A stretch of 64,000 nucleotides of DNA, from NCBI RefSeq assembly GCF_010119195.1, contig NZ_WRXL01000005.1, positions 310,001 to 374,000 on the forward strand. Direction: 5' to 3'. The stretch's first letter is position 1. Every line of letters starts with the position of its first letter. The position numbers and the translations under genes were made by a program. Positions 1-64,000 of this stretch are shown one piece after another. The notes beneath the pieces are model-generated. The model saw nothing but the letters and a program-made list of their open reading frames with translations, did no database searches and was not told the origin of the DNA. The DNA is from Haloarcula salina. GTDB lineage: Archaea > Halobacteriota > Halobacteria > Halobacteriales > Haloarculaceae.

Positions 1-447
1 CGCGTAGACGCCGGCGAACGTCGTCCCGGAGAGGCGTTCCCACTCCGTCTCGCCGCTGACGCCGAGCCACCACTTCGTGTGGTCGCCGCTCATGTCGGTC
101 ATCACCTCGTAGCCGCCGGCGAGGGCGACGTCCGCCATGCCGGAGCGAACCGCCATCACGGCCTGTCGGAGCGCGTATCCGGAGGCCGCACACGCGTTCT
201 CGACGCGCGTCGTCGGTATCCCGTGAAGGCCGAGGTGTTCTGTTACGGCCGGACCGCTCAGTCCCAGTTGTCGCCCGCCGACGCCGAGCGTCCCGAGGAA
301 CGCCTCGTCGATGCTGTCGGTGTCGAAGTCGCCGTCGACGCTCGCGACCGCTTCGTCGAACGCGTCGTCGAACAGCGACCGGTACGACTCATCGGGGAAC
401 GATCCGAAGTCTGACTGTCCAGCGCCCATGATGTACGCATCGGTCAT
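1..447 (-). CDS. Thiolase / acetyl-CoA acetyltransferase, N-terminal part (cut by window edge)
   Basis: This is the first 149 residues of a thiolase-superfamily enzyme; the C-terminal part lies outside the window. Such enzymes cleave 3-oxoacyl-CoA with CoA to release acetyl-CoA. The acylated nucleophile is visible as Cys86 in the motif ENACASG. The start MTDAYIMGAG is typical of the SCP-x/archaeal thiolase branch, which often pairs with a DUF35 protein. It reads in the same direction as the adjacent thioesterase and lies in a block of CoA-ester catabolic genes. A role in the final cleavage step of ring-opened phenylacetyl-CoA is likely, but this is inferred from context only. Confidence 0.85.
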   Translation of the reverse strand, partial: MTDAYIMGAGQSDFGSFPDESYRSLFDDAFDEAVASVDGDFDTDSIDEAFLGTLGVGGRQLGLSGPAVTEHLGLHGIPTTRVENACAASGYALRQAVMAVRSGMADVALAGGYEVMTDMSGDHTKWWLGVSGETEWERLSGTTFAGVYA

Positions 448-499
448 ACACAGTAGATGATGATGAGCGACTATAAGGTGCGGGGGTACGGCTGCCGAC

Positions 500-1342
500 T
501 CACTCGCCGGTGAACAGCGAGCGCAGTTGTGGCGCGATCGAAGTCGGGGCTCCCGACTCGTCGAAACACCCGTACTCGGTGACGCCCTCGATGCGGACGC
601 TGCCGTCACTCTCGAACCGGTGTCCGATTCGGAGCGTCTCCTCGGTGACGGCCCGAACGTCCGACTCGACGGTGAGCGTCGACTCGTACTCCACGGGGGA
701 GACGAACTCCCAGCGCCAGTCGCGCAGGCGGAACGGGTTGCAGCCCCCGCTCGTCGCGTCGGGACTCGCCTCCCTCGATTCGAGGAAGCGTTCGAGGGCG
801 ACGTCGGCGAAGCGCGGATACTCCTCGAAGTACGCGAGCTCGGAGCACTCGATGTGGGGGCTGCGGACGTCGAACGACGCCGAGAAGTTCGGCAACTCAC
901 CGCCGCCGTCCGCTCCGCGCGGCCCGACCTCGGGAGCGGTCTCGTCGAGCGCCTCGCGAAATCGCATCCTGGTGTCCTCGGGGAGAGGCCCCGCCCCGCC
1001 CTCCGGCGCGATTGTGACGTGCGTCAGTCGTCCCGTCGCGAGACGGTCACCGTCGTCGTCCGTCATCTCGTAGCACAGTTCGACGCTGCTCTCGCCGACA
1101 GATGTCGGCGTCGTTTCGACGGTCACCGTATCCCGGAACCCTGGATAGCGATACACCGTCGTCGCGGCGACGACGGGCGCGTAGGGGATGCCGCCGGCGT
1201 CGACGATGTCTTCGAACGCGTGGCCGAACGCCTCGGTGACGACCTGCGTCGAGATCAGCTCCCAGTCGAAGAACCGCGCTCCGTGGACCAGCGGCCCCGC
1301 GAGTTCACCGAACCGTACGTCGTGTGACTCGATAGTTCGCAC
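500..1342 (-). CDS. Double-hotdog acyl-CoA thioesterase (4HBT-like)
   Basis: A protein of 280 residues with two hotdog-type halves. The first has the 4-hydroxybenzoyl-CoA thioesterase-like stretch GPLVHGARFFDWEL near residue 15; the second has SPHIECSELAYFEEYPRFAD near residue 165. It probably hydrolyses an acyl- or aryl-CoA and could release CoA from dead-end intermediates of the neighbouring aromatic pathway. The GTG at 1342 is chosen because a TTTAATA box lies about 26 bases upstream, as in a leaderless transcript. The same frame stays open upstream to 2254, but that part is antisense to the isomerase gene and is not coding. The true substrate cannot be told from the sequence. Confidence 0.75.
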   Translation of the reverse strand: MRTIESHDVRFGELAGPLVHGARFFDWELISTQVVTEAFGHAFEDIVDAGGIPYAPVVAATTVYRYPGFRDTVTVETTPTSVGESSVELCYEMTDDDGDRLATGRLTHVTIAPEGGAGPLPEDTRMRFREALDETAPEVGPRGADGGGELPNFSASFDVRSPHIECSELAYFEEYPRFADVALERFLESREASPDATSGGCNPFRLRDWRWEFVSPVEYESTLTVESDVRAVTEETLRIGHRFESDGSVRIEGVTEYGCFDESGAPTSIAPQLRSLFTGE

Positions 1343-1420
1343 ACTACGGAGCGTGCGCGACTGGGCTATTAAACGTCTCGGCCCGACTGGTTTTATGTCG
1401 CTCCGGGAATCACGTCGGAT

Positions 1421-2188
1421 ATGGTTCGAGTCGAGACAGCCGACCGCGTCCACACGATTTCCTTCGACCGTCCGGAGACGAAGAACTCCTTTACCGTCGC
1501 TGCGGCACACGAACTCGTCGACGCCCTGGAGACGGCCGAGCGCGAGGACGCCCGGGCGGCGGTCATTACCGGCGACGGCGACGCGTTCTGTGCTGGCGGG
1601 GACATCGACGCGATGGCCGAGCGCGACGAGACCCCCGGCGAGGCCTACGAACGCGTGCAGTCGACGCTCAACGCCGTCGTCGAAACGCTGCTGACAGCCC
1701 CCTTCCCGGTGATCGCGAAGGTCAACGGCGACGCCGTCGGGGCCGGGACGAACATCGCCGCGGCGTGCGACTTCGCGTACGCCGAGGCCGAGGCCCGGTT
1801 CGGCGAAGTGTTCGCCAACGTCGGCCTGATTCCGGACTCGGGCGGGACGGTCCTCCTGCCCGCGCTGGTGGGGCTTCGGACGGCGAAGGAACTGACGATG
1901 ACGGGACGCCTCTTCGACGCCGAGGAGGCCGCGGAGATGGACCTGATCAACCGCGCCGTCCCCGGCGCCGACCTCGACGAGTCGGTCGACGAACTGCTGA
2001 CGACGCTCGATGCCAAACCGACCGAGACGCTCGGGCTGACGAAGCGCGGCCTCCACGAGAACATCGGGCGGCCGTTCCGTGACGCCCTCGACAGAGAGGC
2101 CCACCTCCAGACGCTCGCGTACGGCAGCGACGCTCACGAGACCGGTGTCGAGGCGTTCCGCAACGACGAGCGACCCGAGTTCCGTTGA
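1421..2188 (+). CDS. paaG: PaaG-like enoyl-CoA hydratase/isomerase (crotonase family)
   Basis: A 255-residue crotonase-fold enzyme. The two glutamates used by true hydratases are absent: GAGTN (107-111) has Asn at the first site and Phe replaces the second. The PaaG signature GLIPDSGGT, with Asp139, is present, as in 1,2-epoxyphenylacetyl-CoA isomerase. The oxyanion-loop motif FCAGGDI is at 56-62. With the ring epoxidase operon at 5939-8444 this fits conversion of the ring epoxide to the oxepin-CoA. It stands head to head with the thioesterase, about 80 bases apart, and just ahead of the aldehyde dehydrogenase. The assignment rests on motif reading, so a different double-bond isomerase is possible. 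Confidence 0.8.
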   Translation: MVRVETADRVHTISFDRPETKNSFTVAAAHELVDALETAEREDARAAVITGDGDAFCAGGDIDAMAERDETPGEAYERVQSTLNAVVETLLTAPFPVIAKVNGDAVGAGTNIAAACDFAYAEAEARFGEVFANVGLIPDSGGTVLLPALVGLRTAKELTMTGRLFDAEEAAEMDLINRAVPGADLDESVDELLTTLDAKPTETLGLTKRGLHENIGRPFRDALDREAHLQTLAYGSDAHETGVEAFRNDERPEFR

Positions 2189-2235
2189 GTTGCGCCAGTG
2201 ACAAAATATAAATATCACGAAAGAGTGTTTCGAGT

Positions 2236-3690
2236 GTGAGCTACGACGGCCCAACAGACTTGTATATCGACGGTGAATGGACGCCCGCCGCAGACGGCGA
2301 GACGATCGCCACGCTCGACCCTGCGACGGAAGAAACGTACGCGACAGTAGCCTGTGCCTCCGGCGAGGACGTCAGCCGCGCGGTGACGGCGGCCGACGCC
2401 GCCGCGGAGCGCGGATCGGAGTGGCGCGAGATGGCCCCGAGCGAACGCGGGGCGCTCCTCGACGCCATGGCGGACGAGATCGAAGCGCTGTCCGACGAAA
2501 TCATCCTCGTCGAGTCCCACGACAACGGGAAGACCCCGTTCGAGGCGGGCCTCGACGTCGAGATGGTCGTCGACACCTTCCGCTACTACGCCGGCTGGGC
2601 GGACAAGCTGACCGGCGAGACGATCCCAGTGCCCGGAAACCGGCTCGACTACACCCTGCAGGAACCGCTCGGCGTCACCGCCCACATCGCGCCGTGGAAC
2701 TACCCCTTCCAGCTGGCTGGCCGCAGCCTCGCGCCCGCGCTCGCCTGTGGGAACACGGCGGTGCTGAAGCCGTCGAACACGACGCCGCTGTCGGCGCTGT
2801 ACTACGCGAAGGCCGCCGAAGCGGCGGGACTCCCCGACGGCGTCCTCAACGTGATTCCCGGGACCGGCTCGGGTGCGGGTAACGCGCTGGTCAACGAGAG
2901 CGCCGTCGACCACGTCGCCTTCACCGGCAGCACCGGCGTCGGCAAGCACATCATGTCCGAGGCCGCGGACAACGTCACGGGCGTCACGCTCGAACTCGGC
3001 GGCAAGGGGCCGAACATCGTCTTCCCCGACGCGGACCTCGACGCGGCCATCAACGGCGTCCACTACGGCATCTTCATGAACTGCGGACAGATGTGCTGGG
3101 CGGGCTCCCGGTTGCTCGTCCACGAAGCTGTCAGCGACGAGGTCGTCGACCAGGTCGTCCAGCGCGCCGAGAACACGCCGCTCGGCAGCGGCATCGACGA
3201 CGACGGGCGGATGGGGCCGGCCGTGAGCGCGGAGCACCGCGACGAGGTCCTCGAGTACATCGAGACCGGCGTCGAGGAGGGCGCGACGCTCGCGGCCGGC
3301 GGCGGCGTCCCCGAAGACAAGGAGCAGGGGTACTTCATCGAGCCGACCGTCTTCACCGACGTGACCAACGACATGACCATCGCCCGCGAGGAGATCTTCG
3401 GTCCGGTCCTCTCGGTCATCGAGTTCTCGGACTACGAGGAGGCCCTGGAGATCGCGAACGACTCCCCGTTCGGCCTGAGCGCGGGCGTCTGGACCTCGGA
3501 CATCGACACGGCCCACGACGCGGCCGCGCGCCTCGACTACGGGATGGTCAGCATCAACGAGTACCCCCAGACCTTCCCGCAGACCCCCTTCGGCGGGTTC
3601 AAGGAGAGCGGCATCGGTCGAGAACAGGGGACCGAGGCGATCAAGGAGTACACGCAGGCGAAGAACGTCAACGTCAACGTCTCCCGGTAA
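2236..3690 (+). CDS. NAD(P)-dependent aldehyde dehydrogenase
   Basis: A 484-residue enzyme of the aldehyde dehydrogenase superfamily. Visible catalytic features are PWNYP (Asn155), LELGGK (Glu253) and GQMCWAG (nucleophile Cys287), with the late motif FGGFKESGIGRE. It resembles betaine/succinate-semialdehyde type dehydrogenases. GTG at 2236 is used because AAATATAAATA lies about 25 bases upstream. In bacteria the ring-opened semialdehyde of phenylacetate catabolism is oxidised by the ALDH domain of PaaZ. This protein sits beside paaG but has no MaoC hydratase domain, so it could be a stand-alone substitute for that domain. This role is inferred from position. Confidence 0.88.
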   Translation: MSYDGPTDLYIDGEWTPAADGETIATLDPATEETYATVACASGEDVSRAVTAADAAAERGSEWREMAPSERGALLDAMADEIEALSDEIILVESHDNGKTPFEAGLDVEMVVDTFRYYAGWADKLTGETIPVPGNRLDYTLQEPLGVTAHIAPWNYPFQLAGRSLAPALACGNTAVLKPSNTTPLSALYYAKAAEAAGLPDGVLNVIPGTGSGAGNALVNESAVDHVAFTGSTGVGKHIMSEAADNVTGVTLELGGKGPNIVFPDADLDAAINGVHYGIFMNCGQMCWAGSRLLVHEAVSDEVVDQVVQRAENTPLGSGIDDDGRMGPAVSAEHRDEVLEYIETGVEEGATLAAGGGVPEDKEQGYFIEPTVFTDVTNDMTIAREEIFGPVLSVIEFSDYEEALEIANDSPFGLSAGVWTSDIDTAHDAAARLDYGMVSINEYPQTFPQTPFGGFKESGIGREQGTEAIKEYTQAKNVNVNVSR

Positions 3691-3801
3691 GCGTCGGCCG
3701 TACGACCGACGGCCATTCCTTTCGCCGTTTGAGCCCCTAGTCGCGACGACTGCGCGGGCGTGGCGCGTAATGTTCATTACCCTGGGCCGAGGGGGATCTG
3801 T

Positions 3802-4956
3802 ATGCAGCTCCTAGAACGATCGCTGTCCGACGAGCACCGCGACATCAGAGACCGCGCCGACGCGTTCGCCGAGGACGTCCTCTCGCCGCGGGCCGAAGAG
3901 ATCGAAGCGACCGACGAGTTTCCGCGCGACGTCGTCGAGGCCGCGGGCGACGCCGGACTCCTGGGTATCCTGATTCCCGAGGAGTACGGCGGACTGGGCT
4001 CCGATTTCGTCGGCTACGCGCTCGCGCTCGAACGGGTCGCACGCGAGAGCGGGGCGGTCGCCGAGACGATACAGGGCCACACGTTCGCGACCCTCCCCGT
4101 GCTACATCACGGGTCCGATGCGCAGCGGGAGGCGTACCTGCCGGAGATGGTCGCCGGCGAGTCGGTCGGCTCGATGCTCCTGACCGAACCCGGGGCCGGT
4201 AGCTCCCCGACGGAACTCGAAACGGTTGCCGAGGAGACGGACGACGGGTACGCGCTCACCGGAGAGAAGTCCTTCGGGACGAACGCCGGCGTCGCGGACG
4301 TTCACCTCGTCGTCGCGCGCAAGCGGCCACAGCCGGAGGACTCACACGGCGTCAGCGTGTTTCTCGTCCCCGGTGTCGACGATGTCTCCGGGTTCACGTT
4401 CGACCGCGCGGAGTTCATGGGAATGCGCGGGCACATCACGGGCGACTCCACGCTCGACGGCGTCGAGGTCGATTCCGACGCGCTGCTCGGTGGCGTCGGC
4501 GAGGGCTTCCGGATCGCGATGGGGACGATCGACATGGCGCGGACCGGCCTCGGCGCTATCGGGACCGGTATCGCGCAGGCGGCCTACGACGAGGCGGTCG
4601 ACTACGCGAGCGAGCGCCGGCAGGGAGGCAACGCCATCGGCGAGTACCAGGCGGTCCAGGTCCTCGTGGCGAAGATGGACACCCGTCTCGAAGCGGCCCG
4701 GCATCTGGTGTACGAGTCCGCGGCGTCCATCGCCGAGAGCGGCGGTAACACGCGCAAGTCCAGTCAGGCGAAGTACTACGCCAGCGACGTCGCCGAGTTC
4801 GTCACGCGGAACGCGATGCAGATCTACGGCGGGAAGGGCTACCGGACGGACTACCCGCTCGAACGCTACCTCCGCGACGCGAAAATACTGAGTCTCATCG
4901 GCGGGACGACCGAAATTCAGCAGACGACCGTCGCGACCGAATCGCTCTCGCTCTAG
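3802..4956 (+). CDS. Acyl-CoA dehydrogenase
   Basis: A 384-residue FAD enzyme of the acyl-CoA dehydrogenase family. It shows the substrate/FAD segment LLTEPGAGSSPTELET and the C-terminal GYRTDYPLERYLRDAK. Where medium-chain enzymes carry the catalytic Glu in YEGT, this protein reads IGGT. At the alternative isovaleryl-type Glu site (LDLER in human IVD) it reads IDMAR. Neither usual base is therefore evident. ATG at 3802 is preferred over a site 14 codons upstream because it begins at the conserved N-terminal helix. Its stop codon overlaps the stop of the convergent hydratase gene by four bases. Confidence 0.87.
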   Translation: MQLLERSLSDEHRDIRDRADAFAEDVLSPRAEEIEATDEFPRDVVEAAGDAGLLGILIPEEYGGLGSDFVGYALALERVARESGAVAETIQGHTFATLPVLHHGSDAQREAYLPEMVAGESVGSMLLTEPGAGSSPTELETVAEETDDGYALTGEKSFGTNAGVADVHLVVARKRPQPEDSHGVSVFLVPGVDDVSGFTFDRAEFMGMRGHITGDSTLDGVEVDSDALLGGVGEGFRIAMGTIDMARTGLGAIGTGIAQAAYDEAVDYASERRQGGNAIGEYQAVQVLVAKMDTRLEAARHLVYESAASIAESGGNTRKSSQAKYYASDVAEFVTRNAMQIYGGKGYRTDYPLERYLRDAKILSLIGGTTEIQQTTVATESLSL

Positions 4957-5813
4957 TCGTCGGACTGGGGCTCGGGCGCTTCTTTCTCGCCGATTTCGAC
5001 GCCGACGAAGTCAGGCTCGCGGTCTTCGAGGAACGCGTTGACGCCTTCCTTCGCGGATTCCGAGCCGAGCAGCGCGTTCTGGAGCTCACGCTCGTGGGAG
5101 AGCGCGTCCCAGAGCGGCAGTTCGAGGCCCTCGTTGACGGCCAGCTTGTTGTGGCCGACGGCCCCGGCGGGCTTCTCGACGATCTGCTCGGCGAACTCGA
5201 AGACGGCGTCCTCGACGTCCTCCGGGGGGTGGATCTCGTCGAAGATGTCCTTGTCGTAGGCCTCCTGCGGCGTGAGTTCCTCGCCGGTGATCATCATGCG
5301 GAGCGCGTCGGAGCGGTTGATGTAGCGCGGCAGGAGCTGGGTCCCGGCCTCGCCCGCGATGAGCCCGAGGTGGACTTCCGGCATCCCGACGCGGTAGTCG
5401 TCGTCGTCACCGACGAAGCGGAAGTCACAGGCCAGCGCCAGTTCGAGGCCGCCGCCCATGCAGTGCCCGTCCACGGCCGCGATGAAGACGGTGTCCGTCG
5501 TCCGCATCTTCATGATGATCTCTTTCGAGGTCTGGCTGGCGTAGCCGATCTGGTGGGCCTCCTCAGTCTGGAGGTCGTTGATGTCGAAGCCGGTCGAGAA
5601 GATGCTCTCGTTGGCGCTTCCGAAGACGCAGACGCGGACGTTGTCGTCGAATCGGACGCCCTCGACGGCCCGCTGGAGCTCCAGCAGCACGTCGATGTTG
5701 TGTGCGTTTACCGGCGGTCGGTCGATCCGGAGGATGCCGACGTGGTTTTCCACTTCTGTCTGGAAGTACTCGAGGTCTAGCTCGTCGAATGGTTCCATTG
5801 GTGCGTTCTGCAC
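4953..5813 (-). CDS. Enoyl-CoA hydratase (crotonase family, PaaF-like)
   Basis: A 286-residue crotonase-fold protein. Both hydratase glutamates are present: Glu124 in MGGGLELAL and Glu146 in VGMPEVHLG. It should therefore add water to a 2-enoyl-CoA, unlike the PaaG-like proteins in this window. The start is either GTG 5813 (MQNAPMEP) or ATG 5798 (MEPFDE). A TTTAAGTA box at about 5829-5836 favours a transcript start near 5807, and AATTTTAAT further up favours the longer form. It probably serves beta-oxidation of the ring-opened acyl-CoA. It has its own promoter and converges with the acyl-CoA dehydrogenase. Confidence 0.87.
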   Translation of the reverse strand: MQNAPMEPFDELDLEYFQTEVENHVGILRIDRPPVNAHNIDVLLELQRAVEGVRFDDNVRVCVFGSANESIFSTGFDINDLQTEEAHQIGYASQTSKEIIMKMRTTDTVFIAAVDGHCMGGGLELALACDFRFVGDDDDYRVGMPEVHLGLIAGEAGTQLLPRYINRSDALRMMITGEELTPQEAYDKDIFDEIHPPEDVEDAVFEFAEQIVEKPAGAVGHNKLAVNEGLELPLWDALSHERELQNALLGSESAKEGVNAFLEDREPDFVGVEIGEKEAPEPQSDD

Positions 5814-5938
5814 ATCTCACCGGAAGTACTTAAACATACCGAAAGATTAAAATTGGGGGAAGGGGTGCATCGGCTCTTCGGAGGGGCGCGACGCCCCGCG
5901 GACCCGCATCGGGTGCGCGGCCAACGACTGCCGTTCGA

Positions 5939-6130
5939 TTACCGACCGGTATCGGGGGACTTCCCGTCGTATTTGAGTCGTTCGAACATCGTGTTACAGC
6001 CGTGGCAGTAGTACTGGCTCTTGGATATCTCGGAGCCGAACGCCGATTCCCGCTCCGTCTCGGTGGACCCGCAGAACGGGCACTCCGGGCGAATCGGCTC
6101 GTCCGAGGTTCCTGATTCGGATGCGCTCAT
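5939..6130 (-). CDS. Zinc-ribbon protein, C-terminal half of PaaD
   Basis: A 63-residue protein with two CxxC pairs, CPFCGS at about 18 and CHGCN at about 42, and the spacing FGSEISKSQYYC between them. This matches the zinc beta-ribbon that forms the C-terminal end of bacterial PaaD (phenylacetyl-CoA epoxidase maturation factor). Here it is a separate gene, last in the five-gene paa operon and 3 bases after paaC. It probably works with the DUF59 protein at 7107-7493 to deliver iron to, or assemble, the PaaA di-iron centre. The family match is by motif only, but the operon context supports it. Confidence 0.8.
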   Translation of the reverse strand: MSASESGTSDEPIRPECPFCGSTETERESAFGSEISKSQYYCHGCNTMFERLKYDGKSPDTGR

Positions 6131-6133
6131 GGC

Positions 6134-6901
6134 TCAGGCTCTCGCGTACTCCGCGTTCTTGACCCCGCCTAACGCGTCGACGACGTCCGGGTCGACGTGA
6201 CCGTCGCCGATTCTGCGGCGCGTTTCGTTCCACGACGCCTCGTCCGGTGCGTCCCAGTCGACCGCGGAGGGGTCGACGTCGGTCTCTTCGAAGAGGGTCT
6301 CGTAGTGCCGTTTGAACCCTTCTCGGACGTCCGCCGCCGATCGGTCCGTGAAGCCGGACTGGACGAGCGGGTCGGTGTCCGCGTCGAACGTCGCAGGGCC
6401 AATCAGCGCGAGTGCCGCGGCGGCTGCCGCTGCGAACGCCTCCTCCACAGCCTCCGGGTTCTCCTCGGCCTGGTGACTGAGGCGCGCATCGAGGTGTTCC
6501 AGGTGGAAGTACTCGTCCTGGCCGATGCGCTGTCCGAGGCCGTCGAAGTCCTCGTGGGCGATGGAGTCGATGAGATACCACGCCGCGCGCTCGGTCACGC
6601 CCGCCACGGTCACGAACTCCGTCCACGTGTCGGACGTGTCGTCGAGGCACGCGGCGTTGCTGAACTCCTCTGGGTCGCGGTCGCCCTGTAGCCACTCGGG
6701 GTCGCGGCCGCTGTCAGAGAGCTTCTCGAAGAGCTGTCGGACGTGGCCGATCTCGTCCTGTGCGGCGCTCGCCCCCGCGATGTCGTCTTCGAGTGCCGGC
6801 CCCGAAAGCATCCACTCGGAGTACCGGTGGGAGAGGATGAGTTTGGTGTCGGCGATCGCCTGTACGTACTCGATTGCGTCGTCGTTCCAGTCGTCAGTCA
6901 T
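6134..6901 (-). CDS. paaC: Phenylacetyl-CoA epoxidase subunit PaaC
   Basis: A 255-residue helical protein of the phenylacetic acid catabolic PaaA/PaaC family. It has paired helices such as GASAAQDEIGHVRQLFEKL and GQDEYFHLEHLDARL. PaaC is the structural partner of the di-iron subunit PaaA in the complex that epoxidises the aromatic ring of phenylacetyl-CoA. Its start overlaps the end of paaB by 4 bases, indicating translational coupling. It belongs to the operon paaA, DUF59, paaB, paaC, zinc ribbon, all reading leftwards. Confidence 0.9.
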   Translation of the reverse strand: MTDDWNDDAIEYVQAIADTKLILSHRYSEWMLSGPALEDDIAGASAAQDEIGHVRQLFEKLSDSGRDPEWLQGDRDPEEFSNAACLDDTSDTWTEFVTVAGVTERAAWYLIDSIAHEDFDGLGQRIGQDEYFHLEHLDARLSHQAEENPEAVEEAFAAAAAAALALIGPATFDADTDPLVQSGFTDRSAADVREGFKRHYETLFEETDVDPSAVDWDAPDEASWNETRRRIGDGHVDPDVVDALGGVKNAEYARA

Positions 6902-7110
6902 TGTTCTCCCACCATCGGTGATTCCGCCATCTGTGCGCCCGTCACCTCGATCAGTTCGTCGCGGGGAACCGCGACCATTCGGTCCCAGTCCTCCTCGTCG
7001 AAGGTGGTCCTCGCGTAGGTCTTGACCAGTCTGTCGTCCGGTGCGTCCACGTTACCGACGTGGATCAGTTCGTCACCCGCTCTGATTCGTGCGAATACTT
7101 CGTATTTCAT
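6898..7110 (-). CDS. paaB: Phenylacetyl-CoA epoxidase subunit PaaB
   Basis: A 70-residue protein beginning MKYEVFARIRAGDELIHVGN, which matches the short PaaB subunit (about 70-95 residues). PaaB bridges the PaaA-PaaC units in the epoxidase complex. It overlaps paaC by 4 bases and the upstream DUF59 gene by 4 bases, so the three are very probably co-translated. No catalytic residues are expected in this subunit. Confidence 0.88.
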   Translation of the reverse strand: MKYEVFARIRAGDELIHVGNVDAPDDRLVKTYARTTFDEEDWDRMVAVPRDELIEVTGAQMAESPMVGEQ

Positions 7111-7493
7111 AGTGCAATTCCCGATTCTTGCAGTTTCTCGCGTGCTTCGGCGTCTAACATGTCTTTCGACCAGACGGGGTCCCAGACCACGTTGATCTCG
7201 ACGTCATCGATGCAGCTCATCGTCCGGAGACAGCCCCGGATGTCGTCGTGAATGAACTCGTAGGCGGGACAGCCCATACAGGGGAACGACAGATCGATGT
7301 TGGCGACGCTGTCCTCGACGGTGACGTCGTATATCATCGCCATCTCGACCAGGCTCAGCGGAATGTGGGGATCTGGAATCTCGTCCAGATTCGCCCAGAC
7401 CGCCCGCTCTAAGTCCGTTTCCGTCCCGTCGGGTCCGATGTCGAACGGCCCGAATCCCATCTCGTCGATTTCCGATTTCGAACTCTTGCTCAT
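7107..7493 (-). CDS. paaD: DUF59/MIP18 metal-sulfur cluster assembly protein, N-terminal half of PaaD
   Basis: A 128-residue protein with the MIP18/DUF59 fold: EIPDPHIPLSLVEMAMIYDV near residue 38 and the cysteine-bearing loop FPCMGCPAYEF near 69. Bacterial PaaD consists of this domain followed by a zinc ribbon. The ribbon is absent here and is found as its own gene at 5939-6130. The protein probably matures the iron centre of the epoxidase. It lies between paaA (9-base gap) and paaB (4-base overlap). Confidence 0.87.
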   Translation of the reverse strand: MSKSSKSEIDEMGFGPFDIGPDGTETDLERAVWANLDEIPDPHIPLSLVEMAMIYDVTVEDSVANIDLSFPCMGCPAYEFIHDDIRGCLRTMSCIDDVEINVVWDPVWSKDMLDAEAREKLQESGIAL

Positions 7494-7502
7494 GGTCTCG
7501 CG

Positions 7503-8444
7503 CTATTGTGGCATCACGTCGACTTTGCCGGACTGAATCATGTTGACGTACTTTTCGTTGGCCGGTCCGCGCGCACGCCAGCGGTCGATGACGTCGTCCC
7601 ACGAGATCGGCTCGTCGAAGCGCCACTCCTTGTTCTCCTCGTCGAACGCGACGGGGAATTCGTAGTCGATGACGTACTCGTCGGCGTCTTCGTCGTAGTG
7701 TGCGGGGAACTCGATGTCGATCTCCGTGAGGAACGGAATCGTCCGATCCATCCAGTCCTGTCGGAGTTCGTCGTTGGACTTCCCTTTGATACGGTAGTCG
7801 AGCTGGTCGTCGTGGCGCTTCTTGTCGTCGGGGAGCCCGAACCACTCCAACGCGATGGGGAACATCCAGTCGACGGCCTCCTGGACCTTCTCCTTGGTCG
7901 ATTCGTTCTTGTTGGCGAGGCGGCGCATCCACGTCTCGCCGTGGCGAAGGTGGAACTGCTCCTCTTTGGACACCTTCGTCAGTGCGCGTTTCCAGGGCGC
8001 GTACGAGGTGTTCTCGTGAATGTCGCCGAGGAGGGTGATCCCGGCTCGGTCGAACAGTCCGTGTGCACAGACGAGTTCGGCGAAGTTGTCGATGTGCTGA
8101 TCGAACCCGTACGTGTTGCGGAACTCGTTGGGTTCGCGGTTGAAGATGAGGTCCTCGCGGTCCTCACCCAGGTCCTCGAGCAGTCGGTAGGCGATGTGAC
8201 CGTGGCCCAGCTCGTCCTGAATGACGCTCACACAGGACGCGCGGGCGTCCAGGCTCGGAGCGTTCAGCGACTGCTCGTAGTACGCCGGTGCGCTCATGAG
8301 CTCGGTGTCGGCCGACACCATGAGAATCTGCTTCAGCGCCTTCTTGTACCCCTCCGTCATCTCGTCGACCGACTCGACCATCTTCCCGTTCTGTAGCTGC
8401 TGTTTGAACTCCTCTTCGGAGACCGGAGCTGGTTCTGCGGACAT
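7503..8444 (-). CDS. paaA: Phenylacetyl-CoA epoxidase catalytic subunit PaaA
   Basis: A 313-residue catalytic di-iron subunit of the ring-1,2-phenylacetyl-CoA epoxidase. The ferritin-like iron ligands are visible: Glu48 (DTELM), Glu78 and His81 (QDELGHGH), and Glu162 with His165 (EEQFHLRHGE). The enzyme inserts one oxygen atom of O2 into the ring of phenylacetyl-CoA using electrons from a reductase or ferredoxin. It is the first gene of the operon. A TTTATCACC box at about 8474-8482 implies a short leader. The intergenic region it shares with the divergent GNAT/ferredoxin pair carries direct and inverted repeats. Confidence 0.93.
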   Translation of the reverse strand: MSAEPAPVSEEEFKQQLQNGKMVESVDEMTEGYKKALKQILMVSADTELMSAPAYYEQSLNAPSLDARASCVSVIQDELGHGHIAYRLLEDLGEDREDLIFNREPNEFRNTYGFDQHIDNFAELVCAHGLFDRAGITLLGDIHENTSYAPWKRALTKVSKEEQFHLRHGETWMRRLANKNESTKEKVQEAVDWMFPIALEWFGLPDDKKRHDDQLDYRIKGKSNDELRQDWMDRTIPFLTEIDIEFPAHYDEDADEYVIDYEFPVAFDEENKEWRFDEPISWDDVIDRWRARGPANEKYVNMIQSGKVDVMPQ

Positions 8445-8483
8445 TTTCAGTACATTCGAATGTTCGCCTCATAGGTGATAAAT

Positions 8484-8523
8484 GTTTCCCAAAGATCGAG
8501 ATATATCGAGATTCGATGGGAAC
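8484..8523. promoter_or_regulatory. Repeat-containing control region between paaA and the divergent GNAT gene
   Basis: Two exact copies of ATCGAGAT (8495-8502 and 8505-8512) lie 10 bases apart, one helical turn. They are enclosed by inverted arms TTCCCA (8486-8491) and TGGGAA (8517-8522). The block lies between the TATA-like boxes of the two divergent transcription units, so one bound regulator could control both. No regulator gene is adjacent. Confidence 0.45.
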
Positions 8524-8556
8524 GCTTTTTTATCAGAAGAGGTAGTATGGCAACTC

Positions 8557-9036
8557 ATGGCAGCTCAAGTAAGACCGGCGAACCGGGAAGACGGGTCGGA
8601 ACTCATCGAACTCTGGCACGGCTTCACCGACCACCTCTCGCAGTACGACGACCGATACGAACACAAAGACGAGGCCAACGAGCGGTGGCTGCAGTACTTC
8701 GAGAATCAACTGCTCGACTCGAAGTACGGTACGGTGTTCGTCGCTGAGGCGGACGACGATCTCGTCGGTGTCCTCGAGGTACGCGTCGTCGGCGACCACC
8801 CGATCTTCCGGCTCAAAGATCACGGGTACATCAACGGACACTACGTGAAAGACGGGTATCGGGACACGGGCATCGGCAAGCAGTTACTCGACGCTGCGGC
8901 GGAGTGGCTTCGCGACCACCCGCGAGGGATCGACTTCTGTCGCGTCGACGTGATCCACGGTGACGAGAACGCGGTCTCGGTGTACGAAGACCTCGACTTC
9001 GAACCGATAGAGCACGTCTACGAGTACGAGCTATAA
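8557..9036 (+). CDS. GNAT-family N-acetyltransferase
   Basis: A 159-residue acetyltransferase-fold protein. The acetyl-CoA pyrophosphate-binding motif A is seen in DTGIGKQLLDAAAEW, followed by the motif B region ENAVSVYEDLDFEP. The start at 8557 is chosen because TTTTTATC lies 24-31 bases upstream. It is transcribed divergently from paaA and leads directly into the ferredoxin gene (2-base gap), so the two form an operon. The acceptor is unknown. A link with CoA-ester metabolism is suggested only by position. Confidence 0.8.
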   Translation: MAAQVRPANREDGSELIELWHGFTDHLSQYDDRYEHKDEANERWLQYFENQLLDSKYGTVFVAEADDDLVGVLEVRVVGDHPIFRLKDHGYINGHYVKDGYRDTGIGKQLLDAAAEWLRDHPRGIDFCRVDVIHGDENAVSVYEDLDFEPIEHVYEYEL

Positions 9037-9038
9037 CG

Positions 9039-9323
9039 ATGGCCAACACACATACCGTCGAGTTCGTGGACATCGACCGGTCGATCGAGGTCGCCGAGAC
9101 GCAGACCATCCTCGAAGCCGCCGACGAGGCGGGGCTCGATCTCCCGTACCAGTGTCGAATGGGTGTCTGTGGCGTCTGCAGCGCGCTCCGACTCGAAGAG
9201 GGCGAGGTGCAGCAGACGGAAGCGATGTTCCTCTCCGGCAGCGAGAAAGACGAGGGCTACGTACTCACGTGCGTGGCGAAGCCTCGTTCCGACCTGAAAC
9301 TCAGAGCGAACGAAGGGCCGTAG
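9039..9323 (+). CDS. Plant-type [2Fe-2S] ferredoxin, possible electron donor to the epoxidase
   Basis: A 94-residue ferredoxin with the ligand pattern Cys39-x4-Cys44-x2-Cys47 (CRMGVCGVC) and Cys78 (LTCVAKP). Bacterial PaaE is a flavin reductase fused to a C-terminal ferredoxin of this type. Only the ferredoxin part is encoded here, next to and divergent from the paa operon. It is therefore the likely electron carrier to PaaA, with a reductase supplied from elsewhere. It follows the GNAT gene by 2 bases. The fold and cluster type are firm; the redox partner is inferred. Confidence 0.88.
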   Translation: MANTHTVEFVDIDRSIEVAETQTILEAADEAGLDLPYQCRMGVCGVCSALRLEEGEVQQTEAMFLSGSEKDEGYVLTCVAKPRSDLKLRANEGP

Positions 9324-9884
9324 GTTCTGGATTGTCGTTTTCGTGCAATAGACCGCGCGTCTACCCGGAACCCCGCTGTTTCGCGATGGTGTATACAGTA
9401 AACGTATACAGATTCTCGGTGTGATAGCGGGTCCGCGATACGCGAAATAACAGATGTACGAAAGTTATTATGGCTCCAGATGACAAATCTATAACGATTA
9501 ATTTTATAATATTGTGCCGAAACTCCCGCCGAAGCCAGACGATTGTAAATAATACGTGTACGTCTGTTATTCCTGTTATTCGCGTGTCTCTCGATCGGTC
9601 GACCATCGATACGGAACGATCCCGGTTTCGGTAACAGGCGTACGGTCGTTATTCCATTCTCGAAACTAGACGATTTATCATCGTATACGATACTGTATTC
9701 AGCTACTGTATATGCCAGTATACAACTGTACAGCGGTTCTATCTAGGATACCCGTGACACGCGCTCCCATGACCACTGGCAGCAGTGCTACGGAACGAAC
9801 GGGAGAACGAGAGGAGGAACGGTTCTATCGAGCCAGGTTCGCGGATAATGCAACAGCGTGTCTGAGAGAGCGAGTGTGGCAGCG
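9324..9884. other. AT-rich intergenic region with GTATAC palindromes
   Basis: There is no convincing gene in these 560 bases between the ferredoxin and the CoA ligase (which converges on it). The region is AT-rich and contains two related palindromes: TGTATAC/GTATACA with a 7-base spacer (9390-9410) and TGTATA/TATACA with a 6-base spacer (9707-9724). Short open frames here have poor composition and no promoter. Confidence 0.5.
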
Positions 9885-11522
9885 TCAGACCGTCTGTTCG
9901 CGGTCTCGGAGCTTCGTCCGCTGAATCTTGCCCGTCTCCGTCCGGGGAAGCTCGTCGAGGAACTGGATCGCGCGCGGGTACTTGTAGGGAGCGAGCGTGT
10001 TCTTGACGTAATTTTGTAGTTCGGAGACGAGTGATTCGCTGGCTTCGTACTCCTCGTGGAGTACGATATAGGCCTTGACGATCTCACCGCGTTCCTCGTC
10101 CGGAGCACCGATGACGGCGACTTCCTGGACCGCCTCTCGTTCTTCCAGAACCATCTCGACCTCCGGTCCGGGGATGTTGTATCCGCTGGAGATGATGAGG
10201 TCGTCCTCCCGAGACTGGTACTCGAAGCGGCCGTCCTCTCGCTGGACGAAGATGTCGCCGGGGAAGCTCCAGCCGTCTCGGACGGCGTCTTTCTGCTTCT
10301 CCGGCCGGTTCCAGTAGGTGATGCCGGTCGGACCGCGGACGGCGAGCTGGCCGGACCGGCCCCGCTCCAGTTCGTCGCCCGTTTCGGGATCGACGATCTT
10401 CGCCTCGTAGCCCGGAACCGGGAATCCAGTCGCTTCGGGGTCAATCTCGTCGGTGTGGCGGTGCGAGATGAAGATGTGGAGCATCTCGGTCGTCCCGATT
10501 CCGTCGAGGATGTCGATGCCGTACTTCTCACCGATTTCGTCGAAGGTGTGTGGCGCGAGCGGCTCGCCGGCGCTCAGACCGAGCCGGAGCGAACTCACGT
10601 CGTATTCCTCGTGGCCGTCGGGGAACTTCGAGAGGATCTGGTTGTAGGCCGTCGGGACCGAACAGAAGACGGTGACGCCGTGGTCTTCGACGGCTTCGAG
10701 GAGCGTCTGGGGCGTCGCATCCTGGACGAGACTGGTCGTCGCGCCGAACCGGAGCGGGAACGTGACGAGGTCGCCGTAGCCGTACGCGAAGGGGAGCGGC
10801 GGGTTACCGCCGAACACGTCGTCTTCCGTCGGTTCGAGACAGTAGTTCGCGTAGCCGTCGGCCGTCGCGAGGATGTCGGAGTGAGAGTGAACTGCTCCCT
10901 TCGGGCGACCCGTCGTGCCGCTGGTGTACAGCATCAGCCCGAGATCGGTCGCCTCGGTGTCGTGGGCCGCCAGTTCGTCGCTGGCGTCGTCGATGAGCCG
11001 CTGATAGCTCGGGCGGTCGTGGTCGACACCGACGTCGTCCACGACGACGACCTCTTCGACACAGTCGACGGCGTCGACCGCGTCTTCGAGTTCGTCGAGC
11101 AGGTCGTCGTAGACGACGGCGAGCTTGATTTTGGCGTCGTCGAGGATGTGTGTCAGTTCTTTCGCCCGCAGCAGCTTCATCGAGGGCTGGGGAATCGCTC
11201 CGATCTTCTGGACGGCGAGACAGGAGACGATGGCTTCTGGGCGGTTCGGGAACCGAACCAGCACGCGGTCGCCCGGTTCCACGCCGAGGTCTTTGAGCGC
11301 GTTCCCGAAGCGATCGACCCGATCCTTGAGATCGCGGTACGTGAGTTCCCGATCACGGAACCGGATCGCCACGTTGTCACCGCGGCCGTTCTCGACGTGC
11401 GTATCGACGAGTTCCTCTGCCACGTTGACGTTGGACGGGTAATCGGTCTCGGGAAGCGCATGGAGAGGTTCCGGGCTGTTCGCCGCGTCTGGCAGATATG
11501 ACTCAGGCAGGTTCTCTTGCAT
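9885..11522 (-). CDS. Aromatic acid-CoA ligase (benzoate/2-aminobenzoate-CoA ligase-like)
   Basis: A 545-residue member of the ANL adenylating superfamily. The ATP-binding motif YTSGTTGRPKG is at 199-209. The segment LPFAYGYGDLVTFPLRFGAT resembles the substrate pocket region of benzoate- and 2-aminobenzoate-CoA ligases. ISSGYNIPGPEVE and the final PRTETGKIQR (catalytic Lys about 532) are present. It should activate an aromatic or related carboxylic acid to its CoA thioester. The adjacent Liv-type importer and CoA-transferase suggest it handles the imported acid. The upstream sequence has AATTACCGAAAC, also found before the substrate-binding protein gene. The exact acid cannot be read from the sequence. 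Confidence 0.87.
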   Translation of the reverse strand: MQENLPESYLPDAANSPEPLHALPETDYPSNVNVAEELVDTHVENGRGDNVAIRFRDRELTYRDLKDRVDRFGNALKDLGVEPGDRVLVRFPNRPEAIVSCLAVQKIGAIPQPSMKLLRAKELTHILDDAKIKLAVVYDDLLDELEDAVDAVDCVEEVVVVDDVGVDHDRPSYQRLIDDASDELAAHDTEATDLGLMLYTSGTTGRPKGAVHSHSDILATADGYANYCLEPTEDDVFGGNPPLPFAYGYGDLVTFPLRFGATTSLVQDATPQTLLEAVEDHGVTVFCSVPTAYNQILSKFPDGHEEYDVSSLRLGLSAGEPLAPHTFDEIGEKYGIDILDGIGTTEMLHIFISHRHTDEIDPEATGFPVPGYEAKIVDPETGDELERGRSGQLAVRGPTGITYWNRPEKQKDAVRDGWSFPGDIFVQREDGRFEYQSREDDLIISSGYNIPGPEVEMVLEEREAVQEVAVIGAPDEERGEIVKAYIVLHEEYEASESLVSELQNYVKNTLAPYKYPRAIQFLDELPRTETGKIQRTKLRDREQTV

Positions 11523-11559
11523 GTCTCGATTTAATAATGAAGAACATCATATTTGTTAG

Positions 11560-11570
11560 TTTCGGTAATT
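11560..11570 (-). promoter_or_regulatory. Shared TTTCGGTAATT motif upstream of the CoA ligase
   Basis: The minus strand reads AATTACCGAAAC about 38 bases ahead of the ligase start, upstream of an AACAAATATG TATA-like box. It matches the motif before livK base for base over 12 positions. It could be an operator or a strong BRE. Confidence 0.4.
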
Positions 11571-11605
11571 AAGACCCGTCGTTCCACGGGCTGATCAGCG
11601 GTTCC

Positions 11606-12382
11606 TTAGCGCGTCCAGAACCCGTTCGGGTCGAACTCACGGATCAGTTCCAGCACGTCCACCGAAGGGGGCTCCGTCCGTCCGATCGGGTCGTCGGTCA
11701 CCTCCGCCGCCGTCTTGAGGTCCCACGGAAAGTCGTCGGCGATCTCCGCGAGGTTCACGCCGGGGTGGAGCGATTTAACGTAGAGTTCCCCGTCGTGGTC
11801 GAACCCGAAGGTGGCCTTCGTCGTGACGAGCGTCTCGGGCCCGCCGCCTGCGACAGATTCCCTCGCTCGCCAGTCGCCCCCAGCTCCGTGACCGGGGCTC
11901 GTGTTGTACGTGACGCGTTCCACGAACCGCCGCGGTTCGTGTGCCATCAGGACGACCGTTCGCTGGGAGAGACAGGCGATATCGCAGGCCCCGCCGCTCC
12001 CGGGGAGGCGGATCTCGCGGGACCTCGACGTGACCCGGGTCGTGTTCAAATTCCCGTACCGATCGATCTCAGCGCCACCGAGGAAGCCGACGTCGATCTC
12101 CCCGCGCTGGAGTCTCGACATGATGTCTATCATGCTCGTCGTCGACAGCGCCCGGTCGAGGTTCGGGAGATCACACATTGTATGCAGGAAGTCACTTGCT
12201 GGATCGTCGCGCACGACGCCACTTTCGAAAACCGAGATGGCGTCCGGCGCGTGGGTACTCACGGCGACCTGGAACGCGATGAGCGGCAGCCGCATCCCGA
12301 CGAACGCCACGTCGCCGTCATCGATTTCGCGGGCCGCAGCAGCTACCATCAGTTCTCTATCGGTGTAGGACTCAGCGTCCAT
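11606..12382 (-). CDS. CoA-transferase subunit B (glutaconate/3-oxoacid type)
   Basis: A 258-residue beta subunit of a class I CoA-transferase. The catalytic Glu that forms the glutamyl-CoA ester is probably Glu53 in VFESGVV. GEIDVGFLGGAEIDRYGN is the family-typical core. With the adjacent alpha subunit it would move CoA between a carboxylate and an acyl-CoA. ATG 12382 is chosen because it overlaps the end of subunit A by 11 bases and begins at the conserved N-terminus; the longer frame to 12427 adds no conserved sequence. The substrate is not evident. Confidence 0.85.
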   Translation of the reverse strand: MDAESYTDRELMVAAAAREIDDGDVAFVGMRLPLIAFQVAVSTHAPDAISVFESGVVRDDPASDFLHTMCDLPNLDRALSTTSMIDIMSRLQRGEIDVGFLGGAEIDRYGNLNTTRVTSRSREIRLPGSGGACDIACLSQRTVVLMAHEPRRFVERVTYNTSPGHGAGGDWRARESVAGGGPETLVTTKATFGFDHDGELYVKSLHPGVNLAEIADDFPWDLKTAAEVTDDPIGRTEPPSVDVLELIREFDPNGFWTR

Positions 12383-13268
12383 ACTCCACCTCCGCGGCCA
12401 CAGTCGGCTCGGACACGTGCAGGTCACGATCGATCTTCTCCATGTAGGCCTCCCGGTCCGGGACGCCGCGGACCCACTCGTTCAGCCAGGCGATGGTTCC
12501 CAGTTCGTCGTTCGTCTCGTCGGCGTAGTCGAGGTAGAACTCGTTGTCGCGATTGTAGCGGCCGGCGAGCGGTGCGGGATGCGCCCCGAAGGGAACTTCG
12601 GCGACCGCGGTCACCGAGTCCCGCGTGATCGCGGTTCGGCTGGGATCGCTTTTGATCACGTCCGGTTCGACGATTTCCTCGGCGACGATGAGGGTGTCGT
12701 CGGCGGCGTCGACAGCCTCGAAGGCGACTCCGGAGTTCCCCCAGAAGTGCGCGTCGCCGTACGGCGAGGCCCGCTGGACGTGCACGACGGTCCAGTCCGG
12801 ACGGATCGCTGGGACGAGCGCGAGTCGGTCGCCGGAGTAGGGGTCTTCGGCCTCGCGGAAGCGGTCGTTCTCTTCGAAAATATCGCTCCCGAGCAGCGAC
12901 CGCGTCGGGAGGTACGGGACCCCCATCGCGCCCGCCTTCAGCGATAGCGCGATACTGAAGTTCGAGTGGTTCTCGACGGAGAGGCCACCGTCCTCGACGG
13001 CCCGCCTGAAGTTGTAGCCGGTCCCGGAACTGACGTTGCCGACCCACGCGGCGCGAACGCGATCGACGAGATCGGCCGCGACCAACTGGTCGAACAGGAG
13101 ATCGCTGATCGGGCCGATGAGCGTCAGTTCGTCCGTCTCCTGCCGAATTAGTTCGTGGCCGGCAGCGAACGGGATCGCGTGCTCCAGTGCGAGCCCCATC
13201 GCGACGGCGCTCCCGGGTTCGATACGACCGACTGCCGCTGAAAGGTCTGTCACCTTCGACTGTGGCAT
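12372..13268 (-). CDS. CoA-transferase subunit A (glutaconate/3-oxoacid type)
   Basis: A 298-residue alpha subunit of a class I CoA-transferase. It begins MPQSKVTDLSAAVGRIEPGS and includes GNVSSGTGYNFRRAVEDG and AIRPDWTVVHVQRASPYGDA, typical of the GctA-like fold. It acts as a heteromer with subunit B, whose start codon it overlaps. The frame is open far upstream (to 15083), but that part is antisense-phase to livM and livH and is not coding. The gene sits between the importer permeases and the CoA ligase, so it probably activates the transported acid or a ring-fission product. Confidence 0.86.
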   Translation of the reverse strand: MPQSKVTDLSAAVGRIEPGSAVAMGLALEHAIPFAAGHELIRQETDELTLIGPISDLLFDQLVAADLVDRVRAAWVGNVSSGTGYNFRRAVEDGGLSVENHSNFSIALSLKAGAMGVPYLPTRSLLGSDIFEENDRFREAEDPYSGDRLALVPAIRPDWTVVHVQRASPYGDAHFWGNSGVAFEAVDAADDTLIVAEEIVEPDVIKSDPSRTAITRDSVTAVAEVPFGAHPAPLAGRYNRDNEFYLDYADETNDELGTIAWLNEWVRGVPDREAYMEKIDRDLHVSEPTVAAEVEYGR

Positions 13269-13312
13269 ACTTCGACGAACTCCGGCGGCGACCAAAAATG
13301 AACGGGTTCGGG

Positions 13313-14395
13313 CTACGAGAAGACCTTCTCTCGGTACGTCGCCAGCGCGGAGCGGGCCTTCGACAGGAGGACTCGCGGGTCGGGATTCGACCGGACGGTG
13401 CGGAAGATGCCCGCGAGTCCACGCGGCGCGAAGATGACGATGACGATGTAGACGATACCCAGGTAGATTTCCCAGTTGCCGATGGCGGAGAGCGAGTCCT
13501 CGAGGAAGACGACGAGGAACGCTCCCGCGATCGGTCCCCAGAGGGTTCCCATGCCGCCCAGTAACGTCATGACGATCAGTTCGCCGCTGGTCGTCCAGTG
13601 CAGCATCGCCGTGGTGGCGGTGCTGTTGAACGGGACCCAGAGGCCGCCGGCGAGGCCGGCCATACCTCCGCTGATGGTGAACGCGACGATCTTGTAGCGG
13701 TCGACGTCGTAGCCGATGAAGGCGACTCGGTCCTCGTTCTCGCGGATCGCCTGCATCACGCGACCGAACGGGGAGTTCGCGAGTCGGGTGACGAGCGCGA
13801 GCATCCCCCCGAGCATCGCGAGCGAGAGGTAGTAGTACGCCATCAGCGACCCGGTGTCGACGCCGAACAGCGTCAGCGCCGTGATGCCGACAAGCCCGTT
13901 GTCGCCGTTGGTCACCGCCTCGAGACCGAGCAGCATCGCGGGAATGTCGTTGAACACGACCGTGTAGAACAGCTGTGCGAACGCCAACGTGAGCATGGCG
14001 AAATAGATGCCCCGCGCCGAGACGCTCAGCCAGCCGATGAGGGCCGCGACGGCCGCACCGACGAGTACCGCCATCGGGAGCACGACGAGGGCACTCGTGG
14101 TGGCGTTCTGGATCAACAGCGCGGTGGCGTACCCGCCCGCGCCGAACATCGCCGCGTGACCGAACGAGAGCAGGCCGGCGTATCCGAACACGAAGTCGAG
14201 ACTGAGCGCGAACAACGCGAAGATGAACATGTGCGTCGCGAGGTCCATCCAGAACGGGTGGACCGCCTGTGCGAACGGGGCGAACAGCACCGCGACGACA
14301 CCGGCGACGAACAGCCCGACCCGGACGCGCCCGCTGAGTACGTCGGTCTGCTGACGCGCGGAGAAGTGCCGGCCCACGATGTCCTTGACGCTCAT
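13313..14395 (-). CDS. livM: Branched-chain amino acid-type ABC transporter permease LivM
   Basis: A 360-residue membrane protein with about nine to ten hydrophobic segments and the LivM signature region GLLSFGHAAMFGAGGYATAL near residue 75. It forms half of the channel of a high-affinity importer. In catabolic clusters such HAAT-family systems often carry aromatic acids rather than amino acids. It starts directly at the stop of livH (no gap). Cytoplasmic tails at both ends are short. Confidence 0.92.
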   Translation of the reverse strand: MSVKDIVGRHFSARQQTDVLSGRVRVGLFVAGVVAVLFAPFAQAVHPFWMDLATHMFIFALFALSLDFVFGYAGLLSFGHAAMFGAGGYATALLIQNATTSALVVLPMAVLVGAAVAALIGWLSVSARGIYFAMLTLAFAQLFYTVVFNDIPAMLLGLEAVTNGDNGLVGITALTLFGVDTGSLMAYYYLSLAMLGGMLALVTRLANSPFGRVMQAIRENEDRVAFIGYDVDRYKIVAFTISGGMAGLAGGLWVPFNSTATTAMLHWTTSGELIVMTLLGGMGTLWGPIAGAFLVVFLEDSLSAIGNWEIYLGIVYIVIVIFAPRGLAGIFRTVRSNPDPRVLLSKARSALATYREKVFS

Positions 14396-15268
14396 CTACG
14401 CCCCCTCCGGAGTACCGAACAGGCCTGCCGGCTTCACCAGGAGCACGGCCGCCATCAGCAGGTACAGGAGCGCGTCGGTGAACTGCGGGGCGAACGTCGG
14501 TCCGAACGCGTTGAGCATGCCCACGACGAACGCGCCGACGACGGCCCCGCGATAGCTCCCGAGGCCGCCGATGACGACGATGGCGAACGCCTGGATGATG
14601 ATGCTCGCGGCCATCCCCGGGTCGACCGCTCTGGACGTTCCGAGGAGGACGCCCGCGAGCCCGGCCAGAATCGACCCCAGCACGAAGACGGCGGTGAAGA
14701 CGCGCTTGACGTCCGTTCCGAGCGCGTCCACCATCTCCGAATCGTGTGCGCTCGCTCGCATGACGATGCCGAAGTCGCTCCGGCGCATCGCCACCCACAG
14801 CGCCGCCGTGACGGCGATGCTCACGCCGAGCAGGAACAGGCGAAAGAGCGGGTACGAGAACAGCACGAGGTCGACGGACCCTTCGAGGAGCGACGGCGTC
14901 GCGATGTTCTGGACCTGGCCGCCCCATATTTCGGTCACCAGCCCGTGGAGCATTATCGCGAACCCGAACGTCAACAGGATGTGATAAAGGGGGTTTCGGC
15001 CGTACAGCGGTCGGATCGAGAGGTACTCGATCAGGCCGCCCAGCAGCCCGACCAGGAGGGGCGCGACCAGTAGCGCGGCCCACCAGTTCCCCGTGACCGT
15101 GACGACCGTGAGGCCGAAGTACGCGCCGAGCATGTACAGCGAGCCGTGTGCGAAGTTGATGACGTCCATCATCCCGAAGATGAGTGTCAGGCCCACGGTC
15201 ACGAGCACGAGCGTCATTCCCATCTCGACGCCGAGTAGTGCTGTCTTCGCGATCCCTTCGATGGCCAT
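14396..15268 (-). CDS. livH: Branched-chain amino acid-type ABC transporter permease LivH
   Basis: A 290-residue integral membrane protein of the LivH family, with the typical MMDVINFAHGSLYMLGAYFG near residue 33 and a second characteristic region at GGLGSYRGAVVGAFVVGML. It pairs with LivM. It lies 1 base after the substrate-binding protein gene, so livK-livH-livM form one operon that probably continues into the CoA-transferase genes. Confidence 0.92.
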   Translation of the reverse strand: MAIEGIAKTALLGVEMGMTLVLVTVGLTLIFGMMDVINFAHGSLYMLGAYFGLTVVTVTGNWWAALLVAPLLVGLLGGLIEYLSIRPLYGRNPLYHILLTFGFAIMLHGLVTEIWGGQVQNIATPSLLEGSVDLVLFSYPLFRLFLLGVSIAVTAALWVAMRRSDFGIVMRASAHDSEMVDALGTDVKRVFTAVFVLGSILAGLAGVLLGTSRAVDPGMAASIIIQAFAIVVIGGLGSYRGAVVGAFVVGMLNAFGPTFAPQFTDALLYLLMAAVLLVKPAGLFGTPEGA

Positions 15269-15269
15269 G

Positions 15270-16505
15270 TTACAGATTGCACCCCCACGTCGGTCCCTCC
15301 ACTTGCGTCAGGGTCTCGACAACTTCGTTCTGGACGCCGCCGTCCGCCTCGACGACCTGCCTGATGTCCATGTCCATGACCGGGTCGTGCGTCGAGGACT
15401 TGAACTTGAAGTAGCCGCGCGGGCTATCCAGTTCCGCGCCGGCGAGGCTGGAGACCATCGGATCGGTCTCGGTGCCGCCGGCCTCGGTGACCGCTAACTC
15501 CGCCGCGAGCGCGGAGTCGTAGCCCTGACACGCGTAGACGTTCGGCGTCGTGTCGTACTGGCTCGAATACGCGTCGACGAACGCCTGGTTCCGGTCGGTC
15601 TGCTTGGTGGGCGTGTAGTGCAGCAACGAGTACATGCCGAGCGCCGCCGTCCCCTGTGCCTGGAGCGTGTCGGCCGACAACAGGAACCCGCTCCCGGTCT
15701 GGGTCATCTTCTCGTTGAGACCGAAGGAACTGAACTGCTTGATGTAGTTCACCGCGTCGCTCCCTGCGAAGAAGGAGAAGACGGCATCCGCGCCGCTGTT
15801 CTCGATCTCCTGGAGGAACGATGAGTAGTCGGACGTGCCAAGCGGCGCGCCGATCTCGTCGACGACGGACCCGCCGACCTTCTCGAACTCCTCCCGGAAG
15901 AGGTTCTTCGATTGCTGCCCGAAGGTGTAGTTCGCGTACGAGAGCACCACGTTGTCGGCGATGTTGTCGTTGATGTACGACGCGAGCGGCGCGCTCGTCT
16001 GCCACGTGTTGAACGAGGTCCGGAAGTGATACTTCGTGCAGTTGTCCTGTACGAGCTTGAAATTACCCGCGTTGGCGTTGAGCCAGATCGCGCTTCCAGA
16101 GCTGGCGATTTCGGGCTTCATCGCACCGGCGACCGCGCTCGAGACCGGCCCGACGATGAAATCGACGTTCTCCGACTGCAGGAACTCCTGGGTGATCGAG
16201 GCACCTGTCGCCGGGTCGGCACCGGTGTCTTTGCGGACGTACTCGACCGTCCGACCGTCGATTTCGCCATCCAACTGCTCGTCGAGCCTGAGCTTGACGC
16301 CGTTAACGATGCTCTCGCCCAGGAACGAGTACGTTCCCGAGAACGGTAGGACGAAGCCGATTTTGACGGAATCCGAACCGCTACTCCCGGCGCTGCCGAA
16401 ACAGCCGGCGAGTGAGGCTGCTACCGTCGCTCCACTTCCCGCGAGGAACTTTCGGCGGCTAAACTGGACGCTACGCTTCTCGTCGGACATGCGCTCCGAT
16501 GGCAT
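15270..16505 (-). CDS. livK: ABC transporter substrate-binding lipoprotein (LivK family, Tat signal)
   Basis: A protein of about 411 residues of the type I periplasmic binding fold. The N-terminus has a twin-arginine signal SRRKFLAGSG followed by a lipobox LAGC, so it is exported folded and lipid-anchored. The mature part starts KIGFVLPFSGTYSFLGES, which is typical of LivK-like receptors. The start could be ATG 16505 or 16490 (MSDEKRS); a CCTATATC box about 27 bases upstream favours 16505. AATTACCGAAAC sits directly before that box, shared with the CoA ligase promoter. It probably binds the acid used by this catabolic block. Confidence 0.9.
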   Translation of the reverse strand: MPSERMSDEKRSVQFSRRKFLAGSGATVAASLAGCFGSAGSSGSDSVKIGFVLPFSGTYSFLGESIVNGVKLRLDEQLDGEIDGRTVEYVRKDTGADPATGASITQEFLQSENVDFIVGPVSSAVAGAMKPEIASSGSAIWLNANAGNFKLVQDNCTKYHFRTSFNTWQTSAPLASYINDNIADNVVLSYANYTFGQQSKNLFREEFEKVGGSVVDEIGAPLGTSDYSSFLQEIENSGADAVFSFFAGSDAVNYIKQFSSFGLNEKMTQTGSGFLLSADTLQAQGTAALGMYSLLHYTPTKQTDRNQAFVDAYSSQYDTTPNVYACQGYDSALAAELAVTEAGGTETDPMVSSLAGAELDSPRGYFKFKSSTHDPVMDMDIRQVVEADGGVQNEVVETLTQVEGPTWGCNL

Positions 16506-16537
16506 ACGGATGCGAACGGATACCCTGTTGATATAGG

Positions 16538-16548
16538 TTTCGGTAATT
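16538..16548 (-). promoter_or_regulatory. Shared TTTCGGTAATT motif upstream of livK
   Basis: The minus strand reads AATTACCGAAAC directly before the TATA box of the binding-protein gene. The same 12 bases occur at 11559-11570 upstream of the CoA ligase. It may be an extended BRE element or an operator for co-regulation of uptake and activation. Confidence 0.4.
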
Positions 16549-16596
16549 CTACCAAATTGTTGATTCAAAACTCGGCCAACAGAGGTAAGTTTTTAT

Positions 16597-16610
16597 AGTG
16601 GTAGACCACT
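16597..16610. promoter_or_regulatory. Inverted repeat between TATA box and start of livG
   Basis: The arms AGTGG and CCACT are separated by TAGA, between the TTTTTATA box (16589-16596) and the ATG at 16620. This position would let a repressor block transcription start. It lies in the divergent livK/livG promoter region. Confidence 0.35.
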
Positions 16611-16619
16611 CTCCAAGGT

Positions 16620-17378
16620 ATGGCAACGCCTCTCTTGGCGTTGGATAGCGTCACGAAAGAGTTCGGCAGCATCCGGGCCGTCGACGAGGTCACCCTCGAC
16701 ATCCCGGAGAGCGAGGTAACCGCCGTAATCGGCCCGAACGGGGCCGGCAAGACGACGCTGTTCAATCTGATCACCGGCAGATACGAATTGACAGACGGGC
16801 AGATCGAACTGCGGGGCGAACGGATCGATCAGCTCGAACCACAGGACATCGTGCAGCAGGGCCTGGCACGGTCGTTCCAGATCACGAATTTCTTTCCCGA
16901 CCTGACCGCGCTGGAGAACGTGCGACTGGCGGCACAGGCACAGCGAACGGGGCTCACCCCGGGCGCGCTGCTCCAGCACTACGACGATCAGTCGGAGACG
17001 CGAGAAGCGGCGAGGGACGTTCTGAAACGCCTGGATCTCCTGGACATCGCAGAGGAACAGGCCGGCTCGCTCGCACACGGCCAGCAGCGCCACCTCGAAA
17101 TCGGTATCGCGCTGGCCTGTGATCCGGACCTCCTCGTGATGGACGAACCGACCGCAGGAATGAGTCCCGACGAGACAGTCGAAACCAGAGAGCTCGTCGA
17201 GGATCTCGCGGAAGACATCACGATCGTGATTATCGAACACGACATGGACGTGGTCATGCGCGTCGCCGACCGACTCGCCGTGATAGAGAACGGGTCGCTC
17301 CTCACCGTCGGGCCACCGTCGGTCGTGCGGGAGGACGAGCGGGTCCAGCAGGCCTACCTCGGAGGTGAGACGGCGTGA
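16620..17378 (+). CDS. livG: Branched-chain amino acid-type ABC transporter ATP-binding protein LivG
   Basis: A 252-residue ABC ATPase. Walker A GPNGAGKTT is at 38-46, the LivG-type signature LAHGQQRHLE at 151-160 and Walker B LLVMDEPTAG at 171-180. It powers the LivHM permease encoded on the other side of the divergent promoter. The start is leaderless: TTTTTATA lies about 26 bases upstream. Its end overlaps the GTG of livF by 4 bases. Confidence 0.93.
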   Translation: MATPLLALDSVTKEFGSIRAVDEVTLDIPESEVTAVIGPNGAGKTTLFNLITGRYELTDGQIELRGERIDQLEPQDIVQQGLARSFQITNFFPDLTALENVRLAAQAQRTGLTPGALLQHYDDQSETREAARDVLKRLDLLDIAEEQAGSLAHGQQRHLEIGIALACDPDLLVMDEPTAGMSPDETVETRELVEDLAEDITIVIIEHDMDVVMRVADRLAVIENGSLLTVGPPSVVREDERVQQAYLGGETA

Positions 17379-18103
17379 CGGTTCTCGATATCGACGACGT
17401 CGATACGTACTACGGGCCGAGCCACGTCTTGCACGACGTCTCGCTACGCGTCGAGCGAGACGAGATCGTCGCTCTCATCGGCCGTAACGGCGCGGGCAAG
17501 ACCACGACGCTCCGGAGCATCATGGGCGTGACACCGCCGAAAGACGGCGCGATCCGCCTCCACGGTGACGACGTACACGGACTCTCGCCGAACGAGATCC
17601 GTCGGCGCGGCATCTCCTGGACTCCGGAGGACCGACGGGTGTTCCCGGACCTGACGGTCGCCGAGAACCTTCAGATCGCGAGCCGAGTCACGGCCGATCC
17701 CTCGAACGCCGGTCACGGAACGTCGTTTACCGTCGATGAGATCTACGACAGCTTCGAGCGACTCGACGAGCGGCGCGACCAGCGTGCCGGGACGATGAGC
17801 GGCGGCGAACAACAGATGCTGGCGATCGCCCGATCGCTCGTCGGCCCGCCGGTCGAGGTACTGGCTCTCGACGAACCCTCAGAGGGGCTCGCACCCCAGA
17901 TCGTCGACGACGTTCGAGCGATGATCGAGGAGCTCAACGAACGCGGGATGACCATCCTGCTCGTCGAGCAGAACGCACACCTGGCACTCGAACTGGCCGA
18001 CCGAGCCTACGTTCTCGAAACGGGCCACATCGAACTGACGGCCCCCGCCACAGAGTTACTGAACGACCAGGACGTCCTCGAAACGTATCTCGGGGTGCGA
18101 TGA
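17375..18103 (+). CDS. livF: Branched-chain amino acid-type ABC transporter ATP-binding protein LivF
   Basis: A 242-residue ABC ATPase, the second nucleotide-binding subunit of the Liv-type importer. Walker A GRNGAGKTT, signature MSGGEQQMLAIARSL and Walker B VLALDEPSEGLAP are all intact. GTG 17375 overlaps the livG stop, and the end overlaps the start of the following isomerase gene by 4 bases. The three genes are therefore one translationally coupled operon. Confidence 0.93.
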   Translation: MTVLDIDDVDTYYGPSHVLHDVSLRVERDEIVALIGRNGAGKTTTLRSIMGVTPPKDGAIRLHGDDVHGLSPNEIRRRGISWTPEDRRVFPDLTVAENLQIASRVTADPSNAGHGTSFTVDEIYDSFERLDERRDQRAGTMSGGEQQMLAIARSLVGPPVEVLALDEPSEGLAPQIVDDVRAMIEELNERGMTILLVEQNAHLALELADRAYVLETGHIELTAPATELLNDQDVLETYLGVR

Positions 18104-18930
18104 CCGTGACAGGGACGCAGTTGGACGGGGAGACGCGCAGATATCACGAGGAGGTCTACGCAGACATCGACGCCGACCGCGGCGTGGCCTGGCTCGTGAT
18201 GGAGTCGGACGACGACGGCGTGAACTCGTTCACCGCGACCAGCGTGGATGCGCTCACCGACGCCGTAACCGAGCTCCGGTCCGAAATCGACTGCCTCGTG
18301 CTGTTCGGTCAGGGGAACTTCTCCGTCGGCGCGGACCTCACCGACGTACAGGACACGCCCCAGGAGCTGCGACCCCCGAAGATCGACAACACCGCGGCGG
18401 CTTCGAACCGATTCATCCAGGCGCTTCGGTCGCTCGACGCCCCGGTCATCGCTGCTGTCGAGGGTATCGCCGCCGGTGGCGGACTCGGGTTCGCACTCGC
18501 CTGCGACATGGTCGCGATGCACGACGAGGCTCGGTTGGATACTGCCTACGCGCGCATCGGCCTCACGCCCGACAACGCCACGCCGTTCTTCCTGACGCGC
18601 GCAGTGGGACCGTACCAGGCACGGGACTTGCTGTTCGACCCACGACCGATATCGGCGACCGAAGCGGATTCTCTGGGAATCGCAGACCGCGTGTTCGACG
18701 GATCTCCGGCGGCGTTCCGCGAGGAAATAACCGAACTGGCGGGACGCCTTGCCGCCGGACCGACGGACGTCTACGGGAAGATCAAGACCCTGGTCGATAG
18801 CGCGTTTCACTCACAGCTCGACGAACACCTCGAACTGGAGCGGGAGATGATCAGAGCGGCGAGCGAGTCGGACACGTTCGACGAGGGGCTGAACGCGTTC
18901 GTCGAGAAGCGGGATCCCGAGTGGGACTGA
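18100..18930 (+). CDS. PaaG-like enoyl-CoA isomerase (crotonase family)
   Basis: A 276-residue crotonase-fold protein. GIAAGGGLGFALACD lacks the first hydratase Glu (Gly instead), and TAYARIGLTPDN has Tyr in place of the second. The Asp of the PaaG/dienoyl-isomerase motif (GLTPD) is present. It is more likely a CoA-ester isomerase than a hydratase. It is the last gene of the livG-livF operon, so the enzyme probably acts on the CoA ester made from the imported acid. It is a second, diverged member of the family seen at 1421-2188. Confidence 0.82.
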   Translation: MTVTGTQLDGETRRYHEEVYADIDADRGVAWLVMESDDDGVNSFTATSVDALTDAVTELRSEIDCLVLFGQGNFSVGADLTDVQDTPQELRPPKIDNTAAASNRFIQALRSLDAPVIAAVEGIAAGGGLGFALACDMVAMHDEARLDTAYARIGLTPDNATPFFLTRAVGPYQARDLLFDPRPISATEADSLGIADRVFDGSPAAFREEITELAGRLAAGPTDVYGKIKTLVDSAFHSQLDEHLELEREMIRAASESDTFDEGLNAFVEKRDPEWD

Positions 18931-18943
18931 AACGACCGACCGC

Positions 18944-20311
18944 TCACACCAGATCGTCCACCGTTCGTTCGATCTCCGCGACCTGTTCGTACTGGTCGGT
19001 GGCGACTTCGTTCAGGTCGCTGATCTGCTCTTTCAGGTCTTCGAGGTTGGTGACCGTTTCGTCGATCATCGCGGCGACCTCCTCGGAACTCGCGGCGTGG
19101 TCGTCGGTCGCCTCGGCGACCTCTCGGGCGCCGTCTGCGGTTTCTGCGATGGACTCGCGGACCTGATGGAACGACTCCACGGTCTCCGACACCGCTTCGA
19201 TCGCCTCGTCGATTTCCGCGGCTGTTTCGCCGAGTTCGGCCGCTGTGCGTTCGGACGTTTCCGCGATCTGGGACACCATCGACTCGATTTCCTCGGACTG
19301 CTCGTGTGACTCTTCGGCGAGGGATTTGATCTCGTCGGCGACGACGCCGAAGCTGTCACCGACTTCCTCGGCCCTCGCGGCTTCGATACTCGCGTTCAAC
19401 GCGAGCATGTTCGTCTGATCGGCGATGCTCTGAATGATGTCGACGATTTCGTCCATCTCATCGGCCTGCGTCGTGAGGTCCTCCATCGTCGCGGTGACCG
19501 TGTCTGCCAGGACCTGTACGTCTTCCAGCCGACCGATGGCCTCTTCGGCCGCCTCCTCACCGGCGTCTGCGTGCTCCCGCGCTTCGTCTCCGGCCTGACT
19601 CACCTGATCGGCTGTCGCGGCGATCTCTTCGACCGTCGCCGATTGTTGGGTGACTTCGCTGGAAATCTGGTCCATCTTGGCTGTCTCGTCGGTCGCGAAC
19701 GATTCGATATCGTCCGTGAATGACGAAAGCTCGTCGACAGAGGCGGAGAGCTCGGCCAGTTGGTCCTGAACTGACCCGCTCACGCGTTCCTGGAGTGATT
19801 CGAGTTCGCGCTGTCGCTCGACGTGCTTCGAAACGTCGGACGCGATCTCGAACGCACCGACGACGGTTCCGCCGGGGGCGCGGAGCGGGACGCCGTAGTT
19901 CTGGAAGACGACTTCCGTCGACGGGACCTCGCGGACCTCGTCTTCCTTGATTACCGAATTCGTCCGGGCGATCGTTTCAGCGAGCGTCTCCGCCTTGTTT
20001 TCAGTGCCGATCACGTCGTAGGCGTTCTCCCCGAGCGCGTCGGCCTGCGGGATGCGAAGCTTCTCCGCCAGCGTCTCGTTCCAGTGAGTGAGTTTCCCTT
20101 CCGCAGTCGTAACGAGCACCCCTTCGGGGAGGTCACTGACGAGTCGGTCGAAGAGTCCTTTCCAGAAATCTCGTTCGTGGCGTGCCAGTTCGGCGTCCGT
20201 CGCGTCGGACACAGAGAGATCGCTGCCGTCTCTGTACGCCTCCCAGAGTTCGGCGGATAGCTCTGCGTCTGCTCCACGCTGCTCTCCTCCATCGGCGGAA
20301 TCCATTGGCAC
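18944..20311 (-). CDS. Cytoplasmic PAS-domain methyl-accepting chemotaxis transducer
   Basis: A 455-residue transducer without membrane segments or HAMP. A PAS domain occupies about residues 55-165 (LPEGVLVTTAEGKLTHWN). A long coiled-coil signalling domain follows, with the highly conserved hairpin tip IADQTNMLALNASIEAARA near 300. It should signal to CheA/CheW from the cytoplasm, sensing an internal ligand or redox state. GTG 20311 fits a TATTTTAATG box about 26 bases upstream; ATG 20305 is the alternative. It converges with the uptake operon, suggesting energy- or metabolism-dependent taxis toward the same substrate. Confidence 0.87.
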   Translation of the reverse strand: MPMDSADGGEQRGADAELSAELWEAYRDGSDLSVSDATDAELARHERDFWKGLFDRLVSDLPEGVLVTTAEGKLTHWNETLAEKLRIPQADALGENAYDVIGTENKAETLAETIARTNSVIKEDEVREVPSTEVVFQNYGVPLRAPGGTVVGAFEIASDVSKHVERQRELESLQERVSGSVQDQLAELSASVDELSSFTDDIESFATDETAKMDQISSEVTQQSATVEEIAATADQVSQAGDEAREHADAGEEAAEEAIGRLEDVQVLADTVTATMEDLTTQADEMDEIVDIIQSIADQTNMLALNASIEAARAEEVGDSFGVVADEIKSLAEESHEQSEEIESMVSQIAETSERTAAELGETAAEIDEAIEAVSETVESFHQVRESIAETADGAREVAEATDDHAASSEEVAAMIDETVTNLEDLKEQISDLNEVATDQYEQVAEIERTVDDLV

Positions 20312-20467
20312 GTATAACTGCCTCCACTTGTTATTTTAATGTTGCTCCCGAAGTATCAGTTGTAATTCCGTTTGCGGAGATCACCCAGGCCACGGTCTGT
20401 GGCACAACAAAAACCCCCTACATATTCGCGCCAACCCTTAACGCCGTTCAGGAGAGACACTCCCTCT

Positions 20468-21082
20468 ATGGCCGGATCGAAAAACGAGAAGCAGCAGAGT
20501 TGTACCGGCTGGGACAACTCCGCGTGCGAAGGAACGGAGTACTGTCCGCCGCGGTGTCCGCGATTCGTCGACAGCGAAGGAGACGCTCGAATCGCACGGC
20601 CCTTTGAGGACGGCGATTTCGAGTCCCTCGTCGAGATGTACGACACCCTCGACAGCTACAGTCGGACGCAGGGAATCCCTCCTGCAACGCGTCCACGGAT
20701 CGAAACGTGGCTCTCGACGCTCGTGGAGAAGGGCCAGAACCTCGTCGTCGAAGACGGCGATCGGATTATCGGCCACACGGCGGCGGTTCCGGCAACTGCG
20801 GCGCGCCCCGAACTCGTCGTGTTTCTCCACCAGTCCGTCAGGAACCGAGGTATCGGGACGGAACTGCTCAAACACCTTATCGCGCACGCCGACGATCAGG
20901 ACCACGACGGGCTGACGCTCAGCGTCTCGTCGGGGAACCATCGAGCGATCACGGTGTACCAGAACATCGGGTTCGATGTCAGTGTCCGGTCGAACCCCGA
21001 CATCGAGATGGAGCTGTCGATGGACGATCCAGTTGCCGAGCAGGTCAAACTGTTTCCGGCACAGCGAGACGGTGATGAGTAA
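20468..21082 (+). CDS. GNAT-family N-acetyltransferase with cysteine-rich N-terminus
   Basis: A 204-residue protein. The first 35 residues contain four cysteines in CTGWDNSACEGTEYCPPRCP, which could bind a metal. The GNAT domain follows, with motif A SVRNRGIGTELLKHLIAHA near 135 and VYQNIGFDV near the end. ATG 20468 is chosen because the Cys-rich segment begins right after it. The acceptor is unknown. The gene stands alone, with neighbours on the opposite strand. Confidence 0.78.
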   Translation: MAGSKNEKQQSCTGWDNSACEGTEYCPPRCPRFVDSEGDARIARPFEDGDFESLVEMYDTLDSYSRTQGIPPATRPRIETWLSTLVEKGQNLVVEDGDRIIGHTAAVPATAARPELVVFLHQSVRNRGIGTELLKHLIAHADDQDHDGLTLSVSSGNHRAITVYQNIGFDVSVRSNPDIEMELSMDDPVAEQVKLFPAQRDGDE

Positions 21083-21154
21083 CTCGGTGCAGCGTGCCGG
21101 GAATCGCAACCGGAACGACGCGGCCCATCTCGGCTGTTCACTGGCGCACCTGAC

Positions 21155-21811
21155 TCAATTTCCTACTCGTCGCAGCGCCTGGAGTGTCGGGAGGGTCACG
21201 TCGTACGTAATTGCGACAAATCGGGTCACGACTGTCACGACCGCACACGCCACAGCGGCCATCCCTCCAGCGATTTCGAACGTCGCAACGATCCAGTAGA
21301 CACTCCCACCGAGGACGGCACAGCTCGCATAGAAATCCTCGAAGAGGATGAACGGTGACCGATCGAGCAGAATGTCTGCAAACGCGCCACCACCGACGGC
21401 GTTGATCGTTCCGATAGCCACGATCCCGAGCGCTGACACCCCTGCCTCAGATGCGACGATCGCCCCAGTCGTCGTGAAGGCCGCGAGGCCTATCGCATCC
21501 GCGACGAGCGTGAGTGGATGTGTCTCCGGTGCTGTGAGAATGACGCTAAGAGCGATCGCTAACGCGACACCGAGCAGGCCCAGCCCGACTTCGATCGGTG
21601 ACTGCAGGGCCAATGGAATTCGAGTCACGAGGAGATCACGTGTCGCACCGCCGGCAAACGCCATTGCAAGCCCGACGATCGTGATGCCGAGGAGGTCGAA
21701 CTCCTCGCGGATCGCCTTCGAAGAGCCGACGAAGGCGAACGCGATCAACCCGATAGTGTTCATCACCGCGAATGGATCGCCAAATATGACGACAAACAGC
21801 TCTCGCTCCAT
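21155..21811 (-). CDS. TRIC/UPF0126 family membrane protein
   Basis: A 218-residue protein with about seven transmembrane segments arranged as two similar halves. Each half has the glycine-rich kink seen in UPF0126/TRIC-type channels: AGGATRDLL near 55 and GGGAFADILLDRSP near 140. Prokaryotic members form trimeric cation (K+/Na+) channels, though some are linked to glycine transport. The ATG at 21811 gives a direct start into the first helix. It appears to be a single-gene unit. Confidence 0.88.
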   Translation of the reverse strand: MERELFVVIFGDPFAVMNTIGLIAFAFVGSSKAIREEFDLLGITIVGLAMAFAGGATRDLLVTRIPLALQSPIEVGLGLLGVALAIALSVILTAPETHPLTLVADAIGLAAFTTTGAIVASEAGVSALGIVAIGTINAVGGGAFADILLDRSPFILFEDFYASCAVLGGSVYWIVATFEIAGGMAAVACAVVTVVTRFVAITYDVTLPTLQALRRVGN

Positions 21812-22162
21812 TTTCGTGAGTACTAGCTAAGCAGCCACTTGAATGCTCCGAGATAACGGTTGACAAGGAGTGATGATTCCGTGGGTACTGTGAGGGACCC
21901 GAGTACGGCCACCACTCTGTAATCGTGGTTGTTCATCTTATCTGTATTAGGAGATTCTCATCCTCTCCTGTCATTTGAATATTGTATGGGCCCCCTACTC
22001 TCGACCATAACTCTATATTTTGTAGCTAGCTCTAGAATCTTCTATATCGAATATCCCTGGTTATTGCAGAAACTACGAGAAATAGAGATAGAGTCCCGAT
22101 TCTGTACGTCTCTTCGAGGAATCCTTGAACGAGGACCCGTGTGTCACTCTCAATGGCCATCG
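21812..22162. other. AT-rich intergenic region
   Basis: About 350 bases lie between the TRIC protein start and the end of the aldehyde dehydrogenase gene. The AT content is clearly above that of the neighbours. I see no open frame with coding character, RNA gene or repeat. Confidence 0.4.
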
Positions 22163-23686
22163 TTATTCGAGGTTGAAGTTGATCGTCTTCGTCTGGGTGT
22201 AGTTTTCGATCGTCTCAGCACCGATTTCGCGGCCAATACCGGACTGCTTGTAGCCGCCGAAGGGCTGGCCAGCCGGGAACTGGTTGTACGTGTTCACCCA
22301 GATATCTCCCGCTTCAATGTCGCGGGCAGTGTCGTACGCTTTCTGTAGATCTGACGTGATGACTCCGGCGGCAAGACCATAGTCCACGTCGTTCGCTTTG
22401 GTAATCATTTCATCATACGCATCCCACGTGAAGACGAGTTCGACTGGCCCGAAGATCTCTTCTTGTGCGATTCGCTCATCGTGATCAATGCCAGAGATGA
22501 CCGTCGGTGTAACAAAACAGCCGTCAGAGAGCCGTTCGCCCACTGCCCTTTCACCCCCAGTCAAGATACGTACGTCGGTAGTGCTCAGAGATTTGATGTA
22601 CTGTCTGGTTTTATCCACTTCAGCTGGTGAAACCTGCGGACCCACATCTGTCTCCTCGTCCAACGGATCTCCGATTTCCAGTTGCTCGACGGCAGTTACA
22701 AATTCATCGATGAATTCGTCTTCGATGTCCTCGTGGACGAACAACCGCGTGCCTGCACAACAACACTCTCCTCCGTTAAAGAACATCGCCTGAATCGAGA
22801 TGTCGACTGCCTTTTCGACGTCGGCATCGGAATGGACGATGACAGGACTTTTCCCACCAAGCTCGAGTGTGACGTCTGTAATCGTAGTTGCAGCGTTTTT
22901 CATCACGCCATAACCCACCTCTGTCGACCCTGTGAACGCGATCTTCGGGACGTCACTGTGACTGACTAATGGGCCACCCGCTTCGGGACCATAACCAGTG
23001 ACGACGTTCACGACGCCGTCCGGCAGGACGTCGTCGATCTCGCGCATCAGTTCGAGAATCGATAGCGGCGTTTCCTCGGCCGGTTTCAACACGACGGCGT
23101 TACCTGCTGCGAGTGCGGGTGCGAGCTTCCATGCGGCCATTAGCAGCGGGAAGTTCCACGGGATGATCTGCCCGACGACCCCGTAGGGCTCCTGCAGAGT
23201 TTCTATGTGGCTGCTCCGGTTGCTCGGAACCGTTTTCCCCCCACTAACGCGGGCCACCCCTGCGAAATATCGGAAGTGATCGATGACGAGGTCAATATCG
23301 TTGCGGGCTTCAGTAATCGGTTTCCCGTTGTCGAGGGTCTCGATCCGCGCGAAGTCCTCCGAGCGGGCCTCAACGCGATCAGCGATCTCCGTGAGCACCG
23401 CCTGGCGGTCAGCAGCCGAGTACGTCGACCAGTCCTCGTCGTAGGCGTCCCACGCAGCCTCCACAGCCCGGTCGATGTCGACAGCCGTCCCAGCCTGCAC
23501 GAGGGCCAGGACATCGCCCGTCGTAGGGTTACAGGTACTGAGTGTCTGTTCGGACAAACTTTCCTGCCATTTGCCATCAATGTACAGTTTCAGTTGTTCC
23601 GCTGGGAAGAGCTCTTCAGCGATGCGACTGTGTCGCTGTCTGATCTCTTGTTTCCGTTTTTCTGAGGGGGTGATATCGGGGGACAT
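22163..23686 (-). CDS. Aldehyde dehydrogenase, paralog 1
   Basis: A 507-residue NAD(P)-dependent aldehyde dehydrogenase. The active-site motifs VTLELGGKSPVIV (Glu) and GGECCCAGTR (nucleophile in the Cys triplet) are intact, as are IIPWNFPLL and FGGYKQSGIGRE. It resembles plant/fungal-type ALDH1/2 and is the same length as paralog 2 at 24876-26399. ATG 23686 (MSPDITPS) aligns with the start of the paralog; the frame could extend to 23710. A GTTTATCATC box near 23722 is the likely promoter. Long tracts are nearly identical to paralog 2, indicating gene conversion. It probably oxidises an aldehyde made by the alcohol dehydrogenase at 26546. Confidence 0.92.
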   Translation of the reverse strand: MSPDITPSEKRKQEIRQRHSRIAEELFPAEQLKLYIDGKWQESLSEQTLSTCNPTTGDVLALVQAGTAVDIDRAVEAAWDAYDEDWSTYSAADRQAVLTEIADRVEARSEDFARIETLDNGKPITEARNDIDLVIDHFRYFAGVARVSGGKTVPSNRSSHIETLQEPYGVVGQIIPWNFPLLMAAWKLAPALAAGNAVVLKPAEETPLSILELMREIDDVLPDGVVNVVTGYGPEAGGPLVSHSDVPKIAFTGSTEVGYGVMKNAATTITDVTLELGGKSPVIVHSDADVEKAVDISIQAMFFNGGECCCAGTRLFVHEDIEDEFIDEFVTAVEQLEIGDPLDEETDVGPQVSPAEVDKTRQYIKSLSTTDVRILTGGERAVGERLSDGCFVTPTVISGIDHDERIAQEEIFGPVELVFTWDAYDEMITKANDVDYGLAAGVITSDLQKAYDTARDIEAGDIWVNTYNQFPAGQPFGGYKQSGIGREIGAETIENYTQTKTINFNLE

Positions 23687-24144
23687 GGATTCTGATATGC
23701 AGAAATCCACCTAATTGATGATAAACATTATGCAAGGGTCAGTAGAGCTATACATGCACGACTGCTAGCGGTGCGGTCATTTTGACGGAGCTTCGCACAA
23801 TTCAGTCGGTTATCCATCGATAATGCTCCCGTTTTGGCCCAGACGAATCTACTCGGGTTCGCGAGCTATCCACGAACTGTTCCAAGCGTGACATTCACGA
23901 AAAAGGCAGCAAGATAATCTCGTAAGAGGAGACCTCGAAGTACACTATTCGTGTATTGCTACTCGATAGTTCCTGGCGCGATCGAGGCTGCCAACAACGG
24001 AAATATCAGTGGAAAACGGTGACGGCGTGGTCCATGCAAAGACTTGGACGTACAGAACAGGGAACGTCTGCAAACCATGCCTTGGACCGGTTCACGGGAG
24101 TATCCGTGCCACTGTTGCTTCGGCATTGACATCGTGGATATCGT
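23687..24144. other. Intergenic region between ALDH paralog 1 and the regulator gene
   Basis: About 460 bases hold the ALDH promoter at the left end. I see no credible gene, RNA or repeat in the rest; the 68-codon frame at 24009 has no promoter and unconvincing composition. Confidence 0.4.
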
Positions 24145-24696
24145 CTATTCGAGATACTGCTCTCCCTCTTCAGTCTGTTTTAGAATGTCATCGAAGATAC
24201 CGGCATCAGTGTTAAATTTATGAACTGATGGCAGCGCAGTTTTGTCGAACTGTGCGATGAGATCGCCGTGCTTCTTGAAGAACTGGTGTTTCCACTGTTC
24301 GCTCTCTTCGCTAGAAAGAAACTGCGTAATGAACTGCCATTGGTGATAGTCGTCAGCGTTAAAGAACATCACGACGTGTGAATCGTTGACGATGTCCGTG
24401 TAGCACTCCTCCCACCGTTCTTCAAAGCTAGGATAGTGAAACGCGATACGGAAGAGGTGGTATTCAAAGAGGTCTTTGTTCGGGTCGATAGCTTCCTGAA
24501 ACAGTCCTTTCGATTTGATCTCACGCAGAATGTCGTTGACGCGGTTGTGCGAGAGGGATATATCGTACTCTTCTTCCAGAATATCTCGAATTTCCCGTAC
24601 TGAAGCTGTCGGATACTTAATTCTAACTTTCAAAATAGCAACGTCTCGGGGAGAGATATCGACCTCGACACTGGTGTCGTCGTCAGCAGGGTACAT
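24145..24696 (-). CDS. Winged-helix transcriptional regulator
   Basis: A 183-residue DNA-binding protein. Residues 12-70 form a winged helix: DVAILKVRIKYPTASVREIRDILEEEYDISLSHNRVNDIL resembles Lrp/AsnC-like or MarR-like HTH regions. The rest has no family I recognise, but FEYHLFRIAFHYPSFEERWEEC and HVVMFFNADDYHQWQFITQF suggest a ligand-binding or dimerisation domain. ATG 24696 is chosen because GCATATAAAAAC lies about 30 bases upstream; the frame continues to 24855 without support. Sitting between two aldehyde dehydrogenase genes, it probably controls them and the alcohol dehydrogenase. Confidence 0.78.
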   Translation of the reverse strand: MYPADDDTSVEVDISPRDVAILKVRIKYPTASVREIRDILEEEYDISLSHNRVNDILREIKSKGLFQEAIDPNKDLFEYHLFRIAFHYPSFEERWEECYTDIVNDSHVVMFFNADDYHQWQFITQFLSSEESEQWKHQFFKKHGDLIAQFDKTALPSVHKFNTDAGIFDDILKQTEEGEQYLE

Positions 24697-24875
24697 GTAG
24701 TTACCAACAGTAGCACACTCGTTTTTATATGCCTTTTCACAATTTCTCTCAGATCGGACTCCCAGCATTATTTTATCACACTCTCCGATTGTGGAACCGG
24801 TGATCACACGGATGAGAGAAAGGGGGACAGACACAGCGGAAAGGCACCACGACAAGGGAGAGTGTCCGTTCGGTT

Positions 24876-26399
24876 TTATTCGAGATTGAAGTTGATCGTC
24901 TTCGTCTGAGTGTAGTGTTCGAGTGCTTCGGCCGCAGTCTCACGACCGATACCGGATTGCTTGTAGCCGCCAAAAGGCTGGCCAGCCGGGAACTGGTTGT
25001 ACGTGTTCACCCAAATGTTCCCTGCTTCGATGTCGCGAGCGGTCTTCTGGGCCTGCTTGATATCTGGGGTGATGACGCCAGCGGCAAGACCGTAATCGAC
25101 GTCGTTCGCTCGCTCGATCATCTCATCGTAGTCGGACCACTCGAAGACGGTTTCGACCGGGCCAAAGATCTCTTCTTGAACAGCCCGGTTTTCGTGGTCG
25201 ATGTCAGTGATGATCGTCGGTTCGACGAAACACCCGTCACCGAGCGCATCGCTGTCCGGGGCTCCTCCACCTGTCAGAATGTCGGCGCCGGACCCCTCCG
25301 CTGCTTTGATGTATTCGAGGGTACGCTCGACCTGTTCTTTGGTGACTTTCGGTCCGAGCGTCGTCTCTTCGTTGAGCGGATCGCCGACGGTGAGGTTCTC
25401 TACCTCGTCGATGAACGCGTCGGTGAACTCCTCACGAATGTCCTCGTGGACGAAGATTCGCGTACCCGCACAACAACACTCGCCCGTGTTATGGAACATC
25501 CCAATGCGTGCGACTTCAGCAGCGGTTTCGACATCGGCGTCCGGATAGATGACGACCGGACTCTTTCCACCGAGTTCGAGCGTGATGTCCGTGATCGAGT
25601 CGGCGGCGTTCTTCATTACGCCACGGCCCACTTCTGTCGATCCGGTGAAAGCGAGCTTCCGGATGTCTTCGTGCCGTGACAACGGCTCGCCCGCTTCGCT
25701 ACCGTAGCCAGTGACGACGTTCACGACGCCGTCCGGCAGGACGTCGTCGATCTCGCGCATCAGTTCGAGAATCGATAGCGGCGTTTCCTCGGCCGGTTTC
25801 AACACGACGGCGTTCCCCGCCGCCAGAGCTGGCGCGAGTTTCCAAGCAGCCATTAACAGCGGGAAGTTCCACGGGATGATCTGCCCGACGACCCCGTAAG
25901 GTTCGCGTAGTGTCTCGATATGTTGGTCGGCACCGCTCGGGATCGTCCGGCCCTCTTCGACGCGACAGGCACCCGCGAAGTAGCGGAAGTGGTCGATGAC
26001 GAGATCAATGTCGATCCGGGCCTCAGTGACTGGTTTCCCGTTGTCGAGGGTCTCGATCCGCGCGAAGTCCTCCGAGCGGGCCTCAACGCGACCAGCGATC
26101 TCCGTGAGCACCGCCTGGCGGTCAGCAGCCGAGTACGTCGACCAGTCCTCGTCGTAGGCGTCCCACGCAGCCTCCACAGCCCGGTCGATGTCGGCAGCCG
26201 TCCCTGCCTGGACCTCGGCGAGAATGTCTCCGGTCGTGGGGTCACGCGTGGTTAGTGTTTCGCCCCCGCTGCTGTCCACCCACTTGCCCCCGATGTACAG
26301 TTGGCCGGGCTCGGTCGGAACCAGTTCCTTAGCAGCCTTTTCATGTCTCTGTTCGATGGCGGTCTTCGACTCGGTTGTCTGCTGCGGATCAGTTGACAT
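24876..26399 (-). CDS. Aldehyde dehydrogenase, paralog 2
   Basis: A 507-residue aldehyde dehydrogenase with ITLELGGKSPVVI and TGECCCAGTR active-site motifs, IIPWNFPLL and FGGYKQSGIGRE. It is the same length as paralog 1 and shares near-identical nucleotide tracts with it. ATG 26399 (MSTDPQQT) is preferred because a TATTAATAC box lies about 30 bases upstream, so the transcript is nearly leaderless; the frame upstream to 26621 overlaps the divergent promoter. It shares the 146-base intergenic region with the divergent alcohol dehydrogenase, so the two steps alcohol to aldehyde to acid are likely co-regulated. Confidence 0.92.
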   Translation of the reverse strand: MSTDPQQTTESKTAIEQRHEKAAKELVPTEPGQLYIGGKWVDSSGGETLTTRDPTTGDILAEVQAGTAADIDRAVEAAWDAYDEDWSTYSAADRQAVLTEIAGRVEARSEDFARIETLDNGKPVTEARIDIDLVIDHFRYFAGACRVEEGRTIPSGADQHIETLREPYGVVGQIIPWNFPLLMAAWKLAPALAAGNAVVLKPAEETPLSILELMREIDDVLPDGVVNVVTGYGSEAGEPLSRHEDIRKLAFTGSTEVGRGVMKNAADSITDITLELGGKSPVVIYPDADVETAAEVARIGMFHNTGECCCAGTRIFVHEDIREEFTDAFIDEVENLTVGDPLNEETTLGPKVTKEQVERTLEYIKAAEGSGADILTGGGAPDSDALGDGCFVEPTIITDIDHENRAVQEEIFGPVETVFEWSDYDEMIERANDVDYGLAAGVITPDIKQAQKTARDIEAGNIWVNTYNQFPAGQPFGGYKQSGIGRETAAEALEHYTQTKTINFNLE

Positions 26400-26545
26400 T
26401 GCGATATTAGGTATCATACACCACGTATTAATACTTCGCATCCTAACATTATTCTCCACATCTTTGAGCGTAGTTGGGATTACAACATAATCTAAAACGC
26501 CCGAACAGTAGTTATATATAATGTCACGATAAATGATGATATGCA

Positions 26546-27607
26546 ATGCGAGCAGTAATGCTAGAAGAGTTCCAGGAACCCCTGGAAGTCCAAGACGTTG
26601 AGCGTCCCGAGCCGGAATCACACGGTGTTGTCGCCAAAGTCGACGGATGTGGCGTCTGTCGAAGCGATTGGCACTGTTGGCAAGGTGACTGGGAGTGGTT
26701 CGGTTACAGACCAGATCCGCCGCACATCCTCGGTCACGAGCCGTGTGGCACAGTCGTCAAAGTTGGCGAAGATGTCGAAACAGTCTCCGAAGGAGAACAC
26801 ATCGCGATTCCGTTTAACTTCGCGTGTGGAAAGTGTGAACTCTGTCGGAACGGACACGAAAACATCTGTGAGAATCACATCGGACTCGGCTTCATGAACG
26901 AGGCCCCGGGTGCCTTCGCAGAAGAAGTTCACATACCTAATGCAGACATCAACGCAGTCCCGCTTCCGGACGAAATCGATCCGGACACGGCTGCTGGAAT
27001 CGGCTGCCGGTTCATGACGTCGTATCACGGAATGGCCCATCGTGGGGACGTGGGTCGCGGCGAAGACGTCGTCGTCCATGGACTCGGTGGCATTGGCCTG
27101 TCAGCGGTCCACATTGCGAACGCGCTCGGTGCGAATGTCATTGGTGTGGATCTCTTCGACGAGAAACTCGAGAAGGCCGAGAATCTGGGAGCGATCACGA
27201 CAGTCAACGCCGCCGAAGTGGATGACCCGGCGAAGGAAGTCCGCGATCTAACGGATGGCGGTGCAGACTGTTCAGTCGACGCCCTCGGGATTGCGACCAC
27301 CTGTCGGAACGCGGTTGACTCTCTCGGCAAGGGTGGTCGCCACGTACAGATCGGGCTGACGACATCTGAGGAGGAAGGTGAAGTCTCACTCCCGACCGAC
27401 GAGTTCGTCGCGAAAGAAATCGATTTCCGAGGCTCACTCGGCCTGCAGCCGTCCCGCTACCCCGAAATGCTCGATATGATCAAAACGGGGAAGATCAATC
27501 CCAAGGAACTCGTCTCGGAAACCATTTCCCTCGACGAGGTGCCAGACACCCTCGCTGCAATGAGTGACTACGACACCATGGGCATCCCCGTTTGTAGTGA
27601 GTTCTAA
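26546..27607 (+). CDS. Zinc-dependent alcohol dehydrogenase (MDR family)
   Basis: A 353-residue medium-chain dehydrogenase. The catalytic zinc region has Cys38 (GCGVCRSDW) and the pair His64-Glu65 (ILGHEPCG). The structural zinc is bound by Cys94, Cys97, Cys100 and Cys108 (CGKCELCRNGHENIC). The coenzyme-binding loop HGLGGIGLS is near 180, followed by an Asp (GVDLFDE) that suggests NAD preference. The promoter TTATATATAAT is about 28 bases before the ATG. It probably supplies the aldehyde for the two ALDHs. The physiological alcohol is unknown. Confidence 0.91.
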   Translation: MRAVMLEEFQEPLEVQDVERPEPESHGVVAKVDGCGVCRSDWHCWQGDWEWFGYRPDPPHILGHEPCGTVVKVGEDVETVSEGEHIAIPFNFACGKCELCRNGHENICENHIGLGFMNEAPGAFAEEVHIPNADINAVPLPDEIDPDTAAGIGCRFMTSYHGMAHRGDVGRGEDVVVHGLGGIGLSAVHIANALGANVIGVDLFDEKLEKAENLGAITTVNAAEVDDPAKEVRDLTDGGADCSVDALGIATTCRNAVDSLGKGGRHVQIGLTTSEEEGEVSLPTDEFVAKEIDFRGSLGLQPSRYPEMLDMIKTGKINPKELVSETISLDEVPDTLAAMSDYDTMGIPVCSEF

Positions 27608-27980
27608 TTCACGCCAGACGTAGCTGAATCACATCAGATGTACTACCCCCTCCGTCGCATATCTTTGCCCTTCGTTCTGAAGGACACGTTTTCGGTCTCC
27701 ATCTCTTCTGTGGATAGATCAAGAGGCTATGGTAACAATTGAAACGATATACACACCGATTGCACTGCTGTCGTGCGATCGGGTGTGCATTGACGTTCAA
27801 TGGCTACTATAGCTGTAACGTGGACAGACGAAACATGTGGGTGCGGACAGAGCTGAGCGACAGTGTTCGGTGAGACCGCTTCGGTTCTCGCGCTCGTGGA
27901 GGTGGATTCGGTCAGCGTTCGGCGACCTGTACCACCAACGGACCGCTCGAAAGCGGCCCTCGCCTCCGTTCGCGGAGCGA
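27608..27980. other. Intergenic region containing MITE copy A
   Basis: These 370 bases between the alcohol dehydrogenase and the haemoglobin gene hold one 86-bp hairpin element (27727-27812). Nothing else recognisable is present. The short open frames in this stretch are produced by the repeat. Confidence 0.5.
27727..27812 (-). mobile_element. 86-bp MITE-like hairpin element, copy A
   Basis: This copy is in the opposite orientation to copies B (31511-31596) and C (58882-58967). All three are exactly 86 bases. Termini are imperfect inverted repeats beginning CTATAGTA (here CTATGGTA at one end). An inner stem pairs CACACCCGATCGCAC with GTGCGATCGGTGTG-like sequence, so the whole element can fold into a hairpin. 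No coding capacity and no clear target-site duplication were seen. It is probably a non-autonomous element mobilised in trans. Confidence 0.8.
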
Positions 27981-28340
27981 CTACTGATCGAGGACCGGCG
28001 CTTTCAGTTCCGCGACCCGTGCGAGGATCTGTTCGATGTTCGCCTCCGAGACGCCGTTGTCCCGCAGTGCCGTTTCGAGGTGCTCGGCGACTGCCCGGAA
28101 GTCTCCCTCGTCGAGGTCGAGGTGGGCGTGGGCTTCACGCATGTCTTCACCTCCGTAGTCGACGGGCCCGCCAGTGACTGAACTAATGAACTGGATCTGG
28201 TGTGCGCGCAGTTCGGCCATATCCTGGTCCGCGAAATAGTGGTTGATTCGCTCGTCTCCGAGGACCGCGTCGTAGAAGTCAGACACGACCGCTTCGACGG
28301 CGTCACGACCGCCGATCTGATCGTAGAGTTGCTCCTGCAT
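27981..28340 (-). CDS. Group 1 truncated haemoglobin
   Basis: A 119-residue protein of the 2-on-2 globin family. MQEQLYDQIGGRDAVEAVVSDFY contains the early glycine motif and the B10 Tyr (about residue 23). MREAHAHLDL carries the likely proximal haem ligand His71. RVAELKAPVL closes the domain. Such globins bind O2 or NO and protect against nitrosative or oxidative stress, or buffer oxygen. The gene is alone on its strand. Confidence 0.87.
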   Translation of the reverse strand: MQEQLYDQIGGRDAVEAVVSDFYDAVLGDERINHYFADQDMAELRAHQIQFISSVTGGPVDYGGEDMREAHAHLDLDEGDFRAVAEHLETALRDNGVSEANIEQILARVAELKAPVLDQ

Positions 28341-28458
28341 TGTTGCGACCGAGCGGTTCCCACGGGAGAGAGGAAAAGGCAGTGTCGAACATCTTCGTCT
28401 GAATTATGCCAACATGACACGTCCGGGCGGCCGGACGGTACCCGTCCGTAACTACCGA

Positions 28459-28692
28459 ATGATCCGTTGGGTGGACTGGATATGTACTACTTGTAATATC
28501 GACTGGCACGCTACCTCTGGGATCTGTCACGACGATCGCTGCAGCGGGTTATTGTCCCTGGGGAGCGCCGAGCCAGCCAGATTTGGCCTCGTACTGACAG
28601 ATGGCTTTCGGTTTATCGATGCTGCAGACGTATCGGCGGTGACGATTCGCAGTCATCGTGACCGACTCACTGCGTTCCTTGCAACGGCTTAG
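28459..28692 (+). CDS. Hypothetical small cysteine-containing protein (uncertain)
   Basis: An open frame of 77 residues with CTTC at about residue 9 and CHDDRC at about 23, which could form a zinc ribbon. No promoter is obvious and no family is recognised. It fills the space between the divergent haemoglobin and small membrane protein genes. It may be a chance frame. Confidence 0.25.
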   Translation: MIRWVDWICTTCNIDWHATSGICHDDRCSGLLSLGSAEPARFGLVLTDGFRFIDAADVSAVTIRSHRDRLTAFLATA

Positions 28693-28877
28693 TTATCAGT
28701 GCTGGATTCTCTAAGTTCTGTTGTCCCCTCCATTCTCGCTTCATTCTTTCCCCGGTAATAGAGCCAAAAGAGGACCAAGAGCGTCAGAGGAAAGAACACG
28801 ATCGCGATGATAGCGAGTGGAGGAAAGAGAAGAAAGAGGGCGAACGCCTTCCACGAAACAATAGTATCGCGAGCCAT
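28689..28877 (-). CDS. Small membrane protein
   Basis: A 62-residue protein with one or two hydrophobic helices (about residues 10-45, with FPPLAIIAIVFFPLTLLVLF) and a basic then acidic C-terminal tail. ATG 28877 is chosen because GTTATTTTA lies about 22-26 bases upstream, so it is likely leaderless. No family is recognised. Confidence 0.6.
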   Translation of the reverse strand: MARDTIVSWKAFALFLLFPPLAIIAIVFFPLTLLVLFWLYYRGKNEARMEGTTELRESSTDN

Positions 28878-29037
28878 ATGAAACAATTAGTCTACTAAAA
28901 TAACTCTGTTGTGTTCCACGGACCGAGAATGACTGTTACGCAAGTCTCCTGTAGTGGGCAGGTACCAAGTACGATTTGCGCTCTGGAAGTCGATTCACAG
29001 GGCAAAGCTTATACTGAAAAATCTGACAATTTTCGAC

Positions 29038-29256
29038 ATGGCTATCTTCCCGCTCAAACAGCAGGAACTCTGGATACTCCGAGTCCTCTTCGTGAGCTGT
29101 GTTCTCGTTGGGATCGGTGAAAGTGCGCTTGCCGGAGACACGATACTGGGACTCGTAGTCAGAGGCGGGGTACTGGGAGGGATGTCTTTCGTCCCGTTAG
29201 CAGTCCTCTATTTCGTCTACCTGTTCGGCAAACGCCGCTCGGTGCAACACGCATAA
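29038..29256 (+). CDS. Small two-helix membrane protein
   Basis: A 72-residue protein, MAIFPLKQQELWILRVLF..., with two transmembrane stretches (about 11-32 and 40-63) and a basic tail GKRRSVQHA. GCTTATACT is about 28 bases before ATG 29038. The frame is open upstream, but the promoter and hydrophobic start support this shorter form. No family is recognised. Confidence 0.55.
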   Translation: MAIFPLKQQELWILRVLFVSCVLVGIGESALAGDTILGLVVRGGVLGGMSFVPLAVLYFVYLFGKRRSVQHA

Positions 29257-29379
29257 CCGATGTGCGTGCTCTGCGATCGCAACTAACGGCTGATTCAGCG
29301 GGAATAGTGTCGAATCAGTGGGATAGATACCTCCCGCTGAAACAGGTGTTGGAAAGGCGTGTGAACTTTCGAAAGACAC

Positions 29380-30105
29380 CTATTCGAGTCGCGTCAGGCC
29401 GCCTCTCCCTAACAAGACCGCCTCTACTTTGTGAAGGTGTTCGTGGAGCGTCGATGTGGTGCTCCCCAATTCGTCCGCCAATTCGCCGGCCGTCGTTTCC
29501 TTCGGGTACTCGTAGTATCCCTGCTCTCGGGCGAGCTGGAATACCTCCAACTGGCGCTTTGTGAACTGATCCGCCGGAAGTGTGGTCGGCGCAGTCCCAC
29601 GGCTCTGGTGCTTCATACTCCGCACAGTAATCTCCGCGCCCATCTCCTCACGAACTTCGTCAAGCTTGACTCGGACTGTTTCCCGGTCGTGGTTCGTTAC
29701 GAGACTCCAATACTCCCTCCCGCCTCGAATGTCGACCGGTCCTGTACACACGAACCCACGAGAGGTGAGTGGCTGGCCAATCTGCGTTCGCCCATCGTGA
29801 ACGACAAGGAGCTCTCGCGTCGCATTTCCCGGCTTTGGAATCGAGACCTGTCGGAAGCCAGATGCCATCTGGGAGACGGAGTGAACGTTCTCAGACGCAC
29901 GAATGGCTTCGATACCCTCCGTAACCGATTCGTGATCGTCCGCGTAAACCGTGAAAAGCGTCGCAACTTCGCTGCCAGTCATATAGATTCCATAGCCGAG
30001 AATTCCGACATCGAACCGCTCCGTAATCTCGATTTCCCAGCAATCAGGGTACCAGAGGTCAATATATACCTGAACCGCTTCGTCAGACTGCTCGGGAGAC
30101 GCCAT
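29380..30105 (-). CDS. Bat-type (HTH_10) transcriptional regulator
   Basis: A 241-residue regulator of the haloarchaeal bacterioopsin-activator-like type. The C-terminal HTH_10 domain is clear: FTKRQLEVFQLAREQGYYEY, then TAGELADELGSTTSTLHEHL near 205-225. The N-terminal 150 residues form a sensor-like domain without a motif I can assign. ATG 30105 (MASPEQSD) is the first start after the neighbouring acyl-CoA dehydrogenase stop on the same strand; the frame upstream overlaps that gene. It may respond to acyl-CoA or redox state and control the adjacent dehydrogenase. Confidence 0.85.
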   Translation of the reverse strand: MASPEQSDEAVQVYIDLWYPDCWEIEITERFDVGILGYGIYMTGSEVATLFTVYADDHESVTEGIEAIRASENVHSVSQMASGFRQVSIPKPGNATRELLVVHDGRTQIGQPLTSRGFVCTGPVDIRGGREYWSLVTNHDRETVRVKLDEVREEMGAEITVRSMKHQSRGTAPTTLPADQFTKRQLEVFQLAREQGYYEYPKETTAGELADELGSTTSTLHEHLHKVEAVLLGRGGLTRLE

Positions 30106-30184
30106 CGTATCTGATCGTAATTGGATATTTCCCACTGCCCGATAACGGTTCTGTGGACGAAGGAACGGCCACTGTTCGACTGCA

Positions 30185-31324
30185 TTAGTCGTCGTGTTGC
30201 TCGAAGACGGCCTCAGCGAGCGTGTTCTTGTGGCCTTCGTTCGGGCCACCGGCAACCGTGAGTAGTTTCGCGTCACGCAGATACCGTTCCACGTCGTGTT
30301 CCGTCGTGTAGCCGATACCGCCGTGGAGTTGCATCGCCTCGTTAGCGTTGTCCACGGCGGCCTGCGTCGCAGAAATTTTCGCCATACTGAACTCGCGTGT
30401 CCCGTCGTATCCGCGGTCTGCACGGTCGGCTGCCCGGAGGGTAAGTAGCCGTGCCGTATCGACTCGTTCGGCCATCTCGCCGACCTCCCATCTCACTCCT
30501 TGGAAGTCGCTGATGTGCTGGTCGTACTGCTCACGACTGCTCGTGTAGGCCACCGTGTCTTCGAGGGCAGCGCGGGCGATACCGACGCCCCGAGCGGGAA
30601 CATTCACACCAGTCTGTAGATCTCCGCGCTGGACGTAGCCTTCACCCTCTTCGCCGACGAGTCGAGCATCGGGAACGCGAACGTTCGAGAGGGTGACGCG
30701 GGGTGACTTCACGCTGTTCGCGCCCAGCGTCTCCCACACCGTCTCGACCTCGAAGTCGGCGGTCGGCACGAGAAACGCGCTGATGTTGTGTGGCGCGTCC
30801 TCCTCGGGACCGGTCTTCGCGTACGTGAGCACGTAATCCGCGTCGAGGAAGTTCGTCACCCACTGCTTGTGGCCGTCGAGTACCCACTCGTCCCCGTCAC
30901 GTTCGGCGGTGGTCTCCATCTCCAGCTTGTTGCTCCCTGCGTCCGCCTCACTCAGTCCGAGTGCGCCGACAGTGTCGAACGATGCCATCTCGGGGAGGAA
31001 CTCCTCGCGCTGACGGCCGGTTCCGAAGCGTTCGACGACCTCCGCAACCCCCAGATGGAGTCCGATGGTGCTCGCGACGGACATGAGCCCAACCGATAGC
31101 TCTTCGATCATCAACGCGAGTTCCACGAGGCCTTCACCTCGGCCCCCGTACTCTTCTGGAAGCGTCACGCCCGTCAAACGACGTTCGCTGAGTTCGTCGA
31201 AGACGTCGCTCGGATATTCCTCCTCTCGGTCAAGATCTCTGGCCTGCGGTTCGATCTCAGTCTCTGTGAATTCTCGAACTGCATCGCGCAGCGCCCGTTG
31301 ATCCTCGGTCAAGTCGAACCTCAT
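30185..31324 (-). CDS. Acyl-CoA dehydrogenase
   Basis: A 379-residue FAD-dependent acyl-CoA dehydrogenase family protein. LGLSEADAGSNKLEMETTAE is the substrate/FAD segment and HGGIGYTTEHDVERYLRDAK the C-terminal signature. The segment that normally holds the catalytic Glu reads AGGPNEG, with Gly at the usual Glu position. The second possible Glu site reads LQTGVNVP. The catalytic base is therefore not evident. It lies 79 bases upstream of the Bat-type regulator on the same strand and may form an operon with it. Confidence 0.87.
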   Translation of the reverse strand: MRFDLTEDQRALRDAVREFTETEIEPQARDLDREEEYPSDVFDELSERRLTGVTLPEEYGGRGEGLVELALMIEELSVGLMSVASTIGLHLGVAEVVERFGTGRQREEFLPEMASFDTVGALGLSEADAGSNKLEMETTAERDGDEWVLDGHKQWVTNFLDADYVLTYAKTGPEEDAPHNISAFLVPTADFEVETVWETLGANSVKSPRVTLSNVRVPDARLVGEEGEGYVQRGDLQTGVNVPARGVGIARAALEDTVAYTSSREQYDQHISDFQGVRWEVGEMAERVDTARLLTLRAADRADRGYDGTREFSMAKISATQAAVDNANEAMQLHGGIGYTTEHDVERYLRDAKLLTVAGGPNEGHKNTLAEAVFEQHDD

Positions 31325-31675
31325 GTCTCATGGGTGCGCCCCCGGCCGAGTAAAAATTTGAACCTGCTATAGCAGGGGAACTCTCTGGGGTGATCGTGAG
31401 TGAGAACGCCAACAGCGAGTATTTGGAGTTAGAGTGTCGTAGGTACGTTCTCAGTTGTGAGGGATCGGTGTGAAGTTTCCGGCGAGGGTGGGCAGGGCCC
31501 TAACACTGATCTATAGTAGCCATTGAACGTCAGTGCACACCCGATCGCACGAAGGCAGTGCGATCGGTGTGTACATCGTTTCAATTGTTACTATAGTTCT
31601 AACGGTCGAAGCCGATGCTGTACAGCGATTCACCAGAGCCATTGGTATTACTATCTAAGAGTCACACACTGATTT
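31325..31675. other. Intergenic region containing MITE copy B
   Basis: About 350 bases between the acyl-CoA dehydrogenase start and the orphan membrane protein. They hold the 86-bp element copy B and otherwise nothing recognisable. Confidence 0.45.
31511..31596 (+). mobile_element. 86-bp MITE-like hairpin element, copy B
   Basis: Starts CTATAGTAGCCATTGAACG and ends with the inverse of CTATAGTAACAATTGAAACG. The inner stem is CACACCCGATCGCAC / GTGCGATCGGTGTG. It differs from copy C at only a few positions. The flanks (CTGAT and TTCTA) do not form an obvious direct repeat. Confidence 0.82.
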
Positions 31676-32413
31676 ATGGAAAAAGGTCTCTTCTATGGTT
31701 TTCTTGCGATTGTCGTTGTTATTGTGGGTGCAACAGGAATTCTTCTTGGAGTAGAGATTTCGTCAAACCAACCGCACCTTCGTGAAGCACCGTCTCCGCC
31801 ACCCGCAATTAACGATTCATCTGCTCCCAGGTACGCTGAAAAAATTGAAAAAACGAAATTACACAACCGTATATTGAATAATACATCACCTGATCGAATC
31901 GAGATTGGTTGTAATAGCCGTTCAGTAGTCAGTACATCAGAAAATCAGTATGTTTTCGTTCAGTGTGCCGCAACAACATACGACGACGGTTCAGTCTCCG
32001 ATGGCGTTCCCCGTACGGTGCTGTATCGAATCAGCCCGGCGGGGTACACCCGTGCGGAACAACGAGGCACGCAGGCTGAATCAGTGCAATCCGATACTAC
32101 GTCATTGCGAGAATTCCAGCCAGTTCCACTTTTGATTTACAATTTCGGAGAGAGGAATTCCAAGTTCGACATCATCGTCACGGTAGTGAATTCTTCTACC
32201 GGTATAGCAGGAACGGAATATACAGAGTCCGTTGAGTCTGAGAGTGGATTGTTCCTCGATACAGTTTTTAAAAGTCCGGGGAAGTATCGAGTCAAAGCAA
32301 GGACTGCGGAGTCTGTCACAACTGATACGTGGACTCTCGATAACGACCGTCAACGACTGATGATTTTAGCTGGGCCAAATGGACTCCAAATTGAAGCAAC
32401 AAGAGTACCTTGA
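31676..32413 (+). CDS. Hypothetical membrane-anchored protein
   Basis: A 245-residue protein with one N-terminal transmembrane helix (about residues 7-27, GFLAIVVVIVGATGILLGV) and an extracellular domain rich in Ser, Thr and Asn. The latter half (KFDIIVTVVNSS to KYRVKARTAESVTTDTWTL) looks like a beta-sandwich. Codon use and base composition are markedly more AT-rich than the neighbours, suggesting recent acquisition. No family is recognised. Confidence 0.6.
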   Translation: MEKGLFYGFLAIVVVIVGATGILLGVEISSNQPHLREAPSPPPAINDSSAPRYAEKIEKTKLHNRILNNTSPDRIEIGCNSRSVVSTSENQYVFVQCAATTYDDGSVSDGVPRTVLYRISPAGYTRAEQRGTQAESVQSDTTSLREFQPVPLLIYNFGERNSKFDIIVTVVNSSTGIAGTEYTESVESESGLFLDTVFKSPGKYRVKARTAESVTTDTWTLDNDRQRLMILAGPNGLQIEATRVP

Positions 32414-33119
32414 GCAATTGTAACTAACGGCAGAGTCATCGGAAATAGTGTCGAATTAATCGGATTTCAACAAAGCCAATTTGGTAATTCTCTCCGTGGT
32501 GGATAGCAGCCTGATCAATATAGTAGTTAAGATATTGTCATATCATTTAATCTCGCTTTAAATTCGCATTTTTATTCCTGATCAATATTAGACTCTACGA
32601 TGATCATTCTTCTGGAGAGAGAATAAATATTTCTTTTACGACAGTAATCAATTCGTATACTATAGTAATCACAAAAGACTGTTTTATTGAGGCTCTGTTT
32701 CCAACATTGATACCTATATCGGGATTATTTCTCTGACTTTGGGTTTTTCTACAGTATTTGATTTAGTTGATGAACTATTCCTCTGTGGTCGAGGTTCCGG
32801 GGCAACACAGCCAGCGGCTGTTACTAAATTGAATGGTACTATCTGAGGAATTTTTCTGCGCGACCGTATCTTCGTATCTAGACCAGAATATGATATCGTC
32901 ATTTTTCACCGAATACACTCATATACAGGGAATCAACAACTCATCATCATATATTCTTGGTTGGGTGCTTCTTGATTGTTCTGCGCTACTGTAATGGAAA
33001 TATACGGCTCTGTTGCTATCCTATCGTTCCACCAATTATCTCGCTGGAATAGCCGTTCGGTCGGTGTGCCAACCTATTGTTCCGAAGGTTATATTATCCA
33101 ATCAATTGGACTTGTAGAT
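32414..33119. other. AT-rich, gene-poor stretch
   Basis: About 700 bases with strikingly low GC. No open frame has convincing coding character. A 62-codon frame on the minus strand (32714-32902) has AAGC near its middle but no hydrophobic signal, so it is not a lipoprotein gene. The stretch is probably horizontally acquired or degenerate DNA. Confidence 0.45.
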
Positions 33120-33278
33120 ATGGATCCCCGTTCCTCCACCGAGAGCGTATTCGGTATGCTCGTGTACTTCCTCTTTTTACTCGTAGCAGTGTTCCTCGGC
33201 CCACTCGAAGCAGGACTGGGTTTGGCGCTTTATTGGTTACTCGGAGACGATGAGGAACAGAGACCAACGCCAAGTTGA
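33120..33278 (+). CDS. Small membrane protein (52 residues)
   Basis: A short protein, MDPRSSTESVFGMLVYFLFL..., with one or two hydrophobic helices between residues 11 and 42 and an acidic tail GDDEEQRPTPS. GTTATATTA lies about 28 bases before the ATG, the normal leaderless spacing. The upstream extension of the frame lacks support. No family is recognised. Confidence 0.45.
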   Translation: MDPRSSTESVFGMLVYFLFLLVAVFLGPLEAGLGLALYWLLGDDEEQRPTPS

Positions 33279-33424
33279 GCATCGTTACCCGTTCCAATAC
33301 CCAGAGTTACAATCGTACACTTGTTATATCAAGCTTCGTTGGAGTCCTCATTCCAAATGAGGGCAGGGGTAGGCCGGAGTATAGGCTGCATAGGCCGCGA
33401 AAATCGAGAGCGTAAAATCGTAGC

Positions 33425-33765
33425 CTAGCCGTGAGGACGAACAGCGGGGACTGCGGGACCGTAGTCGTGGATTTCCCTGACCACGTAGTGAGCGGCGACG
33501 GTCACGTACTCGCGGACCCCGTCGTCGAATCGGTCCGCCAAGCCCGAGAGAGGACGGCCTCGTCGGGAACGTGGTCTAGCCCGAACGGTTCAGCGAGTTC
33601 CTGGTACGTTTCGAGCGTCCGGTAACTATCGCCCGTAATCTCCCGATAGGTGAACAGCCGAATCATTCCCCGGAATGAATCGGATGCAGGGTGCCAGTCC
33701 GGATAGCCGTCTTCGAGATGCTCCGTGTAGATGGTGACCTCGCTCACAGCCGCTCGGAGGCACAC
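33425..33765 (-). pseudogene. Frameshifted transposase remnant, N-terminal part only
   Basis: The reading starting at 33765 gives HLEDGYPDWHPASDSFRGMI, YREITGDSYRTLETYQELAE and PDEAVLSRAWRT, typical of the N-terminus of a common haloarchaeal insertion-sequence transposase. A one-base loss near 33535 shifts the frame; the continuation RFDDGVREYVTVAAHYVVRE is in another frame and ends at TAG 33425-33427. The DDE catalytic part is missing and no terminal repeats were found. A GTG-started extension may reach about 33831. Confidence 0.7.
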
Positions 33766-34019
33766 CTCATCTCGTAAGGTTTCGGTCAGTTCGATTCCGG
33801 TTTGTCGGCGTGAGTCATCCGGCAGGCACGATCAGACAGCGGGTCCAGCGTCTCCGACATTGATTCGCGCTTGTGTCGGCGGGTAGAAGCGATCGCGGTC
33901 TCGTCTATACCAGCATCCGCTCTCAACAGAGATGCCCAGTAGAGGCTTCGCAGGCCAGCGCAGAACCACTGGATTGAAGCGATTGGTCGTGAAAGACGGC
34001 CACATACCCGACCAAGTCG

Positions 34020-35030
34020 ATGAGTGAACCGGAACAGCCGCCAACGCCCGACCGGCTGACTGCCCTTCTCGAGGAGGGAGACCACCAAGAGACGGTGGCG
34101 TGTCTCGATCAAGTCGGCGCGGCTGATGCTGAGGCTCGCAAGCGTTCACTGCGAGCAGTACGTGATATCGCTGAAGGGCCACCGCGATCCTTCGACGGCC
34201 TCGCTGGCCCACTTTCGACGTTCCTGACTGACGAAGACCGTGCGGTCAGACTGACGACCGCGAAGCTGTTCGTCACGCTGGCCCAATCCGAACCGGCGGC
34301 CGTCCTCCCCGCCGTCGACGCGCTCGCCGACCGGTTGGCCGACGACGAGGAGTTCTACTACGTCCGGGCGCGGTGTGCGGAAGCACTCGGCTACGTCGCG
34401 GTCGATTCGCCCGAGGACGTCACCGATCCGCAGACGCTGGCCGACCTCCGCATTGGACTGGAGTTCGACGAACCCGAGGTCAAGGAGAAATTCGCGAAGG
34501 CACTGGCCTATGTTGCACTCGGCGATCCGGATCGACTGCGCCACCAAGTCGACTCGCTGGCCGACCATCTGGACGACGACAACGAACTCGTCCGGTATCA
34601 CCTGTGTACGGCGCTGGTTGTGATCGGGTGCGAGCACCCGGCAGAGCAGGCCGACGCCGAGGGCATGTTCCGTGCGCTACTGACCGACGTGAACCCGTAC
34701 GTTCAGGGCCGGGCAGCAGAAGCACTTGGACTGCTCGCGGAGTCGACCGTGGCAGTCGAGGTAGGGTCAGTACTCGACGATATCATCGCCGAAGACGAGG
34801 AGACGTCATCGTTCCTGACCGATCGCGTGCGGTTCTGTCGGCAGCATTTAGCTGGCGAGCCGTGTGAGTCGGCTCCCGCCGAGGTCGGCACAATCAAGTC
34901 GATCCAGGATGGAACCGACGATGTGGTCGAGGTGATGACCTCGCCCGACGAGGGGGAGTGTCCCCATTGTGGGCTCGCCTTCCCGGATGGTGCCCCGCCG
35001 ATGTGTCCGCGCTGCGGGGCCCCACGCTGA
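34020..35030 (+). CDS. HEAT-repeat protein with C-terminal zinc ribbon
   Basis: A 336-residue acidic protein. Residues about 35-270 form helical HEAT-like repeats, with elements such as DEDRAVRLTTAKLFVTLAQ, EEFYYVRARCAEALGYVAV and VNPYVQGRAAEALGLLAE. A zinc ribbon with CPHC and CPRC pairs closes the protein (about 312-334). It is probably a scaffold for protein or nucleic-acid contacts. It stands just before the iron-regulated cluster but ahead of the first operator, so it need not belong to that system. A second HEAT protein occurs at 62148. Confidence 0.75.
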   Translation: MSEPEQPPTPDRLTALLEEGDHQETVACLDQVGAADAEARKRSLRAVRDIAEGPPRSFDGLAGPLSTFLTDEDRAVRLTTAKLFVTLAQSEPAAVLPAVDALADRLADDEEFYYVRARCAEALGYVAVDSPEDVTDPQTLADLRIGLEFDEPEVKEKFAKALAYVALGDPDRLRHQVDSLADHLDDDNELVRYHLCTALVVIGCEHPAEQADAEGMFRALLTDVNPYVQGRAAEALGLLAESTVAVEVGSVLDDIIAEDEETSSFLTDRVRFCRQHLAGEPCESAPAEVGTIKSIQDGTDDVVEVMTSPDEGECPHCGLAFPDGAPPMCPRCGAPR

Positions 35031-35069
35031 GAAGTTTCGGCTGCCCTCACTCCGGAATTCTTTTGCCCA

Positions 35070-35085
35070 TTTAGGCTAGCCTAAA
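35070..35085. promoter_or_regulatory. DtxR/IdeR-like iron operator, site 1
   Basis: The sequence TTTAGGCTAGCCTAAA is a perfect palindrome ending 4 bases before the ATG of the flavoprotein fragment gene at 35090. It matches the common core of the six other sites in this cluster and resembles bacterial DtxR/IdeR boxes. Binding here would cover the transcription start of the importer operon. Confidence 0.85.
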
Positions 35086-35089
35086 ACGT

Positions 35090-35623
35090 ATGGTAGCTGA
35101 TTCAGGCAGTCACGAGGCACCGACGCGTAGAGAGTACGTAAAGTACGGCGGCGAAACGTGGCTCGACCCGGACCTCGCCGGGGAGCGCGGCGGGACGCCC
35201 GTCGACGGCCTGTGGCTGGCCGGCCCGACCGCTGGCGTCGAAAGCCAAATCGCCGTCGCCGTCGGCCACGGGGCCCGCGTCGGGCTGGATGTCGTAACCG
35301 ACTACCGCCGCGTCGAAGAGGGACTGTGGGTGCCTGCTGCCGACCACACCGACTGGGTGATCCAGCAGGGTCGCTACGCCGGCCACGACTGGCTCGAACG
35401 CAGCGCTGAGTACACCGTCGAGTCGGCTCCCGACGAGCTGGACGACGAATTCGTCCAGCGCAAAGCCCGCGAGCTCGCAAAACAACAGCAGGACCAGCAG
35501 ATCAACGAGCCCGAAGTCGAACGCCGCACAGAACGTGCTCATCGGCGGCTTCTCGACCACGTCGACGATGAACTCATCCGTGACTATGTCTCTGATCCCG
35601 ACGTCCCAGAGGTGACCGGATAG
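35090..35623 (+). CDS. C-terminal-only flavoprotein (thioredoxin-reductase-like) fragment
   Basis: A 177-residue protein. PVDGLWLAGPTAGVESQIAV and the following GHGARVGLDVV match the C-terminal part of thioredoxin-reductase-like FAD/NAD(P) oxidoreductases, where the last segment contacts FAD. The N-terminal GxGxxG FAD-binding domain is missing. A long polar helical tail follows (KARELAKQQQDQQINEPEVE, then RRLLDHVDDELIRDY). It is intact, leads the iron-importer operon and has its own operator, so it may still be made. It could be a relic of a ferric-siderophore reductase or a partner protein. FecCD starts directly at its stop. Confidence 0.6.
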   Translation: MVADSGSHEAPTRREYVKYGGETWLDPDLAGERGGTPVDGLWLAGPTAGVESQIAVAVGHGARVGLDVVTDYRRVEEGLWVPAADHTDWVIQQGRYAGHDWLERSAEYTVESAPDELDDEFVQRKARELAKQQQDQQINEPEVERRTERAHRRLLDHVDDELIRDYVSDPDVPEVTG

Positions 35624-36739
35624 ATGGCGACCGAAACCCCATCCGATCCGGAGACGACCGGCTGGCGAGAGCAGTGGTCCGGCTGGTTCGACGGCTCGCT
35701 GTTCACCCTCATCGTTGGCAGTCTCGCCGTCGTCGTCGGCGGCGGCCTCGTCCAGGTGAGCTTCGGCTCGTTCTCGATGAGTATCCTCGATGCCTGGCAG
35801 GCCGTCTTCAACCCGAACGTCATTTTCAACGCACAGGCCTGGGAGGCGTTCCTGCTCGGCGCGGAGGTACCCGAGATGAACAAGCGCAGTTTCATCGTCT
35901 GGAACATCCGCCTGCCGCGCGTGTTCGTTGGCGCGCTGGTCGGGATGAACCTCGCCGTTTCCGGCGCTATCTTCCAAGCGGTCACCCGGAACGAGCTCGC
36001 TAGCCCGTTCATCCTCGGCGTCTCCTCCGGTGCCGGCCTGATGGTCCTGCTGACGCTGGTCGTGTTCTGGGGTCTGGCGGCCTTCCTCCCGATTATCGCC
36101 TCCATTGGTGGCGCGATCGCGTTCCTGATCGTCTACGCCATCGCCTGGAAGAACGGCACCTCACCGGTCCGGCTCGTGCTGGCGGGCGTCATCGTCGGGA
36201 CGGTGTTCGGCTCGGTACAGACGGCGCTGTTCTTCTTCGCCGACGATATCGGTGTCGTTCAGTCCGCCATCGCGTGGACCACCGGCTCGCTCACCGGGAC
36301 CGACTGGGAGCAGGTGCGGATGGCGCTCCCATGGACCATCGTGGCGATGGGACTCGCGCTGATCAGCTCCCGACAGCTGAACATGCTTCTGCTCGGTGAA
36401 AAGACGGCCAGTTCGCTCGGAATGAGCGTCGAGAAGGTTCGCTTCGCGCTCTCGGGTGTCGCCGTCTTGGCGGCGGCTGCGAGCATTGCCGTCGCGGGTA
36501 TCGTCGGCTTCGTCGGCCTGATCGTCCCGCACATGGTGCGCAACATCGTCGGCAGCGACTACAAGAAACTCGTCATCGGGTGCGTGTTCGCTGGCCCGGC
36601 GCTGATGGTCGCCGCCGACGTCGGCGCCCGGCTCGCGCTCAATCCCGTCCAGATCCCCGTCGGTATCGTCACGGGGCTGGTCGGCGGCCCGTACTTCCTC
36701 TACCTGATGCGCAAGCAGGACGAGATGGGTGAGATCTGA
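35624..36739 (+). CDS. FecCD-family ferric-siderophore ABC transporter permease
   Basis: A 371-residue integral membrane protein with about ten transmembrane segments. NIRLPRVFVGALVGMNLAVSG and NELASPFILGVSSGAGLMVL are typical of BtuC/FecD permeases, as is GIVGFVGLIVPHMVRNIVGS before the last helices. It forms the channel for a ferric siderophore and works with FecE next to it and the binding protein at 42282. Its ATG follows the previous stop immediately, and its end overlaps fecE by 1 base (TGATG). Confidence 0.92.
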   Translation: MATETPSDPETTGWREQWSGWFDGSLFTLIVGSLAVVVGGGLVQVSFGSFSMSILDAWQAVFNPNVIFNAQAWEAFLLGAEVPEMNKRSFIVWNIRLPRVFVGALVGMNLAVSGAIFQAVTRNELASPFILGVSSGAGLMVLLTLVVFWGLAAFLPIIASIGGAIAFLIVYAIAWKNGTSPVRLVLAGVIVGTVFGSVQTALFFFADDIGVVQSAIAWTTGSLTGTDWEQVRMALPWTIVAMGLALISSRQLNMLLLGEKTASSLGMSVEKVRFALSGVAVLAAAASIAVAGIVGFVGLIVPHMVRNIVGSDYKKLVIGCVFAGPALMVAADVGARLALNPVQIPVGIVTGLVGGPYFLYLMRKQDEMGEI

Positions 36740-37668
36740 TGGCACAAGAGCAAACGACCGATCCACGGACGAATGGAAGCAGTACAGCGAGCACAGACAC
36801 TGAGCGGCCGGGCAGCGAGAGCGATGGCAGTCTCGACGGTGAGGGCCTCGTGCTCTCGTACCCCAGCAGCGACGGCCCGATCATCGACGGCGAGTCGATT
36901 ACGGTCACGTCCGGTTCGGTGACCGCTCTCGTCGGCCCGAACGGGTCGGGGAAGAGCACCCTCTTGAAGGGACTGGCAGACCAGCTCGCGCCCGACGCCG
37001 GTTCGGTTCTCGTGGACGGGCGGGCGATTCAGTCGTTCGACAAGAAGGAACTCGCCCGGACGATGGGGCTGCTCTCCCAAGAGAGTACCTCGCCGAACAG
37101 CATCACCGTCGAGGACCTCGTCTATCACGGCCGCTACCCCCACCGCGGGTTCTTCGAGAGCACGACCGAGGAAGACGAGCGGGCCGTCGGCCGCGCCATC
37201 GAGCTGGCCGGCTGTGGGCATCTGCGCGACCGCGAGGTCGGGAGTCTCAGCGGCGGGCAGAAGCAACTCGCGTGGATCGCGATGGTTCTCGCCCAAGACA
37301 CCGACGTCCTCCTCCTCGACGAGCCGACGACGTTCCTCGACCTCCACCACCAGTTGGAGGTGATGGAGATCATCGAGACGCTCCGCACGGAGAGCGACAT
37401 CACCGTCGTTGTCGTTCTGCACGACATCCAGCAGGCGGCCCGGCTCGCCGACGAGATGGTCGCGCTCAAGCAGGGCGCGATTCGGGCGCGTGGGACGCCC
37501 GAGGAGGTCGTCACCGAGGAGTTGCTCGCGGAGGTGTTCGAGATCGACGCCGAGGTCGACCTGACGCCGCGCGGGCCCCGTATCGAACCACTCCGGCCTC
37601 GCCACGACGATGACGGGCGGGAGCGGCCGACCGAACGTGTCTCCCAGGCTGACGGCGGGGACGGCTGA
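36739..37668 (+). CDS. FecE-type ferric-siderophore ABC transporter ATP-binding protein
   Basis: A 309-residue ABC ATPase with a non-conserved 40-residue N-terminal extension. Walker A GPNGSGKST is at 66-74, signature SLSGGQKQLAWIAM near 168 and Walker B VLLLDEPTTFLDLHHQ near 188. It energises the FecCD permease. It is the third gene of the operon led by operator site 1. The remnant of an ABC exporter gene overlaps its end, so the operon once continued. Confidence 0.92.
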   Translation: MAQEQTTDPRTNGSSTASTDTERPGSESDGSLDGEGLVLSYPSSDGPIIDGESITVTSGSVTALVGPNGSGKSTLLKGLADQLAPDAGSVLVDGRAIQSFDKKELARTMGLLSQESTSPNSITVEDLVYHGRYPHRGFFESTTEEDERAVGRAIELAGCGHLRDREVGSLSGGQKQLAWIAMVLAQDTDVLLLDEPTTFLDLHHQLEVMEIIETLRTESDITVVVVLHDIQQAARLADEMVALKQGAIRARGTPEEVVTEELLAEVFEIDAEVDLTPRGPRIEPLRPRHDDDGRERPTERVSQADGGDG

Positions 37669-38010
37669 TAGCCGCCGGCGACGGATCGAGACCGAACTGG
37701 ACGCCTACCACGAACAGGTCGAGCGCCCGCTGTGGCGACTCTTCCGCGCCTATGCACTCGATCACGCCCTGTGGCTCACGGTCGGCTTGGTCACGGGCGT
37801 GCTCGCCCACGGGACGGTACTCGTGACTCCCATCGTGCTCGGACGACCATCGACGCGGTGTTTACCCAAGAGAGCGCGTACGCGTCCCGCTCGTGTCCGA
37901 TGCGTGGCTGCCGACCGTACCGCGCAGTTCTGGCTCTCGACGGCCGTTGTCGCCGCTGCACTGTTGGGCGGGGCGGTGCTCCAGTGGGTGCGCGATGGGG
38001 CGGTCAACTT
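37610..38010 (+). pseudogene. Decayed ABC exporter gene, N-terminal fragment
   Basis: The reading YHEQVERPLWRLFRAYALDH, then LVTGVLAHGTVLVTPIVLG, is clearly homologous to the N-terminus of the intact exporter at 40257-42170 (RPLLRLFLNYGRPEASWLGV, LVTPLILGTTIDAVFTG). A frameshift near 37846 moves TTIDAVFTQESAYA into another frame. Then the original frame returns (DRTAQFWLSTAVVAAALLGG) and stops matching after about 38010. The membrane domain is incomplete and the ATPase is missing. It would have been the fourth gene of the importer operon and perhaps the partner half of the other exporter. Confidence 0.7.
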
Positions 38011-38100
38011 TCGACGAACTATTTTTTTGATTGGTCGGGACCCTTTATTACTATTCTCGGTAGACGACGCTATCAGCCGTTTCAGCGTCGACAGACGGTA

Positions 38101-40185
38101 TTACCGGGAGCTTGTCCGTTTGGATGGTATCTCTGACAGTGGGTTGGAGACTGTCGTGTACGGTTGTTCACCGTTGGACCCCGTCATTCGCATGGCAGTC
38201 AGTGGTTTATGCACCAGCCGTGGTGCAAACAGCGACTCGCGGTCGGCCGAGACGCGAACATCGGGAACCGATCGGTCGGCAGCCAGACGGTCGAACACCC
38301 GCTCACAGCGACCTCTCACCAGCGACCAGCAGTCGTCCGCGTCGACCGGTTCCGTTGCGACGAGTCGGCCGATCAACTCACCCAGATGGTTCTGGAACAG
38401 GGAGTACCACAGCTTCTCACGGGCTGGCTGTGGGTCGGCTGTACAGATCTCCGACTCGGGATAGAGGTCGAAGCCGAGATCTCCGACTCGCGGTATGCAG
38501 AGACTGACATCGCCGAAATCACTACACAGTGCGCCTGTGGGACGGCCGTCGTCGAAAACGATGGCCGTATTCTGGAGGTGGGCTTCTAGCGCAATACCCT
38601 GCTTCACGAGGAGCGTGAGTGGCCCGGGAATAACAGCGTCGAGATACGCCTCGAGGAACGCCCTGACTGTCTCAGACCGATCTGCCGTCATCATGTTGGC
38701 GGCAGTAGTATCGAGGAGTGCAGCGAGAACCGACTGATCGCCCGGTGGCGGACAGGAGAGGACACTCGCAGCCGTTACTGCCCGTTCGCAGTCAGCGACG
38801 ATCGAGTGGGTTGCAGGGTGGTGTCGAACGAGTGCCCCGAGATGACGGGCATCGTCGTACCCCTCTCCGTCAGAATGGGGGCCGTCAGGCGGGTGATAAC
38901 AGGCGGCAGCTGGTTCGGTGCGGACTCCGAAGCGGTCGAAGGATTCGGTTTCACACCGCCGTCTGATGAGTTCTCCGAGCGGTGGGCCGTTGGCAACGAC
39001 GCTTGGCGACAGTGTTCGGACCGCGTTGGTCGTCTGGACGCCGATGGCGAGTTTGAGGTGTGGCGGAGCAGTGAGCGACGTTTCGTCGGGATCAGGGACG
39101 ACTGTCCGAAGCGATAACAGCGGTGTTGCCGACCGCGAATAGTCTACAATGGGGACAACGTGACCTCTTCGGCACGCCTCGGCATAGCGCTCCGGCACCA
39201 CATGTCTGAATTGCCACGGGTGAACAGGGAGAACGATGTAGTTACTCCGGTCACGACCAGCGGGGAGTGACTGTTCGACCGCTGACGCCAACCCGGGGAA
39301 CAGCTCATAGAGCCACTCGGTGATCGATCTCTCCTCGGCCGACACTGACAGCGTTCGCCTGCTGTGGACCGCAACAAACCGGAGGGAGATTAAATCGGTG
39401 AACTCCGGCGTGAACGACAACAGCTCCGTCGGCGACATATTCCGCCGCAGTTTTGCACCTGGATGGATCGGGTGCCCGTCAGTCACGAGCCGATCGAAAA
39501 AGGCACCAGTGTCGGCGGCCCGACGTGGTCGGTCAGCTGTCGGCACCGGCGTTTGGTCGAGACCGTTCCAGAGGGTTTGTCGACCAAGATGCGCCAACGC
39601 GAGGTTTGCAACGCTCTCGCCCACCTCCGAGCGGAAGCGGTCGGCGTCGTCGGCCGTTGGAAACGCTTCTTCCCGTTCGAGAAGTCCCACGACTGTTTCT
39701 GGACTCCCAACTGGCTTGACCTCATCGGGACGACAGACCACGGCCCACCCACCAAACCGAAAACGACCGTACGGTCCACTCGTTACCACAGGGGCAACGA
39801 CCGAAGCCGACACAGTCGGAAACCGGACCACAAGCAACTGTTCGGCCGGACCTGGATCAGGAACGCGCTCTATGAGTGTCGCTACATCGTCTGCGCCTGG
39901 AACCGTGTCTCCAGCCGCTGTCGTGGCCTCATCGATGCTGACGGTCACTGGCTCCGGAATACCTGCTGGAGCATCCCGGGCCAAGCCACCGAGCAACCGT
40001 TCGAGGATCGATCGTCTGGCGTCGACCAGTTGGCGGCGGTAGCCCTTGTCAGCCGGGTGCCTAAAGTCGTGTTGGTCAGCATAGTAGTAGGCCGCAGGCA
40101 GTGCGCTCCGTTCGTGCTCCGTCAACGCCGTGTGGGCAGGCAGATCGCTCTCACCGTTCGTATCGGATAGTAGATGTCTTGTCAT
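38101..40185 (-). CDS. NIS siderophore synthetase 1 (IucA/IucC family)
   Basis: A 694-residue NRPS-independent siderophore synthetase. It activates a carboxylate (often citrate) as an adenylate and joins it to an amine or alcohol. ATP- and substrate-site motifs are visible: GHPIHPGAKLRR at 237-248, VHPWQ at 321-325, LKLAIGVQTTNAVR near 378, EAHLQNT at 534-540 and the end motif SNPLSE. The N-terminal 200 residues are longer than usual. It is preceded by operator site 2, and a TATA element inside that region fits a leaderless ATG 40185. It is one of three such enzymes here. Which bond it makes is not known. Confidence 0.88.
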   Translation of the reverse strand: MTRHLLSDTNGESDLPAHTALTEHERSALPAAYYYADQHDFRHPADKGYRRQLVDARRSILERLLGGLARDAPAGIPEPVTVSIDEATTAAGDTVPGADDVATLIERVPDPGPAEQLLVVRFPTVSASVVAPVVTSGPYGRFRFGGWAVVCRPDEVKPVGSPETVVGLLEREEAFPTADDADRFRSEVGESVANLALAHLGRQTLWNGLDQTPVPTADRPRRAADTGAFFDRLVTDGHPIHPGAKLRRNMSPTELLSFTPEFTDLISLRFVAVHSRRTLSVSAEERSITEWLYELFPGLASAVEQSLPAGRDRSNYIVLPVHPWQFRHVVPERYAEACRRGHVVPIVDYSRSATPLLSLRTVVPDPDETSLTAPPHLKLAIGVQTTNAVRTLSPSVVANGPPLGELIRRRCETESFDRFGVRTEPAAACYHPPDGPHSDGEGYDDARHLGALVRHHPATHSIVADCERAVTAASVLSCPPPGDQSVLAALLDTTAANMMTADRSETVRAFLEAYLDAVIPGPLTLLVKQGIALEAHLQNTAIVFDDGRPTGALCSDFGDVSLCIPRVGDLGFDLYPESEICTADPQPAREKLWYSLFQNHLGELIGRLVATEPVDADDCWSLVRGRCERVFDRLAADRSVPDVRVSADRESLFAPRLVHKPLTAMRMTGSNGEQPYTTVSNPLSEIPSKRTSSR

Positions 40186-40194
40186 ATATCTTCA

Positions 40195-40212
40195 TTTTAG
40201 GTTGGCCTAAAA
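40195..40212. promoter_or_regulatory. DtxR/IdeR-like iron operator, site 2
   Basis: TTTTAGGTTGGCCTAAAA, one pair away from perfect symmetry, begins 10 bases before ATG 40185 of NIS synthetase 1 and overlaps its TATA region. Confidence 0.87.
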
Positions 40213-40256
40213 ATTGTTTCGCATCCGGTCGTTGGGGGATTCGGTGTTGGTGGTCG

Positions 40257-42170
40257 TTACGTGTTGCTTAGAGAGGATTTTGACGCCTGTTCGAGGAACT
40301 CATTGGGAAGTGAGTCGGTTTCGCCCGCCTGGACTCTCCAGAGGTTCGCATAGAGACCATCTTCGGCCAGCAGCTCTTCGTGGCTGCCACGCTCGACGAT
40401 CCGTCCGTTATCGAGTGCAAGGATCGTATCGGCATCCTTGATTGTCGACAGCCGATGAGCGATGACGACAGTGGTCCGGTCGGTCGTGACGCGATCAAGC
40501 GACCGCTGTATCAACGCCTCGGTTTTGGTGTCGACGCTGGCTGTCGCCTCATCGAGCAGGATGATATCGGCGTCCTGAAGAATGACTCGTGCCAGCGCGA
40601 TCCGCTGGCGCTGTCCGCCGGAGAGTTTGACGCCCTGCTCGCCGACGCGGGTGTCGTATCCGGACGAAAGTGCCTCGATGAATGTGTGGGCCTCGGCAGC
40701 TCGGGCGGCCTCCCTGACCGCCTCATCACTCGCATCAAACTGTCCATACCGAATATTTTCGGCCACAGTCCCATCGAACAGTACCGTTCCCTGACTGACG
40801 TAGCCGACAGACTCACGGAGATCGCCAAGGCGGACATTCTGTACGTCGTGGCCATCGATCCGGACCGATCCCTCGTCGGCATCGTACAGTCGCAACAGGA
40901 GCTTGGCGACTGTCGATTTACCGGCTCCCGTGGGACCGACCAGCGCTATCGTCTCGCCCGGCTCAGCAGTGAAACTAATACTGTCGAGGATCCGCTCGTC
41001 AGCTTCGTACGCGAAGCTCACGTCTTCGTATTCGACACGGCCATCGGCGGCCTTGAGCGAAACGGGATCGGTCGACTCGTGGATGCGGACCGGGACATCG
41101 AACAGGCCACAGATTCGCTTGCCCGAGGCGCGGGCGTTTTCGTACCAATCGACAATGTTCGACAACTGTGCGAGGGGTGCAGTGAGCTGTTGGACCAACA
41201 GAATGAAGACGACAAACTCGCCAACGCTGAGTTCGCCGGAGAACCCCGGCGGCGGACCCGAGAACACCCAGATACCGCCGATAATGAACGTTGTGAGCAG
41301 GGCGGCACCGGTCAGCAGTTTCATTCCCGGCCGGTAGAGGAACGCCAACTTTGAGACGTCGACTCTCGCCTCGAACAGTCCGTGTGAAACCCCCTCCATC
41401 TGCCTGTTTTCGCGCGTGGCCGTGTTCGCTGTTTTGACGAGTTCGATCCCACTGATCCCGTTTTCGATCTGTGTGTTCAGCTTCCCGATCTTCGAGCGTA
41501 GCGTCGCATACCGTGGCTCAACGACGCGCATGAACCACCACGTAAAACCGACGAGGAACGGAACAACGACCAACGTAACAACAGCGAGTTGCGCATTCGT
41601 GTGGAACAATACGACCGAGATGCCCACGACAATGGCGAGGATACGGACAGTCTGGCTCAGAGCGTTGTCGAGGAACCGTTCGAGATTCGAGGTGTCGTTG
41701 TTGAGGACGGACATGATCTCGCCGGTCTGTATGTCGTCAAAAAACGACATATCCAACCGTTGAAGCCGTTCGTAGGCATCGATGCGGATCTCGTGTAACA
41801 CTTTGTATGCGAACACGTTCATTGCCACACCACGCACCCACGTCAGCGAGGCCGTGACACCGAGTGAGGCACCGATGAGCGTCACTGACAACCAGAACTG
41901 CGCGCTCTGTTCGACAGGTAGCCACGCTGTTGGGACCAGCGGGAGTCGGTACGGGCTTTGTCCGGTGAAGACGGCATCGATGGTCGTCCCGAGGATAAGC
42001 GGCGTCACGAGCGTCGCGGTGTGGGCACCGACGCTGGCCAACAACCCCACCCCGAGCCAGCTGGCCTCCGGGCGGCCGTAGTTCAAAAACAGCCGGAGAA
42101 GAGGCCTTGTCACCTCCTGTTGGCGCGCCCCGAGTTCACCTGTGCCGGAATCAAATTCACCTGAGCTCAC
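40257..42170 (-). CDS. ABC exporter, membrane and ATPase domains fused (probable siderophore exporter)
   Basis: A 637-residue type IV ABC exporter half-transporter. Six transmembrane helices span about 35-325 and the nucleotide-binding domain about 370-610, with Walker A GPTGAGKST, signature KLSGGQRQRIALARV and Walker B IILLDEATASVD. The GTG start at 42170 (MSSGEFDS) follows an ATAAATAACC box and an ACCTAAAA half-operator. It probably exports the finished siderophore, as similar proteins do in bacterial clusters, although export function is inferred from context. A decayed paralog lies at 37610. It lies between the gene for NIS synthetase 1 and that of the binding protein. Confidence 0.86.
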   Translation of the reverse strand: MSSGEFDSGTGELGARQQEVTRPLLRLFLNYGRPEASWLGVGLLASVGAHTATLVTPLILGTTIDAVFTGQSPYRLPLVPTAWLPVEQSAQFWLSVTLIGASLGVTASLTWVRGVAMNVFAYKVLHEIRIDAYERLQRLDMSFFDDIQTGEIMSVLNNDTSNLERFLDNALSQTVRILAIVVGISVVLFHTNAQLAVVTLVVVPFLVGFTWWFMRVVEPRYATLRSKIGKLNTQIENGISGIELVKTANTATRENRQMEGVSHGLFEARVDVSKLAFLYRPGMKLLTGAALLTTFIIGGIWVFSGPPPGFSGELSVGEFVVFILLVQQLTAPLAQLSNIVDWYENARASGKRICGLFDVPVRIHESTDPVSLKAADGRVEYEDVSFAYEADERILDSISFTAEPGETIALVGPTGAGKSTVAKLLLRLYDADEGSVRIDGHDVQNVRLGDLRESVGYVSQGTVLFDGTVAENIRYGQFDASDEAVREAARAAEAHTFIEALSSGYDTRVGEQGVKLSGGQRQRIALARVILQDADIILLDEATASVDTKTEALIQRSLDRVTTDRTTVVIAHRLSTIKDADTILALDNGRIVERGSHEELLAEDGLYANLWRVQAGETDSLPNEFLEQASKSSLSNT

Positions 42171-42183
42171 GGCTGTAACTCAC

Positions 42184-42200
42184 CGCGTTTTAGGTAGCGG
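42184..42200. promoter_or_regulatory. Half-site of the iron operator before the exporter
   Basis: The plus strand reads GTTTTAGGTAGCGG: one arm of the palindrome is exact and the other is degenerate. It lies between the ATAAATAA TATA box and the GTG start of the exporter, the same position as the full sites. Regulation may be weaker. Confidence 0.45.
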
Positions 42201-42281
42201 TTATTTATCCAGACTGGTGGAGCTGTCAGCCGTTCAGAGCCGCCATCTCCAGTCGCGTGGCGTGTTGACTGCATTCGTCAG

Positions 42282-43472
42282 TTAGAGGCGTCCTTGAATG
42301 ATGTCTGTCACCCGCTGGCGGTCGAACAGCTGTTTGTCGGCGGCCACCTCGGGGAACTTCTCGGCGTCGAACTCACCGAACTCTTCGGGATACAGCTGTT
42401 GAGCGACCATCTCGGTCTGGAGCAGATTCACCAGTGGCCCCTGCGAACCGAACGCACCGGGGTAGACGTTGCCCTCCCGGACCGCGCTGAGCCGGCTCCC
42501 AGTAGAGTCCTCTTCGAACGGCGTCACGAATTGCTCGCCGAACGCTTCCGGGGAGAAGCTATCGGTGTCGCCAGTGGTGCCGATCCCCCAGTGAACGACG
42601 ATGACCTCTGGGTCGACTTCGAGCAGTGTTTCGTAGTCGATAGTCCCTGACTCGATGTGGTCTGCGGTGAACGCACTCCGGATGTCGAGATCCCGATACG
42701 GCTTCAGCTCGACGCCCTCGACCTGCGTCCGCATCGGATAAAACGTCCCTTCGTTCGGGTTCGATGCGCTGTTGATCAGTGCGATTTCTGGGCGTTCGTC
42801 AGCGGGCGGGAGCCGGGATTGAACCTCCTGCTGAAGCTCGTCGTGAACCTCAGCGAGCGCCTCGTAGCGTTCGCGCTCCTGGAACAGCTCTGCGAGCCGT
42901 TCTAACGCCTCGTACATCGAGTAGAGTTTGTAGTCGTGCCACTCGCGGCGGCGGAGGATGTTGTTGCCGAAGAACGGGGCGACGTTCTCGCTGATCTCGT
43001 CGGTGTCGGACTCGTCCCACGACTCGTCCCACCCGGTGCTGTGCATGTAGTTGGGGTCCATCAGGATCACGTCGGGATCCCGCTCGTAGAAGATTTCTTT
43101 GTCCCAGTTCGTCTGCGACAGCGACTCCGTCTCCGAGAGCGGCGGAACATCGAGTCCGAACGGCTCGAAGAGAAAGCCGGGAATCATGTAGGCCGAGGTC
43201 AGGAACCCTTCGCGCTGGCCCAGCGCAAAGGCCATGTCGGCCCACTCGCCGTTGTTGACGATGTAGGTCTCCGGCACCGATTCGAAGGTCTGACAGCCTA
43301 TCGGTTCGATACAGGCCTCGTAGCTGTCTGCCTGTTCTGTTGTGGTCGACTCATCGGAGTCGCCCGTGTTGTCTGATTCGGTACTCGACATACAGCCAGC
43401 CATTGCTGCACCGACCGCGAGGCCCGTCCCCGCGAGTAGCTGGCGGCGTGTTACTGATTTATGACACACCAT
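42282..43472 (-). CDS. Ferric-siderophore ABC transporter substrate-binding lipoprotein (FecB/FepB-like)
   Basis: A 396-residue extracellular receptor. The N-terminus has a Tat motif TRRQLLAGTG and a lipobox AMAGC, followed by a Ser/Thr/Asp-rich linker usual for haloarchaeal lipoproteins. The type III binding fold is indicated by FYERDPDVILMDPNYM, LLEVDPEVIVVHWGIG and LSAVREGNVYPGAF. It should capture the ferric siderophore outside the membrane and hand it to FecCD/FecE. Although divergent from those genes, it has its own iron operator (site 4) 3 bases before the ATG. Confidence 0.88.
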   Translation of the reverse strand: MVCHKSVTRRQLLAGTGLAVGAAMAGCMSSTESDNTGDSDESTTTEQADSYEACIEPIGCQTFESVPETYIVNNGEWADMAFALGQREGFLTSAYMIPGFLFEPFGLDVPPLSETESLSQTNWDKEIFYERDPDVILMDPNYMHSTGWDESWDESDTDEISENVAPFFGNNILRRREWHDYKLYSMYEALERLAELFQERERYEALAEVHDELQQEVQSRLPPADERPEIALINSASNPNEGTFYPMRTQVEGVELKPYRDLDIRSAFTADHIESGTIDYETLLEVDPEVIVVHWGIGTTGDTDSFSPEAFGEQFVTPFEEDSTGSRLSAVREGNVYPGAFGSQGPLVNLLQTEMVAQQLYPEEFGEFDAEKFPEVAADKQLFDRQRVTDIIQGRL

Positions 43473-43474
43473 AT

Positions 43475-43492
43475 TTTTAGGCTCTCCTAAAA
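43475..43492. promoter_or_regulatory. DtxR/IdeR-like iron operator, site 4
   Basis: TTTTAGGCTCTCCTAAAA starts 3 bases before ATG 43472 of the binding-protein gene and lies between it and a TTAAGTAATT box. Confidence 0.87.
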
Positions 43493-43658
43493 TTACTTAA
43501 CCCTTGCCGTTTCTGTTTATCAGAACCATCCAGTCCTACGAAGAGTCGGGCCGGCAGTCGGAGGCTCTTACCGATCGAGCGATGAGTTCCGCAGCAGACG
43601 CCGTCTGTCGGCTCAGTCAGATCCTCATGGCCCACTGGGACCGCCACTTGATGTGGGG

Positions 43659-45512
43659 TTACTGTCGGTCGACCTCTGAGAGTGGGTTGGAAAGCGTTCC
43701 ATGAGTTGCCACGTCCGGACGGGTGGTCGTATCCTCGTAACCGTGTCTCATCATGCGGTTACGGTTGAGACAGTACTTTTTGAACCGTGGCCGGTAGAGA
43801 TCGAACAGTTCGAACCGGGCTTCGAGCTCGGGGAACCGGGCTTGATACTCGTCGATGGCCGCTCGGATCTGCTGCCAGAACCGTTCTTCGGAGTAGTTGT
43901 GGTGACGAGCCAGCAGATCGGCCATATACCGGAACACACCGACCAACAGCGTGCCGACGATCCGGTGACAGAGTGATTCCGGCCGTGCCTGATGAAGGAT
44001 ATGGTGTTTGTATCGGTCGTCGTCTCGAAGCTCGTTCGGGAGCATGGCCGTCAGCTCCGGGAAATCGCGGTCGCTGATGGCTACCTCGTCGACAAAATCC
44101 TTCACAGCGATCCGTGTCGGATACCCATCGTCATGGATGAGGACGACGTTCGTCCCGTGGGGCATGAACACGAGTCCGTACTTGTAGAGGTAGTGGAGCA
44201 AGGGGTCGAGGAGTGTGCCGAGGAACTCGTCAAGCCAGGCTTCGAGGTCGAGACCGGCCTGATCCGCCAGCTGCGAGACGACCGGCGTGCCGTCGATATC
44301 TTCGTGGATGAGCGCAGCCAGCGTGAGGGGGCGCTCGTCGGCATCGATAAGCGATGTCACGCTCTCTCGCCAGACACAGCCAAGCAGTTCGTGGTACTGG
44401 TAGGGAGCCTCGTCGAACTGTGAGAACGTCGGATGTTCGTAGTTAACGCTGGCGACCTCTCCCGGAAGTAACAGCTCGCAGTCGTCCCGGAGGAAGGCGT
44501 CGTTGTCCCGGGTCGATTTGATGAACTCGGTCACCGCCGGGGCAGCCTCGGCCTGCTCGCCCAAAATCCCCCGATAGACGTTGGTGTTGAGCACCCGGAT
44601 GGGGAGTTTCACGTGGCGCTTTTCCGAGTCGGTGACATTCGAGAACGTCCGGATCGACTGCTGGGGAAGATATTCGTCGGGTCCCTCACCCAGTGGGACG
44701 ATGTCATCGGTTGCGATATCTCCGGCGAACAGCTGGACGATGCTGTCGTTCCACTGCCAGTCGTGGACCGGTAACAGGAGGTAGTCGGCCGGATCGAGTC
44801 CGCGGTCGACCAGCTGCTCGCGGAACTGGTCGTAGTAGTCGCCCAGTTCGTCGCTGAGCAACCCAGCGTGCTCAAGTCCCTCGATGGCCTGAAACGTCCC
44901 ACGGTCACGGCTCACCGCGATCCAAGAGAGACGCTGGCGCTGTTTCGACTCGGGGGCGTACTGACAGTAGTCGTCGTAACCGAACCCGATCCGCCCCTTG
45001 TTGTACGTGTACCATGGGTGCCCCTCCATCTCCCCTTCGACCGCTGCATAGGGGAGTTCGAGTATCGACTCCGCGTCGTGTTGGCTTTTCCGGGCATGAA
45101 GGTGGGCGTCGGCGATGAGCGTGTTGTTATACTCTCTGACGAGGTGGGCAGCAGTCGTTGGTTCAATACCGATGTACTCCCGAGCGTCGAGCAAAAACTG
45201 GATGGGGTCGCTCGCCGACTGCCACTCCCCGCCGCCGTTTCGTCGACGGATCGTTCCATTCCGGACGCGGTAGCTGTCGAGGGGGCGCTGCTGGGCCGCA
45301 AACCGGTATTCGACGCCGTCGGTCAGCCCGAGGTGGTACTGCGTCCAAGAGTCGCCGGGTTCGTTCTCGTCGGCCGGAACTGTCTTCGTGGGTACTGGCA
45401 GTACAATATCCTCGTACATGAACTCCGCGAGGACTTTCAGAAACAGGTCGCGGTTGACGGCTGTCCAAATCTCCTCGGTAAGTGCCGACTCGAGTTGCGG
45501 GCGGTTCTGCAT
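43659..45512 (-). CDS. NIS siderophore synthetase 2 (IucC/RhbF-like)
   Basis: A 617-residue NIS synthetase of the type that usually closes the molecule by acting on a mono-substituted citrate. Motifs are EGHPWYTYNKGRIGFG at 163-178, LPVHDWQW near 265, SIRTFSNV, VKLPIRVLNTNVYRG and the end GTLSNPLSE. ATG 45512 (MQNRPQLES) is selected because GGAGG sits 7 bases upstream, an unusual Shine-Dalgarno site in this mostly leaderless region. A 24-codon frame whose stop overlaps this start (TAATG) runs from 45586, right at the operator. A TTG in frame at 45560 is the weaker alternative. Confidence 0.88.
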   Translation of the reverse strand: MQNRPQLESALTEEIWTAVNRDLFLKVLAEFMYEDIVLPVPTKTVPADENEPGDSWTQYHLGLTDGVEYRFAAQQRPLDSYRVRNGTIRRRNGGGEWQSASDPIQFLLDAREYIGIEPTTAAHLVREYNNTLIADAHLHARKSQHDAESILELPYAAVEGEMEGHPWYTYNKGRIGFGYDDYCQYAPESKQRQRLSWIAVSRDRGTFQAIEGLEHAGLLSDELGDYYDQFREQLVDRGLDPADYLLLPVHDWQWNDSIVQLFAGDIATDDIVPLGEGPDEYLPQQSIRTFSNVTDSEKRHVKLPIRVLNTNVYRGILGEQAEAAPAVTEFIKSTRDNDAFLRDDCELLLPGEVASVNYEHPTFSQFDEAPYQYHELLGCVWRESVTSLIDADERPLTLAALIHEDIDGTPVVSQLADQAGLDLEAWLDEFLGTLLDPLLHYLYKYGLVFMPHGTNVVLIHDDGYPTRIAVKDFVDEVAISDRDFPELTAMLPNELRDDDRYKHHILHQARPESLCHRIVGTLLVGVFRYMADLLARHHNYSEERFWQQIRAAIDEYQARFPELEARFELFDLYRPRFKKYCLNRNRMMRHGYEDTTTRPDVATHGTLSNPLSEVDRQ

Positions 45513-45586
45513 TACTGTTCCTCCATGGTCGGTTCGACGGATCGATGTGATCCAGCCCAATCGGTTCGTACTGGTCGGGACCTCAT
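45512..45586 (-). CDS. Possible 24-codon leader peptide ahead of NIS synthetase 2
   Basis: ATG 45586 lies 3 bases after operator site 5, where leaderless genes in this cluster begin. It reads MRSRPVRTDWAGSHRSVEPT, then four more residues, and its TAA shares bases with the synthetase ATG (TAATG). A TTTATATT box is about 24 bases upstream. It could couple synthetase translation to that of the leader. It may also be a chance frame. Confidence 0.35.
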   Translation of the reverse strand: MRSRPVRTDWAGSHRSVEPTMEEQ

Positions 45587-45588
45587 AT

Positions 45589-45606
45589 TTTTAGGTCCGC
45601 CTAAAA
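45589..45606. promoter_or_regulatory. DtxR/IdeR-like iron operator, site 5
   Basis: TTTTAGGTCCGCCTAAAA lies between a TTTATATT box and the leader frame of NIS synthetase 2. Together with site 6, about 70 bases away, it occupies the divergent promoter region shared with the glutamine-synthetase-family gene. Confidence 0.88.
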
Positions 45607-45674
45607 ATATAAAACCTTTTTGACCTACTTCTCCGATTGACACTGTATTCTGACTGTTGGTTCTACGGGAAGTC

Positions 45675-45692
45675 TTTTAGGCTCGCCTAAAT
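45675..45692. promoter_or_regulatory. DtxR/IdeR-like iron operator, site 6
   Basis: TTTTAGGCTCGCCTAAAT ends about 22 bases before ATG 45715. Its right arm runs into CTAAATAAAT, the probable TATA box of the ligase gene, so repressor binding would hide the promoter. Confidence 0.86.
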
Positions 45693-45714
45693 AAATGCTG
45701 GTACAGGTGTACGA

Positions 45715-47052
45715 ATGGCGTCTACAAACAGAGTAAGCGAGATATGTGCCGACGAGGAGATCGATCTCATTCGCCTGTTGTTTGTTACCCAAAGCGGGGC
45801 GATCAGGGCTCATGCAGTCGATATCGAGAAAGTCGACTCGGCGGTCGACACCGGTGTCACGATCTCCGAGTTGGTCCAGACGTACAACGCGTTTGGTCGA
45901 CGCGACAAGGACGGTCGGTTCGACGCGGCGGGAGAGGTGATGCTCCACCCCGATCGGGAGACGTTTCGGCGGCTTCCGTACGCCGCGCGCGCCGGGGCGA
46001 TGCTGTGCGATATCGAGACGCTCGACGGTGAGCCGTGGACCGTCGACGCACGGTCCTCACTGCGAACACTCCAGACGGAGTTCGCCGACGCCGGGCTGGC
46101 TCCGTCTGTTGCGTTCGAAAGCGAGTTCCATCTGTTCGAACAGCAAGACGGAGAGAGCCAGCGTGTCGACCATCGGGGTGCCTATTCGACGGCAAGCACA
46201 CGGGAAACCCACGAAACGATTCTGGCGATCACTGACGCGCTCAAGGCACAGGAGATTCCGGTCGAGAAGTACTATCCGGAGTACGCTGCCGGGAAACACG
46301 AAATCGTCACCGGACACCGGTCGGGACTCCAGGCGGCCGACGACTGCGTGTTGCTCCGGGAGACGGTCGACAGCGTTGCGCGCAAGCAGGGTTACCAGTC
46401 GACGTTCGTTCCGAAGCCGTTCGATAACGCGACTGCCGGCTGCCACATCCACGTCTCCCTGTGGGACGACGACAACGTGATGTACGACGCCAATCTGGAG
46501 GGGCTTAGCCGGACCGGGCGGCAGTTCGTCGCTGGCGTGCTCGAACACGCGCCCGGACTCTGTGGGCTCACCGCCCCGACGGTCAACTCGTATGCCCGCC
46601 TGCGTCCGCAGTACGGTGCAGCCGCCTTCGTCTGCTGGGGACGGGGCAACCGCGAGGCGCTCGTTCGGATTCCGGCCCCAGACCCACAGGATCCGGCGGG
46701 CTCGACACGGATCGAGTTCCGGGCGGCCGACAACACTGCCAACCCATATCTAGGGCTGCTCGGGCTGTTAGCAGCCGGACGCGACGGGATCGAACGCGAC
46801 CTCGAACCGCCGGAACCGGTCGCCGTCGACCCCGGATCCCTCTCAGAAGGTCAACGAGCCGACCGTGGGATCGACCGTCTCCCCCGGACGCTCGGCGAGG
46901 CACTCGACGCACTCGAAGCCGACACGACGCTCCAGGAAGCGCTTGGCGATGACCTCTTCGAGACGTATCTCGGCGTCAAACGCAGTCACTGGGAGGCCTT
47001 TACCCGGAGCGCCAACTCTTGGCAACGTGATCGGCTCCGGAGCGTCTACTGA
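45715..47052 (+). CDS. Glutamine synthetase-family amide ligase
   Basis: A 445-residue protein with the glutamine synthetase fold. Metal and ATP ligands are seen in [23 protein letters not shown] and [11 protein letters not shown]; the substrate-arginine region is [17 protein letters not shown]. It belongs to the branch related to gamma-glutamylpolyamine synthetases rather than ammonia-fixing enzymes, judged by its short N-terminus. It lies between NIS synthetase 2 and the diaminobutyrate aminotransferase gene, under iron operator 6. It may join glutamate or another acid to diaminopropane or trim its supply. The reaction is inferred. The start is leaderless. Confidence 0.82.
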
Positions 47053-47140
47053 CCCCCGCCGGGGACCTCGTTATCTGTGGGACTGATGGCTCGAACTCAC
47101 ATTCCTCCGACATATTACTGGTATCAAAGCTTTTATGAAT

Positions 47141-47158
47141 TTTTAGGTCAACCTAAAA
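47141..47158. promoter_or_regulatory. DtxR/IdeR-like iron operator, site 7
   Basis: TTTTAGGTCAACCTAAAA lies just downstream of a CTTTTATGAA box and 7 bases before ATG 47166 of the aminotransferase gene. It controls the dat-ddc-synthetase 3 operon. Confidence 0.88.
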
Positions 47159-47165
47159 ACACATC

Positions 47166-48563
47166 ATGCAAACAAACAACCCGAATGACCAACCATCGTC
47201 GGCCGACTCACCGCCGAGGTACGATCACTCGAACGAACAGTTGCGGCGGAGTCAGGCCGCACGCGAGTCTAGTGCTCGGACATATCCACGGTCGTTACCG
47301 TTTGCCGTCGAGCGTGCACAGGGTGCCGAGATCGTCGATGCCGACGGCGAGACGTATATCGACTGTCTTGCCGGGGCTGGCACGCTCGTACTCGGACACA
47401 ACCATCCAGACGTGACACGGGAAGTCGAGCGGCTGCTGGCTGAAGACCGACCGCTCCACACCCTTGACGTGACGACACCCGAAAAGGAAGCATTCGTCGA
47501 CACGCTGTTCGAGAGCCTGCCCGACGAGTTCACCGACACCGCCAAGGTGCAGTTCTGCTCGCCCGCAGGCACTGATGCGGTCGAAGCAGCCCTCAAACTC
47601 GTCAAAACCGCGACGGGAAACCGGAGCGTACTCGGCTTTCAGGGCGGTTATCACGGAATGACCAGCGGAGCACTCAGTCTGATGGGGGATACGGCGGCCA
47701 AGGAATCGGTGCCGGGGCTGATGTCGAACGTCCACCATCTCCCGTATCCCGATCCATACCGACATCCGTTCGGCCTGGACGCGGCCGACCACGAACCAGT
47801 GAGCCGGTTTGCCGAACGCGTGCTTTCCGACCCCGAGAGTGGTGTCACCGACCCTGCCGGACTGATTCTCGAACTAGTGCAGGGTGAGGGAGGCGTCAAC
47901 CCAGCCCCCATAGAGTGGATACGGGAGATTCGACGGATCACTGCGGAACACGACGTTCCGATGATCGTCGACGAGATCCAGACCGGGATGGGCCGGACAG
48001 GCGAGACGTGGGCGTTCGAACACGCCGACATCGTGCCGGATGTGATCACCTGTTCGAAGGCAATCGGCGGTGGGCTTCCGCTAGCAGTCGTCATGTACGA
48101 CGAGTCCCTTGACGAGTGGGAGCCAGGTGCCCACGCTGGCACCTTCCGTGGCCACCAGCTCGCGATGGCAGCGGGCCGGGCAACGATCAATCACGTCCTC
48201 GAAAACGATCTCGATGAGCACGCTGCGGTCGTTGGCGAGCGTCTCAAGGATCAGCTGACCGAGATGGCTGCGAACTTCGAGGTTGTCGGTGACGTTCGGG
48301 GTCGCGGGCTGATGTTGGGCGTCGAGTTCGTTGACCCCCAGGCTGGCAGCGAGCTCCCACCACCCGACGGTGAGCTTGCATCGGCGGTCCAGACGGCGTG
48401 TTTCGACCGAGGGTTGGTGATCGAGACCGGTGGCCGTGACTCAGCTGTCGCGCGGTTCCTGCCGCCACTGACTCTCTCCCGCAGTCAGGTCGACGAGATC
48501 GCCAGTCGGTTCAGTGAGGCGGTCGCGGCGGCTGTCGCCGACCGCTCTGGGGTGGCAGTGTGA
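47166..48563 (+). CDS. dat: Diaminobutyrate--2-oxoglutarate aminotransferase (class III)
   Basis: A 465-residue PLP enzyme of aminotransferase class III. The PLP lysine is Lys298 in ITCSKAIGGGLP. IVDEIQTGMGRTG holds the Asp that contacts the ring nitrogen, and FQGGYHGMTSGALSLMG is typical of diaminobutyrate aminotransferases. It makes L-2,4-diaminobutyrate from aspartate semialdehyde and an amino donor. The decarboxylase gene overlaps its stop by 4 bases, so together they yield 1,3-diaminopropane, a siderophore backbone. Related genes are acsF (achromobactin) and rhbA (rhizobactin). Confidence 0.92.
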   Translation: MQTNNPNDQPSSADSPPRYDHSNEQLRRSQAARESSARTYPRSLPFAVERAQGAEIVDADGETYIDCLAGAGTLVLGHNHPDVTREVERLLAEDRPLHTLDVTTPEKEAFVDTLFESLPDEFTDTAKVQFCSPAGTDAVEAALKLVKTATGNRSVLGFQGGYHGMTSGALSLMGDTAAKESVPGLMSNVHHLPYPDPYRHPFGLDAADHEPVSRFAERVLSDPESGVTDPAGLILELVQGEGGVNPAPIEWIREIRRITAEHDVPMIVDEIQTGMGRTGETWAFEHADIVPDVITCSKAIGGGLPLAVVMYDESLDEWEPGAHAGTFRGHQLAMAAGRATINHVLENDLDEHAAVVGERLKDQLTEMAANFEVVGDVRGRGLMLGVEFVDPQAGSELPPPDGELASAVQTACFDRGLVIETGGRDSAVARFLPPLTLSRSQVDEIASRFSEAVAAAVADRSGVAV

Positions 48564-50155
48564 GATCTAACGATCCCGACGAGATCGGATGGGAGCAACT
48601 CGATGGGCGCACGCTCGCCGAGCGGCTGTTCCTCGGGACGCCGGAGGGCAACGAGGCCTACGCGGTGGCGATGGATCACTGTCGGGACGCGGTGATCTCG
48701 GCGGTCGGTGGGACCGAGGGTCCCTACTCCGGCGGGACGTACGCGACACACGAAGACCGACTCGACCACGAGACGATCCCCGAGTCGGGCGACCCACTCA
48801 AGGAGGTGCTCGACGACCTCGCCACCGATCTCCTCGAAGCATCTGTGTATCCGACTGACAAGGCCTGCAGCGCCCATCTCCAGTGTCCGCCGATGGTGCC
48901 GGGGTTGGCCGCCGAGGCATTGCTGTCTGCGCTCAACCAATCGTTGGACTCGTTCGATCAGGCCCCGGCTGCGACGGTGCTCGAAGGGCGGCTGATGGCC
49001 GACCTCGCCTCGTTGTTCGATCTCGGAGAGAGTGCCGACGGCGTGATGACATCGGGTGCGACACAGTCGAATCTCCAGAGTCTGCTCCTCGCTCGCGAGT
49101 GGTACGCCGACGAGATGCTCGATCACTCGGTCCGGGAAGCAGGACTCCCGCCAGCAGCCGACGAGCTCCGAATCCTGACCTCGGCGGACGCCCATTTCAC
49201 CGTCGCGCAGGCGGCCGCCCAGCTCGGACTCGGCGAAGATGCCGTGATCGCGGTCTCGACCGACGACAGCCACCGAATTGATCCTACTGCCCTCGCCGAC
49301 GAACTCGACCGCCTGGAGCAGACTGACCGTCGACCGTTCGCGCTGGTCGGGGTGGCCGGAACGACCGACTTCGGGAGTATCGATCCGCTGTCGGCGCTCG
49401 CCGATCTCGCCGACGAACACGGTCTGTGGTTCCACGTCGATGCGGCAGTAGGCGGAGCACTCGCGGTGAGTGAGAACCATGCTGAGTCTCTCGACGGTAT
49501 CGAGCGCGCGGATTCGCTGGCCGTCGACTTCCATAAACTGCTGTATCAGCCGATCTCCTGTGGGGCCTTCTTACTGGCCGACGGGAGTCGGTTCGATCTC
49601 ATGGGACGGAACGCCGCCTACCTCAACCCAACCGGCGACCAGGTCCCCAACCTCGTCTCGAAATCACTCCAGACCACACGTCGGTTCGACGCGCTGAAAC
49701 CGTACGTCGCGTTTCGGACCCTCGGCCGCGAGGGGATGGGGAAACTGGTCGACCGGACCGTCGATCTCGCCGACCAGGTCGCCGATGTCGTTCGCTCGGA
49801 CCCGGCGTTCGAACTCGCCTGCCCGCCGGAGATCAATATCGTGACGTTCCGGTATGCGCCGGACCGTGACCACCCCACGAGACCACCTGAAAAATGGGCC
49901 GATCAGTTGAACCGGTGGGCGCGAGACCAGCTCCTCCTCTCGGGTGAGGGCGTCGTTGCTCGAACCGAGGTCGACGGTCGCGCCCATCTGAAATTCACGC
50001 TCATGAACCCACGCACCACGATCGACGACGTGCGTGAGCTACTACTCTCCCTGAAGGAGTATGCGGTCCAGGCCGAGATCGCGGCCAGCCAGCCGAACGG
50101 ATCGGGCGATGGCCTCGATGCCGCACCCGTCTGTGGCTCGGGGGTGGACCAATGA
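48560..50155 (+). CDS. ddc: L-2,4-diaminobutyrate decarboxylase (PLP group II)
   Basis: A 531-residue PLP-dependent decarboxylase. The cofactor lysine is Lys326 in AVDFHKLLYQPISCG, with the preceding FHVDAAVGGA and GTTDFGSIDP typical of group II decarboxylases. It converts L-2,4-diaminobutyrate to 1,3-diaminopropane. Its GTG start overlaps the aminotransferase stop, and its end overlaps the start of NIS synthetase 3 (ATGA). The order dat-ddc-synthetase matches siderophore clusters known from other haloarchaea and bacteria. Confidence 0.92.
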   Translation: MRSNDPDEIGWEQLDGRTLAERLFLGTPEGNEAYAVAMDHCRDAVISAVGGTEGPYSGGTYATHEDRLDHETIPESGDPLKEVLDDLATDLLEASVYPTDKACSAHLQCPPMVPGLAAEALLSALNQSLDSFDQAPAATVLEGRLMADLASLFDLGESADGVMTSGATQSNLQSLLLAREWYADEMLDHSVREAGLPPAADELRILTSADAHFTVAQAAAQLGLGEDAVIAVSTDDSHRIDPTALADELDRLEQTDRRPFALVGVAGTTDFGSIDPLSALADLADEHGLWFHVDAAVGGALAVSENHAESLDGIERADSLAVDFHKLLYQPISCGAFLLADGSRFDLMGRNAAYLNPTGDQVPNLVSKSLQTTRRFDALKPYVAFRTLGREGMGKLVDRTVDLADQVADVVRSDPAFELACPPEINIVTFRYAPDRDHPTRPPEKWADQLNRWARDQLLLSGEGVVARTEVDGRAHLKFTLMNPRTTIDDVRELLLSLKEYAVQAEIAASQPNGSGDGLDAAPVCGSGVDQ

Positions 50156-51969
50156 CTGGTGTGAGTGCTGGCTGCGAGACCGCAGCCGACCGCGCCGAGT
50201 CGGCGACGCTGCACGCGTTTGTGAACTGTTATCTCCGCGAAACCGACGCCGGCGAGATCATCGACCGACAGCAGGTCCTTCCGGGTGCAGCCGCCGAGGG
50301 CGATGCGGTCCGCATCCCGCTTCCACAGCAGGATGTCGAACTGATCGTCCCGCTCCGCTACGCGTCGCCGACCGGTCGGCACCTCTTCGAACTGCCCGCC
50401 TACGGACGGGATACTGGTGGCGAACCGAAACCGATTGATGCAGGCACGGTCGCTGCGCTCGGCCGACGGGAACTCGCGCTATCGGCTGACAACGCCAGCC
50501 TAACCGAGGGCACTGACCTCCTCCGGCGGCTGCTGGCCTCGCGGAGCGCCATCGATCGATTCGTCTCAGCGCGCGACGATGCCTGCCGAGCAACCGATGA
50601 GCCCGTTCCGTTCCAGGAGGCCGAACAGTCACTGATCTACGGCCACCACCTTCATCCGACACCCAAGAGTCGAGAAGGAATCGCCGACCACGAGGCTCCG
50701 ACCTACGCACCGGAGCTCAACGGATCGTTCCAGCTCCGGTATTTCGCTGCCGATCCGGAGCTCGTCAGCCAGTGGTCGACCGACGACCGACACGCAACCG
50801 ACTGGCTCCTGGCGGGACTCGACGATGCGGCCATGGAGCTTCCGCCCCGTGCCGAGCACGCCGTCGACAACGGTCGTCTCCTGATCCCCGCCCATCCATG
50901 GCAAGCATCCTACCTCACCTCACAGCCGCACGTCGAAGGGGCGCTTGATGAGCGAATGCTCACCGATCTCGGCGCGTTCGGGCCGACGTTTTATCCCACG
51001 ACCTCGGTCCGCACGCTGTGGTCGCCCGAGGCACCGTTCATGGTGAAAACCTCGCTCGCGGTCCAGATCACGAACGCCGAGCGCACAAGCAAGATTCCGG
51101 AAATCAAACTCGGCGTGGCCGTAGCGGAGCTGCTGGATACCGGCTTCGGCGACCGGATTGCCGATCGTTTCCCGCAGTTTTCTATCTTGCGTGATCCCGC
51201 AGCACTGACACTCGACCTCGGTGACGGTCCAGAGTCCGGCTTCGAGACGGTGCTCCGGGAGAACCCGTTCCGCGGTGAGGCCGCAGCAAACGTCTCGCCG
51301 GTCGTCGCACTCTGTCAGGACGGGATCGATGGCCCATCACGGCTCGCCCGGCTGGTGAGCGATCTCGCCGACCGGACGGGCCGGTCGGCGAGCAGTGTCG
51401 CCAAGGAGTGGTTCCGCGAGTATCTGGCCGTCACGCTCAGACCAGTGATCTGGATGTACCTCGAACTCGGTGTCGGTCTCGAAGCCCACCAGCAGAATAC
51501 CCTGATCAGACTCGACAGTGACGGTTGGCCGGTCGAAGGGTTTTATAGGGATAATGAGGGGTTCTACCTCCCCGAGTCACGCTGCGAGGAGGTCGAGGGC
51601 TGGCTTCCCGGCATCACCGACCGTGTCGACACGGTCTGTCCCGACGAGATCGCCGACGAATGCATCCGGTACTACACGGTCATCAACAACGCATTCGGCG
51701 TCATCAACGCCCTCGGCGTCGCTGGGGTTGTCGATGAGCGGGAACTCCTCGAAGCGCTTCGGACCGAACTTGCCGACCTCGCCGAACACGAACCGGCCGA
51801 GTCGACGTTCACGACTGCCCTACTCGAAGAGCCACGAATTCCTGCCAAGGGTAACCTCCGCACGCGGTTCGAGGGTCGCGACGAACTGGCAGCATCGCTC
51901 GAAGAGGAGTCGGTCTACATCGGTATCGAGAATCCACTTGTCACTCGTCTGTTAGAATCACGAGGCTAA
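50152..51969 (+). CDS. iucA: NIS siderophore synthetase 3 (IucA family)
   Basis: A 605-residue NIS synthetase. The nucleotide- and carboxylate-site motifs GHHLHPTPKSREG (164-176), PAHPWQASY, TTSVRTLWSPEAPFMVKTSL, VQITNAERTSK and EAHQQNTLI are intact. It resembles IucA/type A enzymes that add an amine to one prochiral carboxyl of citrate. It is the third gene of the dat-ddc operon and is translationally coupled to ddc. It probably performs the first condensation with 1,3-diaminopropane, judged from operon structure only. Confidence 0.9.
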   Translation: MTGVSAGCETAADRAESATLHAFVNCYLRETDAGEIIDRQQVLPGAAAEGDAVRIPLPQQDVELIVPLRYASPTGRHLFELPAYGRDTGGEPKPIDAGTVAALGRRELALSADNASLTEGTDLLRRLLASRSAIDRFVSARDDACRATDEPVPFQEAEQSLIYGHHLHPTPKSREGIADHEAPTYAPELNGSFQLRYFAADPELVSQWSTDDRHATDWLLAGLDDAAMELPPRAEHAVDNGRLLIPAHPWQASYLTSQPHVEGALDERMLTDLGAFGPTFYPTTSVRTLWSPEAPFMVKTSLAVQITNAERTSKIPEIKLGVAVAELLDTGFGDRIADRFPQFSILRDPAALTLDLGDGPESGFETVLRENPFRGEAAANVSPVVALCQDGIDGPSRLARLVSDLADRTGRSASSVAKEWFREYLAVTLRPVIWMYLELGVGLEAHQQNTLIRLDSDGWPVEGFYRDNEGFYLPESRCEEVEGWLPGITDRVDTVCPDEIADECIRYYTVINNAFGVINALGVAGVVDERELLEALRTELADLAEHEPAESTFTTALLEEPRIPAKGNLRTRFEGRDELAASLEEESVYIGIENPLVTRLLESRG

Positions 51970-51980
51970 GCCCGCATCGC

Positions 51981-52724
51981 TCACTCCTGCTCGTCAAGAT
52001 CGGCGATGCGGTCGTTGGCTCCCGAGATCTCCGCGAGCGATTCGCCATCGTACAGACGCTCGATGAGCGCGGCCTCCGCCTCGTCGGTTCCGGTGTACCG
52101 TTCGATAGTCCGGTTGATCTGATCTTTGGGGACGAACACAACCCCGTCTTCGTTGCCGAGTGCGACGTCGCCCGGCTGAACCACTGCGCCGCCGACCTGG
52201 ACTGGGACGTTGATATCCCCACCCAAACTCTCTGTCAACCGCTGGACCGTCCGGTTGGTCCGCCCACGCGCAAACACTGGGAATCCAATCTCGCTGATCG
52301 GCTTCGTGTCGGTCACCGAACCGTCGATAACCACTCCCCGAACACCGTTGGCCACGGCTGCGTGGGTTGTGATCTCGCCCCAGGGAGCGTTCGTCTCGTG
52401 GCCGCCCATCTCGATGACGATCACATCTGTGGGCCCCGCTAGCTCGATTGCCTTGTGTACCATCGTCCCGTCGACGGGGGGAATTCGGACAGTTAGTGCC
52501 GAGCCAACCACCTGTGCCGACTTGGCAGTCCCGATAAAACTGAGTTCTGGTGATGAGTGCCCGAAATGATTGTGATGGCCAAGTTCGTTCGGGTCGACCT
52601 GTTCCAGTGTTTCCAGCTGTTGATCAGTTGGCCGATCGACATCACCGATTACCATCTTGTCACTGTCCGTGAGGTCCACCGCCTGCTGAATGACCTGTTT
52701 CGTCCCATGCGTTTTGTGGGTCAT
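51981..52724 (-). CDS. RraA-like / HMG aldolase-fold protein in the siderophore cluster
   Basis: A 247-residue protein of the RraA/4-hydroxy-4-methyl-2-oxoglutarate aldolase family. Family landmarks are GSALTVRIPPVDGTM, VIVIEMGGHETNAPWGE, GVRGVVIDGS and GFPVFARG. In active aldolases the metal-site loop reads RD; here it is Thr138-Asp139 (DGSVTDT), so the substrate-binding arginine is missing while the metal-binding aspartate remains. Its promoter carries a degenerate iron operator (site 8). Achromobactin and staphyloferrin B clusters contain an aldolase-fold citrate synthase (AcsB/SbnG), and this protein could play a similar precursor-forming role. That is a hypothesis. Confidence 0.78.
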   Translation of the reverse strand: MTHKTHGTKQVIQQAVDLTDSDKMVIGDVDRPTDQQLETLEQVDPNELGHHNHFGHSSPELSFIGTAKSAQVVGSALTVRIPPVDGTMVHKAIELAGPTDVIVIEMGGHETNAPWGEITTHAAVANGVRGVVIDGSVTDTKPISEIGFPVFARGRTNRTVQRLTESLGGDINVPVQVGGAVVQPGDVALGNEDGVVFVPKDQINRTIERYTGTDEAEAALIERLYDGESLAEISGANDRIADLDEQE

Positions 52725-52749
52725 GTTAACTGATAATAAACCCGTTGAA

Positions 52750-52767
52750 ATTTAGGCGGACATAAAA
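52750..52767. promoter_or_regulatory. Degenerate iron operator, site 8
   Basis: ATTTAGGCGGACATAAAA matches the consensus except for one substitution in each arm. It covers the TAAATTT box of the RraA-like gene, about 26 bases before its ATG. Confidence 0.6.
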
Positions 52768-53014
52768 AATTTCGCTCATGGGTAGAGGATTGTCGGTCAG
52801 TTCTCAGCAGTGGCTGGAGGTCACAGCGGACAGGGTGGCGCGAACGCGCCACCAGACGAGGCATGATTCCGCTCACAACGTTCGTCTCGGAGCGTCGCGC
52901 CAGCGAATCTGTGATTCGATACGGCAGCTATCGAGTGTTTCAACGGGTGTGTTGAATCACTAGACGGCGTCGAGACAGGTCGCTAAATCAACGGAGTTGA
53001 AGCAGCGAGTGTCT
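52768..53014. other. Intergenic region between the siderophore cluster and the IS remnant
   Basis: About 250 bases. A 61-codon open frame at 52778 has no promoter and unusual composition. I see no terminal inverted repeat that could mark the end of the insertion sequence. Confidence 0.4.
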
Positions 53015-53585
53015 ATGACACAAATCTCCCGCTTCACCGAGCGTTGCGTCTCGATTGCACAAAGCGCTACGGGTGAGAGAGGCGAATCCGCCGCCCCGGA
53101 GGGTGGCGATGGATTTGCCGACTATGCCTACGTTTCGATCCACTGGCTCCGGATTTACCTCGACACGTCCTACCGCATGACCATCGACCTGCTGAAGGAA
53201 ATGCCACAAATAGCAAGGGATATCCGCCTTGAGCCGGCCGACCTCCCGCGCCATCGGCGTTGTGTAAAGCATTCGCCCGAATCAAGATGTGTCTCTGTCG
53301 AGTGCTGCTACGCCAGTTGGCGCAGCTGCACGACCCTTCTGAACACGGTGCTCTCGGCGCAACATTCTACGAACGCTCAGCTGCGAGACGTCACTACTGC
53401 AATCGAATCAGCTACCGCGTCCAGAAGCTGAAGGTCACGAAACTCGTCGATACAGACTCGCAAGCCGTCCTTGAGGCTCACTGCTCAACAGCTCGGGAAG
53501 GAAGCGACGCCGACCTCGCCGAGCAGATCACCCGCCGGAACGCGGGGATCTGCGGAGCCTCGCCGCTGACAAAGGACCCGATTGC
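53015..53585 (+). pseudogene. Degraded IS5-family (ISH1-like) transposase
   Basis: The frame from ATG 53015 reads SQ-like start MTQISRFTERCVSIAQSATG and YVSIHWLRIYLDTSYRMTID, as in IS5-family transposases of haloarchaea. Near 53253 the frame shifts and continues as LCKAFARIKMCLCRVLLRQL, then HYCNRISYRVQKLKVTKLVD. Near 53545 it shifts again (DLRSLAADKG in the third frame) and then ends without the last catalytic part. At least two frameshifts and the missing C-terminus show it is dead. It sits exactly at the right border of the siderophore cluster. Confidence 0.8.
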
Positions 53586-54278
53586 ACACGTACACGCTGC
53601 TCAAGACAGCGGGAGGGGACGCCATAGAGACGACGGACTGTTTCCTCGCCGTCACCGCACCGAGAGAGACACCCGATCCGTTGGATGGACGGAAGGCGCG
53701 CATCCGGGGGAGTTTCGAAGGGATGGGTGGATTCACTCCGGAAGTCCACCAGCCACGCGAGACGTTACACGCAGAAACACTATCGGAACACCTCCAACTC
53801 TTGACTTGTAATCAGACCGATGCAATTGGTCTTCTCTCATTTCGAACATGGACGAGGAGACCACAAATTGGGTCCAGATAACTCCAAAATATCATTTTTC
53901 TTTTCCGACAGGATTGAGAAGCAACCGTCACTACCGATTACATTCCCAATTCCGAGTGAAATCTCATAATATAGCACAACCTGGCCCACACTCAAACTAT
54001 TTCTTCCCCTGTGTCGGAATACCGGATCACATATAGATAACGCGCACTCATTTTCAGTGTTCTACTCGGGAAACAACTGGCGAAGACGAATGCCAACGAT
54101 GGAGCGAAATATCGCTCCTTCGTCATTCATATTCCGTAGAACGTGTCCAGTATTGCTACCGACAGCTCTCCCTGAGACATTCAGACCGGGGACAAGACAC
54201 TGTGTAGTAGATGAAACTGGAGTGATCCAGAGAGAGTTCGAACGCAAACGGTATGTCGGTCCTCGTAGAGGCACAGGT
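53586..54278. other. Gene-poor stretch after the IS remnant
   Basis: About 690 bases. Open frames of up to 99 codons exist (for example 53582-53881), but none matches a family I know and none has a promoter with normal spacing. The right half is AT-rich. It may hold further decayed mobile DNA. Confidence 0.4.
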
Positions 54279-55361
54279 ATGCGAACAGACGAGCGACTCG
54301 ATATCGGAGTAATCGGGCTCGGGACGTACGGACAGTACCGAGCCGACATTCTCGATGACTTCGGCCACCGAATGTACGGTTCAGACACGGATCTCGACAG
54401 GGACCAAGACGTAGTCTCTGATTTCGAAGGGGGACTGTACGATACCCCCAGTTCGCTGTACGAACAGGACATCGATGCAGTCGTCATCGCGACACCGAAC
54501 AAGTTCCACGAGCCTATCGCGGTAGATGCGATGGAGCGGGGACTCGACGTATTCATCGAAAAACCACTGGCACATACGATGGAAAGTGCCTCACGAATCG
54601 CAGAGACAGCGAAGGAGACCGGAAGGATCTGCATGGTCGGATTCCAAAGCCGATTCCTGAATGTCTGTAACATTCTCAAGTGGTATATCGACGAAGGGCA
54701 TTTCGGAGACATCAATCACGTCCAGGCGACCTACACCCGCCGACGCGGCGTCCCGGGACGCGGCTCGTGGTTCACCTCGAAAGAGATTGCTGGCGGTGGC
54801 GCGGTAATCGATATCGGGATCCACGTCTTCGATCTCCTGTGTTATTTTCTTGACTCACCGACTGTCTCGACTGTCACCTCGTCGACGCGCTCTGATTTCG
54901 GCCATCGCGAATCATACGCATATCTCGATATGTGGGGCGAAGACGACGACGCGAAAATGTTCAACGTCGAAGACGCAGCATCGGGATTTATCGAGTTCGA
55001 GAACGGGTGTACAGCAGCGATAGAAATAGCGTGGGCTACGAACGTCGAACCCGAACACGCCTACTATATCCACGGGACTGAGATGGGAGCGCACCTCGAC
55101 ATTACAGATATCGTCGAGAGCGAGGCGGATGTCGTTCAGACGCTCGATTTTTATCGAGCGGAGACGGGCGGCGCCGACCACTTCCTCGATACGACGGTTA
55201 CGACCAATCGGAACGATCCGTACTGCGATCAGATGGCGATGTTCGCCGACGCCGTCGCGACGGGTGTCGCTCCAACAGTCAATACGATCACGCAGGCACT
55301 CGATACACAGCGCCTCGTCCACCGTATCTACGAACAGAATGACCTGACAGAACCACTTTGA
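54279..55361 (+). CDS. Gfo/Idh/MocA-family oxidoreductase
   Basis: A 360-residue NAD(P)-dependent sugar/inositol dehydrogenase-like protein. The Rossmann motif GVIGLGTYGQY is at about 10-20. The signature EKPLAHTMESASRIAE lies near 95, and GGGAVIDIGIHVFDLLCYFL has the conserved Asp and His of the active site near 180. ATG 54279 is chosen because the Rossmann fold begins a few residues later; the frame reaches 54057 without conserved sequence. It starts a sugar-metabolism block. The substrate is unknown. Confidence 0.87.
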   Translation: MRTDERLDIGVIGLGTYGQYRADILDDFGHRMYGSDTDLDRDQDVVSDFEGGLYDTPSSLYEQDIDAVVIATPNKFHEPIAVDAMERGLDVFIEKPLAHTMESASRIAETAKETGRICMVGFQSRFLNVCNILKWYIDEGHFGDINHVQATYTRRRGVPGRGSWFTSKEIAGGGAVIDIGIHVFDLLCYFLDSPTVSTVTSSTRSDFGHRESYAYLDMWGEDDDAKMFNVEDAASGFIEFENGCTAAIEIAWATNVEPEHAYYIHGTEMGAHLDITDIVESEADVVQTLDFYRAETGGADHFLDTTVTTNRNDPYCDQMAMFADAVATGVAPTVNTITQALDTQRLVHRIYEQNDLTEPL

Positions 55362-55860
55362 TAAAAAACCCACGCAAGCGTTTCACAGTATCAAATACCC
55401 GATCGGGATCCATAACACACGTACAGATGTTATCGAAGCCGGTTCAGTCAGTCGGTTCCCGGGACCGCACCGTACTGGTATGGATCGTCGCGCAGTCACT
55501 GCGTCACGCTGTCAGTAGTACGACTCGTTTGCCGCGTCTGGGAACAGGTGTTTCCCACACGTCAGGACCGGAAATGTTTGATCATCGGAAACGCACCGCT
55601 GACCCCCTTCCGTCGATCTATGCGCATGTGGAACGAATCCAATCGACGCGTCAGTCGGAGCGGAGACCGCGACAGCCTCGTCGCGGTTGCCGAGCAAGAA
55701 TGCTGTACCGAACACGCCCCCGAACGTCTTTGCCACGCCGTTTCCGGTGCACGTGCTGTCGTGTGGGCTCACTACTGACGGGGGCAGGTGTCTTCAGCCG
55801 AATTACGCCAGTAGGGAGCGGAACGCCGGCAGTGAAGCACTCAGCTCCCGACCGCGTGAG
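55362..55860. other. Intergenic region between two convergent genes
   Basis: About 500 bases between the oxidoreductase and the convergent epimerase. Several short overlapping frames exist on both strands but none looks coding. It may contain a decayed gene that I cannot identify. Confidence 0.35.
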
Positions 55861-57159
55861 CTACGTCTCCGACGGTGGAAGCGACAGTTCCTCGAGTTCG
55901 GCGATGCACTCCAGCATCGCACGACCGTTGTGATAGGCGGCCTTGTACTCCGCACCTTTTCGACCGAGAGGCTCCAAATCGTCCGCAATGCCGGAGTGCC
56001 ACTCGCCGACGTCCCAGTCGATCTGGTGGTCCACGATGAACGAAACCGTTTCCTCGAATACCTCACGATACGTCTCGTCGCCTGTGTGGGCGTACATCTT
56101 CAGCGCACTGGTGACACACTCGGCTTGAACCCACCACGCCTTGATTCGGTTCGTTGCCGGCTCACCGAACGGTCCGTAGAAATAGAACCCACCGTGCTCG
56201 GAGTCGTATCCGTATTCGAGCGAGTACTCGAACAGGTCCCTGTAGAGGTCTGTGAACAACGACTGCGACAGGTCTAACGCTTCGGCTGCTTCCATCGTCA
56301 GCCAGATGTTCTCCAGATCGTGACCGTACGAGGCGATGCGGAAGTCCTCGTCGTCGAGTTTCGGTGTCCAGTCGGGTTCGTACTTGTCGCTGCAAGCCGT
56401 CAGGCCGTGTCGTACGACCGTGCAGGTCAGGATGTGAAGCAGTTCCTGCAAGCGGGTACCGCTTCGCTCTGTCCCGATCGCTTCGTGGAAGGTGGTGAAC
56501 GCCTCCAGGAGGTGGAGATGGGTGTTCATTAGTTTCAGCGAGGGATCCAACACGTCGTCGCCGGACTCCTTTGGCGACCAGTCCGGTTCGATGTTCGCTA
56601 AATAGGTCTGCCCCTCCGTTATCGGCGTCCAGTCCGCTTCGAAATACTCGGTGTAACCGCCGCGTGTGTGATCCTTTGCCTCGGTTTCCAGTAGGTCGAA
56701 CAGTTCGACCGCGAGATCGCGGGCCCCCTCGATGCCCGTAGCACGATAGTACTCAGAGAGTGCGTAGAGCCCGAACGACTGGCCGTACATGTGTTTGTTC
56801 GGCTTGGACGTCGTTCCGTCACGCTCGACCTCCCAGTAGAATCCACCGTGTTCGTCGTCCCACATCTCGTCGCGCAGGAACTCGCACCCCAGGTCCGCCG
56901 CCTCGCGGTATTCCCCATCGCCGTACCCTTCACGGTCGAGCCGAGCCGAGAGCCAGACCATTCGAGACTGACTGACGATCATCTTGTGGTCTTGTCCATT
57001 GAACTCGCCGTCCTCGTCGTATCCGAGGACGTACCCGCCGTGGTCCTCGTCGAGACAACGAGGATACCAGAACTCGAGGATGGTGTCACTCAGGACCTCC
57101 CGTAGTTTCGGGAGATACGACTCTGCTAACGAGGTGGCTGACTCGCTCATGAGATACAT
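55861..57159 (-). CDS. AGE-family epimerase (N-acylglucosamine/cellobiose 2-epimerase-like)
   Basis: A 432-residue (alpha/alpha)6-barrel protein of the AGE superfamily. Characteristic stretches are DEDHGGYVLGYDEDG, MWDDEHGGFYWEVERDG, KHMYGQSFGLYALSEYYRA, SYGHDLENIWLTMEA and KAWWVQAECVTSAL, with paired histidines that serve as acid/base. It interconverts sugar epimers such as glucose/mannose or cellobiose/glucosyl-mannose. The start at 57159 (MYLMSES) fits a TATATAAT box 26 bases upstream. It fits well with the nearby GH5 glycosidase if the substrate is a beta-mannan or glucan. Confidence 0.87.
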   Translation of the reverse strand: MYLMSESATSLAESYLPKLREVLSDTILEFWYPRCLDEDHGGYVLGYDEDGEFNGQDHKMIVSQSRMVWLSARLDREGYGDGEYREAADLGCEFLRDEMWDDEHGGFYWEVERDGTTSKPNKHMYGQSFGLYALSEYYRATGIEGARDLAVELFDLLETEAKDHTRGGYTEYFEADWTPITEGQTYLANIEPDWSPKESGDDVLDPSLKLMNTHLHLLEAFTTFHEAIGTERSGTRLQELLHILTCTVVRHGLTACSDKYEPDWTPKLDDEDFRIASYGHDLENIWLTMEAAEALDLSQSLFTDLYRDLFEYSLEYGYDSEHGGFYFYGPFGEPATNRIKAWWVQAECVTSALKMYAHTGDETYREVFEETVSFIVDHQIDWDVGEWHSGIADDLEPLGRKGAEYKAAYHNGRAMLECIAELEELSLPPSET

Positions 57160-57396
57160 CGCTACAAAGCCAACGATAGTATATAATATTTCCCCCATCG
57201 GTGGAGGCGAGAGCTGTGTTCTGCATTGCGAACTGGAACGAGTTGGTGTCACGCCGTTCCGCTCATCCGCAGATGATACGTGGCAAATCACCGCGGACCA
57301 ACCGGGGGCGAACGTGAGGGAACCATACAGGGCAGTGAATCGGGGGCTGTCGATTGAATCGCCTGGCGACCGTCTACGACTGAGGGCTACCGACGC

Positions 57397-58722
57397 TTAT
57401 TCGATCACGACAGCGTCGATATCGTAGTAACCCCATCCCTTTTCGATGGTGATCGTATTGCTTCCCTCGTCGAAGGCATACGTCCCGACGCTGGTCTTCG
57501 TGAAGGTGGACGATTGCGGGAGTGTGACCTGCCCCTTCGAGCCCCCGTTGATGTAGAGATTCGCTTCTTTCGTATCGTACTCGGAGGCGTACCGGATCGT
57601 GACTGTCCGGTCACCGCTGGCCGCGGCATTGAAGTCCATCGTCACTGAGTCGCCAGCGCTGTCGAATCCAGTGACATACGCGTCGCCCCAGTATCCCGAG
57701 CGTGTCGTGCCTGTGGATACACCGTCATGAGAGTGGTACTCCGCGTTCAGGTACTTCGTCTCCGTGTCGCCGCCACCACCCTCATCTGAGCCGAGTTTAC
57801 TGTATATCGTCTCGAAGTAGGCCGTCTTTGAGTAGGAGGTCGCACTACACTGGTCTCCCCAGTACGGCGAGGTCATGTTCATCGGTTCAGACGACCCGTC
57901 TCCGTTCCATGCCCAGCCGAGGACGGGCCATCCCAGCGACTTGGCGTGATCGACGAGCGCGGACCAATCGGCCTGTCCGTCCCGCTTGCTACCGAACTCG
58001 CCGATCATACACGGATACTCACTGTTGTCGTCCAGGTACTCGAGATCCTGTACGTCCAGCCAGTCGCCGTCGACAGAGTTGTAGGCGCTGGGATAGATGT
58101 GCGCTGAGAAGACGATATTGTCGTCGGTGATCGACGACGACGCATCGGCCGCGATATCCGTTTCCTGGCCGTATCCCGAGAGATCACAGACTATTGGTCC
58201 TGTGTAACTCGTGTTACTGCGAACGGTGCTCAGCGCGTCGTTATACGCGTTGGCGTACTCGCTCGCCGTCGTATCGTGACTGCCCCACTCGTTGTGGAGG
58301 TTGACGACGAATGAGGAGTTTGCCGAGAGATAGCTGTAGTTGTCTGCCCACCAGTTCGCGGCGTCGTATAGCGCCTGTGGGTCACCGGACCCGTTGTTAG
58401 GGTAGTGGTGACAGGTGGCGATTACCTGATAGCCGTTGGCATTGGCCTCGTCGATCCACCGCCTGGCGTCCGAGAGCGTCGCGCTCGTCTCTCCCCACGA
58501 CGGGGGTTCGATCTCGATTCGGACTGTCGAGATCTCGGAGTGATCGTTCATCAGGTCCCAGCCCAAGTCCTGATCGCCGTCGCAAAAGTACGTGGGCTGG
58601 AGGTTCACGCCGTCGCCGAACGAAGCACCCGTCGCGGCGACAGGCGACGTACTGGCAAGCCCGCCGAGTCCGAAAACTGTACTCACTGCTGTCGATTTGA
58701 GTAGGCTTCTCCGTGTTACCAT
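57397..58722 (-). CDS. Tat-exported GH5 glycoside hydrolase with C-terminal carbohydrate-binding module
   Basis: A 441-residue extracellular enzyme. The Tat signal TRRSLLKST is followed by a hydrophobic stretch and ends near ...PVAATGASF (about residue 32). The catalytic TIM barrel (about 33-300) has the GH5 acid/base Glu145 in NLHNEWGS and the nucleophile Glu242 in MIGEFGSK. After a Gly-rich linker, residues about 315-441 form a beta-sandwich module of the CBM6/CBM35 kind (SGYWGDAYVTGFDSAG to YYDIDAVVIE). Similarity in overall pattern suggests a mannanase or endoglucanase. The promoter ATTTATTATC lies about 38 bases before the ATG. Confidence 0.86.
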   Translation of the reverse strand: MVTRRSLLKSTAVSTVFGLGGLASTSPVAATGASFGDGVNLQPTYFCDGDQDLGWDLMNDHSEISTVRIEIEPPSWGETSATLSDARRWIDEANANGYQVIATCHHYPNNGSGDPQALYDAANWWADNYSYLSANSSFVVNLHNEWGSHDTTASEYANAYNDALSTVRSNTSYTGPIVCDLSGYGQETDIAADASSSITDDNIVFSAHIYPSAYNSVDGDWLDVQDLEYLDDNSEYPCMIGEFGSKRDGQADWSALVDHAKSLGWPVLGWAWNGDGSSEPMNMTSPYWGDQCSATSYSKTAYFETIYSKLGSDEGGGGDTETKYLNAEYHSHDGVSTGTTRSGYWGDAYVTGFDSAGDSVTMDFNAAASGDRTVTIRYASEYDTKEANLYINGGSKGQVTLPQSSTFTKTSVGTYAFDEGSNTITIEKGWGYYDIDAVVIE

Positions 58723-58881
58723 AGGTGTCCCGCACCTGATCGGTATGGTGGTGTGATAATAAATCCACACCATGAATGATCGATATTTTGCTCGTGGAGA
58801 CAGTCAGGGTGGGACTTCACGATCCGCTAGGCCCCACGCAGTCGTACACAGTCTAGTGCTATCTGAGACCGTCAGTCGGGG

Positions 58882-58967
58882 CTATAGTAGCCATTGAACG
58901 TCAGTGCACACCCGATCGCACGACGGCAGTGCGATCGGTATGTAAATCGTTTCAATTGTTACTATAG
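58882..58967 (+). mobile_element. 86-bp MITE-like hairpin element, copy C
   Basis: This copy starts CTATAGTAGCCATTGAACG and ends in ACTATAG, in the same orientation as copy B. It differs from B at only four positions. It abuts a broken minus-strand coding remnant, which suggests that insertion interrupted a gene. Confidence 0.82.
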
Positions 58968-59190
58968 TGATAGAATCGGCAGATTCGTCTACGGTTACGG
59001 TAAGTGGTGTTTCGATGGAGACGCCGTCGGCATACTCGGTAGCGATAGTGAGGTCGTACTCTTCTGCCGCTGCCTGTTTCGGGGGGCGTACTATCCGGCC
59101 CGCCCCAGCGGATGAAGAAGTCCTCTTTCAGCAAGTCCCGAAAGACGTACCCGTAATTGGATGGGAGTGGCGGGTACACCGCCCCCAACG
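58968..59190 (-). pseudogene. Decayed coding remnant next to MITE copy C
   Basis: On the minus strand one frame reads YPPLPSNYGYVFRDLLKEDF and, after a frameshift near 59095, another reads EEYDLTIATEYADGVSIETP and VTVDESADSI up to the edge of the element. The composition looks protein-coding, but the frames are broken and I do not recognise the family. Confidence 0.3.
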
Positions 59191-59233
59191 AAAAGGAGAT
59201 GTTTAAAATGGATGGACGATGATTGACGAAGTG

Positions 59234-60322
59234 ATGACGGCTTACAACGTTGCAGTCGTCGGTACAGGCCCTGACCCGTCGAACCCATCAGTCGAAGGCT
59301 TCGCGATGGGGTATCGTCACGCCGAAGCGTTTCTCGCTGACGAGCGATGCGAACTGGTCGCGTGTGCAGATATCGTCCCGGAAAACGGTGCGGCCTTTGC
59401 TAACGCCTTCGACCTTCCACAGGACCGCGTATTCGAGGACTACGCCGAGCTGCTCGAGGAAGTGGCTCCGGACGTGGTAAGCGTCGCCGTGCCTCCACAG
59501 GTCCACGAGGAAGTCGTCGTCGGCTGTGCACGCGGCGGCGTCGAGGCCATCCACTGCGAGAAGCCGATGGCCCATACGTGGGCCAGCGCACAGCGGATGG
59601 CACAGGTATGTTGGCGGCATGGCGTACAGCTGACGTTCAACCGACAACGCCGGTTCGCTCGACCATTCACCAGGGCGAAGGAGTTGCTCGACGACGGCGA
59701 GATCGGCGAGCTTCGGCGGGTCGAAATCGGCTGGGGAGATTTCTATGACACCGGCGCGCATACGGTCGACCTCGCCGGAATGTTCAACGACGATATCGCC
59801 GCCGAGTGGGTACTCGCGGGCCTTGATTACCGCGAGAAGGACGTTCGGTTCGGGAGTCATCAAGAGAACCAGATGTGGGCGCAGTGGCGCTACGAAAACG
59901 GCGTCTACGGCGTCGCCTCGACCGGCGAGGGAAGCGACTTCGTGGACGCCGCGCTAACCCTCAACGGAACCGCCGGGACGATACGTATCGACGAAGCAGA
60001 CGGTCCGATGCTGTCCGTGAACCGGGGTCCCGACTCGCGACAGGTCGATGTCGACGGCGAGACGATGCACAGGACGGGCACGGAAAGTGAGGATCGCTAC
60101 GGGTCACACTTCCACGACCGTGCAGTCGAAGCGCTCCTCGACGGGGTCGAAACCGAAACGGAACCACGCATTAGCGCTCGAATCGGCCTGAACACTGCCG
60201 AGATACTGTTCGCGGGCTACGAGTCCGTCCGAAAACGAGGCCGTGTGGAACTCCCGCTCACCGTCACGGACAACCCACTCGAAGGAATGGTCGAGACGGG
60301 CAGCTTGACACCCTCGGAGTGA
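59234..60322 (+). CDS. Gfo/Idh/MocA-family oxidoreductase
   Basis: A 362-residue NAD(P)-dependent dehydrogenase-like protein. The Rossmann motif VAVVGTGPDP is at the N-terminus, IHCEKPMAHTWASAQRMAQ near 110, and the catalytic region WGDFYDTGAHTVDLAGMF near 175. ATG 59234 is favoured over 59219 because GTTTAAAAT lies 26 bases upstream. It belongs to the same superfamily as the protein at 54279 but to a different branch. It is followed by a TIM-barrel isomerase gene, a frequent pair in inositol and rare-sugar catabolism. Confidence 0.88.
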   Translation: MTAYNVAVVGTGPDPSNPSVEGFAMGYRHAEAFLADERCELVACADIVPENGAAFANAFDLPQDRVFEDYAELLEEVAPDVVSVAVPPQVHEEVVVGCARGGVEAIHCEKPMAHTWASAQRMAQVCWRHGVQLTFNRQRRFARPFTRAKELLDDGEIGELRRVEIGWGDFYDTGAHTVDLAGMFNDDIAAEWVLAGLDYREKDVRFGSHQENQMWAQWRYENGVYGVASTGEGSDFVDAALTLNGTAGTIRIDEADGPMLSVNRGPDSRQVDVDGETMHRTGTESEDRYGSHFHDRAVEALLDGVETETEPRISARIGLNTAEILFAGYESVRKRGRVELPLTVTDNPLEGMVETGSLTPSE

Positions 60323-60369
60323 GAGTGAGTCCAAACTGTTATAAGACGAGCCGGTCCACACAGAGTCGC

Positions 60370-61101
60370 ATGACGAAACTTGGCTTCCAGCTGTACAGTA
60401 TCAACGCTATCGACGATACACTACCGACCGTTCTCGAACGAGTCAGTGAGACACCGTTTGAGGGCGTCGAATTCGCCGGGATCAACGGTGGCACCGTCGA
60501 TCAAGCCCGAAGGGCACTCGAGCGAACGGGACTCCAGTCGGCGGGTGCACACGTCGGGCTGGACGAAATTGAAGTCGACCCAGAGGGGATGGCCACCACG
60601 TATCGGCGACTGGGGTGTGAACACGTCGCTGTACCGTGGCTCGATCCGGAACACTTCGAGAGTCGCGACCGCGTCGCGGAGGTCGCCCAGCGGCTTGACG
60701 ATGCCGCCGAGAGACTCTCAAACCACGGGATCACTCTGCACTACCACAATCACGATCAAGAGTTTACCGGCCTCGACGACGGCCCGGCTGTCGAGACGCT
60801 GCGTGACCTGACCGAAACCGTTCGATTCCAGGTAGACGTCGGATGGGCCGGTGCAGCAGGCTACGACCCGCTTCGGATACTGGAAACCTTCGGCGACCGA
60901 ATCGAAATCGTCCACCTCAAAGACTTCGATGAGAGCGCTGGTGAGACCGTAACCGTCGGTGAAGGAGATTTAGATCTCGATAAACTCGCAGCGGCCGTCC
61001 ACGACCTCGACCTCGAGTGGCTCATCTACGAGGCAGAGGGCGAGCCAGACAGCTACGACACGCTCACGCACGCCGCGTCGGTCGTTGCGAACTACTACTG
61101 A
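60370..61101 (+). CDS. Sugar phosphate isomerase/epimerase (xylose isomerase-like TIM barrel)
   Basis: A 243-residue TIM-barrel protein of the AP-endonuclease-2 superfamily. Metal-binding residues fall in the segments FEGVEFAGING, ITLHYHNHDQEF, RFQVDVGWAGAAG, IEIVHLKDFDE and LEWLIYEAEG. Members isomerise or epimerise keto-sugars or dehydrate inosose. A GTTATAAG box lies about 28 bases before ATG 60370, so it has its own leaderless promoter despite following the oxidoreductase by 47 bases. Both probably act in one sugar pathway. Confidence 0.87.
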   Translation: MTKLGFQLYSINAIDDTLPTVLERVSETPFEGVEFAGINGGTVDQARRALERTGLQSAGAHVGLDEIEVDPEGMATTYRRLGCEHVAVPWLDPEHFESRDRVAEVAQRLDDAAERLSNHGITLHYHNHDQEFTGLDDGPAVETLRDLTETVRFQVDVGWAGAAGYDPLRILETFGDRIEIVHLKDFDESAGETVTVGEGDLDLDKLAAAVHDLDLEWLIYEAEGEPDSYDTLTHAASVVANYY

Positions 61102-61113
61102 CCGCGGTTCGGT

Positions 61114-61599
61114 TCACGTAGTCACCATCGTCGTGAACCCATCGAACCGGAGGGCGACCTTCTGGGCGATATCGCCAAATATCGCTTTCCCAGTCGGCGA
61201 GCGTGATGCACCGACGACGAAGACGTGGTCACAGCCCTGCTCGTTCGCTGTGTCGAGAATCCGCTCTCCCCGAGTTTCCGCATTGTCGACGGAGACTGCG
61301 ATATGAACGTCGATGCCGGTCTCAGCTATCAGCGGTTCTGCGAACGATTTCGCGTCCGCTGCTGCCCCTTCGACGACCGACGAGTGGTCGTAATCGACAT
61401 TTTCGACGCGTCCGATAGATTCCAGTTGCTCGACATCGGCGTCGTATTCCTCCTCGTCGAGATGCCAGAGTAAGACGAGGTCGGCACCAGTTCCGTCAGC
61501 GTAACTCACTGCTTCTTCGAGCAGTGCTCGATGCGTACTAGTCTCTCTCAGGCTCACTAATCCGCAATTCACATCGTGCTTGTCGTCGGGTCGCCACAT
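61114..61599 (-). CDS. Universal stress protein (UspA family)
   Basis: A 161-residue protein with the UspA fold. The ATP-binding pattern G-x2-G-x9-G-(S/T)-like is represented by VVGASRSPTGKAIFGDIAQK near residue 128, and ADLVLLWHLDEEEY is the early strand. The start may be slightly internal. It converges with the sugar isomerase gene (12-base gap). The physiological role is unknown. Confidence 0.8.
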   Translation of the reverse strand: MWRPDDKHDVNCGLVSLRETSTHRALLEEAVSYADGTGADLVLLWHLDEEEYDADVEQLESIGRVENVDYDHSSVVEGAAADAKSFAEPLIAETGIDVHIAVSVDNAETRGERILDTANEQGCDHVFVVGASRSPTGKAIFGDIAQKVALRFDGFTTMVTT

Positions 61600-61635
61600 A
61601 AGTGTATTGGCACTCTCGAAATGTCAGGAAAGCGA

Positions 61636-62001
61636 CTACCGCAGCTCTTTCGCGTTCCCCTTCGCATCCCAGATTTCACGCAGTACGCGAGCGAGCGCTG
61701 CCGTTCGCTCCGGAACGTCCTCGTTGCCGCCCTCCATCGACGCGTCTACCACTGGCTCGGCGAAGGGCTCCGTGAGCGGGAACCCATCAATCACGTCTGC
61801 CACCTCGAACTGATATTTCCCGCCCGAATCTGCCTGCGACCACGCCGTAGCAGCGGCCTCGTCGGTGTAGGTGATCGTATACGTCTCCCCACCGAGAGCT
61901 CTGTGCAAGTCGGTCAGGGTACCGACATCGATACGAGAGCCGTCGTCGACGAGCGAAACCGTCTCACCGTCGACAGCGATCCTCACTGACTCCGTAGCCA
62001 T
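61636..62001 (-). CDS. Conserved hypothetical acidic protein
   Basis: A 121-residue acidic protein without signal or membrane segments. MATESVRIAVDGETVSLVDD and LHRALGGETYTITYTDEAAA suggest a small beta-rich domain followed by helices (ERTAALARVLREIWDAKG). ATG 62001 is chosen as the first start with coding composition. It is 36 bases ahead of uspA on the same strand. No family is assigned. Confidence 0.55.
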   Translation of the reverse strand: MATESVRIAVDGETVSLVDDGSRIDVGTLTDLHRALGGETYTITYTDEAAATAWSQADSGGKYQFEVADVIDGFPLTEPFAEPVVDASMEGGNEDVPERTAALARVLREIWDAKGNAKELR

Positions 62002-62147
62002 ACCAGCTAGTTCGATTCTACACATATCAAGGTATTCCTCCCTCGATATCCGACCGTTCCCGCAGGGCCAGTGGCTACTATCGGTACACCGTTCTCGCTA
62101 CGGAGGTGACCGGTACGTATATCGGGCTTGAAAACCGTGTACAACAT

Positions 62148-63062
62148 ATGACCGAGAGTACGGCGCTTGCCTCACTCGATCCCGAGATGGTTCGCCCTGA
62201 AGCGGTCGACCGTGACGCCCTCGGTGAGGCGCTCAGTGCGACCAAGAACCGTCGACGGACCCATGCGGCGAAGCTCACGGCCACGTTAGCCGCGGAGGAT
62301 CCGTCCTTCGTCGAACCGTTGGTTCCGACAATCGCCTCCGTGCTCGGCGACGAGCGCGTTGTCGTAAACCGTGAACTCTCGTCTGCGCTCGCATCCATCG
62401 CTGCCGAGTCCGCGGACTCGGTGACACCGGCCATTGCGCCCCTTCTCGAGTTGTTGTCCGATGACGTCCCGCTCGTCAGGTCGGTCGCCGCGATACCGGT
62501 TCGAGCGCTCGCTGTCGAGGACCCCACACTGTTCGTCGGTCACGCCGACCAGCTGCTCGATGTGGTCGAACGGGACGTCTCGGACCCGACGGCCGGCTTC
62601 GACGCGGCCCCACTCGAAGATCCCGAGGTGTTCGAACTGCACCAGAGTATCTCGCAAGACGAGGAGCGTCGGCAATTCGTCGCGCGAACAGTTGCGGCGA
62701 TGGTCCTGGAGGAGGTTACTGCTATCGAGCCCGAATCGGTCGCCGAGCACGTCGACCCACTGCTCTCGCTACTGAACGACGACGACGCTGCCGTCGTTGG
62801 GGCAGTAGCGAACTGCATCGCGTCCCTCGCACGGGCAGACGTCGGTGGCGTCAGCGACGCGGCCACCGCTCTCAGCGACCAACTCTTGACATGGGAACAC
62901 GACGACGCGATCCGTGCACAACTACTGCGTGCGCTCGGATACGTGGGGGACAGCGAAGCCATACCTGCCGTCCGAACTGTCGCGACGGACGAAGACGCGC
63001 CACCGGAACTCCGAACCCTCGCCGCTGAGACCGAAGACTGGCTCCGCGAGCAGTCCGAGTAG
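62148..63062 (+). CDS. HEAT-repeat protein
   Basis: A 304-residue helical-repeat protein. Repeats are visible as NRELSSALASIAAESADSVT, LVRSVAAIPVRALAVEDPT, DDAAVVGAVANCIASLARAD and AIRAQLLRALGYVGDSEAIP. GTATATCGGG lies about 26 bases before ATG 62148, so it is leaderless. It resembles the HEAT protein at 34020 in type but has no zinc ribbon. A scaffold role is likely; partners are unknown. Confidence 0.78.
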   Translation: MTESTALASLDPEMVRPEAVDRDALGEALSATKNRRRTHAAKLTATLAAEDPSFVEPLVPTIASVLGDERVVVNRELSSALASIAAESADSVTPAIAPLLELLSDDVPLVRSVAAIPVRALAVEDPTLFVGHADQLLDVVERDVSDPTAGFDAAPLEDPEVFELHQSISQDEERRQFVARTVAAMVLEEVTAIEPESVAEHVDPLLSLLNDDDAAVVGAVANCIASLARADVGGVSDAATALSDQLLTWEHDDAIRAQLLRALGYVGDSEAIPAVRTVATDEDAPPELRTLAAETEDWLREQSE

Positions 63063-63063
63063 T

Positions 63064-63306
63064 CTACTCTTTCCTGCCGCGCGTTTCGCGACGGATACAC
63101 CCGACGTAGAGCACCCCGACGACGCTGCCGAAAAGAAGAATCAAGACGAGATTGACGACGGCGATAACGTACGATCCGGTGCCCGGTGTGCCAAAGAGGA
63201 GTGTCAGGAATGTCAGCAGCAGCATGAAGACGAGGAACGTGAGCACGAGCCGCAAGAGCCCCTCGTAGTCGCATATCACTGACCAGAATTTCTCGATATT
63301 GACCAT
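63064..63306 (-). CDS. Small two-helix membrane protein
   Basis: An 80-residue protein with two hydrophobic helices (LVLTFLVFMLLLTFLTLLF at about 20-38 and YVIAVVNLVLILLFGSVVG at about 46-64) and a basic tail RRETRGRKE. The promoter GTTTATTATC lies 26 bases before ATG 63306. Its stop is 1 base after the stop of the convergent HEAT gene. No family is recognised. Confidence 0.65.
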   Translation of the reverse strand: MVNIEKFWSVICDYEGLLRLVLTFLVFMLLLTFLTLLFGTPGTGSYVIAVVNLVLILLFGSVVGVLYVGCIRRETRGRKE

Positions 63307-63365
63307 GCGTTATGGCACACGAAGTGTGATAATAAACGTTCTCGTAGGTCGGAACGGAAGCCGGC

Positions 63366-64000
63366 TCAGTCGTCGGTCAATTCCGGACTGTCCCAGTACT
63401 CGTGGGTGTCGTCCTCACGGAAGCAGGCGACCCGCTGTTCGCCGTGTTCGTAGGCCGTCGGATTGGCCCGTGTACAGGCTTCGCGTGCTTTCGGGCAGCG
63501 GGTGTGGAACCGGCAGCCGCTCGGCGGGTTGATCGGGTCCGGGATGTCTATTTTCCGCATCGGCATCTCGCCGTGATCGTCAAGCGAGAGGTCCGGTGTG
63601 GCCCATCGAAGAACCTCGGTATACGGATGTTGGGGCTCGTTGATGACCTGCTCTGCGGGCCCGATCTCGGCGAGCTGACCGAGATACATCACGCCGATTT
63701 TCCCGTTACCGTGTGAGGAGAAGTACCTGGCGTTCGAAAGGTCGTGAGAGATGAACACGAACGAGGTGTCGAACTCCGCTTGCAAGTCAAGCATCATGTC
63801 CATCATCTCGACTCGAAGAGACACGTCCAGCGCGCTGATGGCTTCGTCAGCGAGGATCACGTCCGGGTTCATCAGAAGCGCTCGACAGAGCGCGACCCGT
63901 TGTTTCTCGCCGCCCGATAGCTGGTGTGGATATCGGTCTGCGAAGTCCGCAGCGGGATTCATCCCGACGCGTTCGAGCAGCGAGTAGATACGGTTTCTCT
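63366..64000 (-). CDS. Oligopeptide/dipeptide ABC transporter ATP-binding protein, C-terminal part (cut by window edge)
   Basis: The frame is open to the window end, giving the last 210 residues of an OppF/DppF-type ATPase. The signature QLSGGEKQRVALCRALL, Walker B VILADEAISALDVS (Ala replaces the usual Pro after DE) and the switch His in FISHDLS are present. The oligopeptide-type C-terminal motif SGCRFHTRCPKAREAC is near the end. In haloarchaeal sugar-degradation regions such transporters often import oligosaccharides, so it may belong with the GH5/epimerase block. Confidence 0.87.
   Translation of the reverse strand, partial: RNRIYSLLERVGMNPAADFADRYPHQLSGGEKQRVALCRALLMNPDVILADEAISALDVSLRVEMMDMMLDLQAEFDTSFVFISHDLSNARYFSSHGNGKIGVMYLGQLAEIGPAEQVINEPQHPYTEVLRWATPDLSLDDHGEMPMRKIDIPDPINPPSGCRFHTRCPKAREACTRANPTAYEHGEQRVACFREDDTHEYWDSPELTDD

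Follow-up and report, generated by a model that had tools for sequence, protein, structure and literature searches.

What does an RraA-like protein with an altered active site do at the end of a siderophore gene cluster? This question is raised by an open reading frame at 51981-52724 (minus strand) of the window, by which we mean the whole 64-kb stretch of DNA analysed, taken from a haloarchaeal genome of 3.79 Mb in 14 contigs (G000). The original prediction placed the product as a possible analogue of AcsB and SbnG that supplies the alpha-hydroxy acid for siderophore synthesis. Our analysis points to a different role.

The gene, its neighbours and its iron operator

The product of the open reading frame matched PF03737 with 123.4 bits (gathering cut-off 24.5) and is a member of the RraA-like superfamily. 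Its identity as an RraA-like protein, read originally from the letters alone, was upheld by this match and by the AlphaFold2 fold; only the start had to be corrected. In G218 and G162, the two nearest genomes, the frame is broken by stops immediately before MVIGD, which is also where the archaeal relatives start, give or take a few residues. The true start is therefore probably Met24, at 52655, giving a protein of 224 aa instead of 247. Residues are numbered here in the 224-aa form, so that T115 and D116 are T138 and D139 of the longer frame. G000 encodes two more PF03737 proteins elsewhere, and the one on the same contig (L189) is of the ordinary Arg-Asp kind.

The neighbouring siderophore cluster occupies 35.6-52 kb and contains three IucA/IucC-type synthetases, a binding protein, an exporter, Dat, Ddc and GGS (Table 1). 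The RraA-like gene is convergent with NIS3 and therefore has its own promoter. Downstream, at 54057-61101, lie Gfo/Idh-like and sugar-type genes, named by inspection.

Table 1. Siderophore cluster, RraA-like gene and iron operators, in positions of the window
Feature	Position	Strand	Remark
Iron operator	35070..35085		exact
FecCD-type permease	35624..36739	+	named by inspection only
FecE-type ATPase	36739..37668	+	named by inspection only
NIS1, FslA-like synthetase	38101..40185	-	family models
Iron operator before NIS1	40196..40211		exact
ABC exporter	40257..42170	-	family models
Iron-siderophore substrate-binding protein	42282..43472	-	PF01497
Iron operator before binding protein	43476..43491		exact
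NIS2, SbnF-like synthetase	43659..45560	-	family models
Iron operator before NIS2	45590..45605		exact
Iron operator before GGS	45676..45691		exact
GGS, gamma-glutamylputrescine-synthetase-like ligase	45715..47052	+	NF045547 723 bits, cut-off 650
Iron operator before Dat	47142..47157		exact
Dat, diaminobutyrate-2-oxoglutarate transaminase	47166..48563	+	over model cut-off
Ddc, diaminobutyrate-decarboxylase-like	48560..50155	+	RhbB model 400 bits, below its cut-off 900
NIS3, IucA/IucC-type synthetase	50152..51969	+	convergent with RraA-like gene, 11 bp between
Thr-Asp RraA-like protein, probable extent, 224 aa	51981..52655	-	start inferred from relatives
Iron operator upstream of RraA-like gene	52751..52766		one mismatch

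Two stretches of the cluster deserve a remark of their own. Right behind the exact operator at 35070, an ORF at 35090-35623 (+) begins like a binding-protein signal (TRREYVKYGG) and continues unlike one; it may be a binding-protein gene, truncated or fused, ahead of the permease. The stretch 37610-38140 (+) looks like a decayed second copy of the ABC exporter gene (40257-42170): its short ORFs, in changing frames, are similar by eye to the exporter's N-terminal part.

Eight genomes were scanned for the Lys/Orn monooxygenase family PF13434, which was present in four (G192, G214, G264 and G225) and was not found in G000, G218, G162 or G066. A carboxylate-type siderophore is therefore likelier for the window organism, and a hydroxamate siderophore, which we had considered, is disfavoured rather than disproved.

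We scanned the whole window for the motif TTTAGGN4CCTAAA with at most one mismatch, which we take to be a DtxR-family (Idr/SirR) site. It occurred seven times in 64 kb, where 0.01 occurrences were expected, and none of 100 shuffles reached seven. All seven sites lie at the siderophore cluster; six are exact, and the seventh is the degenerate operator that had been noticed at the promoter of the RraA-like gene. Where upstream regions of this gene could be aligned, the operator was exact in G162, G192, G214 and G264 and had one mismatch in G218, so that, the window included, it is present in 6/6 genomes. Among the fetched loci, exact TTAGGN4CCTAA was confined to archaeal NIS or GGS loci, with none in the Nit-linked archaeal loci or in the Arg-Asp control loci described below. 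DtxR-family-type regulators have been named in haloarchaea, in a paper whose accessible part does not give the motif (PMC11349517).

Fold and active-site residues of the Thr-Asp proteins

The AlphaFold2 model of the window protein (mean pLDDT 94.6) found its best PDB match in 3NOJ, an HMG/CHA aldolase (VIA Z 28.8, rmsd 2.3 over 219 residues). Structural neighbours outside the RraA proteins, namely a dihydroxyacid dehydratase domain, isatin hydrolase and kynurenine formamidase, reached Z 7-9 and were set aside, as such values may reflect merely a common arrangement. PF03737 was the sole family matched: the protein did not match the HpcH/HpaI fold (PF03328), and its model matches RraA-fold entries. 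It stayed below the cut-offs of both equivalog models, scoring 102.8 bits against TIGR02798 (HMG/CHA aldolase, LigK; cut-off 304.5) and 21.7 bits against TIGR02998 (E. coli-type RraA; cut-off 241.25).

Alignment with 3NOJ placed T115 and D116 on Arg123 and Asp124, H67 on His75, E94 on Asp102, T136 on Gly144 and G63 on Asn71. The Thr138-Asp139 pair had thus been rightly located where active HMG aldolases carry their Arg. To see how far these residues are kept, we compared 83 Thr-Asp (T-D) rows with 25 Arg-Asp (R-D) relatives. The T-D rows include ten duplicates from genomes already represented (L054, L055, L057-L062, L192 and L198), which the residue count keeps, and stand for 73 distinct loci; the R-D control comprises 24 archaeal 20-kb loci, lower-scoring matches of the search (L050-L053 and L170-L189), and the plasmid locus L194. 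T115, D116 and T136 were invariant in 83/83 T-D rows and H27 was present in 82/83, the sole row without residue 27 being a fragment (L164); the R-D relatives had R115, D116, G136 and D or E at position 27 in 25/25. Because these residues are fixed on either side, the switch to H27, T115 and T136 is, in the aligned rows, a fixed three-residue signature, which the window protein fits and whose definition is drawn from the same rows it is tested on.

Such changes matter in the Pseudomonas putida aldolase, where Arg123Ala brought activity below detection, Arg123Lys lowered kcat 181-fold and Gly144Val reduced it from 15.6 to 0.215 per second, according to the part of the report available (PMC5065237). 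A changed active site, as the original prediction had it, therefore stands, on the alignment, the conservation and the inactive Arg123Ala variant together. Conservation of the metal-binding residues held for Asp139 but failed for the other acidic residue: position 94, the equivalent of Asp102, is Glu in the window protein, whereas G162 and G066 have Ala there and several bacterial members either Gly or Ala, so that metal binding by T-D proteins is not secured. We also considered a dead enzyme or decayed gene, which is unlikely because the subfamily keeps the altered residues throughout.

Recurrent linkage to siderophore genes

The archaeal search covered 392 genomes of the order and four families (146, 125, 170 and 28 genomes, in overlapping sets) and found the T-D gene in 19. 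NIS genes lie within about 10 kb of it in seven (G000, G218, G162, G066, G214, G264 and G225), and a Nit-type hydrolase adjoins it in nine. G192 and G408 have GGS nearby without NIS genes, those of G192 being on another contig, and G166 shows only a weak hydrolase match; G408 and G536 were taken as the genomes of loci L067 and L056 by contig position. GGS, a gamma-glutamyl-amine-ligase-like gene, was present in 7/7 archaeal NIS loci, and in Haloprofundus halobius (L192, which agrees with G225 in contig position) it is 3 bp from the RraA-like gene on one strand. No FhuF match was found near archaeal T-D genes, and none to an HpcH aldolase in the archaeal NIS loci. The archaeal synthetases scanned scored at best 87.5 bits against the SbnC model, compared with 370-378 for the bacterial ones. 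NIS genes over cut-off occurred in 119/392 genomes, of which seven had the T-D gene alongside; as an accessory, the linked T-D protein therefore accompanies a minority of the NIS systems of haloarchaea. In H. volcanii the cluster has six genes, with no RraA-type member mentioned in the part of its description that was accessible (PMC7407949).

Two further features of these archaeal loci were seen. A polysaccharide-deacetylase-family protein (family PF01522, checked on L039) is encoded between the RraA-like gene and GGS in L037 (10597-11445), L038 (8898-9749) and L039 (10585-11442), with exact iron operators near these genes. L038 also carries, at 4469-7249 inside its siderophore cluster, two tandem gamma-glutamylputrescine-synthetase-like genes, both over the family cut-off.

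A pattern scan of genome contigs yielded bacterial T-D members, two of them in NIS operons (L066 and L070), and NIS-linked members are now seen in Pseudomonas, Acinetobacter, Sodalis and Thalassospira. From 31 further Pseudomonas genomes with a match of at least 50% identity, 20 regions were fetched, and these contained NIS genes in 20/20, a FhuF-type gene in 20/20 and an HpcH/HpaI aldolase in 19/20. The 17 Acinetobacter loci (L150-L166) fetched of 19 further matches had NIS genes in 17/17, FhuF in 14/17 and HpcH in 0/17. Wherever the FhuF-type gene was present in these two samples (20/20 and 14/17), it directly preceded the T-D gene. An HpcH/HpaI aldolase of the AcsB/SbnG kind shares the operon in the 19 of 20 Pseudomonas regions and L070, in Acinetobacter NIPH 2100 (L066), and in Sodalis and Thalassospira; the records of Sodalis pSG1 and of the Thalassospira plasmid have an achromobactin-like gene order ending in FhuF-like and RraA genes. 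One Pseudomonas locus, L138, retains the operon tail and gave no match to the HpcH aldolase or the first synthetase; it is possibly a rearranged operon.

With three lower-scoring Pseudomonas loci also taken (L167-L169), and with partners read from record annotation for L190-L198 and by tblastn elsewhere, the 73 distinct T-D loci divide into 48 with NIS genes, 14 with a CN hydrolase (2 by annotation only), 5 with RidA, 2 with HpcH only and 4 others, among them L042 with its weak CN-hydrolase match (74 bits); near-identical operons within one genus are not independent evidence in this count. NIS, GGS, Nit-type hydrolase, RidA and HpcH genes were found near 0/25 of the R-D control loci. The linkage to siderophore genes expected of related genomes thus appeared both in haloarchaea (7 of 19 T-D genomes) and in the wider set of loci.

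A maximum-likelihood tree was built from another set of 83 rows, with 20 R-D rows in and most second copies out. The R-D rows fall on one side of a branch (100/99), and the order of the T-D lineages and the deep order are not settled. Archaeal T-D rows group together (100/98), as do bacterial NIS-linked rows (100/99), and some long branches meet. NIS linkage thus occurs in separate lineages and alternates with Nit linkage, the NIS-linked L049 being placed within the Nit-linked archaeal proteins. The Thr-Asp proteins are almost certainly a distinct subfamily of RraA-fold proteins.

The hydrolases of the non-siderophore loci were compared by sequence in three of the 14 hydrolase-paired loci. Those of L041 and L168 have Nit2 (2w1v), Nit-Fhit (1ems) and YLR351C (1f89) as best PDB sequences. 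Among NCBIfam models, one for deaminated-glutathione amidase ranked first for L041, L063 and L168, in each case below cut-off. An HpcH aldolase is the partner in two T-D loci, a Zn-dependent hydrolase in one. In L193 and L196 the T-D RraA gene has as neighbours an ornithine-cyclodeaminase-family gene and a gene for a Zn-dependent hydrolase, together with an ABC importer of the peptide type.

What the Thr-Asp protein may do

A siderophore role for the T-D protein is very probable. As to what that role is, our leading reading, to which we give a probability of roughly 0.35, is that this RraA-fold protein is an iron-regulated NIS accessory enzyme acting on a 2-oxoglutarate-amide hemiaminal rather than making citrate. 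We infer that it is an enzyme, as well as the class of its substrate and the direction of its reaction; the hemiaminal chemistry, taken by itself, is doubtful. N-substituted 2-oxoglutarate gamma-amides would fold into a cyclic hemiaminal of the 2-hydroxy-5-oxoproline type, whose alpha-hydroxy-carboxylate could bind metal as the HMG carbinol carboxylate would in HMG aldolase. A C-N bond would be broken or made there, with the amide nitrogen and not a pyruvate enolate as leaving group, and we propose that the enolate-stabilising Arg would for this reason be dispensable. In siderophore producers, ring closure by the enzyme might complete the iron-binding group, or ring opening after uptake might free the iron; in non-siderophore loci the enzyme might feed the open chain to an omega-amidase. 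By conjecture, the amide could come from an SbnC-like synthetase in bacteria and from GGS and a transaminase in archaea.

The cyclic 2-oxoglutarate-amide hemiaminal group occurs in achromobactin-type siderophores, and to our knowledge ring opening and closing of 2-oxoglutarate gamma-amides has so far been taken as spontaneous. Enzymes of the Nit2 omega-amidase and deaminated-glutathione amidase type hydrolyse gamma-amides of 2-oxoglutarate; the idea of a 2-oxoglutarate amide came from the siderophore side and preceded the amidase comparison. 2-Oxoglutaramate is mostly lactam at physiological pH, as stated in the accessible part of one source (PMC5485471). A broader reading, tentative at best, is that the subfamily could be an N-acyl-hemiaminal lyase/cyclase interconverting the open and ring forms of 2-oxoglutarate gamma-amides, and perhaps of related carbinolamides, common to NIS pathways in archaea and bacteria and to pathways with Nit-type omega-amidase and RidA; it would then be the enzyme hitherto lacking for this ring opening or closing.

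Several observations weigh against the hemiaminal idea. It does not predict the pairings with HpcH and with the Zn-dependent hydrolase, and most NIS-bearing haloarchaea have no linked T-D protein. Since none of the archaeal synthetases scanned is clearly of the SbnC kind, 2-oxoglutarate in the siderophore of the window organism is a guess. Furthermore, staphyloferrin B and vibrioferrin contain 2-oxoglutarate and, as far as we know, have no RraA gene in their clusters, so that the step cannot be obligatory.

The strongest competitor, although unlikely, is siderophore breakdown or iron release by another lyase or decarboxylase reaction, following a FhuF-type reductase. The position of the FhuF-type gene in Pseudomonas and Acinetobacter suits it, as do non-siderophore loci that look catabolic and have importers; the archaeal T-D genes, however, are without a FhuF match, and bfnG, a bacterial counterpart, has been filed under biosynthesis, apparently by prediction (PMC10483418, in the part available). 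Less probable is that an ordinary 2-oxo-acid aldolase or oxaloacetate decarboxylase activity was kept, another residue replacing Arg123. An HMG/CHA aldolase is indeed the best structural match, and position 138 or 139 often carries a basic residue, but the Arg123 and Gly144 positions are both Thr in every T-D row, and the P. putida variants at these positions lost most or all detectable activity.

The supply of citrate, or of another tertiary alpha-hydroxy acid made from 2-oxo acids, to the NIS synthetases fares slightly worse. The pyruvate-aldolase fold, the NIS linkage with its iron operator, and the archaeal NIS loci and 17 Acinetobacter loci without an HpcH match would all fit this role. 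Yet in Pseudomonas, Sodalis, Thalassospira and L066 the T-D protein shares its operon with an aldolase of the AcsB/SbnG kind and therefore does a different job there, and an ordinary citrate synthase was present in 8/8 archaeal genomes tested. The enolate-stabilising Arg is absent, and citrate synthesis would not explain T-D proteins found without NIS genes, with amidases and RidA. We therefore rejected citrate supply as the likeliest role, and with it the original placement, which is improbable.

Still weaker is the case for a non-catalytic regulator of the cluster, an RraA-like protein-protein partner: the RraA of E. coli does bind the RNA degradosome (PMC5065237, in the part available), whereas residues aligned with the aldolase active site are strictly conserved in the T-D proteins and the RraA model score is far too low. 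Finally, membership of the downstream sugar genes, adjacent by chance, which the position outside the NIS3 operon might suggest, is scarcely credible and was rejected on the conserved operator and on NIS linkage in other families with different flanks, both read from sequence.

If the hemiaminal reading is right, it would explain the closing or opening of an iron-binding group derived from 2-oxoglutarate, and would give the omega-amidase a ring-opening partner. Should that chemistry fail, the T-D subfamily is still a clear target, with three fixed residues and several natural contexts. Either way, a gene of well-studied siderophore clusters (achromobactin, baumannoferrin) is placed in a residue-switched subfamily that reaches into archaea.

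In the literature searched, which leaves most subscription journals outside, we found no functional assay of BfnG, Psyr_2595 or any T-D member, and 'siderophore' and 'RraA family' occurred jointly only in an A. baumannii survey. The available part of that literature describes bfnG as an 'RraA family protein' gene after bfnF and before the TonB receptor in the baumannoferrin cluster, baumannoferrin itself containing alpha-ketoglutarate (PMC10483418). In P. syringae B728a the achromobactin cluster ends with Psyr_2595 ('Menaquinone biosynthesis'), which was down 2.7-fold in an acsS mutant, again from the part accessible (PMC3329529). BfnG and Psyr_2595 are apparent counterparts of the T-D proteins, equated by gene order and annotation and not from the named records.

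Each, like the window gene, is found where a NIS siderophore cluster has its uptake end, and is classed as RraA family or 'menaquinone biosynthesis'; Acinetobacter and Pseudomonas loci with their gene order encode the same Thr-Asp signature. They differ in being bacterial and on the same strand, behind a FhuF-type gene, and NIS-linked bacterial T-D members share only about 19-32% identity with the window protein. The citrate synthases AcsB and SbnG belong to the same kind of cluster but to another family (PF03328 as opposed to PF03737), and stand beside the T-D protein in several operons. With the P. putida HMG/CHA aldolase (3NOJ, LigK/PcmE type) the window protein has the fold in common over 219 residues and keeps the Asp124 and His75 positions, while Thr, Thr, Gly and Glu replace Arg123, Gly144, Asn71 and Asp102. 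It also shares the core fold of E. coli RraA, the RNase E regulator, but is longer and scores far under that family's cut-off. The window thus encodes an archaeal variant of a protein already listed in bacterial siderophore clusters, and the archaeal gene has an iron operator.
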